Shown piece by piece: positions 1 through 64,000 of a DNA stretch of 64,000 bases. The position numbers were made by a program, and so were the translations under genes. The notes under the pieces are model-generated. The model had not been told where the DNA came from. It worked only from the letters and a program-made list of their open reading frames with translations, and searched no databases. Every line of letters starts with the position of its first letter. The stretch's first letter is position 1. The DNA comes from Nocardia asteroides (lineage in GTDB: Bacteria; Actinomycetota; Actinomycetes; Mycobacteriales; Mycobacteriaceae). The stretch spans positions 4,712,001 through 4,776,000 of the forward strand of contig CP082844.1 in assembly GCA_019930625.1 (NCBI GenBank), given 5' to 3'.

Positions 1-1
1 G

Positions 2-382
2 CATGCCGCGGTCGTCGACGAGGCTCCGCTGCAGACGTCCACATTGGCGTGGCTGGCTACCGGTGAACGCGGCGAGTCCGGCGCGGGCCCGGCGTTCACG
101 TCGCTTCGTCAGCGGCTCATCGAGCAGTATCGCCAGCCCTTCGACCAGCTCTTCGACGATCCGGAGGTGCGCGGGCAACTCGGCGAGTTCGACGTGACGC
201 ATGCGTTGACCCAGCTCGTCGGTCCGATCGTCTTCGCCAGGCTGGTCGGCCTCGGCCCTACCACCCCGGCCGACTGTGCGCGGCTCGTGGACGACTTCTT
301 GGCCGCCCGCGCGAGCGACCGTGACCGCCGCGCGGCCGAGCCGGCCGGACACGTGGTCGAAGCCGATCGGGACGGCAGGTAG
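2..382 (+). CDS. TetR/AcrR-family regulator, C-terminal part (5' end outside window)
   Basis: This is the open 3' end of a gene that begins before the window. The visible ~126 residues are mostly helical and look like the ligand-binding C-terminal domain of a TetR/AcrR repressor, with the stretch EQYRQPFDQLFDDPEVRGQL followed by a hydrophobic dimer-type helix (LVGPIVFARLVGL). The DNA-binding domain is not in view, so the family call rests on the C-terminal pattern alone. It stops at 380-382, just before the cobalamin riboswitch of the next gene, so the two are probably separate transcription units. Confidence 0.65.
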   Translation, partial: HAAVVDEAPLQTSTLAWLATGERGESGAGPAFTSLRQRLIEQYRQPFDQLFDDPEVRGQLGEFDVTHALTQLVGPIVFARLVGLGPTTPADCARLVDDFLAARASDRDRRAAEPAGHVVEADRDGR

Positions 383-384
383 GC

Positions 385-512
385 TCGGCGTGCTCGGCGG
401 ACGACGAGGAAACCGGTGGAAGTCCGGTGCGGTCGCGCCACTGTAGAAAAGCCAGACCCTCCCCGGCGAGCAGCGAACCCCCGATGGGCGCGTCACCCGA
501 GGAAGGCTGCCA
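385..512 (+). promoter_or_regulatory. Cobalamin (B12) riboswitch upstream of cobN
   Basis: The leader contains the conserved adenosylcobalamin-aptamer blocks: GAAACCGGTGGAAGTCCGGT, then GCGGTCGCGCCACTGT (about 409-444), then the B12-box-like AGCCAGACC near 449. The element ends at the ribosome binding site (GAGGAAGG, about 499-506) of the GTG start at 516. That places the aptamer where ligand binding could hide the ribosome site, so translational repression by B12 is the likely mode. The borders are approximate. Confidence 0.85.
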
Positions 513-515
513 CCC

Positions 516-3500
516 GTGATAGTGCTGTTGTCCACGTCCGACACCGATCTGCTCAGTGCCCGCGCCAGCGGGGCCGACTACCGATGGGGGAATCCGGCTC
601 GCCTGCTGGTCGACGACCTGCCCGGCCTGCTCGACGGCGCCGATCTGGTGATCGTGCGCATCCTCGGCGGCAAACGGGCCTGGGAAGACGGGCTGGAGGC
701 GCTGCGCGCGAGCGGGATTCCGCTGGTCGCCCTCGGCGGTGAGCTCGCTCCGGATGCCGAGCTGATGGAATGCTCCACCGTGCCGGGCGGCGTCGCGGCC
801 GACGCGCACAACTACCTCGCCGCCGGTGGCCCGGAGAACCTGCGCCAGCTACACAATTTCCTGTCCGACACCGTGCTGCTGACCGGCCACGGCTTCGAGC
901 CGCCGGTTCAGCTGCCCAGCTGGGGCGAACTGGACCGGGTCGCCGCCGATCGGGCCGATGGGCCGACCGTGGCGGTGATCTACTACCGCGCACAGCATCT
1001 GGCCGGCAACACCGCCTACATCGAAGCCCTGTGCGCCGCGATCGAACAGGCCGGCGCGCGAGCACTGCCGCTGTACTGCGCGTCACTGCGCACCGCCGAA
1101 CCCGAGTTGCTGGCGACCCTGCGCCGCGCCGACGCATTGGTGGTCACCGTGCTGGCCGCCGGAGGCACCAAGCCCGCCACCGCGTCGGCGGGCGGCGAGG
1201 ACGAGGCGTGGGACGTCGGCGCACTCGCCGAGCTGGACGTGCCAATCCTGCAGGGACTGTGCCTGACCACCGGCCGCGACCAATGGGAAGCCAACGACGA
1301 CGGGTTGTCACCGCTGGACGTCGCCACCCAGGTCGCCGTGCCGGAATTCGACGGGCGAATCATCACGGTCCCGTTCTCGTTCAAGGAATTCGACGCCGAC
1401 GGCCTGTCCACGTACGTCCCCGATCCCGAGCGCGCCGCCCGCGTCGCCGGCATCGCGACACGCTACGCGAGGCTGCGCCACATCCCCGCCGCGCGCAAGC
1501 GCGTCGCCGTCATGCTGTCGGCCTACCCGACCAAGCACGCCCGCATCGGCAACGCCGTCGGACTGGACACCCCGGCGAGCGCGATCCGTCTACTCACCGA
1601 AATGCGAGCCGCTGGTTACGATCTCGGCGCGCCCGGCGAGGTGCCCGGACTGGACGAACAAGACGGCGACGCCCTCATCCACGCCCTGATCGCGGCCGGC
1701 GGCCAAGATCCCGACTGGTTGACCGCCGAGCAGTTGGAAGGCAACCCGATTCGCATCGGCGCGGCGACCTACGCGGCCTGGTTCGACACCCTGCCCGAGG
1801 ACCTGCGTGCCGCCGTCGTGGCGGCATGGGGCCCGCCGCCGGGTGAACTGTACGTCGACCGCTCGTCCGATCCGGCCGGTGAGATCGTCATCGCCGCGCT
1901 GCGTTTCGGCAATGTCGTGCTCATGGTGCAGCCGCCGCGCGGCTTCGGCGAGAACCCCGTCGCGATCTACCACGACCCAGACCTGCCGCCCAGCCACCAC
2001 TACCTCGCCGCCTATCGCTGGCTCAGCGCGCCCGAGGGATTCGGTGCCGACGCGATGGTGCACTTGGGCAAGCACGGAAACCTGGAATGGCTGCCCGGCA
2101 AGACGCTCGGCATGTCGGCCTCCTGCGGCACCGACGCCGCCCTCGGCGACCTGCCGCTGATCTACCCGTTCCTGGTGAACGATCCGGGCGAGGGCACCCA
2201 GGCCAAGCGCCGCGCGCACGCCACTCTCGTCGATCACTTGATCCCGCCGATGGCCAGGGCCGAGAGCTACGGCGACATCTCCCGCCTGGAGCAACTGCTC
2301 GACGAGCACGCGAACATCTCCGCGCTGGATCCGGCCAAGCTTCCCGCCATCCGCCAGCAGATCTGGACGTTGATGCGCGCTGCGAAGATGGACCACGACC
2401 TCGGCCTCACCGAGCGCCCGGATGAGGATTCCTTCGACGACATGCTGCTGCACGTCGACGGCTGGCTGTGCGAGATCAAGGACGTGCAGATCCGCGACGG
2501 CCTGCACGTCCTCGGCCAGGCGCCCGCAGGAGAGAGCGAACTCGACCTGGTGCTGGCGATGCTGCGCGCGCGCCAGCTCTGGGGCGGCGAGCGCAGCGTG
2601 CCCGGCCTGCGCGAAGCCCTCGGCCTCGACGAGTCCGGCGGCGAGGCGCGCGAGCGCGTGGACGCGGTCGAGGACAGCGCCCGCACGCTGGTCGGGGCGT
2701 TGCAGGCGGCGGGCTGGTCGCCGGACGCGGTCGACGGCATCACCGACAACCCCGAGGTTCGGCGCGTGCTGCGCTTCGCGGCCATCGAGGTGGTGCCGCG
2801 CCTGCGCCAGACCGGCGTGGAGATCGACCGGGTGCTGCACGCGCTCGACGGCGGATTCATCCCGGCGGGGCCGAGTGGTTCGCCGCTGCGCGGCCTGATC
2901 AACGTCCTGCCGACCGGACGTAATTTCTACTCCGTCGACCCCAAAGCCGTGCCGTCCCGGCTGGCCTGGGAGACCGGGCAGGCCATGGCGGAATCCCTGC
3001 TGGATCGCTATCGCGCCGACCACGACGAATACCCCCGATCGGTGGGCCTGTCGATCTGGGGCACCTCGGCCATGCGCACCTCGGGTGACGACATCGCCGA
3101 AGTCTTCGCCCTGCTGGGCGTCCGGCCGGTCTGGGATGAGGCGAGCCGCCGGGTCAGCACGCTCGAGGTGATCTCGCTCGAGGAACTGGGCCGCCCGCGC
3201 ATCGATGTCACCGTGCGCATCAGCGGCTTCTTCCGGGATGCCTTCCCGCACGTGCTCGCCCTGCTGGACGACGCGGTCCGCCTGGTGGCGGACCTCGACG
3301 AGCCGGAAGAAGCGAATTACGTGCGCGCGCACGCTCGGGCGGATCTGGCCGAACACGGCGACCAGCGGCGCGCGACCACCCGCATCTTCGGCTCCAAACC
3401 CGGCACGTACGGGGCGGGTCTGCTGCAGTTGATCGATGCGAAGAGCTGGCGCACCGACGACGACCTCGCGCAGGTGTACACCGCCTGGGGCGGCTATGCC

Positions 3501-4091
3501 TACGGGCGCGACCTCGACGGCGCGCCCGCCGCCGAGGACATGCGCGGCGCCTATCGGCGGATCGCGGTGGCGGCCAAGAACACCGACACCCGCGAGCACG
3601 ACATCGCCGACTCCGACGACTATTTCCAGTTCCACGGCGGCATGATCGCCACTGTGCGTGCGCTGACCGGCAAGAACCCGGAAGCCTACATCGGCGACAG
3701 CACCCGTCCGGACGCGGTGCGCACCCGGACGCTGTCGGAGGAGACGGCGCGGGTGTTCCGGGCACGCGTGGTGAATCCGCGCTGGCTCGAGGCCATGCGC
3801 AGGCACGGCTACAAGGGCGCGTTCGAGATGGCGGCCACCGTCGACTACTTGTTCGGCTACGACGCCACCACCAACGTGGTGGCCGACTGGATGTACGAGA
3901 AATTGACGGAGAGCTACGTTTTCGACGACGTGAACCGGAAGTTCATGGAGCAGTCCAATCCCTGGGCGCTACACGGCATTGCCGAGCGTCTGCTGGAGGC
4001 GGCCGAGCGGAAACTGTGGGAACATCCCGACCAGGAAACGCTCGATCGGTTGCGTCAGGTGTACCTGGAGGCCGAAGGCGAGCTGGAGTAG
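516..4091 (+). CDS. cobN: Cobaltochelatase subunit CobN
   Basis: CobN is the large subunit of the ATP-dependent cobaltochelatase (CobNST), which inserts cobalt into hydrogenobyrinic acid a,c-diamide in the aerobic B12 pathway in the cytosol. At 1,191 residues the protein has the usual length. It starts with the characteristic IVLLSTSDTDLLSARAS segment and carries the family blocks VHLGKHGNLEWLPGK and IWGTSAMRTSGDDIAE. The GTG start at 516 follows GAGGAAGG inside the upstream B12 riboswitch, so expression should fall when cobalamin is plentiful. No other cob or cobalt-transport gene lies in the window; cobN stands alone here. Confidence 0.96.
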   Translation: MIVLLSTSDTDLLSARASGADYRWGNPARLLVDDLPGLLDGADLVIVRILGGKRAWEDGLEALRASGIPLVALGGELAPDAELMECSTVPGGVAADAHNYLAAGGPENLRQLHNFLSDTVLLTGHGFEPPVQLPSWGELDRVAADRADGPTVAVIYYRAQHLAGNTAYIEALCAAIEQAGARALPLYCASLRTAEPELLATLRRADALVVTVLAAGGTKPATASAGGEDEAWDVGALAELDVPILQGLCLTTGRDQWEANDDGLSPLDVATQVAVPEFDGRIITVPFSFKEFDADGLSTYVPDPERAARVAGIATRYARLRHIPAARKRVAVMLSAYPTKHARIGNAVGLDTPASAIRLLTEMRAAGYDLGAPGEVPGLDEQDGDALIHALIAAGGQDPDWLTAEQLEGNPIRIGAATYAAWFDTLPEDLRAAVVAAWGPPPGELYVDRSSDPAGEIVIAALRFGNVVLMVQPPRGFGENPVAIYHDPDLPPSHHYLAAYRWLSAPEGFGADAMVHLGKHGNLEWLPGKTLGMSASCGTDAALGDLPLIYPFLVNDPGEGTQAKRRAHATLVDHLIPPMARAESYGDISRLEQLLDEHANISALDPAKLPAIRQQIWTLMRAAKMDHDLGLTERPDEDSFDDMLLHVDGWLCEIKDVQIRDGLHVLGQAPAGESELDLVLAMLRARQLWGGERSVPGLREALGLDESGGEARERVDAVEDSARTLVGALQAAGWSPDAVDGITDNPEVRRVLRFAAIEVVPRLRQTGVEIDRVLHALDGGFIPAGPSGSPLRGLINVLPTGRNFYSVDPKAVPSRLAWETGQAMAESLLDRYRADHDEYPRSVGLSIWGTSAMRTSGDDIAEVFALLGVRPVWDEASRRVSTLEVISLEELGRPRIDVTVRISGFFRDAFPHVLALLDDAVRLVADLDEPEEANYVRAHARADLAEHGDQRRATTRIFGSKPGTYGAGLLQLIDAKSWRTDDDLAQVYTAWGGYAYGRDLDGAPAAEDMRGAYRRIAVAAKNTDTREHDIADSDDYFQFHGGMIATVRALTGKNPEAYIGDSTRPDAVRTRTLSEETARVFRARVVNPRWLEAMRRHGYKGAFEMAATVDYLFGYDATTNVVADWMYEKLTESYVFDDVNRKFMEQSNPWALHGIAERLLEAAERKLWEHPDQETLDRLRQVYLEAEGELE

Positions 4092-4192
4092 CCTCCAGTC
4101 GCTCTCCCGTTCTCTTCGATCGGCACGAGATGTGCTGGCGGGCAAGACATTTCGGGCATTTTCAACTGCCGGAAATGGTGATGCAGAACGTC

Positions 4193-4198
4193 TATAAT
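4193..4198 (+). promoter_or_regulatory. Probable -10 box (TATAAT) of the 4263 gene
   Basis: A perfect TATAAT hexamer stands 65 bases before the start of the secreted-protein gene, in a locally AT-richer stretch. No convincing -35 hexamer is seen at the right spacing, so this is a partial promoter call. Confidence 0.4.
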
Positions 4199-4262
4199 CG
4201 CTAGTGTTTCACGGCTGTACCCAGGTAACGACAGATCGAATCTGCTGAGGATGGGAAGGCTC

Positions 4263-4787
4263 ATGAAGTTCAGGAATTTGGTTGCGACCACGCTGCTGAC
4301 CATTGCCGCCACCGGCGTGACCGCGGCGACCGCATTTGGGCAAGCCGAGATCGATGGTGCGGCGGTGAGCGAGAACCACAGCGGTGTCGCCTACACCGCG
4401 TCCGTCGCGCCGGACCGGTCGAGCGCCGCGGTCACGCTCGCTTCCGGTACGTTCGCCCGCACGCCGGACGGCATCGCGGTGCTGGGGCCCGACGGCGCGG
4501 TGGTGACGACGGTGCCGACAACCCTGCAGTCCATGTTCGGCCAGCAGGTCGGGGTGGCTCCCCACATCGATGCGGCCGGGACGACGCTGACCTTGACGCC
4601 GGTCGGCACCGCGATTCCGGAGCCGGGTGCGCCGCGGTTCATCGGTGACGCGGCGGCCACCTTGGGCGGTGTGGCGATCGGCTGTGCCGTCGGGGCGCTG
4701 ATCGGCCTCGTCTTCTTCGTTGTCGGGGTGTTCCCCGGCTGCGTGGTCGGCGGACTCATCGGTGCCGCCGCGGGCGCGAGCCGGTAG
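4263..4787 (+). CDS. Small secreted or membrane-anchored protein with C-terminal glycine-rich hydrophobic tail
   Basis: I do not recognise a characterised function. The 174-residue product begins with a Sec-type signal peptide (MKFRNLVATTLLTIAATGVT, then AATAFGQA) and has a compact middle domain containing ASGTFARTPDGIAVLGPDG. It ends in a glycine/alanine-rich hydrophobic stretch (GGVAIGCAVGALIGLVFFVV) that could span a membrane. Small exported proteins of this layout are common in Nocardia. I chose the ATG at 4263 because GGGAAGG lies just before it; an in-frame ATG at 4251 would put four extra residues ahead of the signal peptide. It is convergent with the WYL regulator. Confidence 0.75.
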   Translation: MKFRNLVATTLLTIAATGVTAATAFGQAEIDGAAVSENHSGVAYTASVAPDRSSAAVTLASGTFARTPDGIAVLGPDGAVVTTVPTTLQSMFGQQVGVAPHIDAAGTTLTLTPVGTAIPEPGAPRFIGDAAATLGGVAIGCAVGALIGLVFFVVGVFPGCVVGGLIGAAAGASR

Positions 4788-4817
4788 GTGCGGGACTGAT
4801 CCGCCAGTCGGCGGCAT

Positions 4818-4851
4818 CGGCCGCGCTCGGCGCTCGCGCCGGGCGCGGCCG
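4818..4851. terminator. Hairpin between convergent genes
   Basis: Perfect 9-base arms (CGGCCGCGC at 4818-4826, GCGCGGCCG at 4843-4851) enclose a loop that can fold again (GGCGC/GCGCC). It sits between the convergent secreted-protein gene and WYL regulator. There is no clear T-run, so it may be an actinobacterial U-less terminator; termination itself is inferred. Confidence 0.5.
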
Positions 4852-4855
4852 CGTG

Positions 4856-5815
4856 CTATTGCCGTCCCGCCGCCCGCCGGAAACGCGCTGCGGTGGCGAC
4901 CAGATGCTCGGCCAGGGCCGGGGAGTCCAGGACCTCGAATTCGACGTCGGCCAGACCGAGATACAGCGTCAGCATCCGGGGCGAATCCGAACCCACATGT
5001 GCGACACAGTGATCCGGACCATCCGGTTCGACCTCCACCGCCGCGGGCATGCGGGCCCGGATCACCTCCGCCGGGGCGGCCATCCGTACCCGGGCGCGAT
5101 AGGCCCAGGTGGCCGTGCCCACTCCGCGCCGGACTCGCTCGGCGATCTCCTCTTCGGACAGGGCACGGGGAGTGAATCGTGGCCCGTTCGGGATCTTCGG
5201 GGTGATCCGGTCGACACGGAAAGTACGCCAGTCGCCGCGCTCCACATCCCAGGCGACGAGGTACCAGCGGCGCCCCCAGTGCACCATCCGGTGCGGTTCG
5301 ACATCCCGGCTGGACGGTGTGCCGGAATGGCTTTCATAGTCGAAGCGCAATCGCTCGCTCGCTCTGATCGCCCCCGCGACCGCGGTGAGCACCGCCGCGT
5401 CCACGGTCGACTCCTCGTCGCCGGGCACGTGCACGGTGGCGGCCGTCAGCATCTCGACCCGATGCCGTAATCGAGACGGCAACACCTGCTGCAGTTTCGC
5501 CAGCGCGCGCACCGCCATCTCCTCGATGCCGGTGATCGCCCCGTTGGCGGCGGTGACCAGCCCGACCGTCACCGCGACGGCCTCGTCATCGTCCAGCAGC
5601 AACGGCGGCAGCGCCGATCCGGACCCGAGCCGGTACCCGCCCGCGACACCCGGCGTCGCGTGGACGGGGTAGCCGAGCGTCCGCAGCCGCTCGATGTCGG
5701 TCCGAACAGTCCGCGTGGACACGCCCAACCTGTCGGCCAGCGCGGGTCCGGTCCAGTCGCGCCGGAGCTGCAGCAGCGACAACAGCCGCAACAGACGGGC
5801 GGAGGTTTCCAGCAT
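4856..5815 (-). CDS. YafY-type transcriptional regulator (HTH-11 and WYL domains)
   Basis: The 319-residue protein starts with a winged-helix DNA-binding domain (residues ~1-65: MLETSARLLRLLSLLQL, then LADRLGVSTRTVRTDIERL). It continues into a WYL ligand-sensing domain around residues 140-215, with HRMVHWGRRWYLVAWDVERG and WRTFRVDRI, and ends in a WCX-like extension. Such proteins repress or activate neighbouring metabolic genes in response to small ligands. A 25-base palindrome stands 19 bases upstream of the start (5834-5858), which suggests autoregulation. A near-identical palindrome precedes the epoxide hydrolase at 15.9 kb, a possible distant target. Its 3' end faces the secreted-protein gene. 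Confidence 0.9.
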   Translation of the reverse strand: MLETSARLLRLLSLLQLRRDWTGPALADRLGVSTRTVRTDIERLRTLGYPVHATPGVAGGYRLGSGSALPPLLLDDDEAVAVTVGLVTAANGAITGIEEMAVRALAKLQQVLPSRLRHRVEMLTAATVHVPGDEESTVDAAVLTAVAGAIRASERLRFDYESHSGTPSSRDVEPHRMVHWGRRWYLVAWDVERGDWRTFRVDRITPKIPNGPRFTPRALSEEEIAERVRRGVGTATWAYRARVRMAAPAEVIRARMPAAVEVEPDGPDHCVAHVGSDSPRMLTLYLGLADVEFEVLDSPALAEHLVATAARFRRAAGRQ

Positions 5816-5833
5816 CGCTAGATCATGACAGCT

Positions 5834-5858
5834 ATCGCGGAAGTGTCGCTTCCGCGAT
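5834..5858. promoter_or_regulatory. Candidate operator: 10-base perfect inverted repeat before the WYL regulator
   Basis: ATCGCGGAAG (5834-5843), five-base spacer TGTCG, CTTCCGCGAT (5849-5858). It lies in the 50-base gap between the WYL regulator start and the P450 stop. A matching site is at 15854-15878 and a shorter one at 30431-30452. The binding protein is inferred. Confidence 0.6.
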
Positions 5859-5865
5859 GGACGAA

Positions 5866-7218
5866 CTAGCCGGCCTGTGTCATACACGGCTCGACAGTGA
5901 AGTCGAGCCCGAAGTTGTTCAACGCCACCGGCAGCGGTGCGTCCGGGTTGGGCCGCGGCGTGGACCGCAGCCGGAAGTCGGCGGAGGTCAGCAAGTGCGC
6001 GAGTAGCGTGCTGGTGACGAACAGCACCAGATTGCGGCCGGGGCAGTCGGCCGGACCCGCGCTGAACGGCACGAGTTGTGGGTACTGCTCCGCGCGGCCG
6101 TCCAGCCAGATCTCCGGGACGAATTGGTCGGCGAACGGCAGCAGATCGGGATCCCGGTGGAACGCCGGGACCGCGATCATCAGGGCGGCGCCCGCCGCGA
6201 TGGTGAAGCGCTCGTCGCCGTCGCGCCACTGGGTGTCGGCGGTGATGTCCCGCAGCAGCATGGGCGTGGTCGGCCACAGCCGCACCGATTCGAGCACGCA
6301 GGCGCGTAGGTAGCCGCGCAGGTCGGCACGCTCCGGGTCGACGGCGTCGGCGAGCGCGCTGGCGTGATGCTCGGGATGGGTGGTCAGCACGGCGAGCGCG
6401 CGGCTGAGCGCGATGCCCGCCGCGTCGAAGGCGAACAACCAGTGCGGTATCTGCCCGACCGGATCGGTGGCGCCGCCCGCGGGCACCGCGGCCAGCGCAC
6501 CGGCGAGGCTGTCCGGCGGAGCGGACTCCACGTGGCGATATAACCGGTTGGTGAACTGATCGCGCTGCCTGCGATGCGCAGGCGCCAGGAACGACCAGTT
6601 GCCCGCCGAGCGGAGCCGGGACAACTCGTCGGTGAGGACGGTGTCGTCGCGTCCCCGCAGCCCGAGCACGATCCGCCGGACCAGCCGCCACCACTGCGTG
6701 GTGAACTGCCGCGCGTCCAGGTGGCCGCGGTGCAGGGCCGACACGATCATCTCGCGCGCCTCCTCCGCGATGGCCTCCGCGAACGGCCCGGCCAGACGGT
6801 GCAGCGGCTCGGCGGAGTCCAGCGCGGCCTCGTTCACGGCGCGGCGCTGGTCGCGGATCGGCCCGTCGGACAGCAGGACGCCGTGCGGCTGGAACTGGCG
6901 CAGCGAGGCCCGCTTCTCACGATTGGCGGGATGAAAAGGGGCCGGCGCGTCGGCCAGCACCCGCCCGACGTCCTGCGGGTCGAGAACGACGACGATCCGG
7001 CGGCCTGGCACCACGAGCTCGACCGGTCCCGCCCCGAACTCGCGCCGCAACTGCCGCACGCGCTCGATCGCCCGGGAATCGGCGCCGGTGCGTTCGAGCA
7101 AGCCGAGCACCGGCCGACGCCGCGCGATGACGCCCGAGGCGACCGAGGCGAATCCGAGATCCGCCAGTGCCGCTACCGCGGGCACTCCCACCAGTCGGTG
7201 TTCGCGGTTGTCTGCCAT
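5866..7218 (-). CDS. Cytochrome P450
   Basis: This is a haem-thiolate monooxygenase of 450 residues. The haem-binding loop FSAGPADCPGRN places the proximal cysteine at about residue 392, and the K-helix ExxR motif is present as ESVRLWP. The I-helix region (LFAFDAAGIALSRALAVL) lacks the usual acid-Thr pair (A/G-G-x-D/E-T-T), so oxygen activation may be atypical. The protein resembles longer class-II-like P450s rather than short bacterial CYPs. The ATG at 7218 follows a strong GGGAGGAGG site; an upstream in-frame start has none. The substrate is unknown, and no ferredoxin gene is adjacent. It is separated from the WYL regulator by 50 bases on the same strand. Confidence 0.92.
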   Translation of the reverse strand: MADNREHRLVGVPAVAALADLGFASVASGVIARRRPVLGLLERTGADSRAIERVRQLRREFGAGPVELVVPGRRIVVVLDPQDVGRVLADAPAPFHPANREKRASLRQFQPHGVLLSDGPIRDQRRAVNEAALDSAEPLHRLAGPFAEAIAEEAREMIVSALHRGHLDARQFTTQWWRLVRRIVLGLRGRDDTVLTDELSRLRSAGNWSFLAPAHRRQRDQFTNRLYRHVESAPPDSLAGALAAVPAGGATDPVGQIPHWLFAFDAAGIALSRALAVLTTHPEHHASALADAVDPERADLRGYLRACVLESVRLWPTTPMLLRDITADTQWRDGDERFTIAAGAALMIAVPAFHRDPDLLPFADQFVPEIWLDGRAEQYPQLVPFSAGPADCPGRNLVLFVTSTLLAHLLTSADFRLRSTPRPNPDAPLPVALNNFGLDFTVEPCMTQAG

Positions 7219-7333
7219 ACGGCCTCCTCCCGGTGCGCTCAGATCGGCACGGTGCCGACGACCGGGCACATACCCGGCGACCGGAGGTCGAAACCGTGGC
7301 GGGCTCTGTACTGCACCGATGCGGTGCCGAGGC

Positions 7334-7702
7334 TCAGCTCGGTGACTGGGTCTCGTCCACCGCGAGCGCGTCCTCGACCGAGTCGAACACGGTGAGCAAG
7401 CGGTCCAGCGCGGTCACCTCGATCGGCCTGCGCGCCGCGTCACTGGGGACCACGCGCAAGCCGCGCGAGCCGGTGGCCTCCGAAGCCGCCAGCAGGACGC
7501 TCAGCCCCGCGGAGCCGAGGAACCCGACGTTCGACATGTCCACCACAACCGCGGCCGGTGTGTCGCGCAGCGCCTCGTCGAGCGCCGATTGCAAGCGTGG
7601 CGCGGACGCCATGTCTATCTCGCCGTGCACGGTCACGATCGCCGTGTCCTCCGACGACCGCACCTCGACCTCCAGCGCTCGGGGCGCGCTATCGGAACTC
7701 AC
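7334..7702 (-). CDS. STAS-domain anti-sigma factor antagonist
   Basis: The 122-residue protein is a single STAS domain of the SpoIIAA/RsbV class. These proteins bind an anti-sigma kinase and so free a stress sigma factor. The core strands IVTVHGEIDMAS and VVVDMSNVGFLGSAGLSVLL are clear. The usual phospho-acceptor context D-S-S-G-L reads G-S-A-G-L here (S64, A65), so the normal target serine position may be occupied by alanine. The GTG start at 7702 is preceded by GGGAGGTGG. No cognate kinase is visible nearby. Confidence 0.88.
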   Translation of the reverse strand: MSSDSAPRALEVEVRSSEDTAIVTVHGEIDMASAPRLQSALDEALRDTPAAVVVDMSNVGFLGSAGLSVLLAASEATGSRGLRVVPSDAARRPIEVTALDRLLTVFDSVEDALAVDETQSPS

Positions 7703-8371
7703 AATCCACCTCCCGTGCCGGCGACGCGTCCTCGGCAGTGCGCCACGTCGACCTCCCGCTCCGGTTCGCGTCTCTTGCGCACAGGCGCGGCGCAGAGAGC
7801 GAGCATTCCGCGGTCAACTTACCCCATCCTGCCGCGCGGCAATCACGCTGTGCGCCTCATCCCGCATCGGAAGGGGGCGTGTCACCGTTCCAGAGGGGGA
7901 CGGACGCCGGTTGTGAAGTGGACGCCCGAGTACTCGTCGCTGTGGCAAAGATGCGGCATGCCTGCGAATGCGTCACCGTGAACACGAACCGGGCACAGGA
8001 GGGGAGACCGAGGTTGCGAGCCGGTTCTCGACCCGGTGACAAGTCACACAACGGGCGGCAGCGATGGGTCGATCGCGTCCGGAACCGGGGGGGCGGTGAG
8101 TCCCTGCGCTCCGCGATTCGTACCGGTCGAACCGGGCGGCCTGCGGGAAACGCTTGGGACTGCAGCGAATACCGATCGCCACACCCGAGAACGGCTCTCG
8201 TGTCATGACCGCAGCTCGGCCACCATCTCAGGAGTGAGGGAGTATCCATACGCAGGATCGACGGCCGGACAACGCACGACCGCCGCCGGGATCCGGCTAC
8301 TCCGAGAGTGCCGAATCACGGCGGCGGCAGTGGATTCCAGCCGGCGAGGCGCGGTTATCGCATCATCGTCC
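7703..8371. other. 669-base stretch with no recognised gene
   Basis: Short frames exist on both strands, but none shows a known motif, a good ribosome site or steady third-position GC bias. It contains the upstream region of the STAS gene (left edge) and lies beyond the 3' end of the DUF4235 gene. Confidence 0.5.
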
Positions 8372-8629
8372 CTATTCGGGCCAAGTGCCGGTGAGTGATT
8401 CGTAGCCCGTCGCGCCGGCGCGATCGATCGCAGCCTTGACCAGCCCGAAGATGGCGCCTTGCAGGGCAGCGGCGAAGAGCACTTCGCGCCACGAGTAATC
8501 CCGCGCGGTGGATGTCGGTGCTTGCTGTTCGCCGCTGATCCGACTCCATACCCTGGTGAACACCGCGTTCGCCGCGAGGCCACCGAGCACGCTGATCACC
8601 ATGCCGAGTGGCTTGTAGAGCGTCTTCAT
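8372..8629 (-). CDS. DUF4235 small membrane protein
   Basis: This 85-residue protein matches the actinobacterial DUF4235 pattern: KTLYKPLGMVISVLGGLAAN at the N-terminus, W-x-x-V around residue 50 (SWREVLFAAALQGAIFGLVK) and a short polar tail. Two hydrophobic segments (about residues 7-22 and 48-65) suggest membrane association. The start codon overlaps the stop of the DUF3618 gene (ATGA) with GGAGG just before it, so the two are translationally coupled. The function is unknown; the cassette is usually linked to the cell envelope or stress. Confidence 0.87.
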   Translation of the reverse strand: MKTLYKPLGMVISVLGGLAANAVFTRVWSRISGEQQAPTSTARDYSWREVLFAAALQGAIFGLVKAAIDRAGATGYESLTGTWPE

Positions 8630-9021
8630 CGCCGCCTCCGTGCGATCTGCCACACCAGTGCCGCGATCACCGCGGCGCCGAGGGCGGCCGGGATCGGATG
8701 CGCGCGCAACGCTGCACCGGCCTGCTTGCCGCGTACGGCCACCGGCTCCGGTGTCGCCTCCACCGCACGGTGGGCGAGGCCCGCGGCGGCCGTCCGGGCC
8801 TTCTGAGCCTTCTCCGTGACGGCGAGCGCCGCCTCCGACGCCGCGTGCTGGGTCGCCTCGACGGCGTCGTGCGCCTTTTCCTTGCCGCGGGCGGGCACGT
8901 CGAGTTTGTGGCCGAGTTCCTCGACCGTCCTGCCGAGGTCTTCTCTGGCCTGATCGCGGTCGCGCCGCAGCGCCGCGACGTCGTCGGCGGGCCTGCCAGC
9001 CTGCGATCGGCTGTCGCTCAT
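8626..9021 (-). CDS. DUF3618 protein
   Basis: The 131-residue product has the DUF3618 signature near its start (ALRRDRDQAREDLGRTVEEL, then GHKLDVPARGKEKA). A long alanine-rich amphipathic helix follows, and a single C-terminal membrane anchor (IPAALGAAVIAALVWQIA) ends in a basic tail RRRR. It is the middle gene of the Holin-X / DUF3618 / DUF4235 cassette, with ATGA overlaps at both ends. Structural or stress-related membrane functions are assumed for the family; nothing more specific can be read here. Confidence 0.87.
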   Translation of the reverse strand: MSDSRSQAGRPADDVAALRRDRDQAREDLGRTVEELGHKLDVPARGKEKAHDAVEATQHAASEAALAVTEKAQKARTAAAGLAHRAVEATPEPVAVRGKQAGAALRAHPIPAALGAAVIAALVWQIARRRR

Positions 9022-9434
9022 CCTCGCCTCCTGTCCTTGATCACTTCGATGTCCTCGCGCACGCCCTCGACCGCTTCCTGGGGTATCGGCGGGGTGGCGG
9101 TCTCCACGCTCTTCTTTCCGGACAATCCGAGGATCGCCGCGACCACGAGCAGCGCGCCCGCGACGATCAACGCCGAAGCCCACCCCGGCAGCAGTTCGGT
9201 GAGCCCGAGCACCGCCGCGGCGACCAACGCCGCCCCGCCGTAGAACGCCAGCAGCGCGGCGACCCCCGCCAGGCCCGCTCCACGCCCGAACTGTTTGCCC
9301 TTCTGCCGCATCTCCACGCGGGCGAGCTGGAGTTCGTCGCGGATGAGCCGGGACAGCTGTGCGGTGGCGTCCTCCACCAACTCGGCGACCGACCGTGAAT
9401 TCGCTGGCGGGCGGGTCGGTGTCGTTCCGGTCAT
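9018..9434 (-). CDS. Phage-holin-superfamily-III-like (Holin-X / DUF1469) membrane protein
   Basis: The protein has 138 residues. An amphipathic helix (SVAELVEDATAQLSRLIRDE) is followed by two membrane helices (about residues 52-75 and 83-103), then a charged tail. This is the actinobacterial Holin-X family. Despite the name it is a resident chromosomal membrane protein, not evidence of a prophage. The ATG at 9434 follows AAGGAGGT. It is the first gene of a three-gene operon. A weak stress-sigma-like promoter (GATTGG-N13-GGGTAG) lies about 40 bases upstream. Confidence 0.85.
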   Translation of the reverse strand: MTGTTPTRPPANSRSVAELVEDATAQLSRLIRDELQLARVEMRQKGKQFGRGAGLAGVAALLAFYGGAALVAAAVLGLTELLPGWASALIVAGALLVVAAILGLSGKKSVETATPPIPQEAVEGVREDIEVIKDRRRG

Positions 9435-9472
9435 GAGACCTCCTTCGGCATGTCGCACCTCCTGCAGGGCGA

Positions 9473-9497
9473 CTACCCGCGCGGCCGCATTCCAATC
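9473..9497 (-). promoter_or_regulatory. Possible SigB/SigF-type promoter for the Holin-X operon
   Basis: On the minus strand GATTGG and GGGTAG are separated by 13 bases, near the stress-sigma consensus GTTT-N12-15-GGGTAT. The -35 half is imperfect, so this is tentative. Confidence 0.3.
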
Positions 9498-9611
9498 GGA
9501 CGCCTCCGCGGGGATCGCGCGCCGCGGGCTCGGGACGTACGGAGGTGGGTCACCCGTGCGATCGGAGATCACGCCGCGTTCCGAAGCGATTGGGCCGCAG
9601 ACGAAATCGCT

Positions 9612-10166
9612 TCAGGACGGATCGATGTAGTCGCCGATCTGCCCGATCGCTTCGACCGGATGCCGAGCCCGCACTCCTCTGCCGATCCCCTCGAACTGCC
9701 AGCCGCCGTCGGTGCGACGCACTCGACCGAGCACCAGGCCGGTGTGCGCGCCGCCGCCGGTGAGGTCGTAGCGGGCCAGCTGGGTGCCCGCGGCGGTGTC
9801 GATCACCCGGCAGTAGGCGTTCGCGATCCGCTCGAAACTCTGGCCGGTGTAGCAGGTGACGAGGAACAGCACTGTCGTGACTTCCGCGGCGAGCCGGGAC
9901 AAGTCGACGCTGATGATCTCGTCGTCGCCCGACCCCTCACCGGTGATGCTGTCGCCGTGCAGCCGGACCGACCCGTCCGTGGAGTTGAGCTGTTCGTGGT
10001 ACACGACGTCGACCAGCCGGCCCGCGGCGAAGAGCAGAGCCGCGACGTTGAGATCGATCTCCTCGCGCCGGCCGAAGAAGCGCCGGTGCGCGGCGGGGTC
10101 CCAGCCGATCGCCACGGTGACGAGCTCGAGCGGGATTCCGCGCTCGTCGCGGAGCACGGTGAACAT
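9612..10166 (-). CDS. TerD-family stress protein
   Basis: The 184-residue protein matches the TerD/CABP1 fold, a calcium-binding beta-sandwich linked to tellurite resistance and general stress. Family blocks are EIDLNVAALLFAAGRLVDVV, the metal-site region GEGSGDDEIISVDLSRL and CYTGQSFERIANAYCRV. The ATG at 10166 follows GAGGAGAAT. It is a single gene with no terZABC partners. It is divergent from the anti-sigma gene, with a 397-base gap between them. Confidence 0.93.
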   Translation of the reverse strand: MFTVLRDERGIPLELVTVAIGWDPAAHRRFFGRREEIDLNVAALLFAAGRLVDVVYHEQLNSTDGSVRLHGDSITGEGSGDDEIISVDLSRLAAEVTTVLFLVTCYTGQSFERIANAYCRVIDTAAGTQLARYDLTGGGAHTGLVLGRVRRTDGGWQFEGIGRGVRARHPVEAIGQIGDYIDPS

Positions 10167-10563
10167 AGGGATTCTCCTCTGCGTCGGAGCCCGGGGCGGT
10201 ATGCCTCCGCCATCGGGCGTCGAGTGCGCTCTGGTCGTCGGCCGACGCGCTGAGCGTGACCGCTGGGCGACGTTTGTGCCGAGACGATCGGGACGAGTCG
10301 GCGGACGAGCAGCGTACCTGTGCCGGTGTCGAAAATGGCGAGAATCCAATCCGCCAGGCGCAGCGCAGCGAAGTCCAAGGCATGCGGGTTGGCACAGGGC
10401 AGGTGCGCCGAGGCCGCGGCGCGGATCCACCCACGCGCGGTCGTTCGCCGGCGCGATCCGCGGTCCGTTCGAGTCCCGAGGTAGCGGCGAGCGCGCGATC
10501 GGCGGGTGGGGTGCGGGCGATCGGTGCAGGACATCCGGTCGGTCCGTCACAAGGCGACCGGCC
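10167..10563. other. 397-base divergent intergenic region
   Basis: This must hold the promoters of the terD-like gene (left) and the anti-sigma gene (right). I see no clear -35/-10 pair, no sigma-factor gene and no remnant of one. Confidence 0.5.
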
Positions 10564-11301
10564 ATGACCGACACCGAGCCGTGCCGCGCGGAGCTGACCG
10601 ACCTGGCGTACCCCTACGCGATGGACGCGGTGGCCGAGATAGAGCGCAGGCACATCGAAAACCGCCTCGCCGGAGCCGATTTCGGCACCGCGGCGGCATT
10701 CGCGGTCGCGGTGCGCGGGATCCGGGAGACGCTGGCGGCGCTGAGCGGCGCCGAGGCGGTGAACCCGCCCCCCACCCTCGAGTCGAAGATCCTCCGGGCG
10801 ATCGACGACTCGGCTCCGGCCGCGCGGCGCGGTCGCCGTGACCTCCGCGAGGTCTTCCGTCGCCGCCGCGTGCTCCGCCTGGCGGTGGCCGCCGCGGTGG
10901 TCATCGGAGTGGGGACGGGCAGCGTGGTGGTGGCCGAGCGGATCGCCCGATCCCATGCCGCGTCGATCACGGCCGACCAGATCCTCGGGCGACCGGACGC
11001 GCGGTCCCGGGAGATCCCCCTGCCGAGCGGCGGCAGGCTGACCATCAGCACTTCCGATCAGCTCGGAGCCGTCGCGATCACCTTCGACGCGGTACCCGAG
11101 CCGCCCCCCGGACGGGCCTACCAACTCTGGCTGGTGTCCGCCGCCAGTGCCGCGCGCTCGGTGGGAGTGCTGACCACGGTGCCGCCGCTGGGTGTGGCGA
11201 CCGGATTCGATCCGGCGGAGGCTCTCGCCGTCACGATCGAACCGGCGACGGGATCGGCCGAGCCGACCTCCCCGCGATTAGGCACCGTCGCGCTCAGCTG
11301 A
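10564..11301 (+). CDS. RskA-like anti-sigma factor (orphan)
   Basis: The 245-residue membrane protein has a short N-terminal cytosolic domain (LAYPYAMDAVAEIERRHIEN). One transmembrane helix follows at about residues 100-122 (LRLAVAAAVVIGVGTGSVVV), then an extracytoplasmic RskA domain with AITFDAVPEPPPGRAYQLWL and GFDPAEALAVTIEPATGSAE. Such proteins hold an ECF sigma factor at the membrane until proteolysed. No sigma gene is adjacent, which is unusual. The N-terminal domain lacks the zinc-binding His/Cys set of ZAS anti-sigmas. The start ATG has only a weak ribosome site. Confidence 0.82.
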   Translation: MTDTEPCRAELTDLAYPYAMDAVAEIERRHIENRLAGADFGTAAAFAVAVRGIRETLAALSGAEAVNPPPTLESKILRAIDDSAPAARRGRRDLREVFRRRRVLRLAVAAAVVIGVGTGSVVVAERIARSHAASITADQILGRPDARSREIPLPSGGRLTISTSDQLGAVAITFDAVPEPPPGRAYQLWLVSAASAARSVGVLTTVPPLGVATGFDPAEALAVTIEPATGSAEPTSPRLGTVALS

Positions 11302-11322
11302 CCGTTGCGTCGGAGCGCTGCG

Positions 11323-12426
11323 CTAGTCGCACCCTTCGAGGGTCGCGCCCGCCACCTCTTCGACGACATCATCGACCTCGCCGCGCGCCCGCAGCGCCCG
11401 CACCTGCCGTTGTGCGCCGTTCCCGCGGGCGAGCAGGCGAGCGAAGGCCTCGTCGACGAACTGGCGGTCACCAGCGTCCTCCAGCGCGGGCGAGATGTGC
11501 TCGATCAGCCGCAGCAGCAAGGTGCGAACGGGCGCCACGTTGCTGTCGTGGGGGTCGACACCCTCACCGGCAAGTCCGGAACGCGCCGCTTTCCAGTACG
11601 CGGCTCGCAGCACTTCGGCGGGCACCGGCGGCGCGACGTGGCCGGCGGCCAGAGATCTCCGCGCCGTCGCGACGATGGCGCGCACCATTGCCGCCAAGAG
11701 CGCGGTTTCCTCGACCATTGCCGGGATGTCGCTCACCCGCACCTCCACGGTGGGGAACGAGACCGACGGACGGACGTCCCAATAGACCATCTGCTTGTCC
11801 AGGATGCTGCCGCTGTTGAGCATCATCGCCACCATCGCCTCGTAGTGCCGTGCGGACTCGAAGTACGGCGGGGGTCCGGCGCTGGGCCAGCGTCGCCACA
11901 AGATGCTGCGCCAGCTGGCGAACCCGGTCTCGGTGCCTCGGTAGATCGCCGAATTGGCGGTCATGGCGAGCAGTTGCGGCAGCCACGGCCGCAGGTAGTT
12001 GCTGACTTGGATCGCGGTTTCGGTGTCCGGGATGCCGACGTGCACGTGGCATCCCGACAGCCCCTGTTCGTGGGCGAGCATGCCGAAGTTCTCGGCGATG
12101 CGCTGGTAGCGCGGGGTATCGGTGACCGGGAAATCGTGCGGGACGGTCGGTGGGATACCGACCGCGAGCAGGCGAGCGTCGTTGCGATCGGCGCAGGCGG
12201 CGATCCCGCGGCGCAATTCGCGAAGCTGCCGGTGCAGTGCGCCGATGTCGGTGTGCACGGCGGTGCTGGCCTCCACCTGGCAGCGGGTCAGCTCGAGCTG
12301 CAGGTCGATGCCGATCTCCTCGGCCGTGCGCGCCACTTCGACATTGCGCGCCAGCGGTGCGCCGGTACGGGGGTCGACGAGCAGGAACTCTTCTTCCACA
12401 CCGACGGTCAGGCGCCCATCGTCCAT
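11323..12426 (-). CDS. YbdK-type carboxylate-amine ligase (glutamate-cysteine ligase 2 family)
   Basis: The 367-residue protein shows the GCS2 pattern: TVGVEEEFLLVDP at the start (metal-binding glutamates), EASTAVHTDIGAL, SGCHVHVGIPDTETAI and the late block DVRPSVSFPTVEVRVSD. The family joins glutamate-like carboxylates to amines using ATP, with weak gamma-glutamylcysteine ligase activity in E. coli YbdK. The real substrate here is unknown. The ATG at 12426 sits directly before the conserved N-terminus. It is convergent with the anti-sigma gene, 21 bases apart. Confidence 0.92.
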   Translation of the reverse strand: MDDGRLTVGVEEEFLLVDPRTGAPLARNVEVARTAEEIGIDLQLELTRCQVEASTAVHTDIGALHRQLRELRRGIAACADRNDARLLAVGIPPTVPHDFPVTDTPRYQRIAENFGMLAHEQGLSGCHVHVGIPDTETAIQVSNYLRPWLPQLLAMTANSAIYRGTETGFASWRSILWRRWPSAGPPPYFESARHYEAMVAMMLNSGSILDKQMVYWDVRPSVSFPTVEVRVSDIPAMVEETALLAAMVRAIVATARRSLAAGHVAPPVPAEVLRAAYWKAARSGLAGEGVDPHDSNVAPVRTLLLRLIEHISPALEDAGDRQFVDEAFARLLARGNGAQRQVRALRARGEVDDVVEEVAGATLEGCD

Positions 12427-12571
12427 GCGGGTGCGATACCCAAGTCCGCGCGGCCTAGTCAGGTGATCGCGCGGGGATCGCCGACTGGTTGCTGCCCGGC
12501 TCACGGCCGTTTGAACAGCCGAAAGGCGGCAACGCGCACCACAAGGGGGCCGGAAGAGAAGGAGTTGTCGG

Positions 12572-12904
12572 ATGTTCCGGATCGCGCTACGTCTCGCCGT
12601 GACCGGGAGTTCCGCCGTGGCGGTGGCCGCCGCCTGCGCCGGGCAGGCCGCTGCTGGACCGACGTTGTCGGCGGACACCCAGGAAGAGGGCACTATCGCG
12701 GTGAGTAGCCAGCCGCCTGCCGAGGATTGGAACTGCGTGCTGGTCGGCTCGGGCGAGCAGGCGGGTATGCGGGTGGACATGGCCCGCACCGGTGAGAGCC
12801 GGGGCGGCTTCGCGCCGGGCAGCACCGTCACCGCCGGCTGTGCCGGGCCGCAGTGGCCGCTGGTGGCCGTGACCACCGGCGTCACGTCGCTCGACGACGA
12901 CTGA
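12572..12904 (+). CDS. Small secreted protein
   Basis: The 110-residue product has a Sec signal peptide (FRIALRLAVTGSSAVAVAAA, cleavage near AGQAAAG). The short mature domain contains two cysteines (WNCVLVG and TAGCAGPQ) that could form a disulphide. AAGGAG stands 7 bases before the ATG. I recognise no family. Small cysteine-pair exported proteins with a GSTVTAGCAGPQWPL-like end are frequent in Nocardia. Confidence 0.75.
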   Translation: MFRIALRLAVTGSSAVAVAAACAGQAAAGPTLSADTQEEGTIAVSSQPPAEDWNCVLVGSGEQAGMRVDMARTGESRGGFAPGSTVTAGCAGPQWPLVAVTTGVTSLDDD

Positions 12905-12993
12905 CGCCGACAGCCGCACCGCACGCGCCTCCCACGGGCGGTGCTGCGAAAACGCCGCGTGGCGCGCCGGGCTGGATACGCTCGCCGACATGC

Positions 12994-13203
12994 TGCCGCG
13001 ACCTGGTACCCGCTCTCGCCGACAGTGAAGTGCTGGAAACCGTGGTCGGATTGCGCCCCGGCCGCCGCGAAGTCCGCGTGGAACTCGACCACGCCGTACT
13101 GCCCGGCACGCCCGTAGTCCACAACTACGGTCACGGTGGCTCCGGGATCACCATCGGTCACGGATGCGCGCTGGAAAGCGCCGCTCTGGTCGCCGCGCTG
13201 TGA
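12994..13203 (+). pseudogene. C-terminal remnant of an FAD-dependent D-amino-acid-oxidase-like enzyme
   Basis: About 70 codons keep the C-terminus of a DAO-family oxidase: DLVPALADSEVLETVVGLRP, then HAVLPGTPVVHNYGHGGSGI and TIGHGCALESAALVAAL, ending in a normal stop. The glycine-rich YGHGGSG block is the FAD-binding end of the family. No start, Rossmann motif or remaining catalytic domain exists upstream; the secreted-protein gene ends only 90 bases earlier. This is therefore the 3' stub of a deleted gene. Confidence 0.8.
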
Positions 13204-13224
13204 GCGGCGCGCTCTCCCGTCCGA

Positions 13225-13602
13225 TCAGTTGGCGTAGCTGCGCGCCACGACCGAGTTCAACGCTTCCAGGAAATCGCTGAGCACGCCCGGCTCGACCCGG
13301 TCTCGCGGTGTGCGGCGCTCGGAAGAATCGGTCGCGGGGACCGCGAGGCGCGCGTCCACGCTGTCGCGCAGGACGGCGTGCACCGCTTCGATCGGAACGC
13401 CCGCCTGGGCGCACCGGCTCGCCGCGTGCTCGAACCGGCCCAGTGCGAGGCTGCCCGCGGCCTCGGCCGCGTCCACCAGGACGAGGGCCAATTCCAGACC
13501 CATTCTGATCAGCGCGTCGGGACCGCCGCGGTGGGTGCCACGATCGAATCTCGCGGACACCTCTGCAATGTCCCGATCTTCTTCGTGCGGGCCGATGTTC
13601 AT
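13225..13602 (-). CDS. Stand-alone protein resembling the N-terminal domain of the neighbouring PucR regulator
   Basis: The 125-residue, mostly helical protein has no DNA-binding domain. It lines up by eye with the first ~140 residues of the divergent PucR-type regulator at 13811: LELALVLVD against [24 protein letters not shown] against [23 protein letters not shown] against TVSRAYVT. It may therefore be a detached sensor or dimerisation domain, possibly modulating the regulator by hetero-association; that role is inference. The ATG at 13602 follows GGAGGGAGG. It is divergent from the regulator across 208 bases. Confidence 0.7.
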   Translation of the reverse strand: MNIGPHEEDRDIAEVSARFDRGTHRGGPDALIRMGLELALVLVDAAEAAGSLALGRFEHAASRCAQAGVPIEAVHAVLRDSVDARLAVPATDSSERRTPRDRVEPGVLSDFLEALNSVVARSYAN

Positions 13603-13810
13603 GGCCCTCCCTCCGCCCGACGACCCTGCCGCCACCGACGTTACGACGGGGATCGAAAGTTTTCGACCGCGCGAATACGACTTGTGAGGCTTCACAGGGG
13701 CGGGCCGTCCGATTCGGGTGGTGTCCCCAACCGGGGGCTCGGCCCTCGGAACGTCGATCCGGTCAAGTTACCGTTGAGTACTTTCCGCGATCGGGGAGGG
13801 AAGGAGTCAC

Positions 13811-15082
13811 ATGTCCATCACCGATTCGGCAGGTCCGGATCTGACCCTGTCGGGCCGCCCGGCCAGTTCTTCACTGCGAGACGTGCGGAATCTGTCGCGC
13901 AAAATGGTCGGCCACTTCATCGAGACCGTCGCGCACTGCCGGACGCTACCCGGGGAGGCGCTCAACGGAGACATCACCAACATCACCCGTCTGTGTCTGG
14001 AACTGGCCGTCAGCATGCTCGACGGCAGCGACATCCCCGAGAAGACCCTCCTGCTGCGCAACGCCGCGGCGGGCTGGGCGCGTGAGGGCATCCCGATCGA
14101 CACCATCCACCACGCCGTGCACGAGGGATTCAAGCTCGGCTTCGACCTGATCGTCGCGAACGCGACCGCCGCCGACTTCGACAGTCTCAAGGACATCAGC
14201 CGCCGCCTGCTGGAGATCCTGGACACCATCACCTCGACCGTCTCGCGCGCGTATGTGACCGAGTTGCGTGCTGTGGTCGGCGAGCATCACACGGCCGCCC
14301 ACACACTCGCCTCGGCCCTGCTCGGCGGACATCCCACGTTCACCATGGCCCGCGAATGCGGCATCCAGATCGCCGACTCGTATTCGGTTCTCGCGCTCGC
14401 GATTCCGCCTCATCCGGAGGAGGGCAACCCGCAACTCGACGCGGCGGTGGTGGCGCGGCGAAAGCTGCGCCGAGTGCAATCCGAACTCGCGACCCGTTGC
14501 GGTGACACGGTGCTGTCGCTGCTGAGCGTCGACGGCGGCACCGTCCTGCTGCCGTCCGCGCAACCCGAGGACAAGGCGCTCGACGAACTGGTGGAGAGCC
14601 TCGGCCGCGCGGCTCAGGTACCGATCGCCGCCACGGTGATCGCCGCGACGCCGGTCGAGGTGCCGACCGCCGCCGACCGCGCCCACGAGTTGCTCGACAT
14701 GGTGCAGCGGCTGCGCTGGACACGCGGGCTGTTCCGCTTCGACGACCTGGCGCTGGAATACCAGCTCACCCGACCGGGGCCCGGGCTGGAAACGCTTCGG
14801 ACCCTGCTCGATCCGCTCGACGAGCACCCCGAACTGCTCGAAACGCTCAGACGTCATATCAGTACCAACTTGAACCGCCAGCGCACCGCGCGCTCGCTGC
14901 ACATCCACACCAACACGGTGGACTACCGGCTCAAGCGCATCGGTCAGCTCACTGGATTCGACCCCGCACAGGCATCCGGCGTGTGGTACCTACGCGCCGC
15001 GCTGGTCGCACGCAGCTACCGGGACTCCGAGGGCGAACCGCCGGTCGGCGCGTGGTCCGGGACCGCCACGATCTCTTCGTAG
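13811..15082 (+). CDS. PucR-family transcriptional regulator
   Basis: The 423-residue protein has three parts. The N-terminal helical sensor domain (residues ~20-150) carries [19 protein letters not shown]. The central region is GGDEF-like/CdaR-like. The C-terminal PucR helix-turn-helix (about residues 345-400) contains [20 protein letters not shown] and [19 protein letters not shown]. Such proteins control catabolic or stress genes in actinomycetes. AAGGAG precedes the ATG. Its last 67 bases overlap the convergent gene at 15016-15771. Confidence 0.9.
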
Positions 15083-15771
15083 GCCCGACGCCGCCCCTCG
15101 CCTGCGCCGAGCAGCGCGCGGACTGCCTCGGGGGTCCATCGCCGGTCGGCGCCGGGACGAGTGGCGAGATAGCCCGCGGTCGCCCGGATGGACCAGCCGT
15201 GCGCGACGCGCAGACCCGCCGCCAGGTACCGCAGGTAGGCGGCGGCGGGTGGATTGCCTCGCACGTCGCGATAGCGCCAGGGCGCGGTGAAGGTGAGCAC
15301 GGGGTGCCCCGCGTGGGTGCCGGCGCAAACCAACGTTTCGTACCGGCCGGAGCCGAGACTGGTTGTGCCCCTGTCGATCACCTCGGTCAACTTCACCTCC
15401 GCACCCGGTGCCCGATACATCTCTTGGGCCACGATGTCGGAGAACTGCGCGGCGGTGAGCAGGTGGGCGTGCACGGCGACCTCGCCAGGACAGCCCGGGT
15501 CGTAGAAAGCGCGGCCGCCGGTCCAGGTCAGCGATTCGGTGGCGAAATACAGCACGCCCGGCAGCAGGAGGGGTATCGAGCGGACCGGGTCGGACGGGTC
15601 GCGGCAGCCGGGCAAGGTAAGGGCTCCGCCTTCCGGCCTGCCGCCACGAAGATAGGTACGCAGCCTGTTCGGGCACATATTCGAGCCGTACGCCGCGTAC
15701 CAGACCAGGCCGGATGCGCGGCGATCGCCATCCGCCCCCGACCCGGCCCCCTCGGTATGCCACGCCGTCAT
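15016..15771 (-). CDS. Gamma-glutamylcyclotransferase-like (GGCT-fold) protein
   Basis: The 251-residue protein opens with [20 protein letters not shown]. The YGSN loop and the following R/L positions are typical of the GGCT/AIG2 fold, which releases 5-oxoproline from gamma-glutamyl compounds. Later parts ([40 protein letters not shown]) belong to a longer actinobacterial branch sometimes mislabelled as histone deacetylase. The start is uncertain between 15771 and 15780. The 3' end overlaps the PucR gene by 67 bases in antisense. Confidence 0.72.
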
Positions 15772-15853
15772 GGCACCCATTCTCGGCGCTTCGCCACGCC
15801 CTGCCCACCTACGTGGACCGTTCGCGCCGGAATCGCGCTCGGAATCTCGGAGA

Positions 15854-15878
15854 ATTGCGGAAGCGAATCTTCCGCAAT
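15854..15878. promoter_or_regulatory. Candidate operator: 10-base perfect inverted repeat before the epoxide hydrolase
   Basis: ATTGCGGAAG (15854-15863), spacer CGAAT, CTTCCGCAAT (15869-15878), ending 19 bases before the ATG at 15898. It differs from the WYL-regulator site (5834-5858) by one symmetric base pair and the spacer. Control by the same regulator is inferred. Confidence 0.6.
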
Positions 15879-15897
15879 AGCGCGGAGAGTGCTCTGT

Positions 15898-17064
15898 ATG
15901 ACGAACACGAAGCAGATCCGCCCCTTTCGCATCGACATTCCCCAAGCCGAGATCGACGAGTTGCGGGTGCGGCTCGCGCGGACGCGCTTTCCGCACGTCG
16001 TCCCGGGTACCGAGGGGGATTGGGGGCGCGGGATAGCGCCGCGATACCTGCGGGAACTGGCTGAATACTGGCGTGAGGAGTTCGACTGGCGGGCGCAGGA
16101 AGCGCGGCTGAACGCCTACGACCAGTTCACCACCGAGATCGACGGGCAGATCGTCCACTTCTTCCATGTCCGTTCGCCCGAACCGGACGCGATTCCCTTG
16201 CTGATCACGCACGGCTATCCGGGCTCGGTGGTGGAGTTCGTGGACCTGATCGGTCCGCTGACCGATCCGCGGTCGCACGGCGGCGATCCGGCGGACGCGT
16301 TCCATGTGGTGATCCCGTCGCTGCCCGGGTTCGGGTTCTCCACGCCGCTGGCCTCGACGGGATGGGAGCTGGCGCGCACCACCGAGGCGTTCGCGGAGTT
16401 GATGAGCAGGCTCGGCTACGAGAAATTCGTGGCGCAGGGTGGCGACATCGGCGCGGGCATCACCGGGCGACTGGCCGCTACCCATCCGGAGCGGGTGATC
16501 GCGACGCATGTGAACAGCGACCGGGGCATGCTCGGCCTGGTGGGCGAGCAGCTGCCGATGCCGGACGGGCTCACCGACGACGAACGCGCCGAGATCGCGG
16601 CCGCACGCGAGGAATGGGATCAGCACAAGGGTTACCTGATGCTGCAGAGCACCCAGCCGAACGCCCTCGCGGCCGCGCTGACCGATTCGCCGGTCGCGCA
16701 ACTCGGCTGGATCGCGGAGAAGTTCCAAATGTGGACCGACCCGGCGCGTCCGGAAGGCGAAGCGGTGGATCGCGACCTGCTGCTGACCAATATCAGCATC
16801 TACTGGTTCACCCGCAGCGGCGCGTCGGCGGCGCAATTTCTTTGGGAGTCCGCCCATTCCGGCCGGAACTGGGTCGCGCCGTCCGGGGTGCCGCAGGGAT
16901 GGGCCGTGTTCAACACGCATCCGCTGATGCGTCGCGTGATGAACCCGGAAGGTCACATCGAGCATTTCACCGAATTCGCCGAGGGAGGGCACTTCGCCGC
17001 GGCGGAGCAACCCGCACTGTTCGTGGCGGACGTACGCGCGTTCTTCCGCGATCATCGCGGCTAG
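15898..17064 (+). CDS. Epoxide hydrolase (alpha/beta-hydrolase fold, EphB/microsomal-like N-terminus)
   Basis: The 388-residue enzyme hydrates epoxides. The N-terminal EHN lid segment is present ([20 protein letters not shown]). The alpha/beta-hydrolase core follows with the oxyanion HGYPGS motif, nucleophile Asp183 in QGGDIGAG, and catalytic His365 in EGGHFAAAE. The length is normal. A 25-base palindrome ends 19 bases upstream, a likely operator. An IS5-type element begins directly after the TAG stop; the stop itself is part of the CTAG target duplication, so the gene remains intact. Confidence 0.94.
17061..17064. repeat. Target-site duplication CTAG, left copy
   Basis: CTAG here is repeated at 18029-18032 on the other side of the IS. 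Its last three bases are the epoxide hydrolase stop codon. Confidence 0.75.
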
Positions 17065-17079
17065 GAAGTGTCCTCAAAG
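17065..17079 (+). repeat. Left terminal inverted repeat of the IS
   Basis: GAAGTGTCCTCAAAG. The stop codon of the second transposase frame (17074-17076) lies inside this repeat. Confidence 0.85.
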
Positions 17080-17934
17080 CCATATGAGCAGGGTGGCCAG
17101 GTCGAGCATGCCGCGGTAAGAGGTTGCGGTTTTGTCGTATCGGGTGGCGATGGCCCGATATTGCTTGAGCCGGTTGAAGCAACGCTCGACCACGTTGCGG
17201 CGCCGGTAAGCGACCGGGTCGAAACTCGGCGGGCGACCACCAGCCGGGCCGCGACGACGGCGGTGGGCCTGCTGATCGGCACGTTCGGGAATCGTCGCAG
17301 CGATCCCGCGTCTGCGCAGATGCTCCCGGATCGCTCGTGAAGAGTAGCCCTTGTCGGCCAGCACCCGACGTGGCCGTGTCCACGGCCGGCCCCGCCCGGG
17401 GCGTGGCATACGGATACCGGCCAGCACTCGAGTGAACACGGTGCAGTCGTTGACGTTGCCGCCGGTCAGCACGACCGACAACGGCCGCCCCAGCCCGTCA
17501 CAGGCCAGGTGGATCTTCGTCGTCGGTCCACCACGGGAACGGCCGATCGCGTGGTCAGCGGGCTCGTCGCCTGCCTCGGGGTAGAACCCGGTCTCCGCCG
17601 GTATGGACCACCCGACCGCGGCGGGCACCGGCGGCGTGCTGATGCGCGCGCACGATCGTCGAGTCCACCGACACCTCCCGATCCAGCTCGGCGACCGCTT
17701 CGGCGACCACCCGAACCCGCGCCACCAGCAGCGCCAAGGTCCCGTTGCGCGACCACCGCCAGAACCGGTTGTAGACGGTCTTCCACGGCCCGTACCGCTG
17801 CGGCAGGTCCCGCCAGGCGATCCCGGTCTTGGCCTTGTACAACATGCCGTTGACCACCCGCCGGTCATCCACCCTGGGGCGGCCCCTGGCCCCCGACACC
17901 GGCAGCAACCCCGCCACGACCTGCCACTGCTCAT
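17074..17934 (-). CDS. IS5-family transposase, frame B (catalytic C-terminal part)
   Basis: The useful part of this frame covers about the last 165 residues. It begins near DHAIGRSRGGPTTKIHLACD and carries the second aspartate region (VLADKGYSSRAIREHL) and the glutamate region RRNVVERCFNRLKQYRAIAT (the Y-2-R-3-E-6-R pattern). Translation is presumably by frameshifting from frame A. The upstream 120 codons of the frame are out-of-phase reading of frame A and not real protein. Confidence 0.85.
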   Translation of the reverse strand: MSSGRSWRGCCRCRGPGAAPGWMTGGWSTACCTRPRPGSPGGTCRSGTGRGRPSTTGSGGGRATGPWRCWWRGFGWSPKRSPSWIGRCRWTRRSCARISTPPVPAAVGWSIPAETGFYPEAGDEPADHAIGRSRGGPTTKIHLACDGLGRPLSVVLTGGNVNDCTVFTRVLAGIRMPRPGRGRPWTRPRRVLADKGYSSRAIREHLRRRGIAATIPERADQQAHRRRRGPAGGRPPSFDPVAYRRRNVVERCFNRLKQYRAIATRYDKTATSYRGMLDLATLLIWL

Positions 17935-17959
17935 CAGTCAACTCATGCCTGCGCACCAC
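17555..17959 (-). CDS. IS5-family transposase, frame A (N-terminal part)
   Basis: This frame encodes 134 residues. It starts MVRRHELTDEQWQVVAGLLP with the DUF4096-type N-terminal domain (GIAWRDLPQRYGPWKTVYNR). It holds the first catalytic aspartate of the DDE triad in SVDSTIVRAHQHAAGARR. After that block the reading becomes nonsense (GRRRAR) and stops, while homology continues in frame B; a shift of +1 (or -2) joins them. Confidence 0.88.
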   Translation of the reverse strand: MVRRHELTDEQWQVVAGLLPVSGARGRPRVDDRRVVNGMLYKAKTGIAWRDLPQRYGPWKTVYNRFWRWSRNGTLALLVARVRVVAEAVAELDREVSVDSTIVRAHQHAAGARRGRVVHTGGDRVLPRGRRRAR

Positions 17960-18013
17960 AACGCGACATCAAAACAGAACACCACCGGCCACAAAGCAGA
18001 TCCGCCGCAGCAA

Positions 18014-18028
18014 CTTTGAGGACACCCC
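18014..18028 (-). repeat. Right terminal inverted repeat of the IS
   Basis: On the minus strand it reads GGGGTGTCCTCAAAG, matching the left repeat except at positions 2 and 3. The CTAG duplication follows at 18029-18032. Confidence 0.85.
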
Positions 18029-18081
18029 CTAGCGGCCGAGCGCCGGGCGGCCGCACGAGCGCGCCGCCCCGAACCGCTTCC

Positions 18082-18345
18082 CTAGGCCGACTCGGCCAGA
18101 CCCGCGGAGCGCCAGATGCCGGCGAGGTCGTCGAGGGGGACCGAGAGCGCCTGACCCAACGCCACCACGGTGCCGAACGCGGGAGAAGGCAACCGACCGG
18201 TCTCGATCTTGCGTAGCGTTTCCGGTGATATCCCGGCCGCGCGTGCGACTTCGCCGAGTTCGCGGTCGGCGCGTGCGGCACGCAGGGCGGCACCGAGGCG
18301 GCGGCCTGCTTCGATCTGCGCGGCAGTCAAGGGGAGGCGGACCAT
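18082..18345 (-). CDS. XRE-family helix-turn-helix regulator
   Basis: The 87-residue protein is a single Cro/C1-type domain: IEAGRRLGAALRAARADREL, then GEVARAAGISPETLRKIETG and LPSPAFGTVVALGQALSVPL. It is divergent from a methionine aminopeptidase gene. The 105-base gap between them holds three copies of a GGTAT-N4-ATACC palindrome, making it the likely autoregulated repressor of both. There is no effector domain, so the signal is not evident. Confidence 0.9.
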   Translation of the reverse strand: MVRLPLTAAQIEAGRRLGAALRAARADRELGEVARAAGISPETLRKIETGRLPSPAFGTVVALGQALSVPLDDLAGIWRSAGLAESA

Positions 18346-18361
18346 GCGCTCAGGCTACGGA

Positions 18362-18433
18362 CGGTATTTATATACCGCAAGCGACTCGGTTGGTATTAAA
18401 ATACCGACGGAGCTATGATGGTATTAAAATACC
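18362..18433. promoter_or_regulatory. Three operator palindromes (GGTAT-N4-ATACC) between xre and map
   Basis: Sites lie at 18362-18377 (CGGTATTTATATACCG), 18392-18405 and 18420-18433 (both GGTATTAAAATACC). The centres are 29 and 28 bases apart. The second overlaps the -35 and the third follows the -10 of the map promoter, so binding would block it. This AT-rich island stands out from the high-GC surroundings. Confidence 0.85.
18390..18419 (+). promoter_or_regulatory. Promoter of the map gene
   Basis: TTGGTA (18390-18395) and TATGAT (18414-18419) are separated by 18 bases. Transcription would begin inside the third operator, about 25 bases before the ATG at 18451. Confidence 0.65.
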
Positions 18434-18450
18434 GATGTTCTGGAGGATCG

Positions 18451-19215
18451 ATGGTCGAGTTGAAGAGTCCCGCGGAGATCGCGCGGATGCGAGTGGCGGG
18501 GCGCTTCGTCGCGGACGTGCTCACCGAATTGCGTGAGCGCGCCCGGGTGGGAGTGAACCTGCTCGACCTGGAAGCCCACGTTCGCGAGCGCATCCGCGAG
18601 CGTGGCGCGCAGTCCTGCTACTGGGACTACGCGCCCTCGTTCGGGCGTGGGCCCTTCCGGAACACGGTCTGCCTGTCGGTGAACGACGCCGTGCTGCACG
18701 GGCTTCCGTTCGACTACGCGCTGCGAGACGGCGACGTGCTGAGCATGGACCTCGCGGTCGGGATCGATGGCTGGGTCGCGGATTCGGCGGCCACGGTCGT
18801 CGTCGGCGGGGGCGCGGAGGAGGACCTGCGGCTGGTGCGAGCAACCGAGGAGGCGCTGGCCGCCGCGATCGCGGTCGCGATGCCGGGCAATCGCATCGGC
18901 GACATCTCCGCCGCCATCGCCGCGGTGGCCCGCGAGCACGGCTATCCGGTGAACACCGAGTTCGGCGGTCACGGCCTCGGGCGCACCATGCACGAGGATC
19001 CCCACGTGCCCAACGACGGCCGCCCCGGGCGTGGCTACCGGTTGCGGCCCGGGCTGACCATCGCGATCGAGCCTTGGTTCGCACGAACGACCGATCGGAT
19101 CGTCACCGACCCCGACGGCTGGACCATCCGGTCGGCGGACGGGTCACGCACCGCCCACTCCGAACACACCGTCGCGATCACGCCGGACGGGCCGGAGGTG
19201 TTGACCGCGGCCTGA
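18451..19215 (+). CDS. map: Type I methionine aminopeptidase (regulated, probably accessory copy)
   Basis: The enzyme removes the initiator methionine from nascent proteins using two metal ions. The 254-residue protein carries the pita-bread-fold ligands: aspartates in LSMDLAVGIDGWVADSA, histidine in FGGHGLGRTMHEDPHV, glutamates in IAIEPWF and AHSEHTVAI. The ATG at 18451 follows GGAGG; an in-frame ATG further up at 18418 lies in the operator and is unlikely. Control by the divergent XRE protein through three operators is unusual for this housekeeping activity and suggests an inducible second copy. Confidence 0.93.
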   Translation: MVELKSPAEIARMRVAGRFVADVLTELRERARVGVNLLDLEAHVRERIRERGAQSCYWDYAPSFGRGPFRNTVCLSVNDAVLHGLPFDYALRDGDVLSMDLAVGIDGWVADSAATVVVGGGAEEDLRLVRATEEALAAAIAVAMPGNRIGDISAAIAAVAREHGYPVNTEFGGHGLGRTMHEDPHVPNDGRPGRGYRLRPGLTIAIEPWFARTTDRIVTDPDGWTIRSADGSRTAHSEHTVAITPDGPEVLTAA

Positions 19216-19224
19216 CCGCCGCGA

Positions 19225-19941
19225 CTACGCGCCGGACAGCCACGCGGCCAGGTCCTCCGAAGCGCGCAGCTCGTCGGCGACGGCGGCGCGTTCTTCCGGG
19301 GACAACTCCATCGCGCGCAGCTCGGCGCGGAACTGCTCGGTGCGGCTGGGGTCTTCGATCGCGACCGACACTTCGGCCAGTGCCGCCAGCGCCCTGGCCA
19401 CGTCCAGCCGCGGCGCCTCGGCTCGGAACCGGCCGAGGCCGACCTCGAGTACGCGGAACGCGGCCTTGTCGTCGTTCTTGAAATCGCGCAGGATGCGGGC
19501 GTTGTCCAGCACCTTCGCCAGTCCCTCCAGCGCTTTCGATCCGCCGTACTCGACTTTCATGGGTTCGTCGCGCTGGATGAAGATCACTTGATTGCCTGCC
19601 GGGTCGACCACGGTGAACCGGCTCTGCCCGGGCCGGAAGCGGGTGATCCGCGGAAGGCCCTTCGCGGGTACCTTGCCGTATCGCGCGCGCAGCACCTTGG
19701 TGAAGAGCTGATGCCTGGTCGCGACGTCGTCGACCATGACCAGGCAGCCGGCGCGTTCGGCGGGCACGTCGCCGCTGTCGGGAACGGACACGAAGTGCAG
19801 AGCGCAACCGCGATCCTCCACGGCGCCGTAGACGTAGGGCCGGGTCTGTTCGTGAGTCACGGTGTAGCCGAGTGTCTTGTAGAAATCCAGCGTGCCGACC
19901 AGATCGCTGGTCCAGAGCTGCGGTACCGCCGTGTCGGTCAT
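19225..19941 (-). CDS. VOC-superfamily (glyoxalase/bleomycin-resistance-like) protein
   Basis: The 238-residue protein has an N-terminal VOC domain (residues ~5-125): PQLWTSDLVGTLDFYKTLGY and FTVVDPAGNQVIFIQRDEP. It has a helical C-terminal extension of about 110 residues rich in Ala, Arg and Glu (FRVLEVGLGRFRAEAPRLDV onward), which could bind a partner. Members bind metals or sequester drugs; the substrate is unknown. It is divergent from a padR gene, with two TCAA-N2-TTGA operators between, so it is the likely PadR target. Confidence 0.85.
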   Translation of the reverse strand: MTDTAVPQLWTSDLVGTLDFYKTLGYTVTHEQTRPYVYGAVEDRGCALHFVSVPDSGDVPAERAGCLVMVDDVATRHQLFTKVLRARYGKVPAKGLPRITRFRPGQSRFTVVDPAGNQVIFIQRDEPMKVEYGGSKALEGLAKVLDNARILRDFKNDDKAAFRVLEVGLGRFRAEAPRLDVARALAALAEVSVAIEDPSRTEQFRAELRAMELSPEERAAVADELRASEDLAAWLSGA

Positions 19942-19966
19942 GGAACCTCTCGATCACCTACAGTAG

Positions 19967-20019
19967 TCAACTTTGAGTAGTCGAGCTTAGGGTCGATCTG
20001 GGGCGGAAGTCAAACTTGA
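19967..20019. promoter_or_regulatory. Two PadR-type operators between the VOC gene and padR
   Basis: AGTCAACTTTGAGTA (core TCAACTTTGA, 19967-19976) and AGTCAAACTTGAGTA (core TCAAACTTGA, 20010-20019) share AGTCAA-N2/3-TTGAGTA and sit 43 bases apart. They flank the divergent promoters. TCAA-N2-TTGA cores occur before other actinobacterial padR genes. Binding here is inferred. Confidence 0.75.
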
Positions 20020-20054
20020 GTACCATACGACCGGGAGTGGAAAAGGAGGTCTCC

Positions 20055-20603
20055 GTGTCGGTGGTGCGCTTACTGGTGCTGGGGGTGATGCGCCTCCGTC
20101 AGCCCGTGCATGGCTACGCCGTGCGTCGAGAACTGTTGTCCTGGCGCGCCGAAACCTGGACGAACGTCAAGCCCGGTTCGATCTATCACGCGCTGAAGCA
20201 GCTCACGCGTGAGGGGAAGCTGAGCACGTTCGGCACCGAGAACAGCGACCAAGGCCCGGGGCGCACGCTGTTCGAGCTCACCGAGGCGGGCGAAGCCGAG
20301 TTCCGCCGGCTCATGGACGAGGCGCTGGTGAGCATCGACATGGAGGAGTTGGGCGCGGGCATCGCCTTCATGGACGCGTTGCCCAGGGCGCACGTCATCG
20401 CGAAGTTGCGTGAACAGCGCCGCCGCAGCGAGGAGGTACGCGCCGGCCTGGTGGCGATGATCCCGGAATTCCCGGGGCGATACGACGCGCCGCACGCGAC
20501 CGATCTGCTGGAGTTGTGGAGCGGCGTGTTCGGCACCCTGTCGAAGTGGACCGACGGCGTGGTGGCGCGCCTGGAGGCGGGGGAGTACCGGATGCCGGAG
20601 TAG
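20055..20603 (+). CDS. PadR-family transcriptional regulator
   Basis: The 182-residue repressor has a winged-helix N-terminal domain (VRLLVLGVMRLRQPVHGYAV, SIYHALKQLTREGKLSTFG, the wing GPGRTLFELTEAGEAEF). A C-terminal helical dimerisation domain follows. I chose the GTG start at 20055 because AAAGGAGGT lies just before it, although an upstream ATG at 20016 is in frame. That ATG overlaps the second operator. It probably represses itself and the divergent VOC gene. Confidence 0.92.
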   Translation: MSVVRLLVLGVMRLRQPVHGYAVRRELLSWRAETWTNVKPGSIYHALKQLTREGKLSTFGTENSDQGPGRTLFELTEAGEAEFRRLMDEALVSIDMEELGAGIAFMDALPRAHVIAKLREQRRRSEEVRAGLVAMIPEFPGRYDAPHATDLLELWSGVFGTLSKWTDGVVARLEAGEYRMPE

Positions 20604-20643
20604 GACATCGGCGAGTCGCCTGGCCGGGGGATACGCTGCCCGC

Positions 20644-21027
20644 ATGACGAATTCGCTGGACGCCGTCGCCAAGGCCGATTACGTGCTGCTGACCACCTTC
20701 CGAAAGGACGGAACCCCCGTCGGCACCGCGGTGTGGGCGGTGTCCGAGAACGGCAAACTGTACGTCTGGACCGTGACCGACAGCTGGAAGGTCAAGCGCC
20801 TGCGCCGCAATCCGGCGGTCACCGTGCAACCGTGCAGCGCGACCGGTAAGCCGCACGGAGATGTGGTCGAAGGGACCGGGCGGATCCTCGACGCCGAAGG
20901 CACCGAACGGGTGCGCAAGCTGCTGCGGCGCAAATACTGGCTCACCGGTCCGCTGATCATCCTCGGCAGCAATCTGCGGCGCGGCAAGGCCGGGACCATC
21001 GGCATCGAGATCAGCCCGGCCGCCTGA
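20644..21027 (+). CDS. PPOX-class (F420-dependent-type) oxidoreductase
   Basis: The 127-residue split-barrel flavin-fold protein shows the family pattern VLLTTFRKDGTPVGTAVWAV, KLYVWTVTDSWKVKRLRRNP and RKYWLTGPLIILGSNLRRGK. In actinomycetes this subfamily (around 130 residues) generally uses coenzyme F420 to reduce varied substrates, but the cofactor cannot be proven here. It begins 40 bases after padR on the same strand and may be co-transcribed with it. Its end faces tldE, 10 bases away. Confidence 0.85.
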   Translation: MTNSLDAVAKADYVLLTTFRKDGTPVGTAVWAVSENGKLYVWTVTDSWKVKRLRRNPAVTVQPCSATGKPHGDVVEGTGRILDAEGTERVRKLLRRKYWLTGPLIILGSNLRRGKAGTIGIEISPAA

Positions 21028-21037
21028 TTTCTCCGGG

Positions 21038-22426
21038 TCAGGTGGCCTGGCTGACCGACGACATGTGGAAGTCGGGAACGCGCATGGGCGGCATGGCCGT
21101 GCGAGTGAACCAGTCCTTCCACTCGCGCGGCAGCGTGTGTTCGGTCGCGCCCGCCTCGCTCACGCGCCGGAGCAGATCCAGTGGGCTCTCGTTGAACCGG
21201 AAGTTGTTCACCGCGGCGGTGACCTCGCCGTTCTCCACCAGATACACCCCGTCCCGGGTGAGACCGGTGAGCAGCAGCGTCGCCGGATCGACCTCGCGGA
21301 TGTACCAGAGGGTGGTCAGCAGCAGGCCCCGCTCGGTGCGGGCGATCATATCCTCGAGCGTGGCGTCCGAACCTCCGGTGAGCAGCAGGTTCTCTCCGGG
21401 CACCGTGGCAGGCGCATCGAACTCGGCGGCGGTGGCGCGCGGATAGATCAGCGCGGAGATCACGCCGTCGCGCAGCCAGTCGACCCGCTCGGCGGGCAGG
21501 CCGTTGTCGAAGACCGACATCGATTCCGACGACGCGGTCGCCGCCACGAACGGACGGTATTCCAGACCGGGTGCGTACGGATCCGAGTAGAGCGTGAGCG
21601 GAACAGTGCTGAGACGCTCGCCGACCCGGGTCCCGCCCGCCCGCGCGAACGCCGTGTGCCCTTCCTGCGCGCCGCGCCCTTCCATCGACCACGCCAGATA
21701 GATCATCAGGTCGGCGACGGTCGAGGGCGGCAGCAAGGTCTCATACCGGCCCGCGGGCAGCTCGATCTTGCGTTTGGCCCAGTCCAGGCGCCGGGACAGG
21801 TCGGCGAGCAGGCCGGAGACGTCGACATCGGTGAAGTCCGCGGTGCCCACACCGACCCACGCGCTGGCCAGATCCGCGCCGTCGCCGCGTTTGCCGTTGA
21901 TCTCCACCGAACCGGTGGGCTGCACGAAACGGCGGCGGATGCCGGTCGAGGTGCCCAGCCATGTGGTATGCATCTGGTGGTGGGCGAAGCCGTAGAGGCG
22001 GTCGGCGCTGTCGAACCCGGCGGCCAAACCGTCGGCCAGACCGGTGAACACCTCGATGCCGGTGCTTCCCGCGGGAGCGGCCCAGTCGTCGTCGACGGCG
22101 TCCGGTTCGAGCAGCGGCATCGCGTCCCGGGCGGGCTCGGCGCCGCGCGCGGCCTCCTCGGCGGCGCGCACTACCGCCTCGATGTCGCCGGGGTCCACGC
22201 TGGTCGAGGCGATCGTGCCGACGCGGGCGCGGGTGGGCCCGTCGCGGAACACCGCGATCACCGCCCAGTTGCGCGAGACCGACGACCCGTTGGTGGTCAT
22301 CGAGTTCCCGGCCCAGCGCAGCGATGCCTCGTGCTCGTCGCGGACGATCACCATCGTCTCGTCGGCGCGCGAGAGCGCCAGCGCCCGCTCCACGGTCGCG
22401 CTCGCGGGGAACAGATCGTCGGTCAC
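21038..22426 (-). CDS. tldE: TldE/PmbA-family metalloprotease partner
   Basis: The 462-residue protein is the non-catalytic partner of TldD. The two form a heterodimeric protease that trims unfolded or modified peptides; in E. coli it matures microcin B17 and degrades CcdA. It lacks the HExxxH motif and keeps family blocks such as LLTGLTRDGVYLVENGEVTA and AVNNFRFNESPLDLL. The GTG start at 22426 overlaps the stop of tldD (GTGA), so the pair is translationally coupled. Confidence 0.92.
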   Translation of the reverse strand: MTDDLFPASATVERALALSRADETMVIVRDEHEASLRWAGNSMTTNGSSVSRNWAVIAVFRDGPTRARVGTIASTSVDPGDIEAVVRAAEEAARGAEPARDAMPLLEPDAVDDDWAAPAGSTGIEVFTGLADGLAAGFDSADRLYGFAHHQMHTTWLGTSTGIRRRFVQPTGSVEINGKRGDGADLASAWVGVGTADFTDVDVSGLLADLSRRLDWAKRKIELPAGRYETLLPPSTVADLMIYLAWSMEGRGAQEGHTAFARAGGTRVGERLSTVPLTLYSDPYAPGLEYRPFVAATASSESMSVFDNGLPAERVDWLRDGVISALIYPRATAAEFDAPATVPGENLLLTGGSDATLEDMIARTERGLLLTTLWYIREVDPATLLLTGLTRDGVYLVENGEVTAAVNNFRFNESPLDLLRRVSEAGATEHTLPREWKDWFTRTAMPPMRVPDFHMSSVSQAT

Positions 22427-23985
22427 CGGCCTGCCTCCGTCCGGGTGTTGAGCACGTTGACGCCGCGTACCAGGATCGACGGGCAGCCGTGGCTGACCGC
22501 GGCGACTTGGCCGGGCTGGGCTTTTCCGCAGTTGAACGCGCCGCCGAGCTGCCAGGTCGAGCGTCCGCCGACCGCCTCCATCGCTCCCCAGAAATCGGTG
22601 GTGGTGGCCTGGTAGGCGACGTCGCGCAACTGGCCGTCCAGCTTGCCGTCGCGGATGCGGAAGAACCGCTGGCCGGTGAACTGGAAGTTGTAGCGCTGCA
22701 TGTCGATCGACCACGATTTGTCGCCGACGATGTAGATGCCGTCGTCCACCCGCGAGATCAGCTCCTCGGTGCTGGTGTCCCGATCCGGGTCGGGTTGCAG
22801 TGAGACGTTGGCCATCCGCTGGATCGGCACGTGATGCGCCGAGTCCGCGTACGAGCAGCCGTTGGAACGGTCCAGGCCCAAGCGCGGCGCGAACACCCGA
22901 TCCAGTTGGTAGCCGACCAGGAGGCCGTCGCGGACCAGATCCCACCGCTGCCCGGCGACGCCCTCGTCGTCGTAGCCGACACTGGCCAGCCCGTGGGCTT
23001 CGGTGCGGTCGCCGGTCACCTGCATGATCGGGGTGCCGTAGCGCAGCGTGCCGAGCTTGTCCGGCGTGGCGAAAGAGGTGCCCGCGTAGGCGGATTCGTA
23101 ACCGATGGCCCGGTCGTATTCGGTGGCGTGACCGATGGATTCGTGGATGGTCAGCCACAGGTTGGTCGGGTCGATGACGAGGTCGGTCGGTCCGGCCTGC
23201 ACGCTGGGCGCTTTCACCTTCTCGGCCAGCCACTCCGGGATCCGCGCGAGTTCACCGTCCCAGTCCCACACTCCGTCGGCGCCGGTGACGTACTCCCACC
23301 CGCGGCCCACCGGAGCGGCCAGCGTGCGCATCGTCTCGAACACACCCGCCGAGGCGTCCACCGTGATCGCCTCGAGGCTCGGGTGCAGCCGCACCCGCTG
23401 CTGGGTGATCGAGGAACCCGCGGTGTCGGCGTAGAAGGTCTGCTCCTTGACCTGCAACACGCTCGCGGTGACGTGATCCACCCCGTCGGCGTGCGACAGG
23501 CGCTCCGAATAGTCCTGCAGCAGTGCCACCTTCTCGCCGGTCGGCACGGCGAACGGGTCGAGCTCGTAGGCCGAGACCCAGCGCGCGCCGGCGTAGCGCG
23601 GCTCTTCGGCCAGCTCGACGCGTTCGCGGTTGAGCGCCCGCAACGTGGTCGCGACGGTGACGGCGGTGCGCGCCACCTCGGCGGCGGTGGCCGGGGTCAG
23701 CGCGGCGTGCGAAGCGAAACCCCAGGTACCGTCCACGATCACGCGCACGGCGAAGCCGAGTTCGATGCTGTCGGTGACGGCCTCGACCCGGCCGTCGCGC
23801 AACCGGATCGACTGGGTGACCAGGCGGTGCACCCGCAGGTCGGCGTGCTCCGCGCCGGACGCCGTGGCCGCGGCCAAGGCGGCATCGGCGAGCGCGGCCA
23901 GTGGCAGGTCGAGGAACTCGGCGTCCACGTCTCTGGAAGTCGCGATGCTCACCCGCACCAACCTAGTCGGTGCCGCCGACAGCAT
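22423..23985 (-). CDS. tldD: TldD-family metalloprotease, catalytic subunit
   Basis: The catalytic subunit has about 520 residues. The zinc motif HExxxH is present as HESIGHATEYD. The family blocks SGAEHADLRVHRLVTQSIRL and DDEGVAGQRWDLVRDGLLVG are intact, as is the glycine-rich C-terminal region with a cysteine (GGAFNCGKAQPGQ). The start is uncertain between ATG 23985 and GTG 23952; neither has a good ribosome site. With tldE it forms a two-gene operon. No RiPP precursor was seen beside it, so a housekeeping role is likely. Confidence 0.93.
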   Translation of the reverse strand: MLSAAPTRLVRVSIATSRDVDAEFLDLPLAALADAALAAATASGAEHADLRVHRLVTQSIRLRDGRVEAVTDSIELGFAVRVIVDGTWGFASHAALTPATAAEVARTAVTVATTLRALNRERVELAEEPRYAGARWVSAYELDPFAVPTGEKVALLQDYSERLSHADGVDHVTASVLQVKEQTFYADTAGSSITQQRVRLHPSLEAITVDASAGVFETMRTLAAPVGRGWEYVTGADGVWDWDGELARIPEWLAEKVKAPSVQAGPTDLVIDPTNLWLTIHESIGHATEYDRAIGYESAYAGTSFATPDKLGTLRYGTPIMQVTGDRTEAHGLASVGYDDEGVAGQRWDLVRDGLLVGYQLDRVFAPRLGLDRSNGCSYADSAHHVPIQRMANVSLQPDPDRDTSTEELISRVDDGIYIVGDKSWSIDMQRYNFQFTGQRFFRIRDGKLDGQLRDVAYQATTTDFWGAMEAVGGRSTWQLGGAFNCGKAQPGQVAAVSHGCPSILVRGVNVLNTRTEAGR

Positions 23986-24120
23986 GAGATGGGGTGATCA
24001 CGCTGTGTGAAAGCGCATCGGCTGCCCGCTCGCGCCGAATGCTCGGTAGCGCAGCGTGAACGGCGCGCGCGACATTCGGGCTTGCGGCGTGTTGCTCACC
24101 GGATGCCTTACTGTGCCCGC

Positions 24121-24768
24121 GTGCCGCCATCCCCGCTCCGTGACCGCAAACGCGAACGTACCCGCCGAGCCATCCTCGAAGCCGCAGCCGAGCTGTTCGA
24201 GACCAGAGGCTACGAGGAGACGACGGTGGCCGACATCGCCGCGGCGGCGGACGTCGGCACGCGCACGTTCTTCAACTATTTCGCCAGCAAGGAAGAGCTG
24301 CTGTTCCCGGAATCCGACGAGCGCGTGCGCGCCGCGGTGGCGGCCATCGCGAGCAGGCGCCCGGGGGAACGTCCGGTGGAGGTCCTGCTGCGCGCGTTGC
24401 GCGCCGCCGGTGACAATCCCGGTGAGCACCTCGTCGACGACCTCAATGCCCGGATCGGCGCGCTGCGGGCCCAGGTGTCACGGACCGTGCCCGCGGTCAG
24501 CGGCCGCGCCGCCCACGCCCAGCTGGTCACCCAGCGGGAGATCGCCAGGCAGTTGCACAAGGCGTTCCCCGCCGAACTCGACGAAGTCGGTGCGGCCGCG
24601 TTGGTCGGCGCCGTCGTCGGCGCGGTGTCGGGTGCGTTGACGGTGTTGTTCCAGCAACCGGTGACCGGGGTGGAGGACGGTGAGCGCCTGCACCGCAAGA
24701 TTCACGAGACGACCTCGCGGGTGCTGCAACCCTGGCTCGCCACCCACCACGCCGGGCCGGTCGGCTGA
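24121..24768 (+). CDS. TetR/AcrR-family transcriptional regulator
   Basis: The protein has about 215 residues. The N-terminal helix-turn-helix is clear (RKRERTRRAILEAAAELFET, then TVADIAAAADVGTRTFFNYF, then ASKEELLFP). The C-terminal domain is the helical ligand pocket typical of the family. The start is uncertain: GTG 24121 puts the helix-turn-helix at the normal distance, while an ATG at 24103 would add six residues. Its stop abuts that of the convergent TSUP gene with no gap. The ligand and targets are unknown. Confidence 0.9.
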   Translation: MPPSPLRDRKRERTRRAILEAAAELFETRGYEETTVADIAAAADVGTRTFFNYFASKEELLFPESDERVRAAVAAIASRRPGERPVEVLLRALRAAGDNPGEHLVDDLNARIGALRAQVSRTVPAVSGRAAHAQLVTQREIARQLHKAFPAELDEVGAAALVGAVVGAVSGALTVLFQQPVTGVEDGERLHRKIHETTSRVLQPWLATHHAGPVG

Positions 24769-25548
24769 TCAGCCGAACTGCTGCCAGCCCAACCGGATCA
24801 CCATCCCGATCACCACCACCAACAGCACGATGCGCACGAACTCGGCGCCCTTCCGTAGCGCCATGCGCGCGCCGACCACCGCTCCGAGCACGTTCGCGAC
24901 GGCCATCGCCGCGCCGAGCGCCCAGAGGATGTGCCCGGTCGCCCCGAAGAACAGCAGTGCGCCGAGGTTCGAGCCGCAGTTGATCACCTTGGCCATGGCG
25001 GCGGCCCGAACGAACTCGGTGCCGAGCAGGGTCGCGAAGGTGATGATCAGGAATGTTCCGGTGCCTGGCCCGAGCAGGCCGTCGTAGAAGCCGATCAATC
25101 CCGCCGCCAGCGCCACCGTGAGGACGACCTTCCGCCGGGTGGGCGGGTGGGTGGCCAGCGTGACCCCGATCGAGGGGCGCAGCGTGACGAATACGGCGAC
25201 GCCGACCAGCACCACCATCACGATCGGAACGAACAGCTCGCGGTCGATCAGCGAGACCGCGGCCGCGCCCAGCGCCGCCGTCAGCGCGGCGATCGTCGCG
25301 GCGGGCAGCAGCACCCGCCAGCGCATCGGCACCTTGCGGGCGAAGGTCAGCACCGAGGCGCTCGTCCCGGCGACCGCGGCGAGTTTGTTCGTCCCCAGCG
25401 CGGTCTGCGGCGCGATCCCGGGAGCCACCACGAACAGCGTCGGCAGGACGATCAGCCCGCCGCCGCCCACCACTGCGTCCACCCACCCCGCGGCCGTCGC
25501 CGCCGTCAACAAAACCGCCCAGTCTCCGATCTCCACCCCGTCAGACAA
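24769..25548 (-). CDS. TSUP-family (TauE/SafE-like) membrane transporter
   Basis: The 259-residue integral membrane protein has about eight hydrophobic helices and two internally similar halves. The hallmark N-terminal motif GGGGLIVLPTLFVVAPG and the mid-protein GLLGPGTGTFLIITFATLLG mark the family, which moves sulfite, sulfonates or other organic anions. No linked sulfur gene identifies the substrate. It is convergent with the TetR gene and divergent from the sensor kinase. Confidence 0.9.
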   Translation of the reverse strand: MSDGVEIGDWAVLLTAATAAGWVDAVVGGGGLIVLPTLFVVAPGIAPQTALGTNKLAAVAGTSASVLTFARKVPMRWRVLLPAATIAALTAALGAAAVSLIDRELFVPIVMVVLVGVAVFVTLRPSIGVTLATHPPTRRKVVLTVALAAGLIGFYDGLLGPGTGTFLIITFATLLGTEFVRAAAMAKVINCGSNLGALLFFGATGHILWALGAAMAVANVLGAVVGARMALRKGAEFVRIVLLVVVIGMVIRLGWQQFG

Positions 25549-25637
25549 CCAGACCCCGGTCGGGAGGCGTACGCCGCGGCGGGGAGCCCTCCGCCGGTGC
25601 GGCGTGTCCGGCTTCCGGGCGCACCTAGGCTGACCAC

Positions 25638-26810
25638 GTGCGCCGTTTCAGTCTGTGGCTCAGAGGCAAGCCCATCGTCGCCGATTCGGTGCTGGCGGCG
25701 GTTCTCCTGCTGCTCGAGATCGTCGGGGTGGGAAACGCGCACAACAAACTCGCCTACCTGGCGATCGGGGTGCTGCTTCCGCTGCCGGTCACCCTGCGGC
25801 GGGTGTATCCCCGGGCCATGGCGGCGGTCACGTTGGCCCTGTCGCTGACGACGTCGCTGGTGGGGTTCCTGACCGAAGACGACGCCGAGCACATAGCGCT
25901 GCTGTCCCACGGCATCATGCTCTACACGCTGGTCGCCTACGTCGGCAGGCGGGAGGGACTCTGGTACGGGGCCGGCCTGGCGGCGGATCTGGCGCTCGCG
26001 ATCGTGGCGATCGGGAAACCCTCCGGGCCCGACATCGTCTTCACCGCCATGTTCTACGCGCTGTCCTGGACGCTCGCGGAATTCATCGGCGCGCGGCACG
26101 CCTACGACGCCGAGGTGGCGGCGCGGCTCGCGGTCGCCGACTACGACAAGGAGCGGCGCGCGCACGACGCCGTCGCGGCCGAACGCACCCGCATCGCGCG
26201 CGAACTGCACGATGTGGTGGCCCACGCGGTGAGCGTCATCATCGTGCAGGCCGACGGCGCGAAGTACGCGCTGCGCCGCGACCCCGACGCGGCCGAACAG
26301 GCGCTCGCCACCATCGCGAGCACCGGCCGCGAAGCGCTGCGCGAGCTGCGCAGAACCGTCGCCCTGCTGCGCACCGAGCACGCCCCCGACCAGCTGCCCC
26401 AGCACGGCACCGCGGGCATCGCCAAGGTCGTGGAGATGATGCGCGGCACCGGCTTGGCCGTGGAACTCGAGCTGACCGGCGAACTCGACGACATCGCGCC
26501 CGAGGTCAGCCTCGGCGTGCATCGCATCGTGCAGGAATCGCTGACCAACACCCTGCGGCATGCCGGTCCGCACCCCAAGGCGTGGGTGCGGGTGCGTCGC
26601 ACGGAGGCCGACGTGCTGATCGATGTCACGGATACCGGCGGTGTGCCGCTGCACGATTCGGGCACGCGCATCGAGGGCAGCGGCCTCGGCTTGGTCGGGA
26701 TGCGCGAACGGGTCGCCGTGCTGGGCGGCAGCCTCGACGCAGGCCGCGACGCCGACGGGACCTGGCGGGTGCGCGCCAGCATCCCCTTGCGGCCCGGTCC
26801 GCCGGAGTGA
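25638..26810 (+). CDS. Two-component sensor histidine kinase (HisKA_3 type)
   Basis: The 390-residue kinase has four to five N-terminal membrane helices (about residues 12-130). The dimerisation/phospho-acceptor region is ERTRIARELHDVVAHAVSVI with His191. A HATPase_c domain has an N-box (HRIVQESLTNTLRHAG) and a G-box (GSGLGLVGMRERV). It starts with GTG at 25638. The response regulator follows after 143 bases. The short N-terminal sensor has no periplasmic domain, so it may sense membrane-state or antibiotic signals, as is common in this NarL/LiaS-like class. Confidence 0.93.
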   Translation: MRRFSLWLRGKPIVADSVLAAVLLLLEIVGVGNAHNKLAYLAIGVLLPLPVTLRRVYPRAMAAVTLALSLTTSLVGFLTEDDAEHIALLSHGIMLYTLVAYVGRREGLWYGAGLAADLALAIVAIGKPSGPDIVFTAMFYALSWTLAEFIGARHAYDAEVAARLAVADYDKERRAHDAVAAERTRIARELHDVVAHAVSVIIVQADGAKYALRRDPDAAEQALATIASTGREALRELRRTVALLRTEHAPDQLPQHGTAGIAKVVEMMRGTGLAVELELTGELDDIAPEVSLGVHRIVQESLTNTLRHAGPHPKAWVRVRRTEADVLIDVTDTGGVPLHDSGTRIEGSGLGLVGMRERVAVLGGSLDAGRDADGTWRVRASIPLRPGPPE

Positions 26811-26953
26811 GCCGGGCCCTGCTCGTACGCGAGGGTGTAGAACGCTGCGCCACAGTCGGATTCGCTCGGCCCCGCGATTCGGGCGTCACCCGGACGAAAC
26901 CTGTCGCGCCCAGCTCGACCGGTGCGCGGAAGCGGCCACGTTACATTGGGGAC

Positions 26954-27613
26954 GTGCCGATCACCGTTCTCGTCGTCGATGACCAGGAACTCATGCGAAT
27001 GGGATTGAAGATGGTGCTCGGCGCACACCCTGACATCGAGGTGGTCGGTGAGGCCGCCAACGGCGCCGCCGCGGTCGCCAGAGCGGCGGAACTGCGACCC
27101 GACGTCGTGCTGATGGACGTGCGGATGCCCGTGGTGGACGGGGTCGTCGCCACCACCCGCATCGTGGAGGCCGGACACGGCAGCAGAGTGCTCGTCATGA
27201 CGACCTTCGACCTGGACGAGCACGCACTGGGCGCGCTGCGCGCGGGAGCGAGCGGGTTCCTGCTGAAGGACACCCCGCCGGAGGACCTCGTTTCGGCCAT
27301 CCGCAGCGTCGCCGCCGGTGACGCCGTGGTCTCGCCGAAGGTCACCAAACGCCTGCTGGACCGGCTCATCGCGGAGAATCCGGCGCGTACCCGCGACCCC
27401 GGGGTGCTCGACGTGCTCACCGCCCGCGAGCGCGAAGTGCTCGAGCAGATCGCGGCCGGACGCTCCAACGCCGAGATCGCCGAGCAGTTGTACCTGTCGG
27501 AGGCAACGGTCAAGACGCATGTGGGGCGGGTGCTCACGAAACTCGGCCTGCGGGACCGGGTTCAGGCGGTCGTGCTGGCTTATGAGACCGGGTTGGTGCG
27601 GCCCGGCGGCTGA
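26954..27613 (+). CDS. NarL/LuxR-family response regulator
   Basis: The 219-residue protein has a receiver domain (residues 1-120) with acidic D9/D10, phospho-acceptor Asp55 in VVLMDVRMP and a conserved Lys in FLLKDT. A C-terminal LuxR helix-turn-helix follows (LTAREREVLEQIAAGRSNAE, then LYLSEATVKTHVGRVLTKLG). It pairs with the upstream kinase. The GTG at 26954 sits 7 bases after a TTACAT -10-like box, so a leaderless transcript of its own is possible. Confidence 0.93.
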   Translation: MPITVLVVDDQELMRMGLKMVLGAHPDIEVVGEAANGAAAVARAAELRPDVVLMDVRMPVVDGVVATTRIVEAGHGSRVLVMTTFDLDEHALGALRAGASGFLLKDTPPEDLVSAIRSVAAGDAVVSPKVTKRLLDRLIAENPARTRDPGVLDVLTAREREVLEQIAAGRSNAEIAEQLYLSEATVKTHVGRVLTKLGLRDRVQAVVLAYETGLVRPGG

Positions 27614-27704
27614 GGCCGGGCGATCTCAGCGACCTATCAGGCGCATCGGGAGAAAAATCCGGGTGTAAGACGTTGAACCGGGTAGATCGTCCGAAAGGAT
27701 CGCC

Positions 27705-28187
27705 ATGCCCGCGTTGTTGTTCGTGCTGTACGTCGTCGTCGAAGTCGCCGCCCTGGTCACAGTCGGTCAGCTGCTCGGCGTCCTGCCCGCCATCCTGGTG
27801 CTGATCGCCGGGTCGGTCGCGGGCATGCTGCTGGTCGGCTCGCAGGGGCGGCGGGTGTTCGAGCAGTTCCGCCGGGCCGCCCGCGGGGAAGTGGCGCCAG
27901 GGACCGCCGTGGCCGACGGCGCCCTGGTCGCCGCCGGTGGGGTGCTGATGTTCGTGCCCGGCCTGGTCACCTCTCTGTTCGGTCTGCTCCTGCTGCTGCC
28001 GCCGACGCGGCTGCTGGTGCGTCCGCTGGTCACGGCCTTCGCCGCACGCCGCTTCCGCGGGCTCGCCGCGGCCGCGTCCTACCGTGGCGTGGTCATCGAC
28101 GGCGGCGAAGTGGTCGACGGTGTCGTCGTGGGGCAGTGGTACGACGATGGCCAGGGCAACGCGCGCCGCGCGATCACCTCGCCCTGA
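27705..28187 (+). CDS. fxsA: FxsA-family membrane protein
   Basis: The 160-residue protein has the FxsA pattern: LLFVLYVVVEVAALVTVGQL at the N-terminus, a loop with GSQGRRVFEQFRRAARGE, and a second hydrophobic hairpin with MFVPGLVTSLFGLLLLLPPT. A polar C-terminal tail follows. E. coli FxsA counters phage exclusion by F-factor PifA; its general role is unknown. AAAGGA lies before the ATG. A GGGTAG hexamer at 27680-27685 hints at a stress-sigma promoter, but the -35 spacing is short. Confidence 0.9.
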   Translation: MPALLFVLYVVVEVAALVTVGQLLGVLPAILVLIAGSVAGMLLVGSQGRRVFEQFRRAARGEVAPGTAVADGALVAAGGVLMFVPGLVTSLFGLLLLLPPTRLLVRPLVTAFAARRFRGLAAAASYRGVVIDGGEVVDGVVVGQWYDDGQGNARRAITSP

Positions 28188-28242
28188 GGGCGAATCGCCG
28201 CAGCCGGTTCCGTGTGGTCCCGCGAAGGGCTATCGTGGCGCG

Positions 28243-28497
28243 ATGGCCACCGAGCAACTCACCGTGACGGTGAGCGAGGAGCTGGCCGCCGCGGTGAAAC
28301 GTGCGGCGGCTGCTGCGGGACAGTCGATTTCCGGATTCACGGCCGCGGCGCTGCGGCTGGAGCTGATCGCGGTGGAGGCGGGCTGCCTGCCCACGGCGGC
28401 CGCGGGGACCGGTGGCGCGCCGCCGGAATACGCGGAGGTGATGGCGGTGCTGGCGCAATCGGAGGATCTGGCGCGCCACCCCGTCCTGAACGGCTGA
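28243..28497 (+). CDS. Small ribbon-helix-helix-like protein
   Basis: The 84-residue protein begins ATEQLTVTVSEELAAAVKRA and continues AAAAGQSISGFTAAALRLEL. This strand-helix-helix pattern resembles CopG/MetJ-type antitoxins. A disordered linker and a short helix follow (PEYAEVMAVLAQSEDL). There is no toxin gene downstream; the next gene is an amidohydrolase 41 bases later. It may be an orphan DNA-binding protein. The family assignment is by pattern only. Confidence 0.6.
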   Translation: MATEQLTVTVSEELAAAVKRAAAAAGQSISGFTAAALRLELIAVEAGCLPTAAAGTGGAPPEYAEVMAVLAQSEDLARHPVLNG

Positions 28498-28537
28498 CCG
28501 GAACCGCCGGATCGGGCATACGGCAGACTGGTGCCTC

Positions 28538-30136
28538 GTGAGTACCCAGTTGCTGATCGGCGGTCGTTTCTACAGCGCCAGTTCACCCGACGCCACGGCG
28601 ATGGCGGTGAGCGACGGTACCGTCGTCTGGCTGGGCGCCGAGCAGCCCGGCCGCGTGCTGCACCCGGACGCGGAGATCGTCGACCTCGACGGTGCATTCG
28701 TCGCCCCCGCGTTCGTCGACCCGCACGTGCACCTCACCGCGCTGGGCCTGAAGCTGACCGGACTGGACCTGTCTGCCGCACGGTCGCTCGAGCACTGCCT
28801 GCGGCTGCTGCGAGACTATGCCGAGGCACATCCGGACGGCGCCGTCCTGGGCGACGGGTGGGACGAGACAGCCTGGCCGGACGGGCGGCCGCCCACGGTC
28901 GCGGAGATCGACGCGGCGGCGGGCGCCGGGCGGCAGGTCTACCTCTCGCGTGTGGACGCGCACTCAGCGGTGGCGTCCTCGGCGCTGCTGGACACGCTGC
29001 CCGAGCTGGCGACAACCGACGGATTCACCCGTGGCCAGCCCGTGCGGGCCGCCGCCCACCACTTGGTGCGCACCGCCGCGCTCGCGCGTCTGTCTCGGGC
29101 GCAACGGGATCGAGCGCGCGCCGCGGCGCTGGACCATGCCGCCGCGCACGGCGTCGTCGCGGTCCACGAATGCGCCGGCCCGGAGATCGCGGGGCGCACC
29201 GACGTACGCGAACTGCTCGAATTCGAACACGGCGTGCAGGTGCGGGCCTACTGGGGGGAGGCGGTGCGCAGCGCGGAGCAGGCCCGCGCCCTGATCGCGG
29301 AACTCGGCGTGCACGCCCTCGGCGGTGACCTGTTCGTGGACGGCTCCTTCGGTTCGCACACCGCTCGGCTGCGTGCGCCCTATGCCGACGAGACCGGCTG
29401 CGGCCGAAGCTATCTCGATGCCGAGGCGATCGCCGACCACGTTCGCGCCTGCACCGTCGCCGGTATCCAGGCGGGATTCCACGTGATCGGTGACGCCGCC
29501 ATGGACGCGGTCGTCGCCGGTGTCCGACGGGTGGTCGCCGAACTCGGCGGCCCTGCCGTCGCGGCGCTCGGACACCGCGTCGAACACGCCGAACTGATCC
29601 ACGCCGAGCACATCGAGCTGCTGGCGCGCTGGGGTGTGATCGCCAGCGTGCAACCGGGATTCGACGCTGCCTGGGGCGGCCCGGACGGCATGTACGCCGC
29701 GCGGCTGGGGGCCGATCGGGCCGCGACGCTGAATCCGTTCGCCGCCATGGCCTCGGCAGGCGTCGCCCTGGCGATCGGCTCCGACGCCCCGGTCACGGCG
29801 CTCGATCCGTGGGCGGCGGTGCGGGCCGCGGCCAACCATCGCACACCCGGCCACGGCCTGTCCCCACGCGCGGCCTTCGCCGCGGCCACGCGGGGGGCCT
29901 GGCGTGCGGGTGGGGTGCGCGACGGGGTGGCGGGGACCCTGGTACCCGGGGCTCCCGCGTCCTACGCGATCTGGGATGCCGACGAACTCGTCGTCGTCGC
30001 CGCCGCGGACTCGGTGCAGCGCTGGTCCACCGATCCGCGCTCGCGCGTGCCGGGATTGCCCGCGCTGGAATCGGATTCACCGCTGCCCACGTGCCTGCGC
30101 ACCGTGCATCGGGGAGTGACGATCTATGCGAAATGA
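28538..30136 (+). CDS. Amidohydrolase-superfamily enzyme (YtcJ-like)
   Basis: The 532-residue metal-dependent hydrolase shows FVAPAFVDPHVHLTALGL (first HxH), FVDGSFGSHTARLRAPYADE, AGFHVIGDAAMDAVVAG, LGHRVEHAELIHAEHIELLA and the late aspartate in AIGSDAPVTAL. This order is typical of the amidohydrolase_3 group exemplified by YtcJ, whose substrates are mostly unassigned amides, carbamates or N-formyl compounds. It starts with GTG at 28538. It may be co-transcribed with the small ribbon-helix-helix gene. Confidence 0.92.
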   Translation: MSTQLLIGGRFYSASSPDATAMAVSDGTVVWLGAEQPGRVLHPDAEIVDLDGAFVAPAFVDPHVHLTALGLKLTGLDLSAARSLEHCLRLLRDYAEAHPDGAVLGDGWDETAWPDGRPPTVAEIDAAAGAGRQVYLSRVDAHSAVASSALLDTLPELATTDGFTRGQPVRAAAHHLVRTAALARLSRAQRDRARAAALDHAAAHGVVAVHECAGPEIAGRTDVRELLEFEHGVQVRAYWGEAVRSAEQARALIAELGVHALGGDLFVDGSFGSHTARLRAPYADETGCGRSYLDAEAIADHVRACTVAGIQAGFHVIGDAAMDAVVAGVRRVVAELGGPAVAALGHRVEHAELIHAEHIELLARWGVIASVQPGFDAAWGGPDGMYAARLGADRAATLNPFAAMASAGVALAIGSDAPVTALDPWAAVRAAANHRTPGHGLSPRAAFAAATRGAWRAGGVRDGVAGTLVPGAPASYAIWDADELVVVAAADSVQRWSTDPRSRVPGLPALESDSPLPTCLRTVHRGVTIYAK

Positions 30137-31276
30137 GCGAGCGGTCGCGGAGCCGATGGTTGCCGACGGCTCCATGACCGGCGTTCGTGTGCGTGATCAC
30201 CGGGGTTGCGGTAGGGATGGCCGGCCGCTCGGAGAATTCACGCCCGGGGCGGAACCGCTGGACGGGGGGTCGCCGGGAGGGGCGCGGGTCGCGGATCTCC
30301 TGATGGACTCGCCGACGATCACGGCGCGGACGCCCCGCCGCGCCATCGTCGAGGCGCGATCCCGGACCGCCGAGTCACCGCGCTGGGCGTGGAGCGAGAG
30401 TGCAGAGCGGTATGACGTGGGCGGGCGAGCGACGGAAGTGTCCGCTTCCGTCTACTCGACCGGCTCGCTGTGGGAAGCCGCTGTCGGAAGTCCGGCCACG
30501 CCGTTGTGGGCGCAAGCCTCGCAAGGCCGGTACCGCACCGTCCGGTGGCCTGCCCGCGCGCAGTGGCGTCCGGTGGGGCGCAGGACGGAGTTGACCCGAA
30601 CCCCCGCCGTAGAGGGCTTCACGGTCCGGTCGCGGTCGTCGATCGACGGGTGCACCCAGGTCGGCTCCCACACAGTCGGCCATCGACGTGTGACTCGTGT
30701 CGTGTCCGCCGCGGGGTGCTGCCGCGTACTGAACCGGCAGCCACAGACTGCGCCGGGTGAAGCGGATCGCCACCGGGCCGCTTCGACCACACTCTGCGCC
30801 GCTCGGCGAGCCGACGCTCCGATGGCAACCCCCAGCGGCCGCTCCGGCCGACGGCGTCCAGGCCTGAGATGGCACTCGGTGCCGCCCAGGCACACGCCAC
30901 TTGTCTCGCCTGAGAGACGCCGGTCCGTCCGGTGGAGTCCGAGCCCGGAGCCGACATCGCCCACCCGGTGGTCGACGCTTCCGCGGCCATCCGCGATCGC
31001 AGAGTGCGCACCAGCCGATTCGTACATGGTGGTTCGTGGTCGTCTGGGCCGTAACCTCACCGACGCGGTCGCGCCCACCCGGGTTGTGCGGTGCGCTGGG
31101 ACTGCTCTGCGCACGCGAGGCATGGCGTTTTCGACGCCCGGTGTGAGAAGCGTCATAGTGAGCCCGTGGCCGGGTTCCGCCGGGTGGCGAACCGTTGGTG
31201 GATTGCGCCCATCGGCTGTCCGGTGCCCATCGGCCGACTGGCGGTCGCAGGCGCCGTGCCGGACAGTGGCCGAGTG
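30137..31276. other. 1.14-kb stretch without a recognisable gene, upstream of lnt
   Basis: Open frames on both strands read as arginine/serine-rich shadow protein with no motif, no good ribosome site and no family resemblance. It could be a degraded gene or a long regulatory leader. It contains one notable palindrome at 30431-30452. A 1-kb gap is out of character for this otherwise tightly packed window. Confidence 0.55.
30431..30452. promoter_or_regulatory. Third CGGAAG/CTTCCG palindrome
   Basis: GACGGAAG (30431-30438), six-base spacer TGTCCG, CTTCCGTC (30445-30452). It shares the CGGAAGTGTC...CTTCCG core with the sites at 5834 and 15854 but has shorter arms and a spacer one base longer. 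It lies 825 bases before lnt, with no obvious gene next to it. Confidence 0.4.
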
Positions 31277-32959
31277 ATGGTGCGAGAGCGAGTGCTCGGA
31301 GCGATGCGACCGGCCTGGGCGGCGGTATCCCGGCATCCGGTGGCGGCGCGCTCGGCGGCGGCGATCTTCGCCGGGCTGCTGTTGTTCGGCAGCTTCCCGC
31401 CCCGGCCGTGGTGGTTTCTCGCACCGCTGGGCATCGCGGTGCTCACCCTCACCGTACGCGGCGACGGACGTCTGCGGGCGGGCTTCGGGTACGGATTCCT
31501 GGGCGGTCTGGCGTTTTTCGTCCCGCTGCTGCCGTGGACCGGTATCTACGTCGGGCCGTTGCCGTGGCTGGCGCTGTCCACCGTGTGCGCGCTGTACGTG
31601 GGCGTGTTCGGCCTGCTCGCCCGGTTGATCGGCGCGCTGCCCGGCTGGCCGCTGTGGGTGGCGCTGGCCTGGACCACCGCCGAGTGGGGTAGATCCAGCT
31701 TCCCGTTCGGCGGATTCCCCTGGGGCCGTTTGGCCTTCGGCCAAGCCGAAGGCTGGTTCCTGTCGCTGGCAGCGGTCGGCGGCGCCCCGCTGGTCGGATT
31801 CGCGGTGGCGCTCACCGGAACCGGTACGGCGGCGCTGGTCTCGCTGCTGTGGCGAAATACCGCCGGTAAGGGGAGCGGATCCGCCGGAGACGGGATCGAG
31901 CGGCCCGGGCGGCACACTCCGAGTGGACCTGCCCCGGCGACTCGACTCGGGTACGCCGCTGCGGCTTTCACCCTGCTCGTCATGCCGCTCACCGGTCTCC
32001 TGCTCACCTCTGCCCTGCCCGATCCGGACGAGGGCGATCGAACGGTCACGGTCGCGGCGATCCAGGGCAGCGTGCCGCGGCTCGGACTGGACTTCAACGA
32101 GCAACGGCGGGCTGTGCTGGACAACCATGTACGGCGCACCGAAGAACTGGCCGCCGAGGTAGCGGCGGGCCGCTCCCCTCGGCCCGATGTGGTGATCTGG
32201 CCGGAGAACTCCTCGGATATCGACCCGTTGCGCAACGCCGACGCCGCCGCCCTGATCACCGCGGCCTCCGAGCGGATCGGCGCGCCCATCCTGGTCGGTG
32301 CCGTGCTGATCAACCCGGATCGGACGACGACCAACTCGGTGATGGTGTGGAACGGCGCGGGGGGGCCGGGCGAACGGCACGACAAAAAGATCATCCAGCC
32401 CTTCGGCGAGTACCTGCCGATGCGCGGATTTTTCCGGCTTTTCTCCGAATACGCCGATCGGGCGGGATATTTCGTGCCGGGAAATGGTGACGGAGTTGTG
32501 CACGCGGCAGGTATCGACATAGGCGTCGCAACGTGCTATGAAGTGGCCTTCGACCGGTCGTTCGAAGACGCGATGCGCGCGGGCGCGCAGCTGCTCACCG
32601 TGCCAACGAACAACGCCACCTTCGGCGACAGCGAGATGACCTATCAGCAGCTGGCCATGTCCCGCATCCGTGCCGTAGAGCACGGTCGAGCGCTGGTCGT
32701 CGCCGCCACGTCGGGTGTCAGCGCCATTATCGCCGCCGATGGCGCTGTGCGGCAGGAAACCGCGTTGTTCGTGCCCGCAGCCCTGGTCGCCGAGCTTCCG
32801 TTGCGCGATGGCACCACTATCGCAACGCGAATAGGACCTGCGCCGGAGCGGTTGTTCGTTATCCTGACGGCTGTTGCCGTACCGGCCGCCGTTATTCGGC
32901 GGCGATCATCCGCGCGGGAGGGCGCCCGGACCGGCGGTCGAGCCGTCGCCGGCCGATAG
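31277..32959 (+). CDS. lnt: Apolipoprotein N-acyltransferase homologue
   Basis: Lnt adds the third acyl chain to the N-terminal cysteine of lipoproteins at the membrane. The 560-residue protein has about seven N-terminal membrane helices (including LLLFGSFPPRPWWFLAPLG). A C-terminal nitrilase domain holds the catalytic triad Glu310 (IWPENSSD), Lys370 (HDKKIIQPFGEY) and Cys420 (VATCYEVAF). One more helix closes the protein. There is no fused or adjacent Ppm1 glycosyltransferase, which is the usual partner in mycobacteria. The gene lies directly upstream of the NRPS on the same strand, 381 bases away. The ATG start at 31277 is the best of several. Confidence 0.93.
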   Translation: MVRERVLGAMRPAWAAVSRHPVAARSAAAIFAGLLLFGSFPPRPWWFLAPLGIAVLTLTVRGDGRLRAGFGYGFLGGLAFFVPLLPWTGIYVGPLPWLALSTVCALYVGVFGLLARLIGALPGWPLWVALAWTTAEWGRSSFPFGGFPWGRLAFGQAEGWFLSLAAVGGAPLVGFAVALTGTGTAALVSLLWRNTAGKGSGSAGDGIERPGRHTPSGPAPATRLGYAAAAFTLLVMPLTGLLLTSALPDPDEGDRTVTVAAIQGSVPRLGLDFNEQRRAVLDNHVRRTEELAAEVAAGRSPRPDVVIWPENSSDIDPLRNADAAALITAASERIGAPILVGAVLINPDRTTTNSVMVWNGAGGPGERHDKKIIQPFGEYLPMRGFFRLFSEYADRAGYFVPGNGDGVVHAAGIDIGVATCYEVAFDRSFEDAMRAGAQLLTVPTNNATFGDSEMTYQQLAMSRIRAVEHGRALVVAATSGVSAIIAADGAVRQETALFVPAALVAELPLRDGTTIATRIGPAPERLFVILTAVAVPAAVIRRRSSAREGARTGGRAVAGR

Positions 32960-33340
32960 CGGGTTCCCTGCCGAGCCAGCGTTAACCGAACTTTCGGTAT
33001 GTTCTTTCCTCCACCGCCCCGAAAGTAAAGGTGCGGAATTAAGTTGCGCAACGTTCGCCTGACAAGCGGGACGCCTGGCGAAGTACCATCGAACAGTCTG
33101 GTCAGAGCCCGTTTTGCTTCGGTTCGACCTAGTTGAGTCACAATGTTTGCGGAAATGTAACCAACCAAAGTGGCCTTCTGCCAAGGACGTTGGATGTGAA
33201 ACAAATCCAAAACGTCGGCAATCCGGCTTAGGCGATGCTCCGAATCATAGGGCGTGGATCACGTCCTACGGCAGGCGCGCGTGCGTTTGCTGTAGTGGTG
33301 CTCGGGGAGTTGCGTCAACAGCGGCAGAACGGAGTGATTG
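32960..33340 (+). promoter_or_regulatory. 381-base leader and promoter region of the NRPS gene
   Basis: This is an AT-richer stretch than its surroundings. It opens with a small palindrome, ACCGAA-CT-TTCGGT (32985-32998), followed by a T-rich run that could end the lnt transcript. TTGAGT near 33132 is a possible -35, but no good -10 follows. No IdeR-like iron box is visible, so iron control of the NRPS has no support here. Confidence 0.45.
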
Positions 33341-36300
33341 ATGAGTTCATTGGCCACGGATCGCGTCGACCAATGTTCATCCGGCGAATTTTCGGCACAA
33401 CCGTTTGCACTGTCACCCGCACAGACGGCTCTCTGGTACGCGCAGCGCATCCGGCCCGACGTACCGTTGACGATCTCCCAGTACGTCGAGATACACGGCG
33501 ACCTGGACGAGGGACGGCTGCTGTACGCGATCGAGCGTTTCGGCGCCGAGACCCAGGTGGGTCAGCTGCGCTTGGTGGAGATCGATGGCACTCCGTATCA
33601 GATCGTGGATCCGGTGCACCGGCCGGGCTGGGTCCGTATCGACCTGCGTGGTGAAGCCGATCCGTACGCCGCGGCGCTGCGCTGGATGCACGAGCACACG
33701 AGTTCGCCGATCGATCTGGAACGCGACCCACTGACCTCCAACGCGGTCCTGCGGATCGGGGAGACCGACTACATCTGGTATTCGTTCGCCCACCACATCG
33801 TCATCGATGGTTACGGCGCGATGAACGCACTGACCCGTACCGCGGAGATCTACACCGCACTGGAGAACCGAACCGAGCCGGTCGCCTCGCGGGCGACTCC
33901 GCTGGCCGAGATCTACGCCGACGAGGCGCGCTACCACGACTCCAGCCGCTTCCAGAGCGATCGCGAGTACTGGGCAGGGCAGCTGTCGGGGGTGGGCGAG
34001 CCGGTGAGCCTGGGCGGGACCAGGCTCGGCGCCGCCACGCACGACGCCGGACGCAGGCTGGCCGCCGCCGTGCTGACCGACGAACACCATGCCGCGATCG
34101 AGGCGGCGACCAGCGCCTGGAACACGACCGATTCGGCGGTGTTCGTCGCGGCGCTGGCCGTCTACGTGCGGTCGGTGACGGGAAACCCGGACGTGGTCTT
34201 GAGCCTGCCGGTCTCGGCGCGCACCACGGTGTCGCTGCGCCGCTCGGCGGGCGTGGTGTCCAACGTCGTGCCGATCCGGCTGCGGTTCGACGAGTCCACC
34301 ACGATCGGCGACCTGGTGAAAGTCGTCGAGCTGCAGATCACCGGCGCCCTGCGTCATCAGCGCTACCGGCACGACGACATCCGGCGCGACAGCGGTTACT
34401 CCCGCGACGCCCGCGGGTTCTTCGGTCCGATGGTCAACCTGATGCTGTTCCACGAGGAGCTGCGTTTCGGCAGCCTGGTCGGCTCCATGCACGTGCTGGC
34501 CACCGGCCCGGTGGAAGACCTCTCGGTCAACGTCTACAACGGCGCGGGCGGGCGCTTGCACGTCGACTTCGAAGCCAACCCCCGCCTCTACGGCGAGGCC
34601 GAGGTGAACGTGCATCACGCACGCTATCTGGACTTCCTCGGCCGGTTCCTGGCAGCTGAAGCGACGCAGCCCACCGAGTCGCTCGGCGCGATCACCCTGG
34701 CCGAGCGGGAACAGGTCCTGCACGGCTGGAACGCCACCGAGGCGACCCGGCAAGAAGGCACACTGGCGAGCCTCTTCGCCGAGCGCGTCGCGACCGACCC
34801 GGAGGCGATCGCGCTCGAATTCGGCGACGAGGCGCTGACCAACGCCGAACTCGACGCCCGCGCCAACCGCCTGGCTCGGCTGCTCATCGCGCGGGGCGCC
34901 GGACCCGACACGACGGTCGGTCTGTGCCTACGCCGCAGCCTCGACCTGGTGGTCGGCATGTACGCGATCATCAAGTCCGGGGCGGCGTACCTACCGCTGG
35001 ACACCGAGCATCCGGCCGAGCGGATCGGGCAGATCGTCCGTCAGGCCGAGCCGCTGTGTGTGCTCACGGTGGCCCGCGACGAGATCGAACTGCCCGCGAT
35101 CGCCACCCGGCTGGACATCGACTCCGCGCAGGCGTCCGCCTTCGACGACGCGCCGATCACCGACGCCGATCGCAGAGGCGAGTTACGCCCCGGCCACCTG
35201 GCCTACGTGATCTTCACCTCCGGATCGACCGGAAAACCCAAGGGCGTCGGTGTGACTCATGCCGCCATCGTCAACCGCCTGCGCTGGATGCAGCACGAGT
35301 ATCCGCTCAGCCGCGCCGACGCGGTGCTGCAGAAGACCCCGGCGACCTTCGACGTCTCGGTCTGGGAGTTCTTCTGGCCCTTACAGATCGGCGCACGGCT
35401 GGTCGTCGCCGCGCCGGACGGGCACCGCGACCCGGAGTACCTCGCGCGGATCATCGCCCGCAAGCGCGTCACCACAGCGCATTTCGTGCCGTCCATGCTG
35501 TCGGTCTTCGTTACGGAGGCCGATCTGCGCGGTTGCACCAGTCTGCACCGGGTGTTCTGCAGTGGCGAGGCGCTGCCCGCCGCCACGGTGCGCGAGTTCT
35601 ACGCGGCGTTACCCGCGTCCGAACTGCACAACCTGTACGGCCCCACCGAGGCCGCCGTGGACGTCACCTATTGGCCGTGCCCGCCCGACGCGAGCGCCGT
35701 GCCGATCGGTTCGCCGGTGTGGAACACCCAGACGTATGTGCTGGACGACCGGCTGCGGCCCGTTCCGCCCGGCGTGGTCGGCGAACTGTATCTCGCCGGG
35801 ATCCAACTGGCTCGCGGCTACCTCGGACAGCCGCGGCTCACCGCCGACCGGTTCGTGGCCAACCCCTTCACCCCGGGCGCGCGGATGTACCGCACCGGCG
35901 ACCTGGCCCGCTGGCAGATCGGCCGCTCCGGCGCGGAGCCGGGTGTGCTGGAATATCTGGGCCGCAGCGATTTCCAAGTCAAGATCCGCGGCCTGCGCAT
36001 CGAACTCGGTGAGATCGAGGCCGCCCTGCTCGAAGACCCGAAGGTCGCTCGCGCGGTGTGCGTGGCGCACACCGGACGCGCCGGTGACGAGCTGGTCGCC
36101 TACGTCGTCGCCAGGCAGGAGCACGACGACGCCCGGCTGGACACCTCAGCGCTGCTCACCACCCTGCGCCATACGCTGCCCGGGTACATGGTGCCCTCCG
36201 CGCTGATGGAACTCGACGAGCTACCGTTGAGCGCCAACGGCAAGATCGATCGCAAAGCGCTGCCCGCTCCCGTGTTCGGGCCGCGTTCGATCCGGCCGAT

Positions 36301-36520
36301 CGCCGAACCGCGCACCGAGGTCGAGCGAGTGCTCGCGGGCATCTTCGCCGAGGTCCTCGACACCGAGATCGGCATCCAGGACAACTTCTTCGATATGGGC
36401 GGCAACTCGCTCATCGCCGCTCGGGCGGTGGCCAGGATCAACGCCGCGCTCGGCACCGCGCTGAGCATCCGGGATCTGTTCGAGGCCGCCACGATCGACG
36501 CGCTCACCGAGCGGTTCGCC
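33341..36520 (+). other. NRPS module 1: EntF-like C domain, serine A domain, carrier
   Basis: C1 (residues ~20-440) resembles the first domain of EntF, including [20 protein letters not shown] and [13 protein letters not shown], so it likely N-acylates the seryl carrier with an acyl or aryl group supplied in trans. A1 (about 470-985) has FDVSVW (671-675), His714, Phe739, Ser741, Leu765, Val773 and Asp774. This is the serine code. The carrier serine is 1023. Confidence 0.85.
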
Positions 36521-39500
36521 ATGCAGACCACCGACGCGTCCTCACCGCGGCTGGCGCCGGCCGAGCGGCCGGAGCGGATTCCGCTGTCGCAGGCGCAGCA
36601 GCGGCTGTGGATCCTGAACCGGTTCTCCGAGCATGCCGCCGCGTACAACATGCCGCTGGCCGTCGCGGTGGAGGGACCCCTTGACGTGGCCGCGCTGCGG
36701 GCGGGTCTGGTCGATGTGATCGAGCGGCACGAGAGCCTGCGCACCACCTTCCCCGAATCGCCGGACGGGCCCTACCAGCTGATCCACCCGGCAGACGCGA
36801 TCCCGCTGACGCTCGACCCGATCGATGTCACCGACGACGACGTGGCCGGGCTGGCGACCGAGTACGCCGGCTACGGCTTCGATCTACGCGCCCAGGCCCC
36901 GATCCGGGTTGCCCTCTACCGCACCGGAGCGCAGCGGCACGTCTTCCTCATCGTCCTGCATCACATCTGCGGTGACGGCTGGTCCATCGCGCCGCTGGCC
37001 AAGGATTTGATGACCGCGGTGGCGGCGCGTGCGAACGGTGTCGCGCCGCAGTGGACGCAGTTGCCGGTGCAGTATGCCGACTTCGCGCTGTGGCAGCGCG
37101 AATTGCTCGGCGAGGAATCCGATCCGGCCAGTGCGCTCAGCCGCCAGCTGACGCACTGGCGTTCGGCGCTGGCCGGGCTCCCCGAGCAACTCGACCTCCC
37201 CCTGGACCGCCCGCGTCCACTGCGCCGATCGACCGTCGGCGGCCGCGTCGAGTTCACCATTCCGGCGGAGATCCGCCGCGGCGCGATCGAGCTCGCGGCC
37301 AGCCGGGGCGTGAGCATGTTCATGGTGCTGCACGCGGCGCTGGCGACGCTGCTGTCGCGGTTGTGCGCGAGCGATGACATCGCCATCGGCACCCCGATCG
37401 CGGGCCGTTCCGATCCGGCGCTCGACGACTTGGTCGGCATGTTCGTCAACACGCTGGTTCTGCGCACCGCGGTCGACCAGGGATCCGGGTTCGACCGGAT
37501 GCTCGACGTGGTGCGCGAGACCGACCTCAACGCCTTCGCCAACGCCGACGTGCCGTTCGAGCGGCTGGTCGAGGTGGCCAACCCGGAGCGTTCCCCCTCG
37601 CGCCACCCGCTGTTCCAGGTGATGCTGTCCTACGACCACGCGCCGGACCTGCGGATCGATCTGCCCGGTGTGCGTGCCGAAGTGCTGCCGATCGCCTCCG
37701 ACGTCGCCAAGTTCGACCTGCAGCTGGTCGTGCACGACGACTCCGGCGACGGACCGCTGTCGGCCGAATTCGGCTATACGACCGATGTTTTCGACCGTTC
37801 CACGGTGCAGTCGTTCGCCCGCCGTTTCATCGCGGTGCTCGCCGGCGGCGTGGCCGCCCCCGAACTGCCGGTGGGCGACCTGCCGATCCTGGACCGCAGG
37901 GAAACCGAGAACCTGGTGCCCATCGGGGGCGCACCCGCCGAGCCGCCGATCACCCTGGCCACGTTGCTGACCGACACCGCACGCCGCGTGCCGGGCGCGG
38001 TGGCGGTGCGTTACCTCGGCGCCGACACCACCTACCGCCAACTCGACGAGCGCTCGAACACGCTGGCGCGCGCCCTCATCGACCACGGCGCCGGTCCAGA
38101 GACGGTCGTCGCGATCGCGCTGCCGCGCGGTCTCGACGCGATCACCGCAGTGTGGGCGGTCGCCAAAACCGGTGCGGCGTATGTGCCGATCGATCCGAAC
38201 TACCCGGGCGAGCGAATCGCGCACATGATCGGTGACTCGGGCGCGATGGTGGGCCTGACCGATCCCGAATGCCTCGCGGCCATGCCCGCTTGGCCCACGG
38301 CGCGGGGCAAGCACCGCAAGGCCTACGTCGACTGGCTGGTTCTCGGCTCCGCGGAACTGACGGCAGAACTCCGAGGTCACTCGGCGGATCCGATCACCGA
38401 CGAGGAACGGCACCATCCGCTGCGGGTGAGCCACCCGGCCTATCTCATCTACACCTCCGGCTCCACCGGCACGCCGAAAGCGGTGGTCGTCACCCACGCG
38501 GGCATCGCCTCCCTCGCCGGTGAGCAGAACCACCTGTTCGGCATCACGGACGCGGCGCGCACGCTGCACTTCTCCTCGCCCAGCTTCGACGCGTCGGTGC
38601 TGGAGATGCTGCTCGGTTTCGCCGCGGGCGCGACGATGGTGATCGCCCCCTCGGGCATGTACGGCGGCGCCGAGCTGGCCACACTGTTGCGCGAGGAGCG
38701 GGTCACCCACGCCTTCGTCACACCCGCCGCGCTGGCCACCGTGCCGAACGAGGGGCTCGACGAGCTGGCGACGGTCATCGTCGGCGGCGACGCCTGCTCG
38801 GAGGAACTCGTCGAGACCTGGACCGCCGGACATCGCATGCACAACATGTACGGTCCCTCGGAGGCCACCGTCGCGGCGACCGCGAGCGGGCCGATGGAGC
38901 CGGGCCGTCCGGTGCCGCTGGGGACGCCCGTGCGCGGCATGCGACTGTTCGTGCTGGACAACCGGTTGCACCCGGTCCCGCCCGGCACGCCGGGCGAGCT
39001 GTACGTGTCGGGTCCCGGTGTCGCGCGCGGCTACCACGGGCGTTGCGGCCTGACCGCGCAACGGTTCGTGGCCAACCCGCACGGCAGGCGCGGGGAGCGG
39101 ATGTATCGCACCGGCGACCTGGTCGTCATGGAGCGGTCGGGGCAGCTGCGGTTCCTCGGACGCGCGGACGACCAGATCAAGATCCGCGGTTTCCGCATCG
39201 AACTGCGCGAGATCGACAACGTGCTGCGCCTGCATCCCGGTGTCCGGTTCGCGCTCACCGTGGTGCACACCGACGAGCACGGCCAGGTGCGGCTCGCGTC
39301 GTATGTCACGGCCGACCGTCCGGTGGAGGCGCGGGCGGTGCTGGAAACCGCGCGCAGGCGGCTGCCAGGCTACATGGTCCCGGCCTCGGTGGCCGTACTC
39401 GACGAGATCCCGGTCACTCCCGCGGGCAAGCTGGACCGAAAGGCGTTGCCGGAACCGGTGTTCGCGGCCGCCGGGACGTCTCGCGCGCCGAGCACGGCAC

Positions 39501-42500
39501 TGGAGCTGGCCGTGGCAGGCGTGTTCGGCGGGGTGCTCGGGCGCCCGGTCACCGGAGCCGAGGACAGTTTCTTCGACCTCGGCGGCAACTCGCTACTGGC
39601 TACCCGGCTCGCCGCCGCGCTACACGCGGAGTTCGGTGTGGAGCTGCCGGTACGGTCGATCTTCGAGGCGCCCACGGTCGCCGGGATCGCCGCGCATGTG
39701 GACCGAGCGCCCCGGACGCGGCGGCCGGCGCTGGCGGTGCGGACGCCGCGTCCGGGACGTATCCCATTGTCGCTGCCGCAGCAGCGTCTGTGGTTCCTCA
39801 ACCGCTTCGCGCCCGAATCGAGTGCCTACAACATCGCTTTCGTGATCCGCGTCGCCGGAGATCTGGACGTGCCCGCGCTGCGGGAGGCGCTCACCGACGT
39901 GCTGCGACGACACGAGGTGCTGCGCACCGTCTTCCCGGAGGACGCCGAGGGCGCACAGCAGGTCGTGCTTCCGGTCGAGCGGGCCGTGCCGGATCTGACG
40001 GTCACCGACATCGACGACTCCGGCGCGAAGGACGCGCTGGAGTCGTTGGCGCACAACGGATTCGATCTCACCAAGCAGACGCCCGTGCGTCTGGCGCTGC
40101 TGCGCACCGCGCCCGAGCGTTACCTGCTCGGCGTGGTGGTGCACCACATCGCCGCCGACGGCTGGTCGCTCGGTCCGCTGACCAGGGACCTCGCTGTCGC
40201 GTACGCGGCGCGGCACGAGGGAGATGCCCCGTCGTGGACGCCGCTGCCGGTGCAGTACGCCGACTTCGGGCTCTGGCAGCGTGCCTGCCTGGGCTCCGAA
40301 GACGACCCCGGCAGTGTCGCGGCGACCCAGCTGGAGTACTGGCGTACCGCGCTGGCCGGCATCCCCCACCAGCTGCCGCTGCCCTATGACCGGCCGCGTC
40401 CCTCGGAGCCGACGCAGCAGGCCGGGACGGTGCGCTTCGCGGTGCCGGAGCAGCTGCGGCGCGGGCTCGCCGCGCTGGCAGGCGAACAGGGCGTCAGCAC
40501 GTTCATGGTGCTGCGTTCGGCGTTCGCGGTGCTGCTGCGCTGCGTCACCGGCGGTCGCGACATCGTGATCGGCACACCGGTGGCGGGCCGTACCGACACC
40601 AAGCTCGACGACCTGGTGGGCATGTTCGTGAACACGCTGGTGCTGCGTTCGGACGTGGACCCGGACCGCAGCTTCGCCGATCTGCTGCGCGCCGACCGGG
40701 ACACCGAGCTGGCCGCGATGGCGCACGCCGACATTCCGTTCGAGCGCATCGTGGAGGAACTCGGCGCGGAGGCCCGCTCCTCGGGTCGTCACCCGCTGTT
40801 CCAGGTGGCGCTGAGCGTGCAGGACGGCCCGGTGCCGGCACTGCAACTGCCCGGCCTCGCGCTGCGCGCGGAGCCGTTGGACATCGCGCTGGCGAAATTC
40901 GACTTGGAGCTGCGCGTCTCCAACGACGCGGGTGGCCCGGGATCCGTCTCGGGCGATCCGGAGAGCGTTTTCGAATTCGTCTACGCCACCGAGCTTTTCG
41001 ACGCGATGACGATCGAGACGCTGGCGGACCGGTTCTTACGCGTGCTCACGGCCGTCACCGGTGACCCGCGCGTACTGGTCCGCGACGTCGACGCGCGCAC
41101 CGACCACGAGCACCGCACCCTCGCCCCGGCGCGGGGCGGGCAGGCGGCACCGCCGTGCACGCTGGCCGCGTACTTCACGGCTACCGCGCAGCGGTATCCG
41201 CACAACACGGCGCTGCGCGCCGGCACGGCATCGCTCACCTACTCCGAGCTCGACCGGCGCTCGAACCGCCTGGCGCGTGCGCTGATCGCGCGCGGACTCG
41301 GCCCCGGGACGCGTGTCGCGCTGGGGCTCGTCCGCTCGATCGACTCGGTGGTGACGATGCTGGCGGCGGCGAAGTCCGGCGCGGCGTTCGTCCCGGTCGA
41401 CCCGAAGTACCCACCCGACCGGATCCAGCACATGCTCACCGACTCCGGCTGCGCGATCGGCGTCACGGTAGCGGCGCATGTGGAGCAGCTGCGCGCGGGC
41501 GCCCCCGCTGGAGGACACACCGAGTGGCTGCTGCTGGACCGTCCCGAGTTCGCCGCCGAACTCGACGGCCACGACGACGCGCCGATTCACGATAGCGAAC
41601 GCTCGCGCACCATCCAGGTCGCCGATCTGGCCTACCTGATCTACACCTCGGGATCCACCGGAAAGCCCAAGGGCGTCGCGGTGACCCACAGCGGCCTGTC
41701 CAACCTGGCCGACGAGATCCGCGACCGCATCGGCGTCGACGAGTATTCCCGCACATTGCACTTCGCCTCGCCGAGTTTCGACGCGGCGATCCTGGATCTG
41801 CTGATCGCGTTGGGCGCGGGCGCGGCGATGGTGATCTGCCCGACCGACATCTACGGCGGCGACGAACTGGCCGCGCTGATGGACCGCGAGCAGGTCTCCC
41901 ACGGCTTCATGACGCCGGCCGCGCTGGCCACCATCGATCGCGAACAGTGGCCGCTGCCGCACATGCGTGCGCTCCTGGTCGGCGGTGAGGCGGTGGCGCC
42001 GGACCTGGTGGCGCGCTGGGCGCCGGGCCGCGTGATGTGCGATGTGTACGGACCCACCGAGACCACGGTCGTCATCACCATGTCCGGTCCCCTGCGGGTC
42101 GGCGAACCGATCAGCATCGGCAGCCTGGTGCGTGGCGCTCGAGGATTGGTGCTCGACGAGCGGCTGCGCCCGGTGCCGGTCGGCGTTCCCGGCGAGTTGT
42201 ACCTCGCGGGGCACGGTGTCGCGCGCGGTTACTTCGACCGGTTCGGTCTCACCGCCGCACGTTTCGTGGCCGATCCGTACGGCCCGGCGGGAGCCAGGAT
42301 GTACCGGACCGGGGACGTGGTGCGCTGGAGTGCTTCCGGCGAGCTGGCCTACCTCGGCCGCAGCGACCACCAAGTGAAACTGCGCGGTTTCCGCGTCGAA
42401 CTCGGCGAGGTCACCGCCGTGCTCGGCGAACACCCGTCCGTGCGGTTCGCGCACACCGAGGTGCGCCGCATCGCGGGCGCCGACCGGATCATCGCCTACG

Positions 42501-45500
42501 TCCAGCCGGCCGACCGCACGGCCGGGGTGGACCCCGAGGCGGTGCGCGCCTCCGTCGCGCGACGGCTGCCCGCGCACATGGTGCCCGCGGGCATCACCGT
42601 GCTGGACACGATCCCGCTGACGCCGGTCGGGAAGCTGGATGTCAGCGCATTGCCCGAGCCCCGATTCCTCGCGCACCCCACCGGTCGCGAGCCCCGGACC
42701 GAAACGGAGGGTTTGGTCGCCGCGGTGATGGGTGAGCTCGTCGGCGCCGCGGACGTGCGCGCCGACGACAGCTTCTTCGACATCGGCGGCAACTCGTTGC
42801 TGGCCACGCAGCTCGTCGCCCGGCTGGCCGCGGCGACGAACGTGCGACTGGCCGTGCGCACGGTGTTCGCCACGCCGACGGTCGCCGGGCTCGCCGAGTT
42901 GCTGGACGCGGGCGCCGAGTCCGACGCCGACCGCCCCGCGCTGGTGCGCAGGCAACGTCCGGAGCGCATCCCGCTGTCGGCCGCGCAACGGCGACTGTGG
43001 TTCCTCAACCGTTTCAACGCCGGTGGCGGCTCGGCCCCGGGACAGTCGGCCGGCGCCTACAACGTCCCGCTCGTGCTGCGCATGACCGGCAGCTTGAACG
43101 TAGACGCTCTCATTCGCGCACTGCACGCGGTGCAGGCCAGGCACGAGACCCTGCGCACGGTGTTCCCGGAGAGCGACGGCGCACCCGCCCAGGTCGTCCT
43201 CGATCCGGCCGAAGCGGCGATCTCGCTGTCGCGGGCGACGGTGCGGCCGGAGCAAGTGGAGGGCATCGTACGGCGTTTCGCCGCACCGGGGTTCGATCTG
43301 GCCGCGGCCGTTCCGATCCGGGCGGCACTGATCTCGGTGTCGACCGGCGGCGACGAGCCCGTGGAGCCCGCCGAGCATGTTCTGGTCGTGGTCGTGCACC
43401 ACATCGCGATGGATGGCTGGTCGCTCGAGCCGATGGCCGCCGATGTCGCCGTCGCTTACCGCGCGGCCTGCGGCGGTAACGCGCCGGACTGGGCGGAGCC
43501 GGAGGTCCAGTACGCCGATTACACGCTGTGGCAGCAGGACGTGCTCGGCAGCGAGGACGACCCGGACTCGGCGGTGAGCAAGCAGCTGGACTACTGGCGG
43601 CACACTCTCGACGGCATCCCCGAGTTGCTGACCGTACCGGCCGACCGGCCGCGTCCGCCTGCTCCGTCCTACCGGGGCGGCACGGTGGAGTGCGCGGTGG
43701 ACCCGGTCACCCACCGCGAATTGCAGGCGATCGCGGGCGGCAACAACGTCAGCTTGTTCATGGTCCTGCACGCCGCGCTCGCGGTGCTGCTGCACCGCAT
43801 GACGGCTACCGACGACATCATCGTCGGCACCCCGATCGCGGGCCGCGGTCACCCCGCCCTGGACCGGCTGGTCGGCATGTTCGTCAACACGCTGGTGCTG
43901 CGCACCCGCCTCGACCCCGGCGCACGGTTCACCGACCTGCTGCACGCGGTGCGCGAAACCGATCTGGACGCCTTCGCCCACGCGGACCTGCCGTTCGAGC
44001 GTCTCGTGGAGGTGCTCAACCCGGCCAGATCTCAGGCGCACCATCCGATGTTCCAGGTGATGCTGTCGGTGCGCAACGAGCCGGTCGGCGGGCTGGACCT
44101 GCCCGGACTGCGCATCGAGGCGGCTGACATCGACACGGGAGTCGCCAAGTTCGATCTCCAGTTCACGTTGACCGAAACGCAGACCGCGCAGCGCGATCCG
44201 GCCGGCATCACCGTGGCGGTGAACTATGCGAAGGATCTGTTCGACGAGTCGACCGCGCAGCGGCTCGGCAAGCGGCTGACCCGGTTGCTCGCCGCGATCG
44301 CCGCGAGCCCGACGACCGCGGTGGGCGATCTGGAACTGCTCGACCCCGCCGAGTGGTCGGGCCTGGCGCCGGTACGCGGTGGCAAACCGGACCGGCCGAT
44401 CACCTTCCCCGAGGTGTTCGAGCAGGCGGCGAGCGTCGACCGCGCCGCGGTCGCCCTGGTCTCCGACGGTACCGAGGTGACCTACGGCGCCCTGGATCGC
44501 TGGACGAACCGGCTGGCGCGGGTGCTCATCGCCCGTGGGGTCGGTCCGGAAACTCTGGTGGCGCTCGGCATCCCGCGATCGGTCGAGTCGGTGGCGACGG
44601 TGCTCGCTGTGGCCAAGGCCGGAGCGGCGTTCGTGCCGGTCGACCCGTTGTACCCGCAGCAGCGCATCGCGCACATGCTGTCGGATTCCGGTGCGGCGCT
44701 GGGCATCACGCTGTCGGGCTACCGCAACGAGCTGCCCGAGGGCACGGAGTGGATCGTGCTCGACGATCCGGACTTCCGCGGGCTGGTGCTGGACGCGCCG
44801 GACGAGCCGATCGCCGAGACCGAGCGCCTCGCCCCGCTGCGGATCGACAACCCGGCGTACGTGATCTACACCTCCGGCTCCACCGGCACGCCGAAGGGCG
44901 TGATGGTTACCCACGGCGGGTTGTCGAACTTCGCCGCCGAGACGGCGTCCCGGTTCGACGTCCAGCCGGGGTGCCGCGTACTGCACTTCGCCACGCCGAG
45001 CTTCGACGCCGCGATGCTCGATCTGCTGCTGTCCCTCGGCGGCGCTGCCACTCTGGTGATCACGCCCACCGGCGTGGTCGGCGGCGATGACCTGCGACGG
45101 GTCTTCGCCGAGGAGCGGATCACCCACGCGTTCATCACCACCTCCGCCCTCGGCACGGTCGACCCCACCGGACTCGACGAGTTGCAGCACGTGCTGGTCG
45201 GCGGTGAGGCGCTGCCGCCGGATCTGGTGACCAGGTGGGCGCCCGGCCGCAGCCTGTACAACGTCTACGGCCCCACCGAGACGACCATCGTCACGGTCAT
45301 CTCACAGCCGATGACGCCGGGTGGGCCGATCACCATCGGCGGCCCCATCCGTGGCGTCAACGCGGCGATCCTGGACGCGCGACTGCATCCGGCTCCGATC
45401 GGAGTGACCGGGGAGTTGCACCTGGCCGGTGACGCTCTCGCCCGTGGCTACCTGAATCGTCCTGGTCTGACCGCCCAGCGGTTCGTCGCCAACCCCTTCG

Positions 45501-46993
45501 GCAAGCCGGGGGAGCGGATGTACCGCACCGGCGATCTGGTGCGCTGGTGGGCAGGGACGCGCGAGAACGGGTCGGCGGACGCCGCGCACGAGATCGAGTA
45601 CGTCGGCCGCACCGACCATCAGGTCAAGATCCGCGGTTTCCGTATCGAACTCGGTGAGATCGACGCCGCGCTCGCCCGCCATGGCGCGGTGGCCTTCTCC
45701 ACCACCATCGGGCATGGCACCCCGGCGGGCGCGACGGCGCTGGTGTCGTACGTCAAGGCCCGCGACGGCGTGACACTCACCGCGGCCGAGTTGACCGGGC
45801 ACCTGGCCCGGCTGGTGCCGAACTACATGGTTCCGCAATCGATCATGCTGCTCGACGAGGTGCCGCTGAGCCCGGTGGGCAAACTGGACCGCGCCAAGCT
45901 GCCGGAACCGGTGTTCACCACGGGTGAGGGCTACCGCGCCCCGTCCACCCCGACGGAGCAGGCGCTGTGCGCGGCCTTCGCCGAGGTACTCGGTGTCGAG
46001 TCGGTGGGCGTGGACGACGGGTTCTTCGAACTCGGCGGCAACTCCCTGCTGGCCACGAAAGTGGTTGCGCACGTCCGGGAAACCGGCATCGACCTGCCGG
46101 TGCAGCTGATGTTCGGCGACGCGACGCCCGCGGCCATCGCGGCGCGGCTGGACGGTGAAGGCGCGACCTCGGGCGCCGCGGTGGCGGCGATGCTGGCGCC
46201 GGTGCTGCCGATCCGGCCGAGTACCGCGGCAAGCCCGGCGCCGCTGTTCTGCGTGCACCCGGCGATCGGATTGGCATGGTGCTATTCGGGGTTGCTCGCG
46301 CACCTGCCGTCGGACCGCCCGGTGTACGGCTTGCAGGCTCCGCATGTCGCGGGAGAGGCCGGGCACGAGTCGATCGCCGAGGCCGCGAGCCACTACGTGG
46401 CCCGGATCAAGGAAATCCAGCCGCAGGGGCCCTACCACTTGCTCGGCTGGTCACTCGGCGGACTGATCGCGCAGGAGATGGCGGTGCAGCTGCAGGAAGC
46501 CGGCGAGGAGGTCGCGCTGCTGTCGATGATGGACAGCTACCGGCTGTCGGACGCATTGCTCGAGGAGGCGACCCCGAGCGTGGCCGAGATCGTCGGGGAG
46601 TTCGGCAGCGACGAACTCGACGGGGAGATCGATCCGGGCATGAGCCTGCGCGACGCGGCCGAACTGCTGCGCGCGCGTTCCGGGCCGTTCGCGGCGCTGA
46701 CCGTCGAACATCTGGAGCGGCTCTACGCCGGCTACGAGAACGGCACCGTGCTCGCGCACAGCTTCCGGCCCCGTGCGTTCGACGGTGACCTGTTGTTCTT
46801 CACCGCGGGCGACGACCCGGTCAACCGGGCCGATCCGGATCGGCGCGCCGAGGCATGGCAGCCGTACATCACCGGCGCGGTCCATGACTACGAGCTGCGC
46901 TGCGGGCATTCCGCGATGACCACACCCGAGGCGCTGGCCGAGATCGGGCCGGTGCTGTCGAGGTGGCTGGAGACGAAGGAGACGCACCGGTGA
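33341..46993 (+). CDS. Four-module non-ribosomal peptide synthetase (C-A-T)x4-TE
   Basis: The 4,550-residue synthetase has domain order C1 A1 T1, C2 A2 T2, C3 A3 T3, C4 A4 T4, TE. All condensation motifs are intact (HHxxxDG at His151, His1207, His2268, His3353). All four carrier serines sit in GGNS (Ser1023, 2084, 3152, 4235). The thioesterase has Ser4371, Asp4398 and His4523. There are no epimerase, methylase, oxidase or reductase domains. Residues lining the A1 pocket give DVWHFSLVD, the code of EntF for L-serine. A2-A4 share DALF-type codes. The ATG at 33341 follows GGAG. The gene overlaps the exporter genes (GTGA), forming one operon. The product is not identified. Confidence 0.95.
36521..39700 (+). 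other. NRPS module 2: C-A-T, hydrophobic-type code
   Basis: C2 has HHICGDGWS (1207-1215), and no epimerase precedes it, so an L-donor type is expected. The A2 pocket reads D1750, A1751, L1754, F1792, I1813, G1815, M1836, V1844, A1845 (DALFIGMVA). This has no exact match among codes I know; it looks aliphatic. The carrier serine is 2084. Confidence 0.75.
39701..42910 (+). other. NRPS module 3: C-A-T, leucine/isoleucine-like code
   Basis: The C3 motif HHIAADGWS starts at 2268. The A3 pocket reads D2814, A2815, L2818, F2856, L2879, G2881, V2902, V2910, V2911 (DALFLGVVV). It shares most positions with the known leucine code DAWFLGNVV and the isoleucine code DGFFLGVVY. A branched aliphatic residue is the best guess. 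The carrier serine is 3152. Confidence 0.7.
42911..46150 (+). other. NRPS module 4: C-A-T, leucine/isoleucine-like code
   Basis: C4 (HHIAMDGWS at 3353) has a small Gly/Ser-rich insertion near its start ([13 protein letters not shown]). The A4 pocket reads D3889, A3890, L3893, F3931, L3952, G3954, V3975, I3983, V3984 (DALFLGVIV). It is one residue different from A3, so A3 and A4 probably activate the same or similar amino acids. The carrier serine is 4235. Confidence 0.7.
46151..46993 (+). other. NRPS thioesterase domain
   Basis: This is a type I thioesterase with [15 protein letters not shown] (Ser4371), Asp4398 in SMMDSYR and His4523 in [10 protein letters not shown]. It would release the tetrapeptide by hydrolysis or by cyclisation. 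Cyclisation on the first serine hydroxyl is chemically possible but unproven. Confidence 0.85.
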
Positions 46994-47982
46994 GTCTGGC
47001 GGTGGAGGTAACCGGCCTGGTGAAGAACTATGGCCGGGTCCGCGTGCTGGACGAGGTCGACCTACGTATTCCCACCGGCACCGTGATGGGCTTGCTCGGC
47101 CCGAACGGCGCGGGCAAGACGACGACCGTGCGGATCGTCACCACGCTGCTGAAGCCATCCGCCGGGTCGGTGCGGGTAGCGGGCATCGATGTGCTGCGTG
47201 ACCCGGCGGCGGCGCGCAAACGGATCGGGCTGTCCGGTCAGTACGCCGCCGTGGACACCAACCTGTCCGGCTACGAGAACCTGCGTATGGTGGCTCGCCT
47301 GTACGGGATGTCCCCGAAACAGGCGAGCGCCCGGGCCACCGAACTGCTCGATGCCCTCGGGCTGGACTATGCCGCGCACCGCAGGGCCGGAACCTACTCC
47401 GGCGGCATGGCCCGGCGGCTCGACCTCGCGGGTGCGCTGGTCGCCCGGCCGTCCGTGGTAGTACTGGACGAGCCGACCACCGGGTTGGACCCGCGCGGCA
47501 GGCTGGACATGTGGAAGGTGATCGGCGACCTCGTCGATGACGGCACCACGGTGCTGCTCACCACGCAGTATCTGGAAGAGGCGGACCTGCTGGCCGATCG
47601 GATCACCGTCATCGACCACGGGCGCGTGATCGCGCGCGGCTCGGCCGACGAGCTGAAGACCTCGATCGGTGGTGACCGGCTCACCGTCACCCTGGCCGCC
47701 GGGCAGGCCGCCGCGCCCGCGCTGGCGGTGTTGGCGCAGATCGGCGTCGGCGAGCCCGCGCACGAGGCAGGCACCGAGGAGGTGTCGGTGGTGGTCGGCG
47801 ACGGCTCGCGCACCATGGTGGAGGCGCTGCGCAGGCTGGACGACGCGGGCGTCTGCGTCGTCGACGCGAACGTGCACCGGCCCAGCCTCGACGACGTATT
47901 CCTTTCCCTCACCGGCAAGCCGGGCAGCGCGCCGGCCATGGCACCGGAAAACCACGACCTACCAGAGGAGATCATGTCGTGA
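46990..47982 (+). CDS. DrrA-type ABC exporter ATP-binding protein
   Basis: The 330-residue ATPase drives export by a DrrA/DrrB-type ABC-2 transporter. Walker A is [10 protein letters not shown], the signature is [16 protein letters not shown], and Walker B is [13 protein letters not shown]. The H-loop region reads [16 protein letters not shown], with glutamine before Y as in DrrA. The C-terminal DrrA-specific extension ends with [14 protein letters not shown]. The GTG start overlaps the NRPS stop by four bases, giving tight coupling. Export of the NRPS product is the natural inference. Confidence 0.95.
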
Positions 47983-48854
47983 GCACGGCAATGGTCGGGG
48001 AACAAGCCCCGACGGCGGAGCCGGAGCCGAGAAAAGACGCGGCGCAGCGGGATTCCGGCCCGCGGCTGCGGCTGTTCCGGGACAGCGCGATCGTCGCCCA
48101 CCGCAATCTGCTGACCATCCTGCGCGTGCCCACCCTGCTGGTGACGGCCACGATCCAGCCGTTGATGTTCGTGTTCCTGTTCGCCTATATCTTCGGCGCC
48201 TCGCTCGGCGGTGGGCAGTACCGGGAATTCCTGCTCGCGGGCATCTTCACCCAGACGGTCGCGTTCAACGCCGCGTTCACCACCGTCGGGCTCGCCGGCG
48301 ACCTGCAGAAGGGCATCATCGACCGGATGCGGGCGCTACCGATGTCGCGGTTGGCCGTGCTGATGGGCCGCACGCTGTCGGACCTGGTGGTCAACATTCT
48401 CAGCTTGGCCGTGATGGTCGGGTGCGGGTACGTCGTCGGCTGGCGCATCCACGGCAGCGTCACCGACGCGGTGCTGGCGTTCGCCGTGATCCTGCTCTTC
48501 GCGTTCGCGATGTCCTGGATCGGCGCGCTGACCGGCTTGCTGTCACCGACAGTGGAAGTGGCGCAGAGCGCGGGGCTGATCTGGCTGTTCCCGCTGACGT
48601 TCATCTCCTCGGCGTTCATCTCGGCCGAGACCCTGCCCGGGCCCCTGCGCACGATCGCCGAATGGAATCCGATCACCGCGGTGTCGGCGGCGGGACGCAA
48701 GCTGTTCGACAACGACTCGCCGCCCACTTTCGTCCCGCCCAGCGGCTGGGCCGCCGACCACTGTGTCGAATACGCGGTGGCCTGCTCGGTGGCGATCCTC
48801 GCGGTGGCCGTGCCGCTGGCGCTGCTGCGTTATCGCAAGGTGGCGAGCCACTGA
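47979..48854 (+). CDS. DrrB-type ABC-2 transporter permease
   Basis: The 291-residue membrane subunit has six hydrophobic helices. It carries the ABC-2 features PLMFVFLFAYIFGASLGGGQ and EFLLAGIFTQTVAFNAAFTT, and the late motif LTFISSAFISAETLPGPLRT followed by EWNPITAV. The GTG start overlaps the ATPase stop (GTGA). It is the last gene of the NRPS-exporter operon, followed by a strong hairpin at 48880-48914. Confidence 0.95.
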   Translation: MSTAMVGEQAPTAEPEPRKDAAQRDSGPRLRLFRDSAIVAHRNLLTILRVPTLLVTATIQPLMFVFLFAYIFGASLGGGQYREFLLAGIFTQTVAFNAAFTTVGLAGDLQKGIIDRMRALPMSRLAVLMGRTLSDLVVNILSLAVMVGCGYVVGWRIHGSVTDAVLAFAVILLFAFAMSWIGALTGLLSPTVEVAQSAGLIWLFPLTFISSAFISAETLPGPLRTIAEWNPITAVSAAGRKLFDNDSPPTFVPPSGWAADHCVEYAVACSVAILAVAVPLALLRYRKVASH

Positions 48855-48879
48855 CGGGCGAGTGACGACACGAACAGCG

Positions 48880-48914
48880 AACGGCCGCCGCATCGAGAAG
48901 ATGCGGCGGCCGTT
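48880..48914. terminator. Strong bidirectional terminator between the exporter genes and rbpA
   Basis: Perfect 15-base arms (AACGGCCGCCGCATC at 48880-48894 and its complement at 48900-48914) with the five-base loop GAGAA. The right arm runs into a short T stretch. It lies between convergent genes and can serve both. Confidence 0.9.
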
Positions 48915-48931
48915 TCCGTATCAGCGGGCCG

Positions 48932-49267
48932 TCAGGCGCGGCGGCGGGTCTTGAGCAGTTCGAGGCGCTCCTTGAGCAGCTCCTCGAGCTCCTCCTTGCT
49001 GCGGCGCTCCAGCAGCATGTCCCAGTGCGTGCGCGGCGGCTTGACCTTCTTGGCCTCCTGCGTGGTGCCCTCGATCAGCACGCCCTCCTGGCCGTTGCGG
49101 CACAGCCAGGTCGGCGGGATCTCGGCGTCGTCGGCGAAGGGGACGTCGAATTCCTCGCCGTTGTCGGTCCGGTACCGGGCGATCCGACGCGGAGCCAGGT
49201 CGTGGTCGCGATCGGTCTCGTAGCTCACCGCTCCGAGCCGACTGCCTCGGAGTACGCGATCTGCCAT
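48932..49267 (-). CDS. rbpA: RNA polymerase-binding protein RbpA
   Basis: RbpA is an actinobacterial transcription activator that binds the housekeeping sigma factor and stabilises the open complex. The 111-residue protein shows the family sequence MADRVLRGSRLGAVSYETDR, the beta-barrel core EEFDVPFADDAEIPPTWLCR, and the sigma-interaction helix HWDMLLERRSKEELEELLKE. It shares the upstream terminator with the NRPS operon. Confidence 0.97.
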   Translation of the reverse strand: MADRVLRGSRLGAVSYETDRDHDLAPRRIARYRTDNGEEFDVPFADDAEIPPTWLCRNGQEGVLIEGTTQEAKKVKPPRTHWDMLLERRSKEELEELLKERLELLKTRRRA

Positions 49268-49509
49268 GGTGTGCCTCTCCCTGTGTGCTCGAGTCTTCGT
49301 GCGCTGCGACCGTGTCCGCACGAGTGCGCGGTGCGCTCGCCGGACCTGAAGTACAACGATCGGGCCTGCGCCGATAGTTCCCGACGCGGCCGCGGTGAAC
49401 CGTTCCATTGTAGTGCCCTGGTCGCGGCAGGCTCGTCACGCCCGGCGCCGGGTGATTCGCGGGGGTCGCTGAGCGGATGGCGGGCGGCGAGCTACTAGTG
49501 TTCAGCGTC

Positions 49510-49830
49510 ATGTCGCGCCGCTTGTCCTGCCAGTGGTGTGGGCGGGAGATCGTGGAATCGGAGGCCGGCCGCCGTCGCCGGTACTGCCGTCAGTCCTGTC
49601 GCCAACGCGCCTACGAACACCGCAACAGTCTGAAGGGAACCGGGATTCCCGACGACGCGGTGGTGCTCAGCGCCCAGGAGGCCGCCGACCTGGCCGATCG
49701 CTGGTTCGCCGCCCGCTGCGCCGCCGAGGACGTCGCCATCGCCATCGACGAGGGGGCGACGCCCGAGGAGCTGGCGGCGCTGGGCAAGACCCTGGTCGCG
49801 CTCACCCGCGACGCGGAACGTCTGCGCTGA
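49510..49830 (+). CDS. Small zinc-ribbon-like actinobacterial protein
   Basis: The 106-residue protein opens with a probable zinc site, CQWCGREIVESEAGRRRRYC followed by RQSCRQRAYEHR (a C-x2-C ... C-x3-C pattern). A helical C-terminal half follows (ADLADRWFAARCAAEDVAIA). It is a conserved actinobacterial hypothetical; nucleic-acid binding is plausible but unproven. The last 29 bases overlap the convergent membrane-protein gene. Confidence 0.8.
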   Translation: MSRRLSCQWCGREIVESEAGRRRRYCRQSCRQRAYEHRNSLKGTGIPDDAVVLSAQEAADLADRWFAARCAAEDVAIAIDEGATPEELAALGKTLVALTRDAERLR

Positions 49831-50884
49831 CCGGCTCCCTCGACCTCCGGCGGTGCGCGCCGCCGGTAGCACGGTGGCGTAGATAGACCGCGCCGAGCAG
49901 CGCTGCGACAGTCGTGGCGAGCCCGCAGCCGGCGAGCCAGGTCGCGGTGTCCGGGTGGACCAGCGACTGCGCGCGCATCGCCTGCCAGAAGACCAGCGCC
50001 AGCAGTCCCGCGTAACCGGCCGCCAGTACACCGACGACCGCGGTGCGGGCTCGCTCCGGGCGCAGCCAGCGATAGCGCGGAGCCAGCCAGGCGAGGGTGA
50101 CGGCCGTGAGCAGCAGAATCTGAATGCCGTGCAGTCCGACGAAGTGCGGAACGCGCAGGTCACCGCCGACGGTGCTCCAGTGCGTGATCGGCATGCCGCC
50201 CATGGCGTCGCGCGGCGCGAGATCGCTCGCGTCGGGCACGACCGTGTGGCCGGCGGCCAGTTCGACGATCCGTCCGTCGCTGTCGCGCACGAGCTGCTTA
50301 CCGGTGAATCCCATCAGGTAGCCCAGCGCCATACCGACGACGGCCAGCGCCAGGCCGGCGTGGATGGCTCGTGCCGTCGGCCGGTCCACCAAGCGCTGCC
50401 AGGACAGAATGAGCACGATCACGAGGTTGGCGAGGAAGAGGCCGGGCACGCCGGAGGCAAAGATCACCTGCCCGATCGAGTTCACCGGGTCGTCCTCGGT
50501 GTTGAAATGGCTGAACGTGCCGCGTGCGGCCTGCAAGACGATGAAACCGACATCGACGAAACCGGTCACCGCGAACACCGTGCCCAGCCACCAGGTGGCG
50601 CGGCTACCCTTGTGCGGCAACGACAGCAGCCAGGCCAGGGTGAGGCTGTAGAGGAAGAACGCCGAGCCGAATTTCATCGGCTTGAGCCAGACGGATTCGC
50701 CCAGCAGTGTGCGGTCGTCGACCAGCATCGCCGCGAGTGAGAACAGGACGAGCGCGGCCATCGCGGCGACCGTGCCCAGCAGCGGGCGATGCAGTCGCCC
50801 GCGCATCGCTACCTTCGTACTCGCGCCCTGCCGCGGCGCCGACGACCCGTCCCGTGGTGCGGCGGCGAAATGTGTTGTGGACAT
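49802..50884 (-). CDS. Multi-pass integral membrane protein of unknown function
   Basis: The 360-residue protein has about eight to nine membrane helices (first at ~33-52, last at ~320-340). It has conserved-looking polar motifs in loops (WLKPMKFGSAFFLYSLTLAW, TFSHFNTEDDPVNSIGQVIF, GLHGIQILLLTAV). The histidines and FNT/D residues near helix ends suggest cofactor or ion binding. I do not recognise the family by name. Its 3' end overlaps the zinc-ribbon gene in antisense. Confidence 0.78.
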   Translation of the reverse strand: MSTTHFAAAPRDGSSAPRQGASTKVAMRGRLHRPLLGTVAAMAALVLFSLAAMLVDDRTLLGESVWLKPMKFGSAFFLYSLTLAWLLSLPHKGSRATWWLGTVFAVTGFVDVGFIVLQAARGTFSHFNTEDDPVNSIGQVIFASGVPGLFLANLVIVLILSWQRLVDRPTARAIHAGLALAVVGMALGYLMGFTGKQLVRDSDGRIVELAAGHTVVPDASDLAPRDAMGGMPITHWSTVGGDLRVPHFVGLHGIQILLLTAVTLAWLAPRYRWLRPERARTAVVGVLAAGYAGLLALVFWQAMRAQSLVHPDTATWLAGCGLATTVAALLGAVYLRHRATGGAHRRRSREPVSADVPRRG

Positions 50885-51417
50885 GGACCGAACGTAGGAA
50901 TCGCCGACCCTCGTGAGCGTCCCGCCGCGGCGCTATTCGCCTCTAGTACCACGGTATCGGCTACCGGCACGGGCGATACCGCGGAACCGTCGCAGGTTGG
51001 CGCAGCGTCGAGAATTCGCATCGATAAACCTGACATCGCATGTACCCAACATGGTGGTAACCATGTTACTGTCTGGTTCGTGCTTGTTGTGACCGAAGCC
51101 ATAGCAAGTACCTATCGTGATGCAGGCCACTCCCGCTGATGCCGGGGCGATACCGATGGAGAGTTGTCGATGTACGAACCGGGATCGGTGGCATGCACGA
51201 CTCGAGCGGCCACTGCGGCCCGGCTCGTTCCGCGCCGACGCCGGCCATAGCGCTCGGCCGATCGAGCCTGCTCGAACCGCCATCTCGCCGAATCGGCTAC
51301 CCCGCTGCGCTCGTCGGTCTCGGCGACCTCGCAGCACCCGAATAAAGCGCTCGGTGAAGCTTTCGACGAGCGAGTTCACGGCGTGCCTTGCGGTATGCCC
51401 ACCATGAAGGATCCCTG
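50885..51417. other. 533-base divergent intergenic region with a palindrome
   Basis: It separates the membrane-protein gene (left) from the cholesterol oxidase gene (right). Apart from the palindrome at 51048-51067 and a locally AT-richer section around it, no gene or clear promoter pair is seen. Confidence 0.5.
51048..51067. promoter_or_regulatory. Candidate operator upstream of the cholesterol oxidase gene
   Basis: AACATGGT (51048-51055), spacer GGTA, ACCATGTT (51060-51067): perfect 8-base arms typical of TetR-type operators. It is 350 bases before choA and 164 bases before the divergent membrane-protein gene. It does not match the KstR consensus as I know it. Confidence 0.5.
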
Positions 51418-53007
51418 ATGACAAGAATCTCGCGCCGCTCACTGTTGACCGGCGTCGCCGCGGTCGGCGCCGCGGCTCTCGGTGCTCGTTCGATGGCTGC
51501 GCCCGCCGCCGCCCAGGTGAACAACGTTCCGTTGACTCGTGAAGAGCACCGTGTGGTGGTTGTCGGTTCGGGTTTCGGTGGTGGTGTCAGCGCCCTGCGC
51601 CTCGCTCAGGCGGGGGTGCCGGTGACCGTGCTCGAACGGGGCCTGCGCTGGAGGACCGGGCCGAACGCCGAGACTTTCCCACGAGCGTCCTCGCCCGACA
51701 AACGACTGCTGTGGTGCCGATCCAGCTCGAATCTGTTCGGCCGTCCGATGGTGTTCGAACCCTACACCGGCCTGGTCGAAGCGGTGCCGGGGGAGAATAT
51801 GACCGCGCTGTGCGCGGCGGGCGTGGGTGGCGGTTCTCTTGTCTATCAAGGGATGTCGCTGCAACCGAGCCGGGAGGTGTTCGATACCCACTTCCCGCAA
51901 GAACTCGACTGGGCGTTGATGGACCGGGTTCATTACCCGCGCGTGGCCGGGATGCTCGGCCTTGCCGAGGCCCCCGACGAGCTGATCGCCAGCGAGAATT
52001 ACCGGGCGGCGAGGGTGTTCGCCGATCGTGTCCGTCGGGCGGGCATGCCGTTGTCGAAGATCCCGATGCCCATCGACTGGGATTTCGCGCTCGCCGAACT
52101 GCGCGGGGAGATGAAAGCGTCCTACACCAACGGCGACGGCGCGATGGGCGTCAACAACGGCGGCAAGCATTCGGTCGACGTCACCTACATCGCGGCCGCC
52201 GAAGCCACCGGTCGGGTGCGGGTGGAGACCTTGCACGAGGTGACCGACGTGGAACGGGCTTCCGACGGCCGCTGGATCGTGCATGTGCAACGGCTGGACA
52301 CCACCGGCGCGGTGGTCGAGCACAAGGTTCTGACCACCGGCGCGCTGATCCTGGCGGCGGGCAGTCTCAATACCACCCGGCTGCTGGTGCGTGCCGGGGC
52401 CAAGGGGCTCATCCGGGATCTGCCCGACGGATTGGGACAAGGCTGGGGTACCAACGCCGACCGCATCTACGTCTGGACCGATCCCTCGGCCGAGTTCGGC
52501 GCCCCGCAAGGCGGCCCGGTGGTCTACGGCAGCAAGAACTGGGACGACCCGCACGCCGCCCACACCGTGATCCAGGCCTCCATCCCGCCCCTGTCGCTGG
52601 ACGCTCGCAGCACCATGATGGTCGGATACGGTGTCAGCGACGGACGCGGCGGCTTCACTTACGATTCGGCACGCGACGACGCGATCCTGCACTGGCCCGC
52701 CGGCGGTGACAGCTACATCCAGGACAATCACATCGGCCCCGCCGTCCACAAGATCGCCGGTCCGGACGGCATGCTGATCGATACCAACGCCTTGTTCCCC
52801 TCGACCTGGCATCCGCTCGGCGGGGCGAGCATGGGCGCGGTCTGCGATCTCGACGGACGCGTCCACGACCAACCCGGACTCTACGTGCTCGATGGAGCGC
52901 TGATGCCGGGTAACACCGCGGCGTGCAACCCGTCGATGACGATCGCCGCCGTCGCCGAACGCGCGTTGGACAATATCGTCGCCCGCGACCTCGGCAACCG
53001 CATCTGA
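51418..53007 (+). CDS. choA: Secreted cholesterol oxidase (GMC oxidoreductase family)
   Basis: The 529-residue enzyme oxidises and isomerises 3-beta-hydroxysterols outside the cell. It has a twin-arginine-type signal (TRISRRSLLTGVAAVGAAAL), an FAD-binding GSGFGGGVSALRLAQAG motif, FAD-contact GVGGGSLVYQG, and the C-terminal catalytic histidine (His465, STWHPLGGASMG) and asparagine (Asn504, ACNPSMTIAAVAER). Where Streptomyces ChoA has the catalytic glutamate in GLETWVS, the aligned stretch reads LSLDARS, so Asp395 may stand in its place. The ATG at 51418 is preceded by a weak site. It is followed by a frameshifted esterase gene. Confidence 0.93.
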   Translation: MTRISRRSLLTGVAAVGAAALGARSMAAPAAAQVNNVPLTREEHRVVVVGSGFGGGVSALRLAQAGVPVTVLERGLRWRTGPNAETFPRASSPDKRLLWCRSSSNLFGRPMVFEPYTGLVEAVPGENMTALCAAGVGGGSLVYQGMSLQPSREVFDTHFPQELDWALMDRVHYPRVAGMLGLAEAPDELIASENYRAARVFADRVRRAGMPLSKIPMPIDWDFALAELRGEMKASYTNGDGAMGVNNGGKHSVDVTYIAAAEATGRVRVETLHEVTDVERASDGRWIVHVQRLDTTGAVVEHKVLTTGALILAAGSLNTTRLLVRAGAKGLIRDLPDGLGQGWGTNADRIYVWTDPSAEFGAPQGGPVVYGSKNWDDPHAAHTVIQASIPPLSLDARSTMMVGYGVSDGRGGFTYDSARDDAILHWPAGGDSYIQDNHIGPAVHKIAGPDGMLIDTNALFPSTWHPLGGASMGAVCDLDGRVHDQPGLYVLDGALMPGNTAACNPSMTIAAVAERALDNIVARDLGNRI

Positions 53008-53032
53008 CCGGCGAACTGTCAGGGAAGAGGTC

Positions 53033-54317
53033 ATGATCATGAAACGTTTCGCTCTCGGCGTTGCGCCGAGTTCGGCCGGCGTCGCCACCGACACGCGGAG
53101 GCAGGTGCGTGCCTACAGGTTCGGTGCGACGCTGGTCGCGGCTGTCCTGCTCACGGTCGGCGTCGAGGCGGCGACGCCTGCGGTGGGCCGGGGACAACCC
53201 TCCGGGTGCGGCGGGGAACATCATCACTCCGCATCTGGGTGGGTCGCGGCTGCGTGTGCGCCTGACCAACCGGTTCGGGCCGACACCGGTCACATTCGAG
53301 CGGGTGAGCATCGCAGACCAGGTATCGGGCGCGGCGGTGGCGAACATCGTTCCGGTGCTGTTCGACGGCCGGGCATCGATCACCCTGCCTCCCGGAGCCG
53401 ATGCCGTCAGCGATCCGGTGTCCTTCACCGTCGCGGCGTTCGCCCCGGTGGCGGTGAGTATCTACGTTCCCGATGCGGCGGGGCCGCCGACCGAGCACTG
53501 GAACGCCAACGCCACCTCGTTCTACTCTCCGACCGGTAGCGGTGATCTCACCGGGCGGGCAGACGCCGACGGATTCTCCTCGCAGACCGGTTCCTGGCTG
53601 TATGTCGCCGCTCTGGACGTACTGGCCGCCGCCGATACCCGCGCGGTGGTGGCATTCGGCGATTCCATCACCGACGGATTCGTGGGGGCGACCGCTTTGA
53701 GTGTGCCGGTCGACCGCGGGGTCGCCGACACCAACGGACGCTATCCCGACATGCTGCAGCGTCGTCTGGACAGCGCGGGTATTCCGATCTCGGTGGTCAA
53801 CGCCGGAATCGGCAGCAATCGCGTGCTCACCGGTGGTGAGCCACTATTTCTCGGCCCGAGCGGGCTGGCACGCTTCGAACGTGACGCGCTCGCTGTGTCC
53901 GGTGTGGGCGGGGTTCTCGTGCAGGAAGATATCAACGATCTCGGGCTGCCACCGCCTGCCGATGCCACTCGGATGATCGCCGGGTACGAGGAACTCATCA
54001 CCGCCGCCCACCGTCACGGCAAGAAGATCTGGCTGGGGACACTGCTGCCCGCCTCCGACGCCCTTGTCGACGGCGTCCTCCTGGCATCACGCAGCGAGAT
54101 CGAGCGGCAGCAGATCAACACCTGGATGCGCACCCAGAACCTCGCCGACGGCATCGTCGACTTCGACGCCGCCATGCGCGACCCCGCCAACCCATCCGTG
54201 CTCCGAGGAGCCTATTCCAGCCCGGATCGCCTGCACCCCAGCCTCGCCGGCTATCGGGCGATGGCCGACGCCATAGACCTCGCCCTGCTCGACGACGCGC
54301 TGACCTCTACTTGCTGA
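53033..54317 (+). pseudogene. Secreted SGNH/GDSL-family esterase with a frameshift
   Basis: The signal peptide (MKRFALGVAPSS..., hydrophobic AYRFGATLVAAVLLTVGVEA) is read from 53033/53039 in one frame. The rest of the enzyme continues in another frame from about 53180 onward: NIITPHLGGSRLRVRLTNRF, VVAFGDSITDGFVGATAL with the nucleophile serine, QEDINDLG, and the Asp/His pair in SSPDRLHPSLAGY, to the stop at 54317. One reading-frame change between about 53160 and 53210 separates them. This could be a real inactivating mutation or a sequencing error. The mature domain is otherwise intact. Confidence 0.72.
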
Positions 54318-54437
54318 GAATTCGCCCATCCGCCCGCGCTGTGCCGGTGCGGGCGTGGAGCACGTCTGGGGTGTCGTCCGCACGGCGCGGTCGCGAACAC
54401 GAGGTCGCGGGTGGGTGTTCTCGGGATGCGAAGAAAT

Positions 54438-54469
54438 GGGCCGTGAACGCGTCGTTGCGTTCACGGCCC
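54438..54469 (-). terminator. Terminator of the M23 peptidase gene
   Basis: Perfect 13-base arms (GGGCCGTGAACGC at 54438-54450, GCGTTCACGGCCC at 54457-54469) with a six-base loop. On the minus strand the hairpin is followed by ATTTCTT. Confidence 0.85.
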
Positions 54470-54535
54470 GTCGCGGGCGACGGCTCTGCCGCCGAGTCGG
54501 TTCGCAAGCCCCTCATGTCCCGCGAACGAGAGGGA

Positions 54536-55252
54536 TCAGTCCTCCGGGGCGTGCCCGACGTCGATGCCGCGCTGGGCCAGCCACGGCTGCGGATCGATCG
54601 GTACGCCGCCGGGAAGGTGGACCTCGTAGTGCAGATGCGGGCCGGTGGAGTACCCACGGTTGCCGACCGTCGCGATGACGTCGCCCGCGCGGACCGGCTG
54701 GCCGACGGCGGCGAGGATGTCGTTGACGTGGCCGTAGACGCCCACGGTGCCGTCATCCTGTTGCACGCGCACCCACAGCCCGAAGCCGGAAGCGGGACCG
54801 GCCTCGATCACGACGCCGTCGGTGACCGCGGCGATCGGCGCGCCGAGCGGGTCGCCGAAGTCCAAGCCCGCGTGCATCGTGCCCCAGCGCGCGCCGTAGT
54901 TCGAGGTGAGCACCCCGCCGACGGGCCGGACGGTCTTAGGGCGCGCGAAATTCTGCGCGAGGCGATTCGGATCCCAGGCCTCCGGCGCCGGGGCGGCGTG
55001 CGGAGCTTGCGTTTCGTGCGGGGCGAAGAGAGCGAATTGAGCCATGCCCTCTGCCGGGCGGATCTCGCCGGAGGCGATTTTCCCCGCGACGAGGCGGGCG
55101 GACGCGTCGGCGTCCTGGTCCTGCTGTGCCGCGGCGAGGATGCCGAGGGAGGCGGTGACGACCGCGGAGGCGGCGACCACGCGGGTGGCGGCGTGATTGC
55201 GGCGGAACCGGGTCACGCCGCGACGGATCGGTAACGGAAAGGTCACGGGCAT
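54536..55252 (-). CDS. M23-family (LytM-type) metallopeptidase, secreted
   Basis: The 238-residue protein is a cell-wall endopeptidase or a degenerate activator of that fold. It has an N-terminal basic region and hydrophobic signal or anchor (TRVVAASAVVTASLGILAAA), a linker, and a C-terminal LytM domain. Zinc ligands are visible as MHAGLDFGDPLGAP (H-x3-D) and GPHLHYEVHLPGG (HxH), so it should be active. The terminator at 54438 follows. I found no convincing c-di-AMP riboswitch in the upstream 185 bases. Confidence 0.93.
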   Translation of the reverse strand: MPVTFPLPIRRGVTRFRRNHAATRVVAASAVVTASLGILAAAQQDQDADASARLVAGKIASGEIRPAEGMAQFALFAPHETQAPHAAPAPEAWDPNRLAQNFARPKTVRPVGGVLTSNYGARWGTMHAGLDFGDPLGAPIAAVTDGVVIEAGPASGFGLWVRVQQDDGTVGVYGHVNDILAAVGQPVRAGDVIATVGNRGYSTGPHLHYEVHLPGGVPIDPQPWLAQRGIDVGHAPED

Positions 55253-55399
55253 GGGAACGAACGTACGGCAGCCGTGTACCCCGCTCGCAATCTTGTGGCA
55301 ACCGTCACGGGCGGATAAACGCCCAGTTCGACGGTCACGAAGAGGTAACGGATCGTCGCGGTTTTCAGCGCGAACTGGGAAAACGATGTCTTACCCAGG

Positions 55400-55428
55400 A
55401 GTTGACCAGCAAAACGTCAGTTGACCAG
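55400..55428 (+). promoter_or_regulatory. Direct repeats AGTTGACCAG before the ArsR gene
   Basis: AGTTGACCAG occurs at 55400-55409 and 55419-55428, 19 bases apart, 10 bases before the GTG start of the ArsR regulator. The spacing puts both on nearly the same helix face, which suits an operator for autoregulation. The TTGACC cores could also serve as a -35. Confidence 0.5.
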
Positions 55429-55437
55429 ACTGTGTGA

Positions 55438-55755
55438 GTGGCGACTAATGGAGTGCGCGCCCTGACCGCTCTGGCGGACCCGACCCGTCGCGCGATCTTC
55501 GAGGCCCTGCCGCAGGCCCCGCGCTCGGTGGGCGAACTCGCGCGAGAAGTCGGCGTGACCAGTTCGGCGGTCTCGCAGCACCTGCGCGTGCTGCGTGCGG
55601 CGCGGCTGGTCATGATGCGGGCGGAAGGCAACCGCAGGCTCTACTCCCTGGACCCGCGCGGCCTCGCCGATGCGCGCGACTATCTCGAACAGTTCTGGCC
55701 GAGTGCGATCGCTGCCTATTCGGCGGCGCTGCGCAGTGCCGCGACAACCGCCTGA
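55438..55755 (+). CDS. ArsR/SmtB-family transcriptional regulator
   Basis: The 105-residue winged-helix protein has LTALADPTRRAIFEALPQAP, then VGELAREVGVTSSAVSQHLR (recognition helix) and the wing MMRAEGNRRLYSLD. There are no metal-binding cysteines of the classical ArsR site, so it belongs to the non-metal branch. That branch often regulates SRPBCC (AHSA1) or transporter genes. No such gene follows; the next gene is convergent. It starts with GTG at 55438. Confidence 0.9.
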   Translation: MATNGVRALTALADPTRRAIFEALPQAPRSVGELAREVGVTSSAVSQHLRVLRAARLVMMRAEGNRRLYSLDPRGLADARDYLEQFWPSAIAAYSAALRSAATTA

Positions 55756-55825
55756 ATGCGGTGGGAGCGCGCACTTCCCCGAGTGACCGTCATCCCCGGG
55801 TGGCTTCGGGACGGCGGTGGCGGCG

Positions 55826-56812
55826 TCAGCCGACGCGCCGATACGCCGTCTTGCGCCGCTCGGTGCCCGTGCCGGGCCAGTTGCGCTTGCCCAGTTGCTT
55901 GTCGACGGCCTCGATCACCTCGCTGACCCCGATCTGCAACAGGCCGGGGTCGGGGGTGTCGGCGTCCGGGTCGCCGATCCGGCCGCTCCACAGCACGGCG
56001 TGCCTGCCCAGCAGGTGGGACGGCGGACCCGCCCACCGTGGCGGTGTGGGGCCGAACAGGAGGACGGTGCGGGTGCCGAACGCCGTGGCGAGGTGCGCTA
56101 CGCCGGTGTCCCCGCAGATCACCAATGCGGCCTCGGCGACGGTGGCGGCCAGATCGATGAGGCTCTGCTCTCCGGCCAGCACGCGGCCGATCGGCAGCCC
56201 GGCCCGTGCGGCGATGCCCAGCGCGAGTTCGCGCTCGTATTCGTCGCCGGTGAGCACCACTTCGCGCCCGAGCACCAGCAGATGTCGCACGACCGCGGCG
56301 AAACGATCCGGGGGCCAGCGGCGGGCCGGTGCGCCCGCGCCGACGTGGACGACAACGCAGTCGCGACGGCTGGTCGTCGAAACCGGCGGAACCAGTCCTA
56401 GGTTGCGGCGATCCGCGCCGATGCCGTCGTATTGCAGCAGGTGACACCAGCGGTCCACATCGTGCATGTCCGGCTCCCATTCGGGGCCGGACACCTCGGG
56501 GAACGCCGAGTTGCGGAAGGACAGGATGCGCCCGGGCTGGGTCTTGGACAGCGCGACGAGGCTTTCGGGGCTCGCGCCGTGCAGGTTGACCGCCAATTCG
56601 GGCGGGGGAGCGTTCCAGCGCAGGGTGCCCAGTTCGGCCGTCGGCAACAGCGCGTCGACCGACGCGATCAGATCGACGATCGGCTTGAGCCGCTGGGGGG
56701 CCGCCAAGACGATGCGATCGTGCGGTTTGGCCCGGCGCAGCGCCCGTAAAGCCGGGACCGCGGTGAGTAGATCACCCAGCCCACGCGCCTGCAACACGAG
56801 CAGAACCGCCAC
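55826..56812 (-). CDS. Glycosyltransferase family 9 (heptosyltransferase-like)
   Basis: The 328-residue GT-B enzyme opens with VLLVLQARGLGDLLTAVPAL and carries the GT9 donor-site blocks VVHVGAGAPARRWPPDRFAA, ALVICGDTGVAHLATAFGTR and TVLLFGPTPPRWAGPP. In actinomycetes without LPS, GT9 members probably glycosylate cell-envelope or secondary metabolites; acceptor and donor are unknown. It is convergent with the ArsR gene. Confidence 0.92.
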   Translation of the reverse strand: MAVLLVLQARGLGDLLTAVPALRALRRAKPHDRIVLAAPQRLKPIVDLIASVDALLPTAELGTLRWNAPPPELAVNLHGASPESLVALSKTQPGRILSFRNSAFPEVSGPEWEPDMHDVDRWCHLLQYDGIGADRRNLGLVPPVSTTSRRDCVVVHVGAGAPARRWPPDRFAAVVRHLLVLGREVVLTGDEYERELALGIAARAGLPIGRVLAGEQSLIDLAATVAEAALVICGDTGVAHLATAFGTRTVLLFGPTPPRWAGPPSHLLGRHAVLWSGRIGDPDADTPDPGLLQIGVSEVIEAVDKQLGKRNWPGTGTERRKTAYRRVG

Positions 56813-57026
56813 CCTCTTCTCCTAGCCACCCGAGTCTCACCGAACCCCGACCCACCCGTGCAGCCCAGGGGCGCCGACGAAGAGTCACTCAGTACTGACT
56901 ACCCGACCGCTCCGACGGCGAAACGTGAACAACGGGCAACACCGTGGTGCTGAGCCGAGCGAGCACGGAGAGACGCGGTAGGCAAATGATCAGCAATCAA
57001 GCCGGAGCGGGTTATAGCATCGGCAA

Positions 57027-57611
57027 ATGACGACAAACAGCGTGGTAGAGGGTCCTCTGCAGTCTCTTGCCCGCAGGGCATGGCAAACCATCCTGCTCAC
57101 CGGCGTCATGGCGGTGATTCTCGGCGTCCTCATCCTGGTCTGGCCGGACATCACCCTGCAGGCCGCGGGCATCATCTTCGGCGTCTACCTGGTGGTCACC
57201 GGAGTTCTGCAGTTGGTCGCCGCCTTCGGCGCGCCGACAGGCACGGGTATGCGGATCCTGTCGTTCATCATCGGCGTGCTGTCCATCATCGTCGGCGTCT
57301 TCTGCTTCCGCGACGAACTGGCCTCCCTCTTGCTGCTCGGCTTGTGGATCGGCATCGGCTGGCTCTTCCGCGGGGTGGCGCTGCTGGTAGCCGCGATTTC
57401 CGAGCCGGGAATGCCGGGGCGCTGGTGGCAGGTGTTCTTCGGTCTCGTGACCGCCATCGCCGGTGTCGTGCTGATCGTCTGGCCGGTGCGCTCGGTGGCC
57501 ACGCTGGCCATGGTGGCGGGGGTCTGGCTGATCATCCTCGGCATCATGGAGATCATCGTGGCCTTCGGCGTTCGCAAGGAGGCCGGGACCGCTGTGCCCG
57601 CGGGCGTCTGA
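57027..57611 (+). CDS. HdeD/DUF308-family membrane protein
   Basis: The 194-residue protein has six membrane helices in three repeated hairpins. The DUF308 repeat pattern appears as VMAVILGVLILVWPDITLQA, IIGVLSIIVGVFCFRDELAS and LVTAIAGVVLIVWPVRSVAT. E. coli HdeD contributes to acid resistance at high cell density; the role here is unknown. It stands alone with 214 bases of upstream DNA. Confidence 0.92.
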   Translation: MTTNSVVEGPLQSLARRAWQTILLTGVMAVILGVLILVWPDITLQAAGIIFGVYLVVTGVLQLVAAFGAPTGTGMRILSFIIGVLSIIVGVFCFRDELASLLLLGLWIGIGWLFRGVALLVAAISEPGMPGRWWQVFFGLVTAIAGVVLIVWPVRSVATLAMVAGVWLIILGIMEIIVAFGVRKEAGTAVPAGV

Positions 57612-57716
57612 CCAGCACGGTTCCTTCCCGCTGGAACTCGTGACAGAATCACAGGCGCATTTTCACCAGACGTCGGCTTCGGGGTTGGCCGACATCGAAA
57701 AGAACTGGAGGCGCGA

Positions 57717-58019
57717 ATGATTCGTACTGCTGGGTTTGTCGGTGCGCTGGCCCTGGCAGGGGCCGCGGCCATGCTGTCGGCGGGGACGGCGCAGGCCGCG
57801 GTCGGCACGGTCACGATCAACGGTGAACGCTATGAGGACCCGGTGGGTTGCCTGAACACCGACCACACCACCACCCTGCTCCAGAGCACCATCGGCAACA
57901 GCACCGATCGTGCCGTCACGTTCTACTCCGGGCGGGATTGCACCGGCTCCGTCCTCGGTGAGCTTCAGGTGGCGACGTTGGGATTCCTGCCCAAGGGCGG
58001 CAGCATCCTCGTCAGCTGA
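57717..58019 (+). CDS. Small secreted protein with one cysteine pair
   Basis: The 100-residue product has a Sec signal peptide (GFVGALALAGAAAMLSAGTA, cleavage near AQA). The mature part of about 70 residues contains GCLNTDHTTTLLQSTIGNST and FYSGRDCTGSVLGELQ. Two cysteines could form a disulphide. CTGGAGG precedes the ATG. I do not recognise the family; it resembles other short Nocardia secreted proteins. Confidence 0.8.
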   Translation: MIRTAGFVGALALAGAAAMLSAGTAQAAVGTVTINGERYEDPVGCLNTDHTTTLLQSTIGNSTDRAVTFYSGRDCTGSVLGELQVATLGFLPKGGSILVS

Positions 58020-58343
58020 GGCTGCTCGTTTCGGCGGCCGAGGCATGCGTGGACGCCGCCGCGCGCCGGTGAGCTCATGCGCTTCGCCGGTGCGGGCGGC
58101 GAGCAGCCTCGGCCGCTTCCGACTATCTACCGCCGCCTACGCAACCATGATCGCCACGGCGACCAAGCGGGGTTCGGTGAACCGCGGAATGCCCGCTTCG
58201 TGCGGCGACGGCCTGGCAGCCGTCGCTGGAGAGTTGGGTGAGGGCGTGTCGCCGACGCGGGGGAGCAACCCCGTGTAGACGCCGTCCTCGACGATCCGGC
58301 TCTCGCACATGATCCGGTATGCGACCTCGGTGCGATGCTCGAT
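58020..58343. other. 324-base region without an assigned gene
   Basis: A minus-strand frame of 57 codons (58310 to 58137) starts MCESRIVEDGVYTGLLPRVG. It shows strong third-position GC bias in its first 22 codons, so it could be a very small gene or a remnant; it matches nothing I know. Outer arms GAGGCTGCTCG (58018-58028) and CGAGCAGCCTC (58100-58110) form an 11-base inverted repeat that may help end the upstream transcript. Confidence 0.35.
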
Positions 58344-58526
58344 TCAGCGCGTGCGCGGCCACTCGCCGGGGCGCCGCACTGCGGACTCGGCGGTTACCGA
58401 GACCGGGACCGGCTCGGCGTCGCCCGAGCGGCGACGTCCTCGCGGATCCCACGCCATCGCCGTCGCGGCCGAACCCAGCAGGACGACCACGATCATCGCC
58501 ACAACGCACCAAACCAACACAGTCAT
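58344..58526 (-). CDS. Very small single-span membrane protein
   Basis: The 60-residue product has one N-terminal membrane helix (MTVLVWCVVAMIVVVLLGSA) and a basic, proline-containing tail. AGGGAGG lies three bases before the ATG at 58526, a good ribosome site that supports a real gene. The function is unknown. Longer in-frame starts upstream lack a ribosome site. Confidence 0.6.
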   Translation of the reverse strand: MTVLVWCVVAMIVVVLLGSAATAMAWDPRGRRRSGDAEPVPVSVTAESAVRRPGEWPRTR

Positions 58527-58892
58527 TGCCTCCCTGGCAGCACCATCCGGCTGACAGACTGCGTTGGCTTGGCAAGGCGGACAGTTGTTTTCGAGTCGTC
58601 CACAGTATTCACGGAATGGGTGGCGCGCGCGAGTCAGCGGCGTAGTCGCCGGAGGAGACACGGATCACGGCTCAGCCGTAGCCGGTCAGGTGTGCGGGGC
58701 ATGTCTCAGTCGAACGGTGCCCGGCTGTCGGACGCGAGACGGGGCCGTCGACCTGTCGACGCGGTGAGGGGTGGCGTCGACGCATCCAGCGGGACGCATC
58801 CGAGGTTCCCGCGCGACGCGGCCGGATGTACTGCGGACCTTGCGAGCGGTCGCTTCGAGTCCGTGCAGAGGGATCGCGAGAGGCCGCTGTCT
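58527..58892. other. 366-base region without a gene
   Basis: I see no motif-bearing frame. The left edge holds the start region of the small membrane protein and the right edge leads into the stress-type promoter of the DUF4383 gene. Confidence 0.5.
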
Positions 58893-58917
58893 GTTTGCTG
58901 CCTTTCCGCCGGGGTAG
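58893..58917 (+). promoter_or_regulatory. SigB/SigF-type promoter of the DUF4383 gene
   Basis: GTTTGC (58893-58898), 13-base spacer, GGGTAG (58912-58917). This is close to the actinobacterial stress-sigma consensus GTTT-N12-15-GGGTAT. It lies about 50 bases before the ATG at 58969. Confidence 0.65.
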
Positions 58918-58968
58918 CACGGTGGAGACGGAGATCTCCCGGAGACGCCGGAAAGGGCTGGTTCGACG

Positions 58969-59454
58969 ATGTCCGACTCCATACCTGGCGCGACGACAGA
59001 TCGGCGGTCCCCTGCCCAGGTCGCCGCCGTGGCGGTGGGAGCGGTCTTCCTCCTTGTCGGAATTCTCGGATTCATCCCCGGCATCACCACCGACTACAGC
59101 GAAATAGGCTGGGCGGGACATCACTCCGAAGCCCAATTGCTCGGGATTTTCAACGTATCCGTGCTGCACAACGTCGTCCATCTGGCTTTCGGAATCGCCG
59201 GAGTGCTCGCCGCCCGGGCCGCCACATCGGCGCGTGGGTACCTCGTCTTCGGCGGAGCCGTCTACCTCGTCCTGTGGCTGTACGGACTCATCGTGGACCC
59301 GGACAGCACCGCCAACTTCGTGCCGCTCGACACGGCGGACAACTGGCTGCACTTCGCCCTCGGTATCGGCATGATCACGCTCGGCATGGTCTCGGCTCGG
59401 AGGCCCGCGACACGGGCGCCGGGAGCGGGTGGGCAGACCGGGATGCTGGAATGA
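58969..59454 (+). CDS. DUF4383 four-helix membrane protein
   Basis: The 161-residue protein has four membrane helices (about 18-40, 65-84, 92-112, 124-143). The DUF4383 motifs are GILGFIPGITTDYSEIGWAG, LLGIFNVSVLHNVVHLAFGI and ADNWLHFALGIGMITLG. The family is widespread in actinobacteria and often under stress-sigma control, which fits the GTTTGC/GGGTAG promoter just upstream. Its molecular function is unknown. Confidence 0.9.
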   Translation: MSDSIPGATTDRRSPAQVAAVAVGAVFLLVGILGFIPGITTDYSEIGWAGHHSEAQLLGIFNVSVLHNVVHLAFGIAGVLAARAATSARGYLVFGGAVYLVLWLYGLIVDPDSTANFVPLDTADNWLHFALGIGMITLGMVSARRPATRAPGAGGQTGMLE

Positions 59455-59924
59455 CGCGAGGTAGTTGCCGAGTCATTGCGGTGATCGACATCGTGTCCAT
59501 TGAACCGATCACTCTTCGGACGTAGAAAGCCGACCGGCACGCATGCCGGACTCCGGTCACGCCTGCTCGGCCCGACCTCGTCGCCGTGCGGCCGGGTCGG
59601 GTTCGGCCGCACGGCCGATGCGCTGCGTGCGGCAGTGTGTGCTGCGTCTCGTGTACTCGGAATTTGCTGCTATGCAGGACATCTCGCGCCTAGCGGTCCA
59701 CCCGGCCGCCGGGTACTCGGCGGTACCCTCGACGTGGGCGGCGCTCGGTCGCTGCGCGGAAGTGGCGTTCGTCGGATGCCGCACATGTTGACATCGACTG
59801 CTGTTGACAACATATGATGTCAAGACCTTGCTCAGCCTGCACCTCGATGCGCCGACACCGCGCGAGCTGCGGGAGTGCAGGCGCTTCGACCACTTCAGCA
59901 ACGACCCGCGGCAAGGGAGTACCG
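59455..59924. other. 470-base intergenic region with promoter-like sequence
   Basis: Near the right end, TTGACA (59788-59793) and TATGAT (59813-59818) are 19 bases apart. They are embedded in an inverted repeat TTGACATC (59788-59795) / GATGTCAA (59816-59823) that could be an operator covering the promoter of the gene at 59925. A second TTGACA lies between the arms. I see no gene in the rest. Confidence 0.5.
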
Positions 59925-60251
59925 ATGAGGGCCAAGCCACCCGCGCTGGGATATCTCCGCAAGGACGTCTCAGGTGTGTCCCAGGATTGGGACGAAGCGC
60001 AGATGCGGAGTTTGGCGAAACGCCTGGGCTATGAGTTGTGCAAGACCGTGACTTTCGGCGCCGGTACCGACGCACCGGTGGATCGCCTGGTCGACGTCGT
60101 CCGGAACTTCGGTGTGGACGCGGTCATCAAGCCGAACCTGCATCACTTCGGCAACGCGGTACCGAACGAACTCGTGGAAGTCTGCGACCTGATCACGGTG
60201 ACGCCGCAGGAGACCTACTCCCGCTCGGCACTGTCGCGAATCTGGGCGTAG
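59925..60251 (+). CDS. Short protein resembling a serine-recombinase N-terminal domain
   Basis: The 108-residue protein begins MRAKPPALGYLRKDVSGVSQ and continues WDEAQMRSLAKRLGYELCKT, FGVDAVIKPNLHHFG and LVEVCDLITVTPQETYSRSA. The strand-helix-strand plan with D-E-A-Q-M and a distal D-A-V-I resembles the catalytic fold of resolvases. It lacks the DNA-binding tail and the usual Y-x-R-x-S motif reads Y-L-R-K-D-V-S. It is probably not an active recombinase. Similar free-standing proteins occur in many Nocardia. AAGGGAG precedes the ATG. Confidence 0.65.
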   Translation: MRAKPPALGYLRKDVSGVSQDWDEAQMRSLAKRLGYELCKTVTFGAGTDAPVDRLVDVVRNFGVDAVIKPNLHHFGNAVPNELVEVCDLITVTPQETYSRSALSRIWA

Positions 60252-60263
60252 GCCGCCCCCGTG

Positions 60264-60604
60264 CGCGAGTAGTTCGGCCGCCCGATCGGTTCCTTCCAGG
60301 CCGTCAAACGCCCCTGCGCGGACATGCTGGTGCAGATATCGGTGGCCCGGAAGCTGGTGGCGGCGGCCGTCCGAGCCGAGGCCGGATCCGCGCCGGATGC
60401 GGGCGTCGATGGTCAAAGCGTTCACCACCGACACAGCCGTGCGGGTGGCGGGGAAAGCCATGCAACTACACGGCGGCATGGGTACATCTGGGACGGGAGA
60501 GTGGAATCCACACGTACATCAAGCGAGCCACGCTCGATCGGTCCCTCTTCGGGACGCCCGCCGAGCCTCGGAAGCGACTGGCCCGGCGATACGCCTCGGC
60601 GTAA
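60264..60604 (+). pseudogene. Acyl-CoA dehydrogenase, degraded 3' remnant
   Basis: Three frames in series carry the C-terminal half of an acyl-CoA dehydrogenase. First, RE*FGRPIGSFQAVK, where the conserved REQFGRPI glutamine codon has become TAG (60270-60272), then ADMLVQISVARKLVAAAVRA. Next comes VKAFTTDTAVRVAGKAMQLH with GGMG in a second frame. Last, WESG-like GRESGIHTYIKRATLDRSLF to the stop at 60604 in a third. There is an amber codon plus at least two frameshifts, and the N-terminal half is missing. Clearly non-functional. Confidence 0.88.
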
Positions 60605-60629
60605 TCGGCGCCGGAGCGTATCGCCGGGC
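60579..60629. terminator. Long hairpin after bfr
   Basis: Perfect 14-base arms (GGCCCGGCGATACG at 60579-60592, its complement at 60616-60629) around a 23-base centre that can pair partly. It overlaps the end of the acyl-CoA dehydrogenase remnant and lies 30 bases past the bfr stop; termination of bfr is the likely function. Confidence 0.65.
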
Positions 60630-60659
60630 CGCCTCCGGCAGGCGGACCGGAATACCGGA

Positions 60660-61139
60660 TCAGTCGTCCGGAGTCTCGGTGAAGCGCTGGAGGTACAGCG
60701 GCTCGCCCAGCTTCTCCACCAGATCGAGTTCGGTCTCCAGGTAGTCGACGTGCTTCTCTTCGTCTTCGAGAATGTGCTCGAAGATGCGAGCCGAGGTCAC
60801 GTCGCCGCGCGAACGCATCAGCTCGATGCCCCGCCGGAGCCGGTCGACCGCCTCCATCTCGATCTCCAGATCGGCGCGCAGTTGCTCCGGCACGGTCTGC
60901 CCGATGCGCAGCGCGTTGAGCTTCTGATAGTTGGGCAACCCATCCAGGAAGAGGATGCGGTCGGTGAGGAGCTCGGCATGTTTCATCTCATCGATGGACT
61001 CGTGCCGAGTGTGCCGCGCCAGCTTGGTGAAACCCCAGTTCTCCTGCATCTTCGCGTGCAGGAAGTACTGGTTTATCGCCGTGAGTTCGGCCGTCAGCTG
61101 CTCGTTGAGCAGCGCCACGATGTCGTTGTCGCCGTCCAT
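60660..61139 (-). CDS. bfr: Bacterioferritin
   Basis: The subunit of the haem-containing 24-mer iron-storage cage. At 159 residues it has normal length. Ferroxidase ligands are in place (Glu18 in TAELTAINQ; Glu51 and His54 in HESIDEMKHAE), as is the haem-binding Met52. The second half carries FEHILEDEEKHVDYLETELD. It lies 58 bases downstream of bfd and probably shares its promoter and iron control. Confidence 0.97.
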   Translation of the reverse strand: MDGDNDIVALLNEQLTAELTAINQYFLHAKMQENWGFTKLARHTRHESIDEMKHAELLTDRILFLDGLPNYQKLNALRIGQTVPEQLRADLEIEMEAVDRLRRGIELMRSRGDVTSARIFEHILEDEEKHVDYLETELDLVEKLGEPLYLQRFTETPDD

Positions 61140-61197
61140 AGCTGCGATCGTGGCACAAATTGTGCGCAGCGGCGGATAGACCGCCTGGTGTGTCGTA

Positions 61198-61389
61198 TCA
61201 GGCGGCCGACGGTTGTGCCTCGGCCGATGCGCGAGCCCGGCCGAGCACCTCGGCCAAACGCGCCGTGCAACTGCCACAGCCCGGCTTCCAGCCGCAGGCG
61301 TTCTTCACCTGGCGGATGCTGTCGGCGCCGGCCGAAACGCAGCGGTGCACGTCACCTTCGGACACTGCGTTACAGATGCACACGTACAT
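61198..61389 (-). CDS. bfd: Bacterioferritin-associated ferredoxin
   Basis: The 63-residue [2Fe-2S] protein donates electrons to release iron from bacterioferritin. Cysteine ligands are MYVCICNAVSEGDV and CGWKPGCGSCTARLAEVL. The start lies 28 bases from two abutting IdeR-like boxes. Since Bfd frees stored iron, repression by iron-loaded IdeR would make sense, while bfr just downstream would be expected to behave oppositely; the shared arrangement is noted as a finding. Confidence 0.93.
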   Translation of the reverse strand: MYVCICNAVSEGDVHRCVSAGADSIRQVKNACGWKPGCGSCTARLAEVLGRARASAEAQPSAA

Positions 61390-61416
61390 GAAGCCTCACC
61401 AGGGTCAAGTTGTCAC

Positions 61417-61454
61417 TGAGGTTAGCCTCGACTAACGAGGTAAGCCTCCCCTAA
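61417..61454 (-). promoter_or_regulatory. Tandem IdeR/DtxR iron boxes upstream of bfd-bfr
   Basis: On the minus strand TTAGGGGAGGCTTACCTCG (61454-61436) and TTAGTCGAGGCTAACCTCA (61435-61417) directly abut. Each matches the 19-base consensus TTAGGTTAGGCTAACCTAA at about 15 positions. Two adjacent sites suggest cooperative IdeR binding. Confidence 0.85.
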
Positions 61455-61656
61455 TGTATAGCAGCTGAGTCCGCAGGTGGGAACCCCTGTGTCGCGCCGG
61501 GTCGCGGGGACCGCTGTCCGGCCGGTCGTCGCCTGTGCTCGTCCTCGCCGGGCAGCGGACGCAACTCGTTGCCGCAGGCGATGACCGCCCGGCGTGCCAG
61601 CGCACGTCGGTGTGCGGCTGCCGGAAAGCGTGGCGTTGCGGATCAGCATGTGCCGC

Positions 61657-62109
61657 TCAGGCCAGGTACCTGACCACGTGCTCCGCGACGCAGGCTGGCT
61701 TGTCCGCGCCCTCGGCGGTGATCGTCACGGTGCGTTCGGCCTGGACCCCGCCGGGCACGTCGGTGACGGCGGTGAGTGTGACGGTGCCGCGCACCCGGCT
61801 GCCGACCCGGACCGGGCTCACGAAACGCACCTTGTTCAACCCGTAGTTGATCGCTATCCGGGCCGAACCCACCGTCATTAGCTGCTGGCTGATCGGAGCG
61901 AGCAGCGCGAGGGTGAGGAATCCGTGCGCGATCGTGGCCCCGTACGGACCGTCCGCGGCGCGGCCTGGATCGACGTGGATCCACTGGTGGTCACCGGTCG
62001 CCTCGGCGAACAGATCGATGCGCTGCTGGTCGATCTCGATCCACTCTCCGGGCCCGAGCACGGTGCCCACCGCGGCGCGCAACGCGTCGAAATCACCAAA
62101 TTCGGTCAT
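61657..62109 (-). CDS. MaoC-like (R)-specific enoyl-CoA hydratase
   Basis: The 150-residue hot-dog-fold protein shows the hydratase-2 motif: LFAEATGDHQWIHVDPGRAA (catalytic Asp and His), GPYGATIAHGFLTLALLAPI, and NYGLNKVRFVSPVRVGSRVR. It adds water to trans-2-enoyl-CoAs; the exact chain is unknown. AAAGGA precedes the ATG at 62109. Its first 17 bases overlap the end of a truncated thioesterase frame, suggesting a deletion brought them together. Confidence 0.92.
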   Translation of the reverse strand: MTEFGDFDALRAAVGTVLGPGEWIEIDQQRIDLFAEATGDHQWIHVDPGRAADGPYGATIAHGFLTLALLAPISQQLMTVGSARIAINYGLNKVRFVSPVRVGSRVRGTVTLTAVTDVPGGVQAERTVTITAEGADKPACVAEHVVRYLA

Positions 62110-62512
62110 ACGGAATCCTTTTCTGCGATCGGCGCCTTGCACGATATCGGGCGCGTGCCCGCGCTTGGTCAGCAGCTACCGCAGGGCCGTTCCTGCGAAA
62201 CAACGAAACCCGGGCCTCGACGATCACCGGACCCACCGGCGCGGCGAGCAGGTAGCGCAGGCCGAGGAAACCGAGGCTGTCGCCGGGGGTGAGCGAGAGC
62301 ACGGCCTCCTCGGCGGCCAGCGCGATCAGGCCGCCGTTGATGGTGTCGGAGGCGTTCAACCCCTCCGTCGACCGCGGGAGTACCACCCTTCCGGGGGTGA
62401 CGCGCTCACCGCCGGCCCGATCGGCCAGCGATAGGGGCAGCCGCTCGGCGGTGGGCGGCAGCTCGACGCTCAGCCACGGCGGCAGCTGCACGTCCGGATC
62501 CGGTGCCACCAT
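62093..62512 (-). pseudogene. Truncated hot-dog thioesterase (PaaI-like)
   Basis: About 100 residues match the acyl-CoA thioesterase fold (PRSTEGLNASDTINGGLIAL, then AAEEAVLSLTPGDSLGFLGL and RYLLAAPVGPVIVEARV). The frame then turns into unrelated arginine-rich sequence (ARARARYRARRRSQK) and runs past the MaoC start. The last strands of the hot-dog fold are missing, so a 3' deletion is likely. It might still be read, but it is unlikely to fold normally. Confidence 0.55.
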
Positions 62513-62629
62513 GAAAGAACATGAAAGAAGCGGCGCCTAGAGCGATCGGCGATTCGGGAGATTCCTCGCCGCTGCGCCGGCGAAGTCTCGACCGTGGCTC
62601 GATGAGTCGACTCGGCTCGTGGCCGCCTC

Positions 62630-63040
62630 TCATGCTGGTCGAGCGGCGGTGTCGGAGGTACTCGGATCGGCGCTGACCGCGAAGACCGGGAACCTGTCGT
62701 CGCGGGGACATGCTCGGAATCGCACCCGGACCGGCGCCGCGGAGGACGGCGGTAGTTCGCCGTGGATCGTCGTGTACAACCACGGACCCTCGTCGAGTTC
62801 GACGATCGCGATCGTGGATCGTTTCGTCTCGTCGCGCGGGTGCGCGGAGCAGCGCAACACCCGCCACGACACGATCGACCCGCCGCCGGAGGCGGGCACC
62901 CATTCGAGGTCGGCGGACCGGCAGTACGAACACGCGTCGAACAGCGGCGCCAGCAGTCTGTCACAGCGCCCGCAACGACGGATCATCAACGTTGTCGCCG
63001 CACCGCCGGCGGGGGCGTCACCGACGTTTCGAGTGTGCAT
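62630..63040 (-). CDS. DUF35 / OB-fold protein with N-terminal zinc ribbon
   Basis: The 136-residue protein has a rubredoxin-like zinc ribbon (RRCGRCDRLLAPLFDACSYC) and an OB-fold domain (GGGSIVSWRVLRCSAHPRDE, IAIVELDEGPWLYTTIHGEL). Such proteins bind acyl-CoA and partner thiolases or MaoC-type hydratases (as in ChsH2) in steroid and lipid degradation. The neighbouring MaoC gene fits. The start is uncertain between 63040 and 63058. Confidence 0.85.
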   Translation of the reverse strand: MHTRNVGDAPAGGAATTLMIRRCGRCDRLLAPLFDACSYCRSADLEWVPASGGGSIVSWRVLRCSAHPRDETKRSTIAIVELDEGPWLYTTIHGELPPSSAAPVRVRFRACPRDDRFPVFAVSADPSTSDTAARPA

Positions 63041-63168
63041 CGGGTTGTACTGGTACATAGAAGCAGCCGCCTGGGTGTGCTCGTGCTGTCGAAATCAACC
63101 ACGTCAGCCTCTCGTGCCCGCAGTCCGGCCCGCGACGGCCGATCGGCCGCAGGTATACCTATTTTTCC

Positions 63169-64000
63169 TCAACCGGCGGTACGGCCCTTCCCGTTGAGCG
63201 CTTCGTCCAGCGCCGTCATCCGGGCTCGCGAGAAGGCCCGCGAGACGGGCGCTCGGTGCTCGATCAGCTCGAAGCCGTGGTAGCCGCCGCGCACCTCGTG
63301 CAGGGAACCCCCGCCTGCCGTAGCCGGTCGGCGTAGGCGATGTTCTCGTCGTAGAACAAGTCGTTGGTGCCGACGCCGATCCAGGCGGCATGCGCCGCCG
63401 ACAGATCCACGTAGCGGGCCGGTGCGGCCAACGGTGGAACCGGGCCGTTTGCGACCGGGCCGAGGTAGGCGCGCCATCCAAGCCTATTGTGCCGCTGGCT
63501 CCACATACGCAGCCGCCGCGGGTCGATGTCGGTGCGCTCGGCGGTCCGGTCATCCAGCATCGGGTAGGACAGCGCCTGCAGGACCGGGCGCACCTCGGCA
63601 CGTTCGCCAGCCAGCAGCGCGAGGGCGGCACCGAGGCCTCCGTCGGCGCTCTCCCCGACGATCGCGATGCGTTCGGCGTCGACGTCGGGCTGGGCGGCCA
63701 GCCAGCGCAGCGCGGCGTAGCAGTCCTAGAGGGGCGCGGGGAACCGATGCCGTGGCGCCCGCCGGTATTCCACCGACGCGGCGACCGCCCCGAGCCGCGC
63801 GGCGACGCGGCGGCAGAAATGATCGCCGAGCGATGCCGTGCCCAGGACGTATCCGCCGCCATGGATGAAAAGCACGCCGGGGGCTGCCGGATGACCGCGA
63901 CGGCCGCATCGTCGGCTGTGTCAAGGGCGGGGGAGCAGTGGGCGCACCGCTGTGGCTTCGGGGCCGCGCTTGCGCAGGGTGGCGGTGAAGAGCACGGGCT
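63169..64000 (-). pseudogene. HSL-family alpha/beta-hydrolase (acetyl-esterase-like), broken
   Basis: On the minus strand a hormone-sensitive-lipase-type esterase can be traced: VLFIHGGGYVLGTASLGDHF, then SVEYRRAPRHRFPAPL. A TAG follows where the family has a glutamate before DCYAALRW (63727-63729), then IAIVGESADGGLGAALAL (nucleophile serine; usual GESAGG altered). WIGVGTNDLFYDENIAYADR follows, then a frameshift to RGGYHGFELIEHRAP with the catalytic histidine. Another frame change lies before VLFIHGGG. The gene carries a stop and at least two frameshifts. It continues past the window's right edge. Confidence 0.85.

Follow-up and report, generated by a model that had tools for sequence, protein, structure and literature searches.

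A genus-wide four-module NRPS locus of Nocardia, probably for an exported acyl-Ser lipotetrapeptide

Introduction

The closest described system is GCF 4 of Maennle 2020 (PMC7413640), which is reported as "found in all Nocardia species" and for which a product of Ser plus three residues was predicted; the same paper names other widespread Nocardia clusters too. Line #25 of Komaki 2014 (PMC4035055) is a four-module NRPS shared by all seven Nocardia strains compared, with a product given as not predictable, and a total of seven PKS/NRPS clusters common to the seven strains is reported there. For starter condensation domains, a chain-length rule has been described (PMC7804268), the gate residue being Arg in RzmA (C2), Met in CDA (C6) and Ala in HolA (C8). 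Humimycin A is ascribed to IupU of Prescottella (Rhodococcus) equi; the humimycins were synthesised from predicted products, and the Tyr/Phe assignment of the DALF codes for humimycin A is itself a prediction.

Here the NRPS locus of Nocardia asteroides is described within the window, that is, the whole stretch of 64,000 nucleotides analysed (CP082844.1, positions 4,712,001 to 4,776,000). The initial annotation of this DNA recognised no known match, but the same cluster with the same prediction had been published as GCF 4 (PMC7413640), and line #25 of Komaki 2014, as described, is probably this NRPS as well. The cluster is thus already catalogued, and a product was not identified in the literature searched. 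Added to GCF 4 here are the identity of its N-acyltransferase as the housekeeping gene lnt, the starter class of the first condensation domain and the variability of the third adenylation domain.

Results

The NRPS gene (33341..46993, forward strand, as are all features below except rbpA) starts with ATG at 33341, ends with a stop codon at 46993 and encodes a protein of 4550 aa. By Pfam, four Condensation, four AMP-binding (with four C-terminal parts), four PP-binding and one Thioesterase domain were identified, in the order C-A-T-C-A-T-C-A-T-C-A-T-TE. The carrier domains T1 (36308..36526, with the motif GGNS), T2 (39503..39715), T3 (42698..42910) and T4 (45953..46165) were placed by Pfam together with the conserved Ser. 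The internal condensation domains C2 (36575..37918; neither D-donor nor E type), C3 (39758..41122) and C4 (42965..44353) were assigned by Pfam place and the C-domain tree, and for C2 also by PDB sequence search. The tree, for which 59 of 70 matches were used (10 were not carried over and one was too short), set C2-C4 outside the D-donor clade, and no E domain was found in the four-module NRPS; L residues are therefore predicted. The release domain TE (46238..46960; PF00975) gave 7crn/7dxo as the top PDB matches, followed by the TE of EntF.

The catalytic residues were compared among 39 Nocardia loci, consisting of the window and 38 fetched loci. Both His and the Asp of HHxxxDG were kept in C1-C4 of all 39, and the Gly was replaced by Ala in a single C1 and a single C3 domain. 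The Ser of all four T domains was kept in 39 of 39 loci, as was the TE Ser, and the TE His in 38. The four C-A-T modules with TE and the retention of these residues agree with the initial annotation of the synthetase as complete.

The adenylation domain A1 (34778..36265) carries the serine code DVWHFSLVD, while A2 (37949..39460), A3 (41153..42655) and A4 (44408..45925) carry the DALF-type codes DALFIGMVA, DALFLGVVV and DALFLGVIV, respectively, just as first annotated. Across the 39 Nocardia loci the A1 code was identical in all, those of A2 (five codes, with one position varying) and A4 (four codes) were nearly invariant, and that of A3 was the variable one (16 codes). A literature search on the DALF code strings gave no title about such codes in actinobacteria. 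Since the Tyr/Phe reading for humimycin A is only predicted, no residues are named here for A2-A4.

The NRPS was detected in 146 of 148 sampled Nocardia genomes and is not strain-specific. The order scan covered no more than four scored candidates per genome. The two assemblies without it are uninformative, one (G015) ending just past lnt and the other (G054, 1340 contigs) being also without lnt. The C1 orthologues in the 146 genomes share 59-100% identity, the next among the matches listed reaching at most 49%, so that chance is ruled out.

The NRPS gene is followed by the genes for a DrrA-type ABC ATPase (46990..47982; TIGR01188, 341.8 bits against a cut-off of 312.45) and an ABC-2 permease (47979..48854; PF01061, 101 bits). 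Overlaps of 4 nt were found in the window between NRPS and ATPase (46990/46993) and between ATPase and permease (47979/47982), in keeping with the coupling of synthetase and exporter noted at first; the former overlap was kept in 25 of the 39 Nocardia loci, with a gap in 13 and one not placeable. Both ATPase and permease were present in all 38 fetched Nocardia loci, and the exporter was also found in Antrihabitans. Of the DrrAB-type label, the DrrA part stood but the DrrB part did not, the DrrB permease model scoring 63.1 bits against a cut-off of 223.05; with PF01061 matched and the DrrB model missed, the exporter is of the Drr type of ABC-2 systems in the wide sense only.

The first condensation domain, C1 (33404..34714; acyl to Ser), was placed in the starter class by Pfam place, PDB ranks, tree and gate residue (Ala160). 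By sequence, the PDB matches of C1 ranked in the order RzmA (216 bits), CDA (189), ObiF1 (155) and EntF (147), and the description of C1 as EntF-like was not upheld. By fold, ObiF1 headed the list, tied with RzmA. For C2, the PDB sequence search gave only weak matches to the RzmA and CDA starter domains. In the C-domain tree C1 clustered (100/99) with the C domains found at the N termini of three other NRPSs encoded in this genome. A small gate residue is frequent in paralogous starter C domains too. As C1 is nearest to RzmA and CDA by sequence and all 39 Nocardia loci have Ala at its chain-length gate position, the donor of C1 is likely to be a medium- or long-chain acyl group. Since EntF ranks below the C domains of RzmA, CDA and ObiF1, the cap is more likely acyl than aryl, although ObiF1, which accepts an aryl donor, is level with RzmA by fold; the acyl-Ser-X-X-X scaffold, with one of the two caps first considered, is the likeliest reading.

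Upstream of the NRPS, alignment of the 39 Nocardia loci revealed a genus-conserved non-coding block (33238..33266), which gave one match in its own genome with up to three mismatches allowed and is a candidate promoter/operator or leader element. RNAalifold analysis of the upstream leader (37 of 41 loci, L097, L098, L100 and L102 being left out) gave -3.3 against -0.28 ± 0.52 for 40 column shuffles, with hardly any covariation, and no gathering-level match to Rfam was obtained within 30000-51500. A structured RNA leader or riboswitch is not claimed on account of this scarce covariation and the Rfam result. The cluster is flanked on the left by lnt (31277..32959; apolipoprotein N-acyltransferase, TIGR00546 equivalog, 281.1 bits against a cut-off of 132.9) and on the right by rbpA (48932..49267, reverse strand; RNA polymerase-binding protein, PF13397, 141.6 bits), a housekeeping flank that follows drrB in 36 of the 38 fetched Nocardia loci and was not reached within the 20 kb of the other two.

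In Prescottella equi the same slot is occupied by a seven-module NRPS consistent with the humimycin A synthetase. In the starter tree, constructed with 46 of 50 rows after the removal of four paralogue rows with in-frame stops, the four-module group (82/89) was located outside the humimycin-type group (100/100; 17 rows, 12 slot-linked and 5 unlinked), the order between groups being not settled. Two of the 14 slot-linked long rows (R. opacus and G499) fell in a third group; L151 and L153 were classed as slot-linked by rbpA alone. In the A tree, made from 101 rows of a chosen subset of sources, the Nocardia A domains did not pair with humimycin modules, and A1 of L097, a four-module locus of another genus, grouped with the humimycin-type Ser domains (82). 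The humimycin-type synthetase is apparently another NRPS lineage. The shared slot with unpaired trees allows 'same place, related kind' only.

Discussion

The domain order, catalytic residues, codes, exporter overlap and genus-wide retention observed in the sequence point to a core NRPS pathway of Nocardia, corresponding to GCF 4, that probably makes and exports an acyl-Ser lipotetrapeptide. In this pathway, C1 would link a fatty acyl group of medium or long chain length, supplied from acyl-CoA or a carrier, to Ser loaded by A1-T1, the cap and its length being what we infer from C1. C2-C4 would then append three hydrophobic residues, probably all L, of which residues 2 and 4 would be fixed genus-wide and residue 3 would differ between species. 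TE may free the lipotetrapeptide either as a free acid or as a ring formed through the serine hydroxyl. The DrrAB-type pair, encoded in overlap with the NRPS, is predicted to move it to the envelope or the medium. A mass-spectrometry search can be framed in concrete terms from the gate residue together with constant positions 1, 2 and 4 and a position 3 that varies. That the NRPS is kept by essentially every Nocardia species suggests a basic function rather than an occasional weapon.

An aryl-capped EntF- or ObiF-like product, in which dihydroxybenzoyl or salicyl from a carrier in trans would give a siderophore or a siderophore-like compound, is considered unlikely. A1 carries a Ser code, Ser being the residue of EntF as well, ObiF1, which accepts an aryl donor, shares the top of the fold list with RzmA, and in the sequence ranking ObiF1 and EntF come next after RzmA and CDA; a scan of the neighbouring ORFs of the locus with Pfam gave no carrier or ligase for an aryl donor. 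Least probable of all is that many species have a silent or decayed pathway, retained only through linkage to essential genes. Little speaks for this, namely a fetched frame (L069) stopping early within TE and that of G071 being 3861 aa long in a one-contig assembly, whereas 131 of 146 frames exceed 4,400 aa, 13 of the other 15 come from assemblies of at least 100 contigs, and the A1, A2 and A4 codes, the active-site Ser and the HHxxxD residues are nearly invariant.

The lipotetrapeptide pathway has also to be weighed against two readings of its position. The Lnt homologue, counted as part of the locus at first, might be a dedicated tailoring N-acyltransferase of the peptide, given that a 'putative N-acyltransferase' is labelled in GCF 4 and in humimycin clusters and that 37 of 38 fetched Nocardia loci have lnt at 0.2-1.1 kb upstream of the NRPS gene. 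However, lnt occurs in all 81 family genomes, mostly as lnt-ppm1-rbpA without NRPS, and in 43 of 56 fetched non-Nocardia loci the 6 kb behind lnt contain rbpA but no NRPS (of the 76 non-Nocardia family genomes surveyed, G560, G567, G575, G585, G281, G453 and G583 were not fetched, and the G431 locus ends at a contig edge). Moreover, lnt and NRPS are 13 kb apart in one Nocardia genome, and the single lnt match of the own genome exceeds the Lnt equivalog cut-off. Family-wide presence and this separation led us to reject the tailoring role, which is very improbable, and in the present reading lnt is a flanking housekeeping gene outside the pathway; a wrong lead is thereby removed for this cluster and, judging from position, for humimycin clusters. 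Somewhat less improbable, yet still a poor candidate, is a shortened orthologue of IupU whose product would be humimycin-like and inhibit the lipid II flippase MurJ. The slot behind amidohydrolase and lnt, the starter C and the DALF modules coming after a Ser module, and the position of A1 of L097 (82) speak for it, but the starter C domains fall in separate groups, albeit of unsettled order, the A domains are unpaired, the humimycin-type synthetase contains two E domains and a further C following the starter, and the humimycin scaffold is reported in an analogue study to offer little flexibility. The shortened orthologue was rejected, the slot being shared but the starter C and A trees unpaired.

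Beyond the lipotetrapeptide itself, we put forward as a speculation, rather doubtful at present, that envelope-aimed lipopeptide synthetases of Nocardiaceae have a standing site in the lnt-rbpA interval. Nocardia would hold there a four-module version with its own exporter and without the usual ppm1, making a core lipotetrapeptide for the envelope, one residue of which would be lineage-tunable; Prescottella and some Rhodococcus would hold the humimycin type at this site. The product would act on the own envelope and not as an occasional antibiotic.

Compared with known systems, EntF (enterobactin) shares the C-A(Ser)-T order of module 1 and the terminal TE. The lipo-initiating domains RzmA-Cs and CdaPS1-C1 have Arg (RzmA, C2) or Met (CDA, C6) at the gate, whereas C1 of Nocardia has Ala. 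IupU (humimycin A) of Prescottella (Rhodococcus) equi shares the slot behind amidohydrolase-lnt and a starter C domain with a Ser module followed by DALF-code modules, but is composed of seven modules, the third and fifth of which contain E domains, in contrast to four modules without E; it begins with a tandem C, the second preceding A1, which is lacking in the Nocardia NRPS, and its locus gave no drrAB match in the 38 kb read, unlike the Nocardia locus with its exporter pair. GCF 4, as described in PMC7413640, shares the single four-module NRPS, the N-terminal Ser with three aliphatic or aromatic residues, and the adjoining N-acyltransferase and two transporters, and in that description no tested feature differs from the locus in the window.

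Four-module NRPS and its exporter

The NRPS is encoded by a single open frame of 4550 aa (33341-46993, +), which starts with ATG and contains four Condensation, four AMP-binding and four carrier domains and one thioesterase; the NRPS motifs listed in the initial annotation were found in the window sequence. The genes for an ABC ATPase (drrA, 46990-47982) and an ABC-2 permease (drrB, 47979-48854) follow, each overlapping the preceding gene by 4 nt. Among the best 120 of 733 protein matches to the NRPS N-terminus, every match with an organism name was from Nocardia. A HisKA_3 kinase and a LuxR-type regulator, forming a two-component pair (25638-27613), are encoded upstream of an amidohydrolase gene. 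Elsewhere in the 7.4-Mb genome, two NRPS genes (C1:993628-998199 and C1:5083297-5087880) are apparently products of a recent duplication, because the branch lengths between their C domains are only 0-0.005.

Between positions 33220 and 33345, a non-coding block strongly conserved among Nocardia contains an imperfect inverted repeat (GGGCGTGGATCACGTCC), and its CTCCG could pair with the Shine-Dalgarno sequence CGGAG. The block has a single match in its own genome, and its covariation is almost nil.

Distribution of the NRPS

A C1 orthologue with 59-100% identity was detected in 146 of 148 sampled Nocardia genomes, the matches listed below these orthologues being at most 49% identical. Of the two genomes without a match, one has a contig ending just beyond lnt (G015) and the other is a 1340-contig assembly in which lnt is also missing (G054). 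Of the 146 genomes with an orthologue, 131 have an NRPS frame longer than 4,400 aa. An order-wide C1 scan of 397 genomes (E up to 1e-110) gave no non-Nocardia match above 49% among the matches listed, and a same-size NRPS frame was found in two genomes of another genus (G212 and G472). Antrihabitans cavernicola carries a 54% match with a 4497-aa frame, accompanied by drrAB, and a Ser-first NRPS is present in genome G557. In one Nocardia locus (L089), the NRPS frame (4527 aa) is shorter than an open frame on the opposite strand (4529 aa), which is a high-GC artefact; in another (L069), the NRPS frame stops early within TE and drrA starts 289 bp further on, owing to either a frameshift or an assembly error.

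Genes flanking the NRPS

All 38 fetched Nocardia loci carry drrA and drrB downstream of the NRPS. The apolipoprotein N-acyltransferase gene lnt (31277-32959, +) lies 0.2-1.1 kb upstream in 37 and 13 kb away in the remaining one (G132), and rbpA (PF13397; 48932-49267, -) lies downstream in 36, being beyond the 20 kb read in the other two. The initial annotation counted Lnt as part of the NRPS locus. The lnt gene, however, is present in 81 of 81 family genomes (each at least 90% complete), and the 56 loci fetched behind lnt from non-Nocardia members of the family carry rbpA without an NRPS within 6 kb in 43 cases, an NRPS before rbpA in four, an NRPS after rbpA in four, and neither in five. When nine loci read earlier were included, 13 of the 69 non-Nocardia genomes examined had an NRPS either immediately after lnt or in the interval from lnt to rbpA. 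Lnt is therefore a neighbor of housekeeping nature, and the slot behind lnt has been occupied repeatedly by NRPSs.

Directly behind lnt, 47 of the 56 non-Nocardia loci have a gene whose product is homologous to the family 2 glycosyltransferase of locus L301; this gene is taken here for ppm1. Within the 20 kb read, ppm1 was not found at 40 loci (38 Nocardia, L097 and L098), nor at four of ten NRPS-holding loci of other genera (P. equi, IEGM 1409, G305 and G446), indicating that its loss is not peculiar to Nocardia. The best matches of this glycosyltransferase elsewhere in the genome of the window are 50% and 40%.

Starter domain and predicted peptide

C1 had been described as EntF-like, but by sequence EntF (147 bits) ranks behind RzmA (216), CDA (189) and ObiF1 (155); C2 gave about 50 bits against RzmA and CDA. 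In the C-domain tree, C1 clustered at 100/99 with N-terminal C domains from three further NRPSs in its genome. Fold comparison of an AlphaFold model of C1 (pLDDT 86) gave 45.6 for ObiF1, 44.8 for RzmA, 43.7 for CDA and 34.0 for EntF, so the modeled fold does not distinguish between aryl and acyl. Residue 148 of RzmA is described as fixing chain length, Arg giving C2, Met (CDA) C6 and Ala (HolA) C8 (PMC7804268). In the 39 Nocardia loci the aligned C1 residue is always Ala, that aligned with Tyr138 is always Ala, Gly, Val or Ser, and 35 of them have a small residue opposite Gln136. From these alignments we infer an acyl chain of about C8 or longer; counting against its weight, the gate Ala is also usual in the paralogous starters, in a comparison that covered RzmA, CDA, HolA and these paralogues.

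C2-C4 fell into the main internal clade and were separated from the C domains that follow an E domain (97/98). Because the four-module NRPS contains no E domain, the residues are probably L; the C domains of this NRPS may have dual C/E function. The number of codes in the 39 loci was one for A1, five for A2, 16 for A3 and four for A4, and conservation was also lowest in A3, with a mean pairwise identity of 0.67 versus 0.74-0.77 for the other A domains. Products from different Nocardia are expected to be alike at positions 1, 2 and 4 and to differ at position 3.

Comparison with known systems

The lnt gene of Prescottella equi DSM 20307 is followed by a gene for an 8934-aa NRPS of the order Cst-C-A-T-C-A-T-C-A-T-E-C-A-T-C-A-T-E-C-A-T-C-A-T-TE, with codes DALFVGAVV, DVWHFSLVD, DALFAGAVV, DALFMGGVM, DFWNVGMVH, DGFFAGAIM and DAFFAAGIQ. 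Humimycin A is given as Tyr-Ser-dTyr-Phe-dThr-Val-Val in Table 1 of PMC12024397, and its synthetase IupU is described as having a starter C, with an amidohydrolase and an N-acyltransferase adjoining (PMC5550956). The order and codes fit humimycin A, and the gene was identified as iupU from architecture, codes and neighbors rather than locus tag. In the starter C tree, the four-module starters formed one group (82/89). Of the 14 slot-linked long NRPSs, 12 clustered separately with five unlinked rows (100/100), and the other two (R. opacus and G499) fell in a third group. In the A-domain tree, Nocardia and Antrihabitans were orthologous position by position (A1 97, A2 99, A3 90, A4 99), and none of their A domains paired with humimycin modules. 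A3 and A4 of locus L097 joined this set; its A1 grouped with humimycin-type Ser domains (82) and its A2 with an IEGM 1409 module (89), which argues against a simple vertical history in L097. The four-module NRPS and the humimycin synthetase are related kinds at one place rather than demonstrated orthologues. Four slot-linked NRPSs (L246, L250, L254 and L135) carry a second condensation domain or fragment between starter C and A1.

The NRPS locus is real and belongs to the core of the genus; it encodes a pathway of a common type, probably for a lipopeptide, and is already catalogued in print. The initial annotation did not recognise the architecture as that of the producer of a known Nocardia compound; the same cluster with the Ser-plus-three prediction is printed as GCF 4, reported in all Nocardia species with four modules, an N-acyltransferase and two transporters (Maennle 2020, PMC7413640). 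Line #25 of Komaki 2014 (PMC4035055) is a four-module NRPS common to seven strains with a product not predictable, and a 2025 mBio survey describes NRPS clusters as universal in Nocardia. In the literature searched, which lay mostly outside subscription journals, neither a product of this NRPS nor a humimycin link was found, and this does not prove that none exists. Four points did not appear in these papers: lnt is a housekeeping gene, C1 is of the starter class with its particular gate residue, the third module varies, and this NRPS and the humimycin synthetase occupy a common slot.
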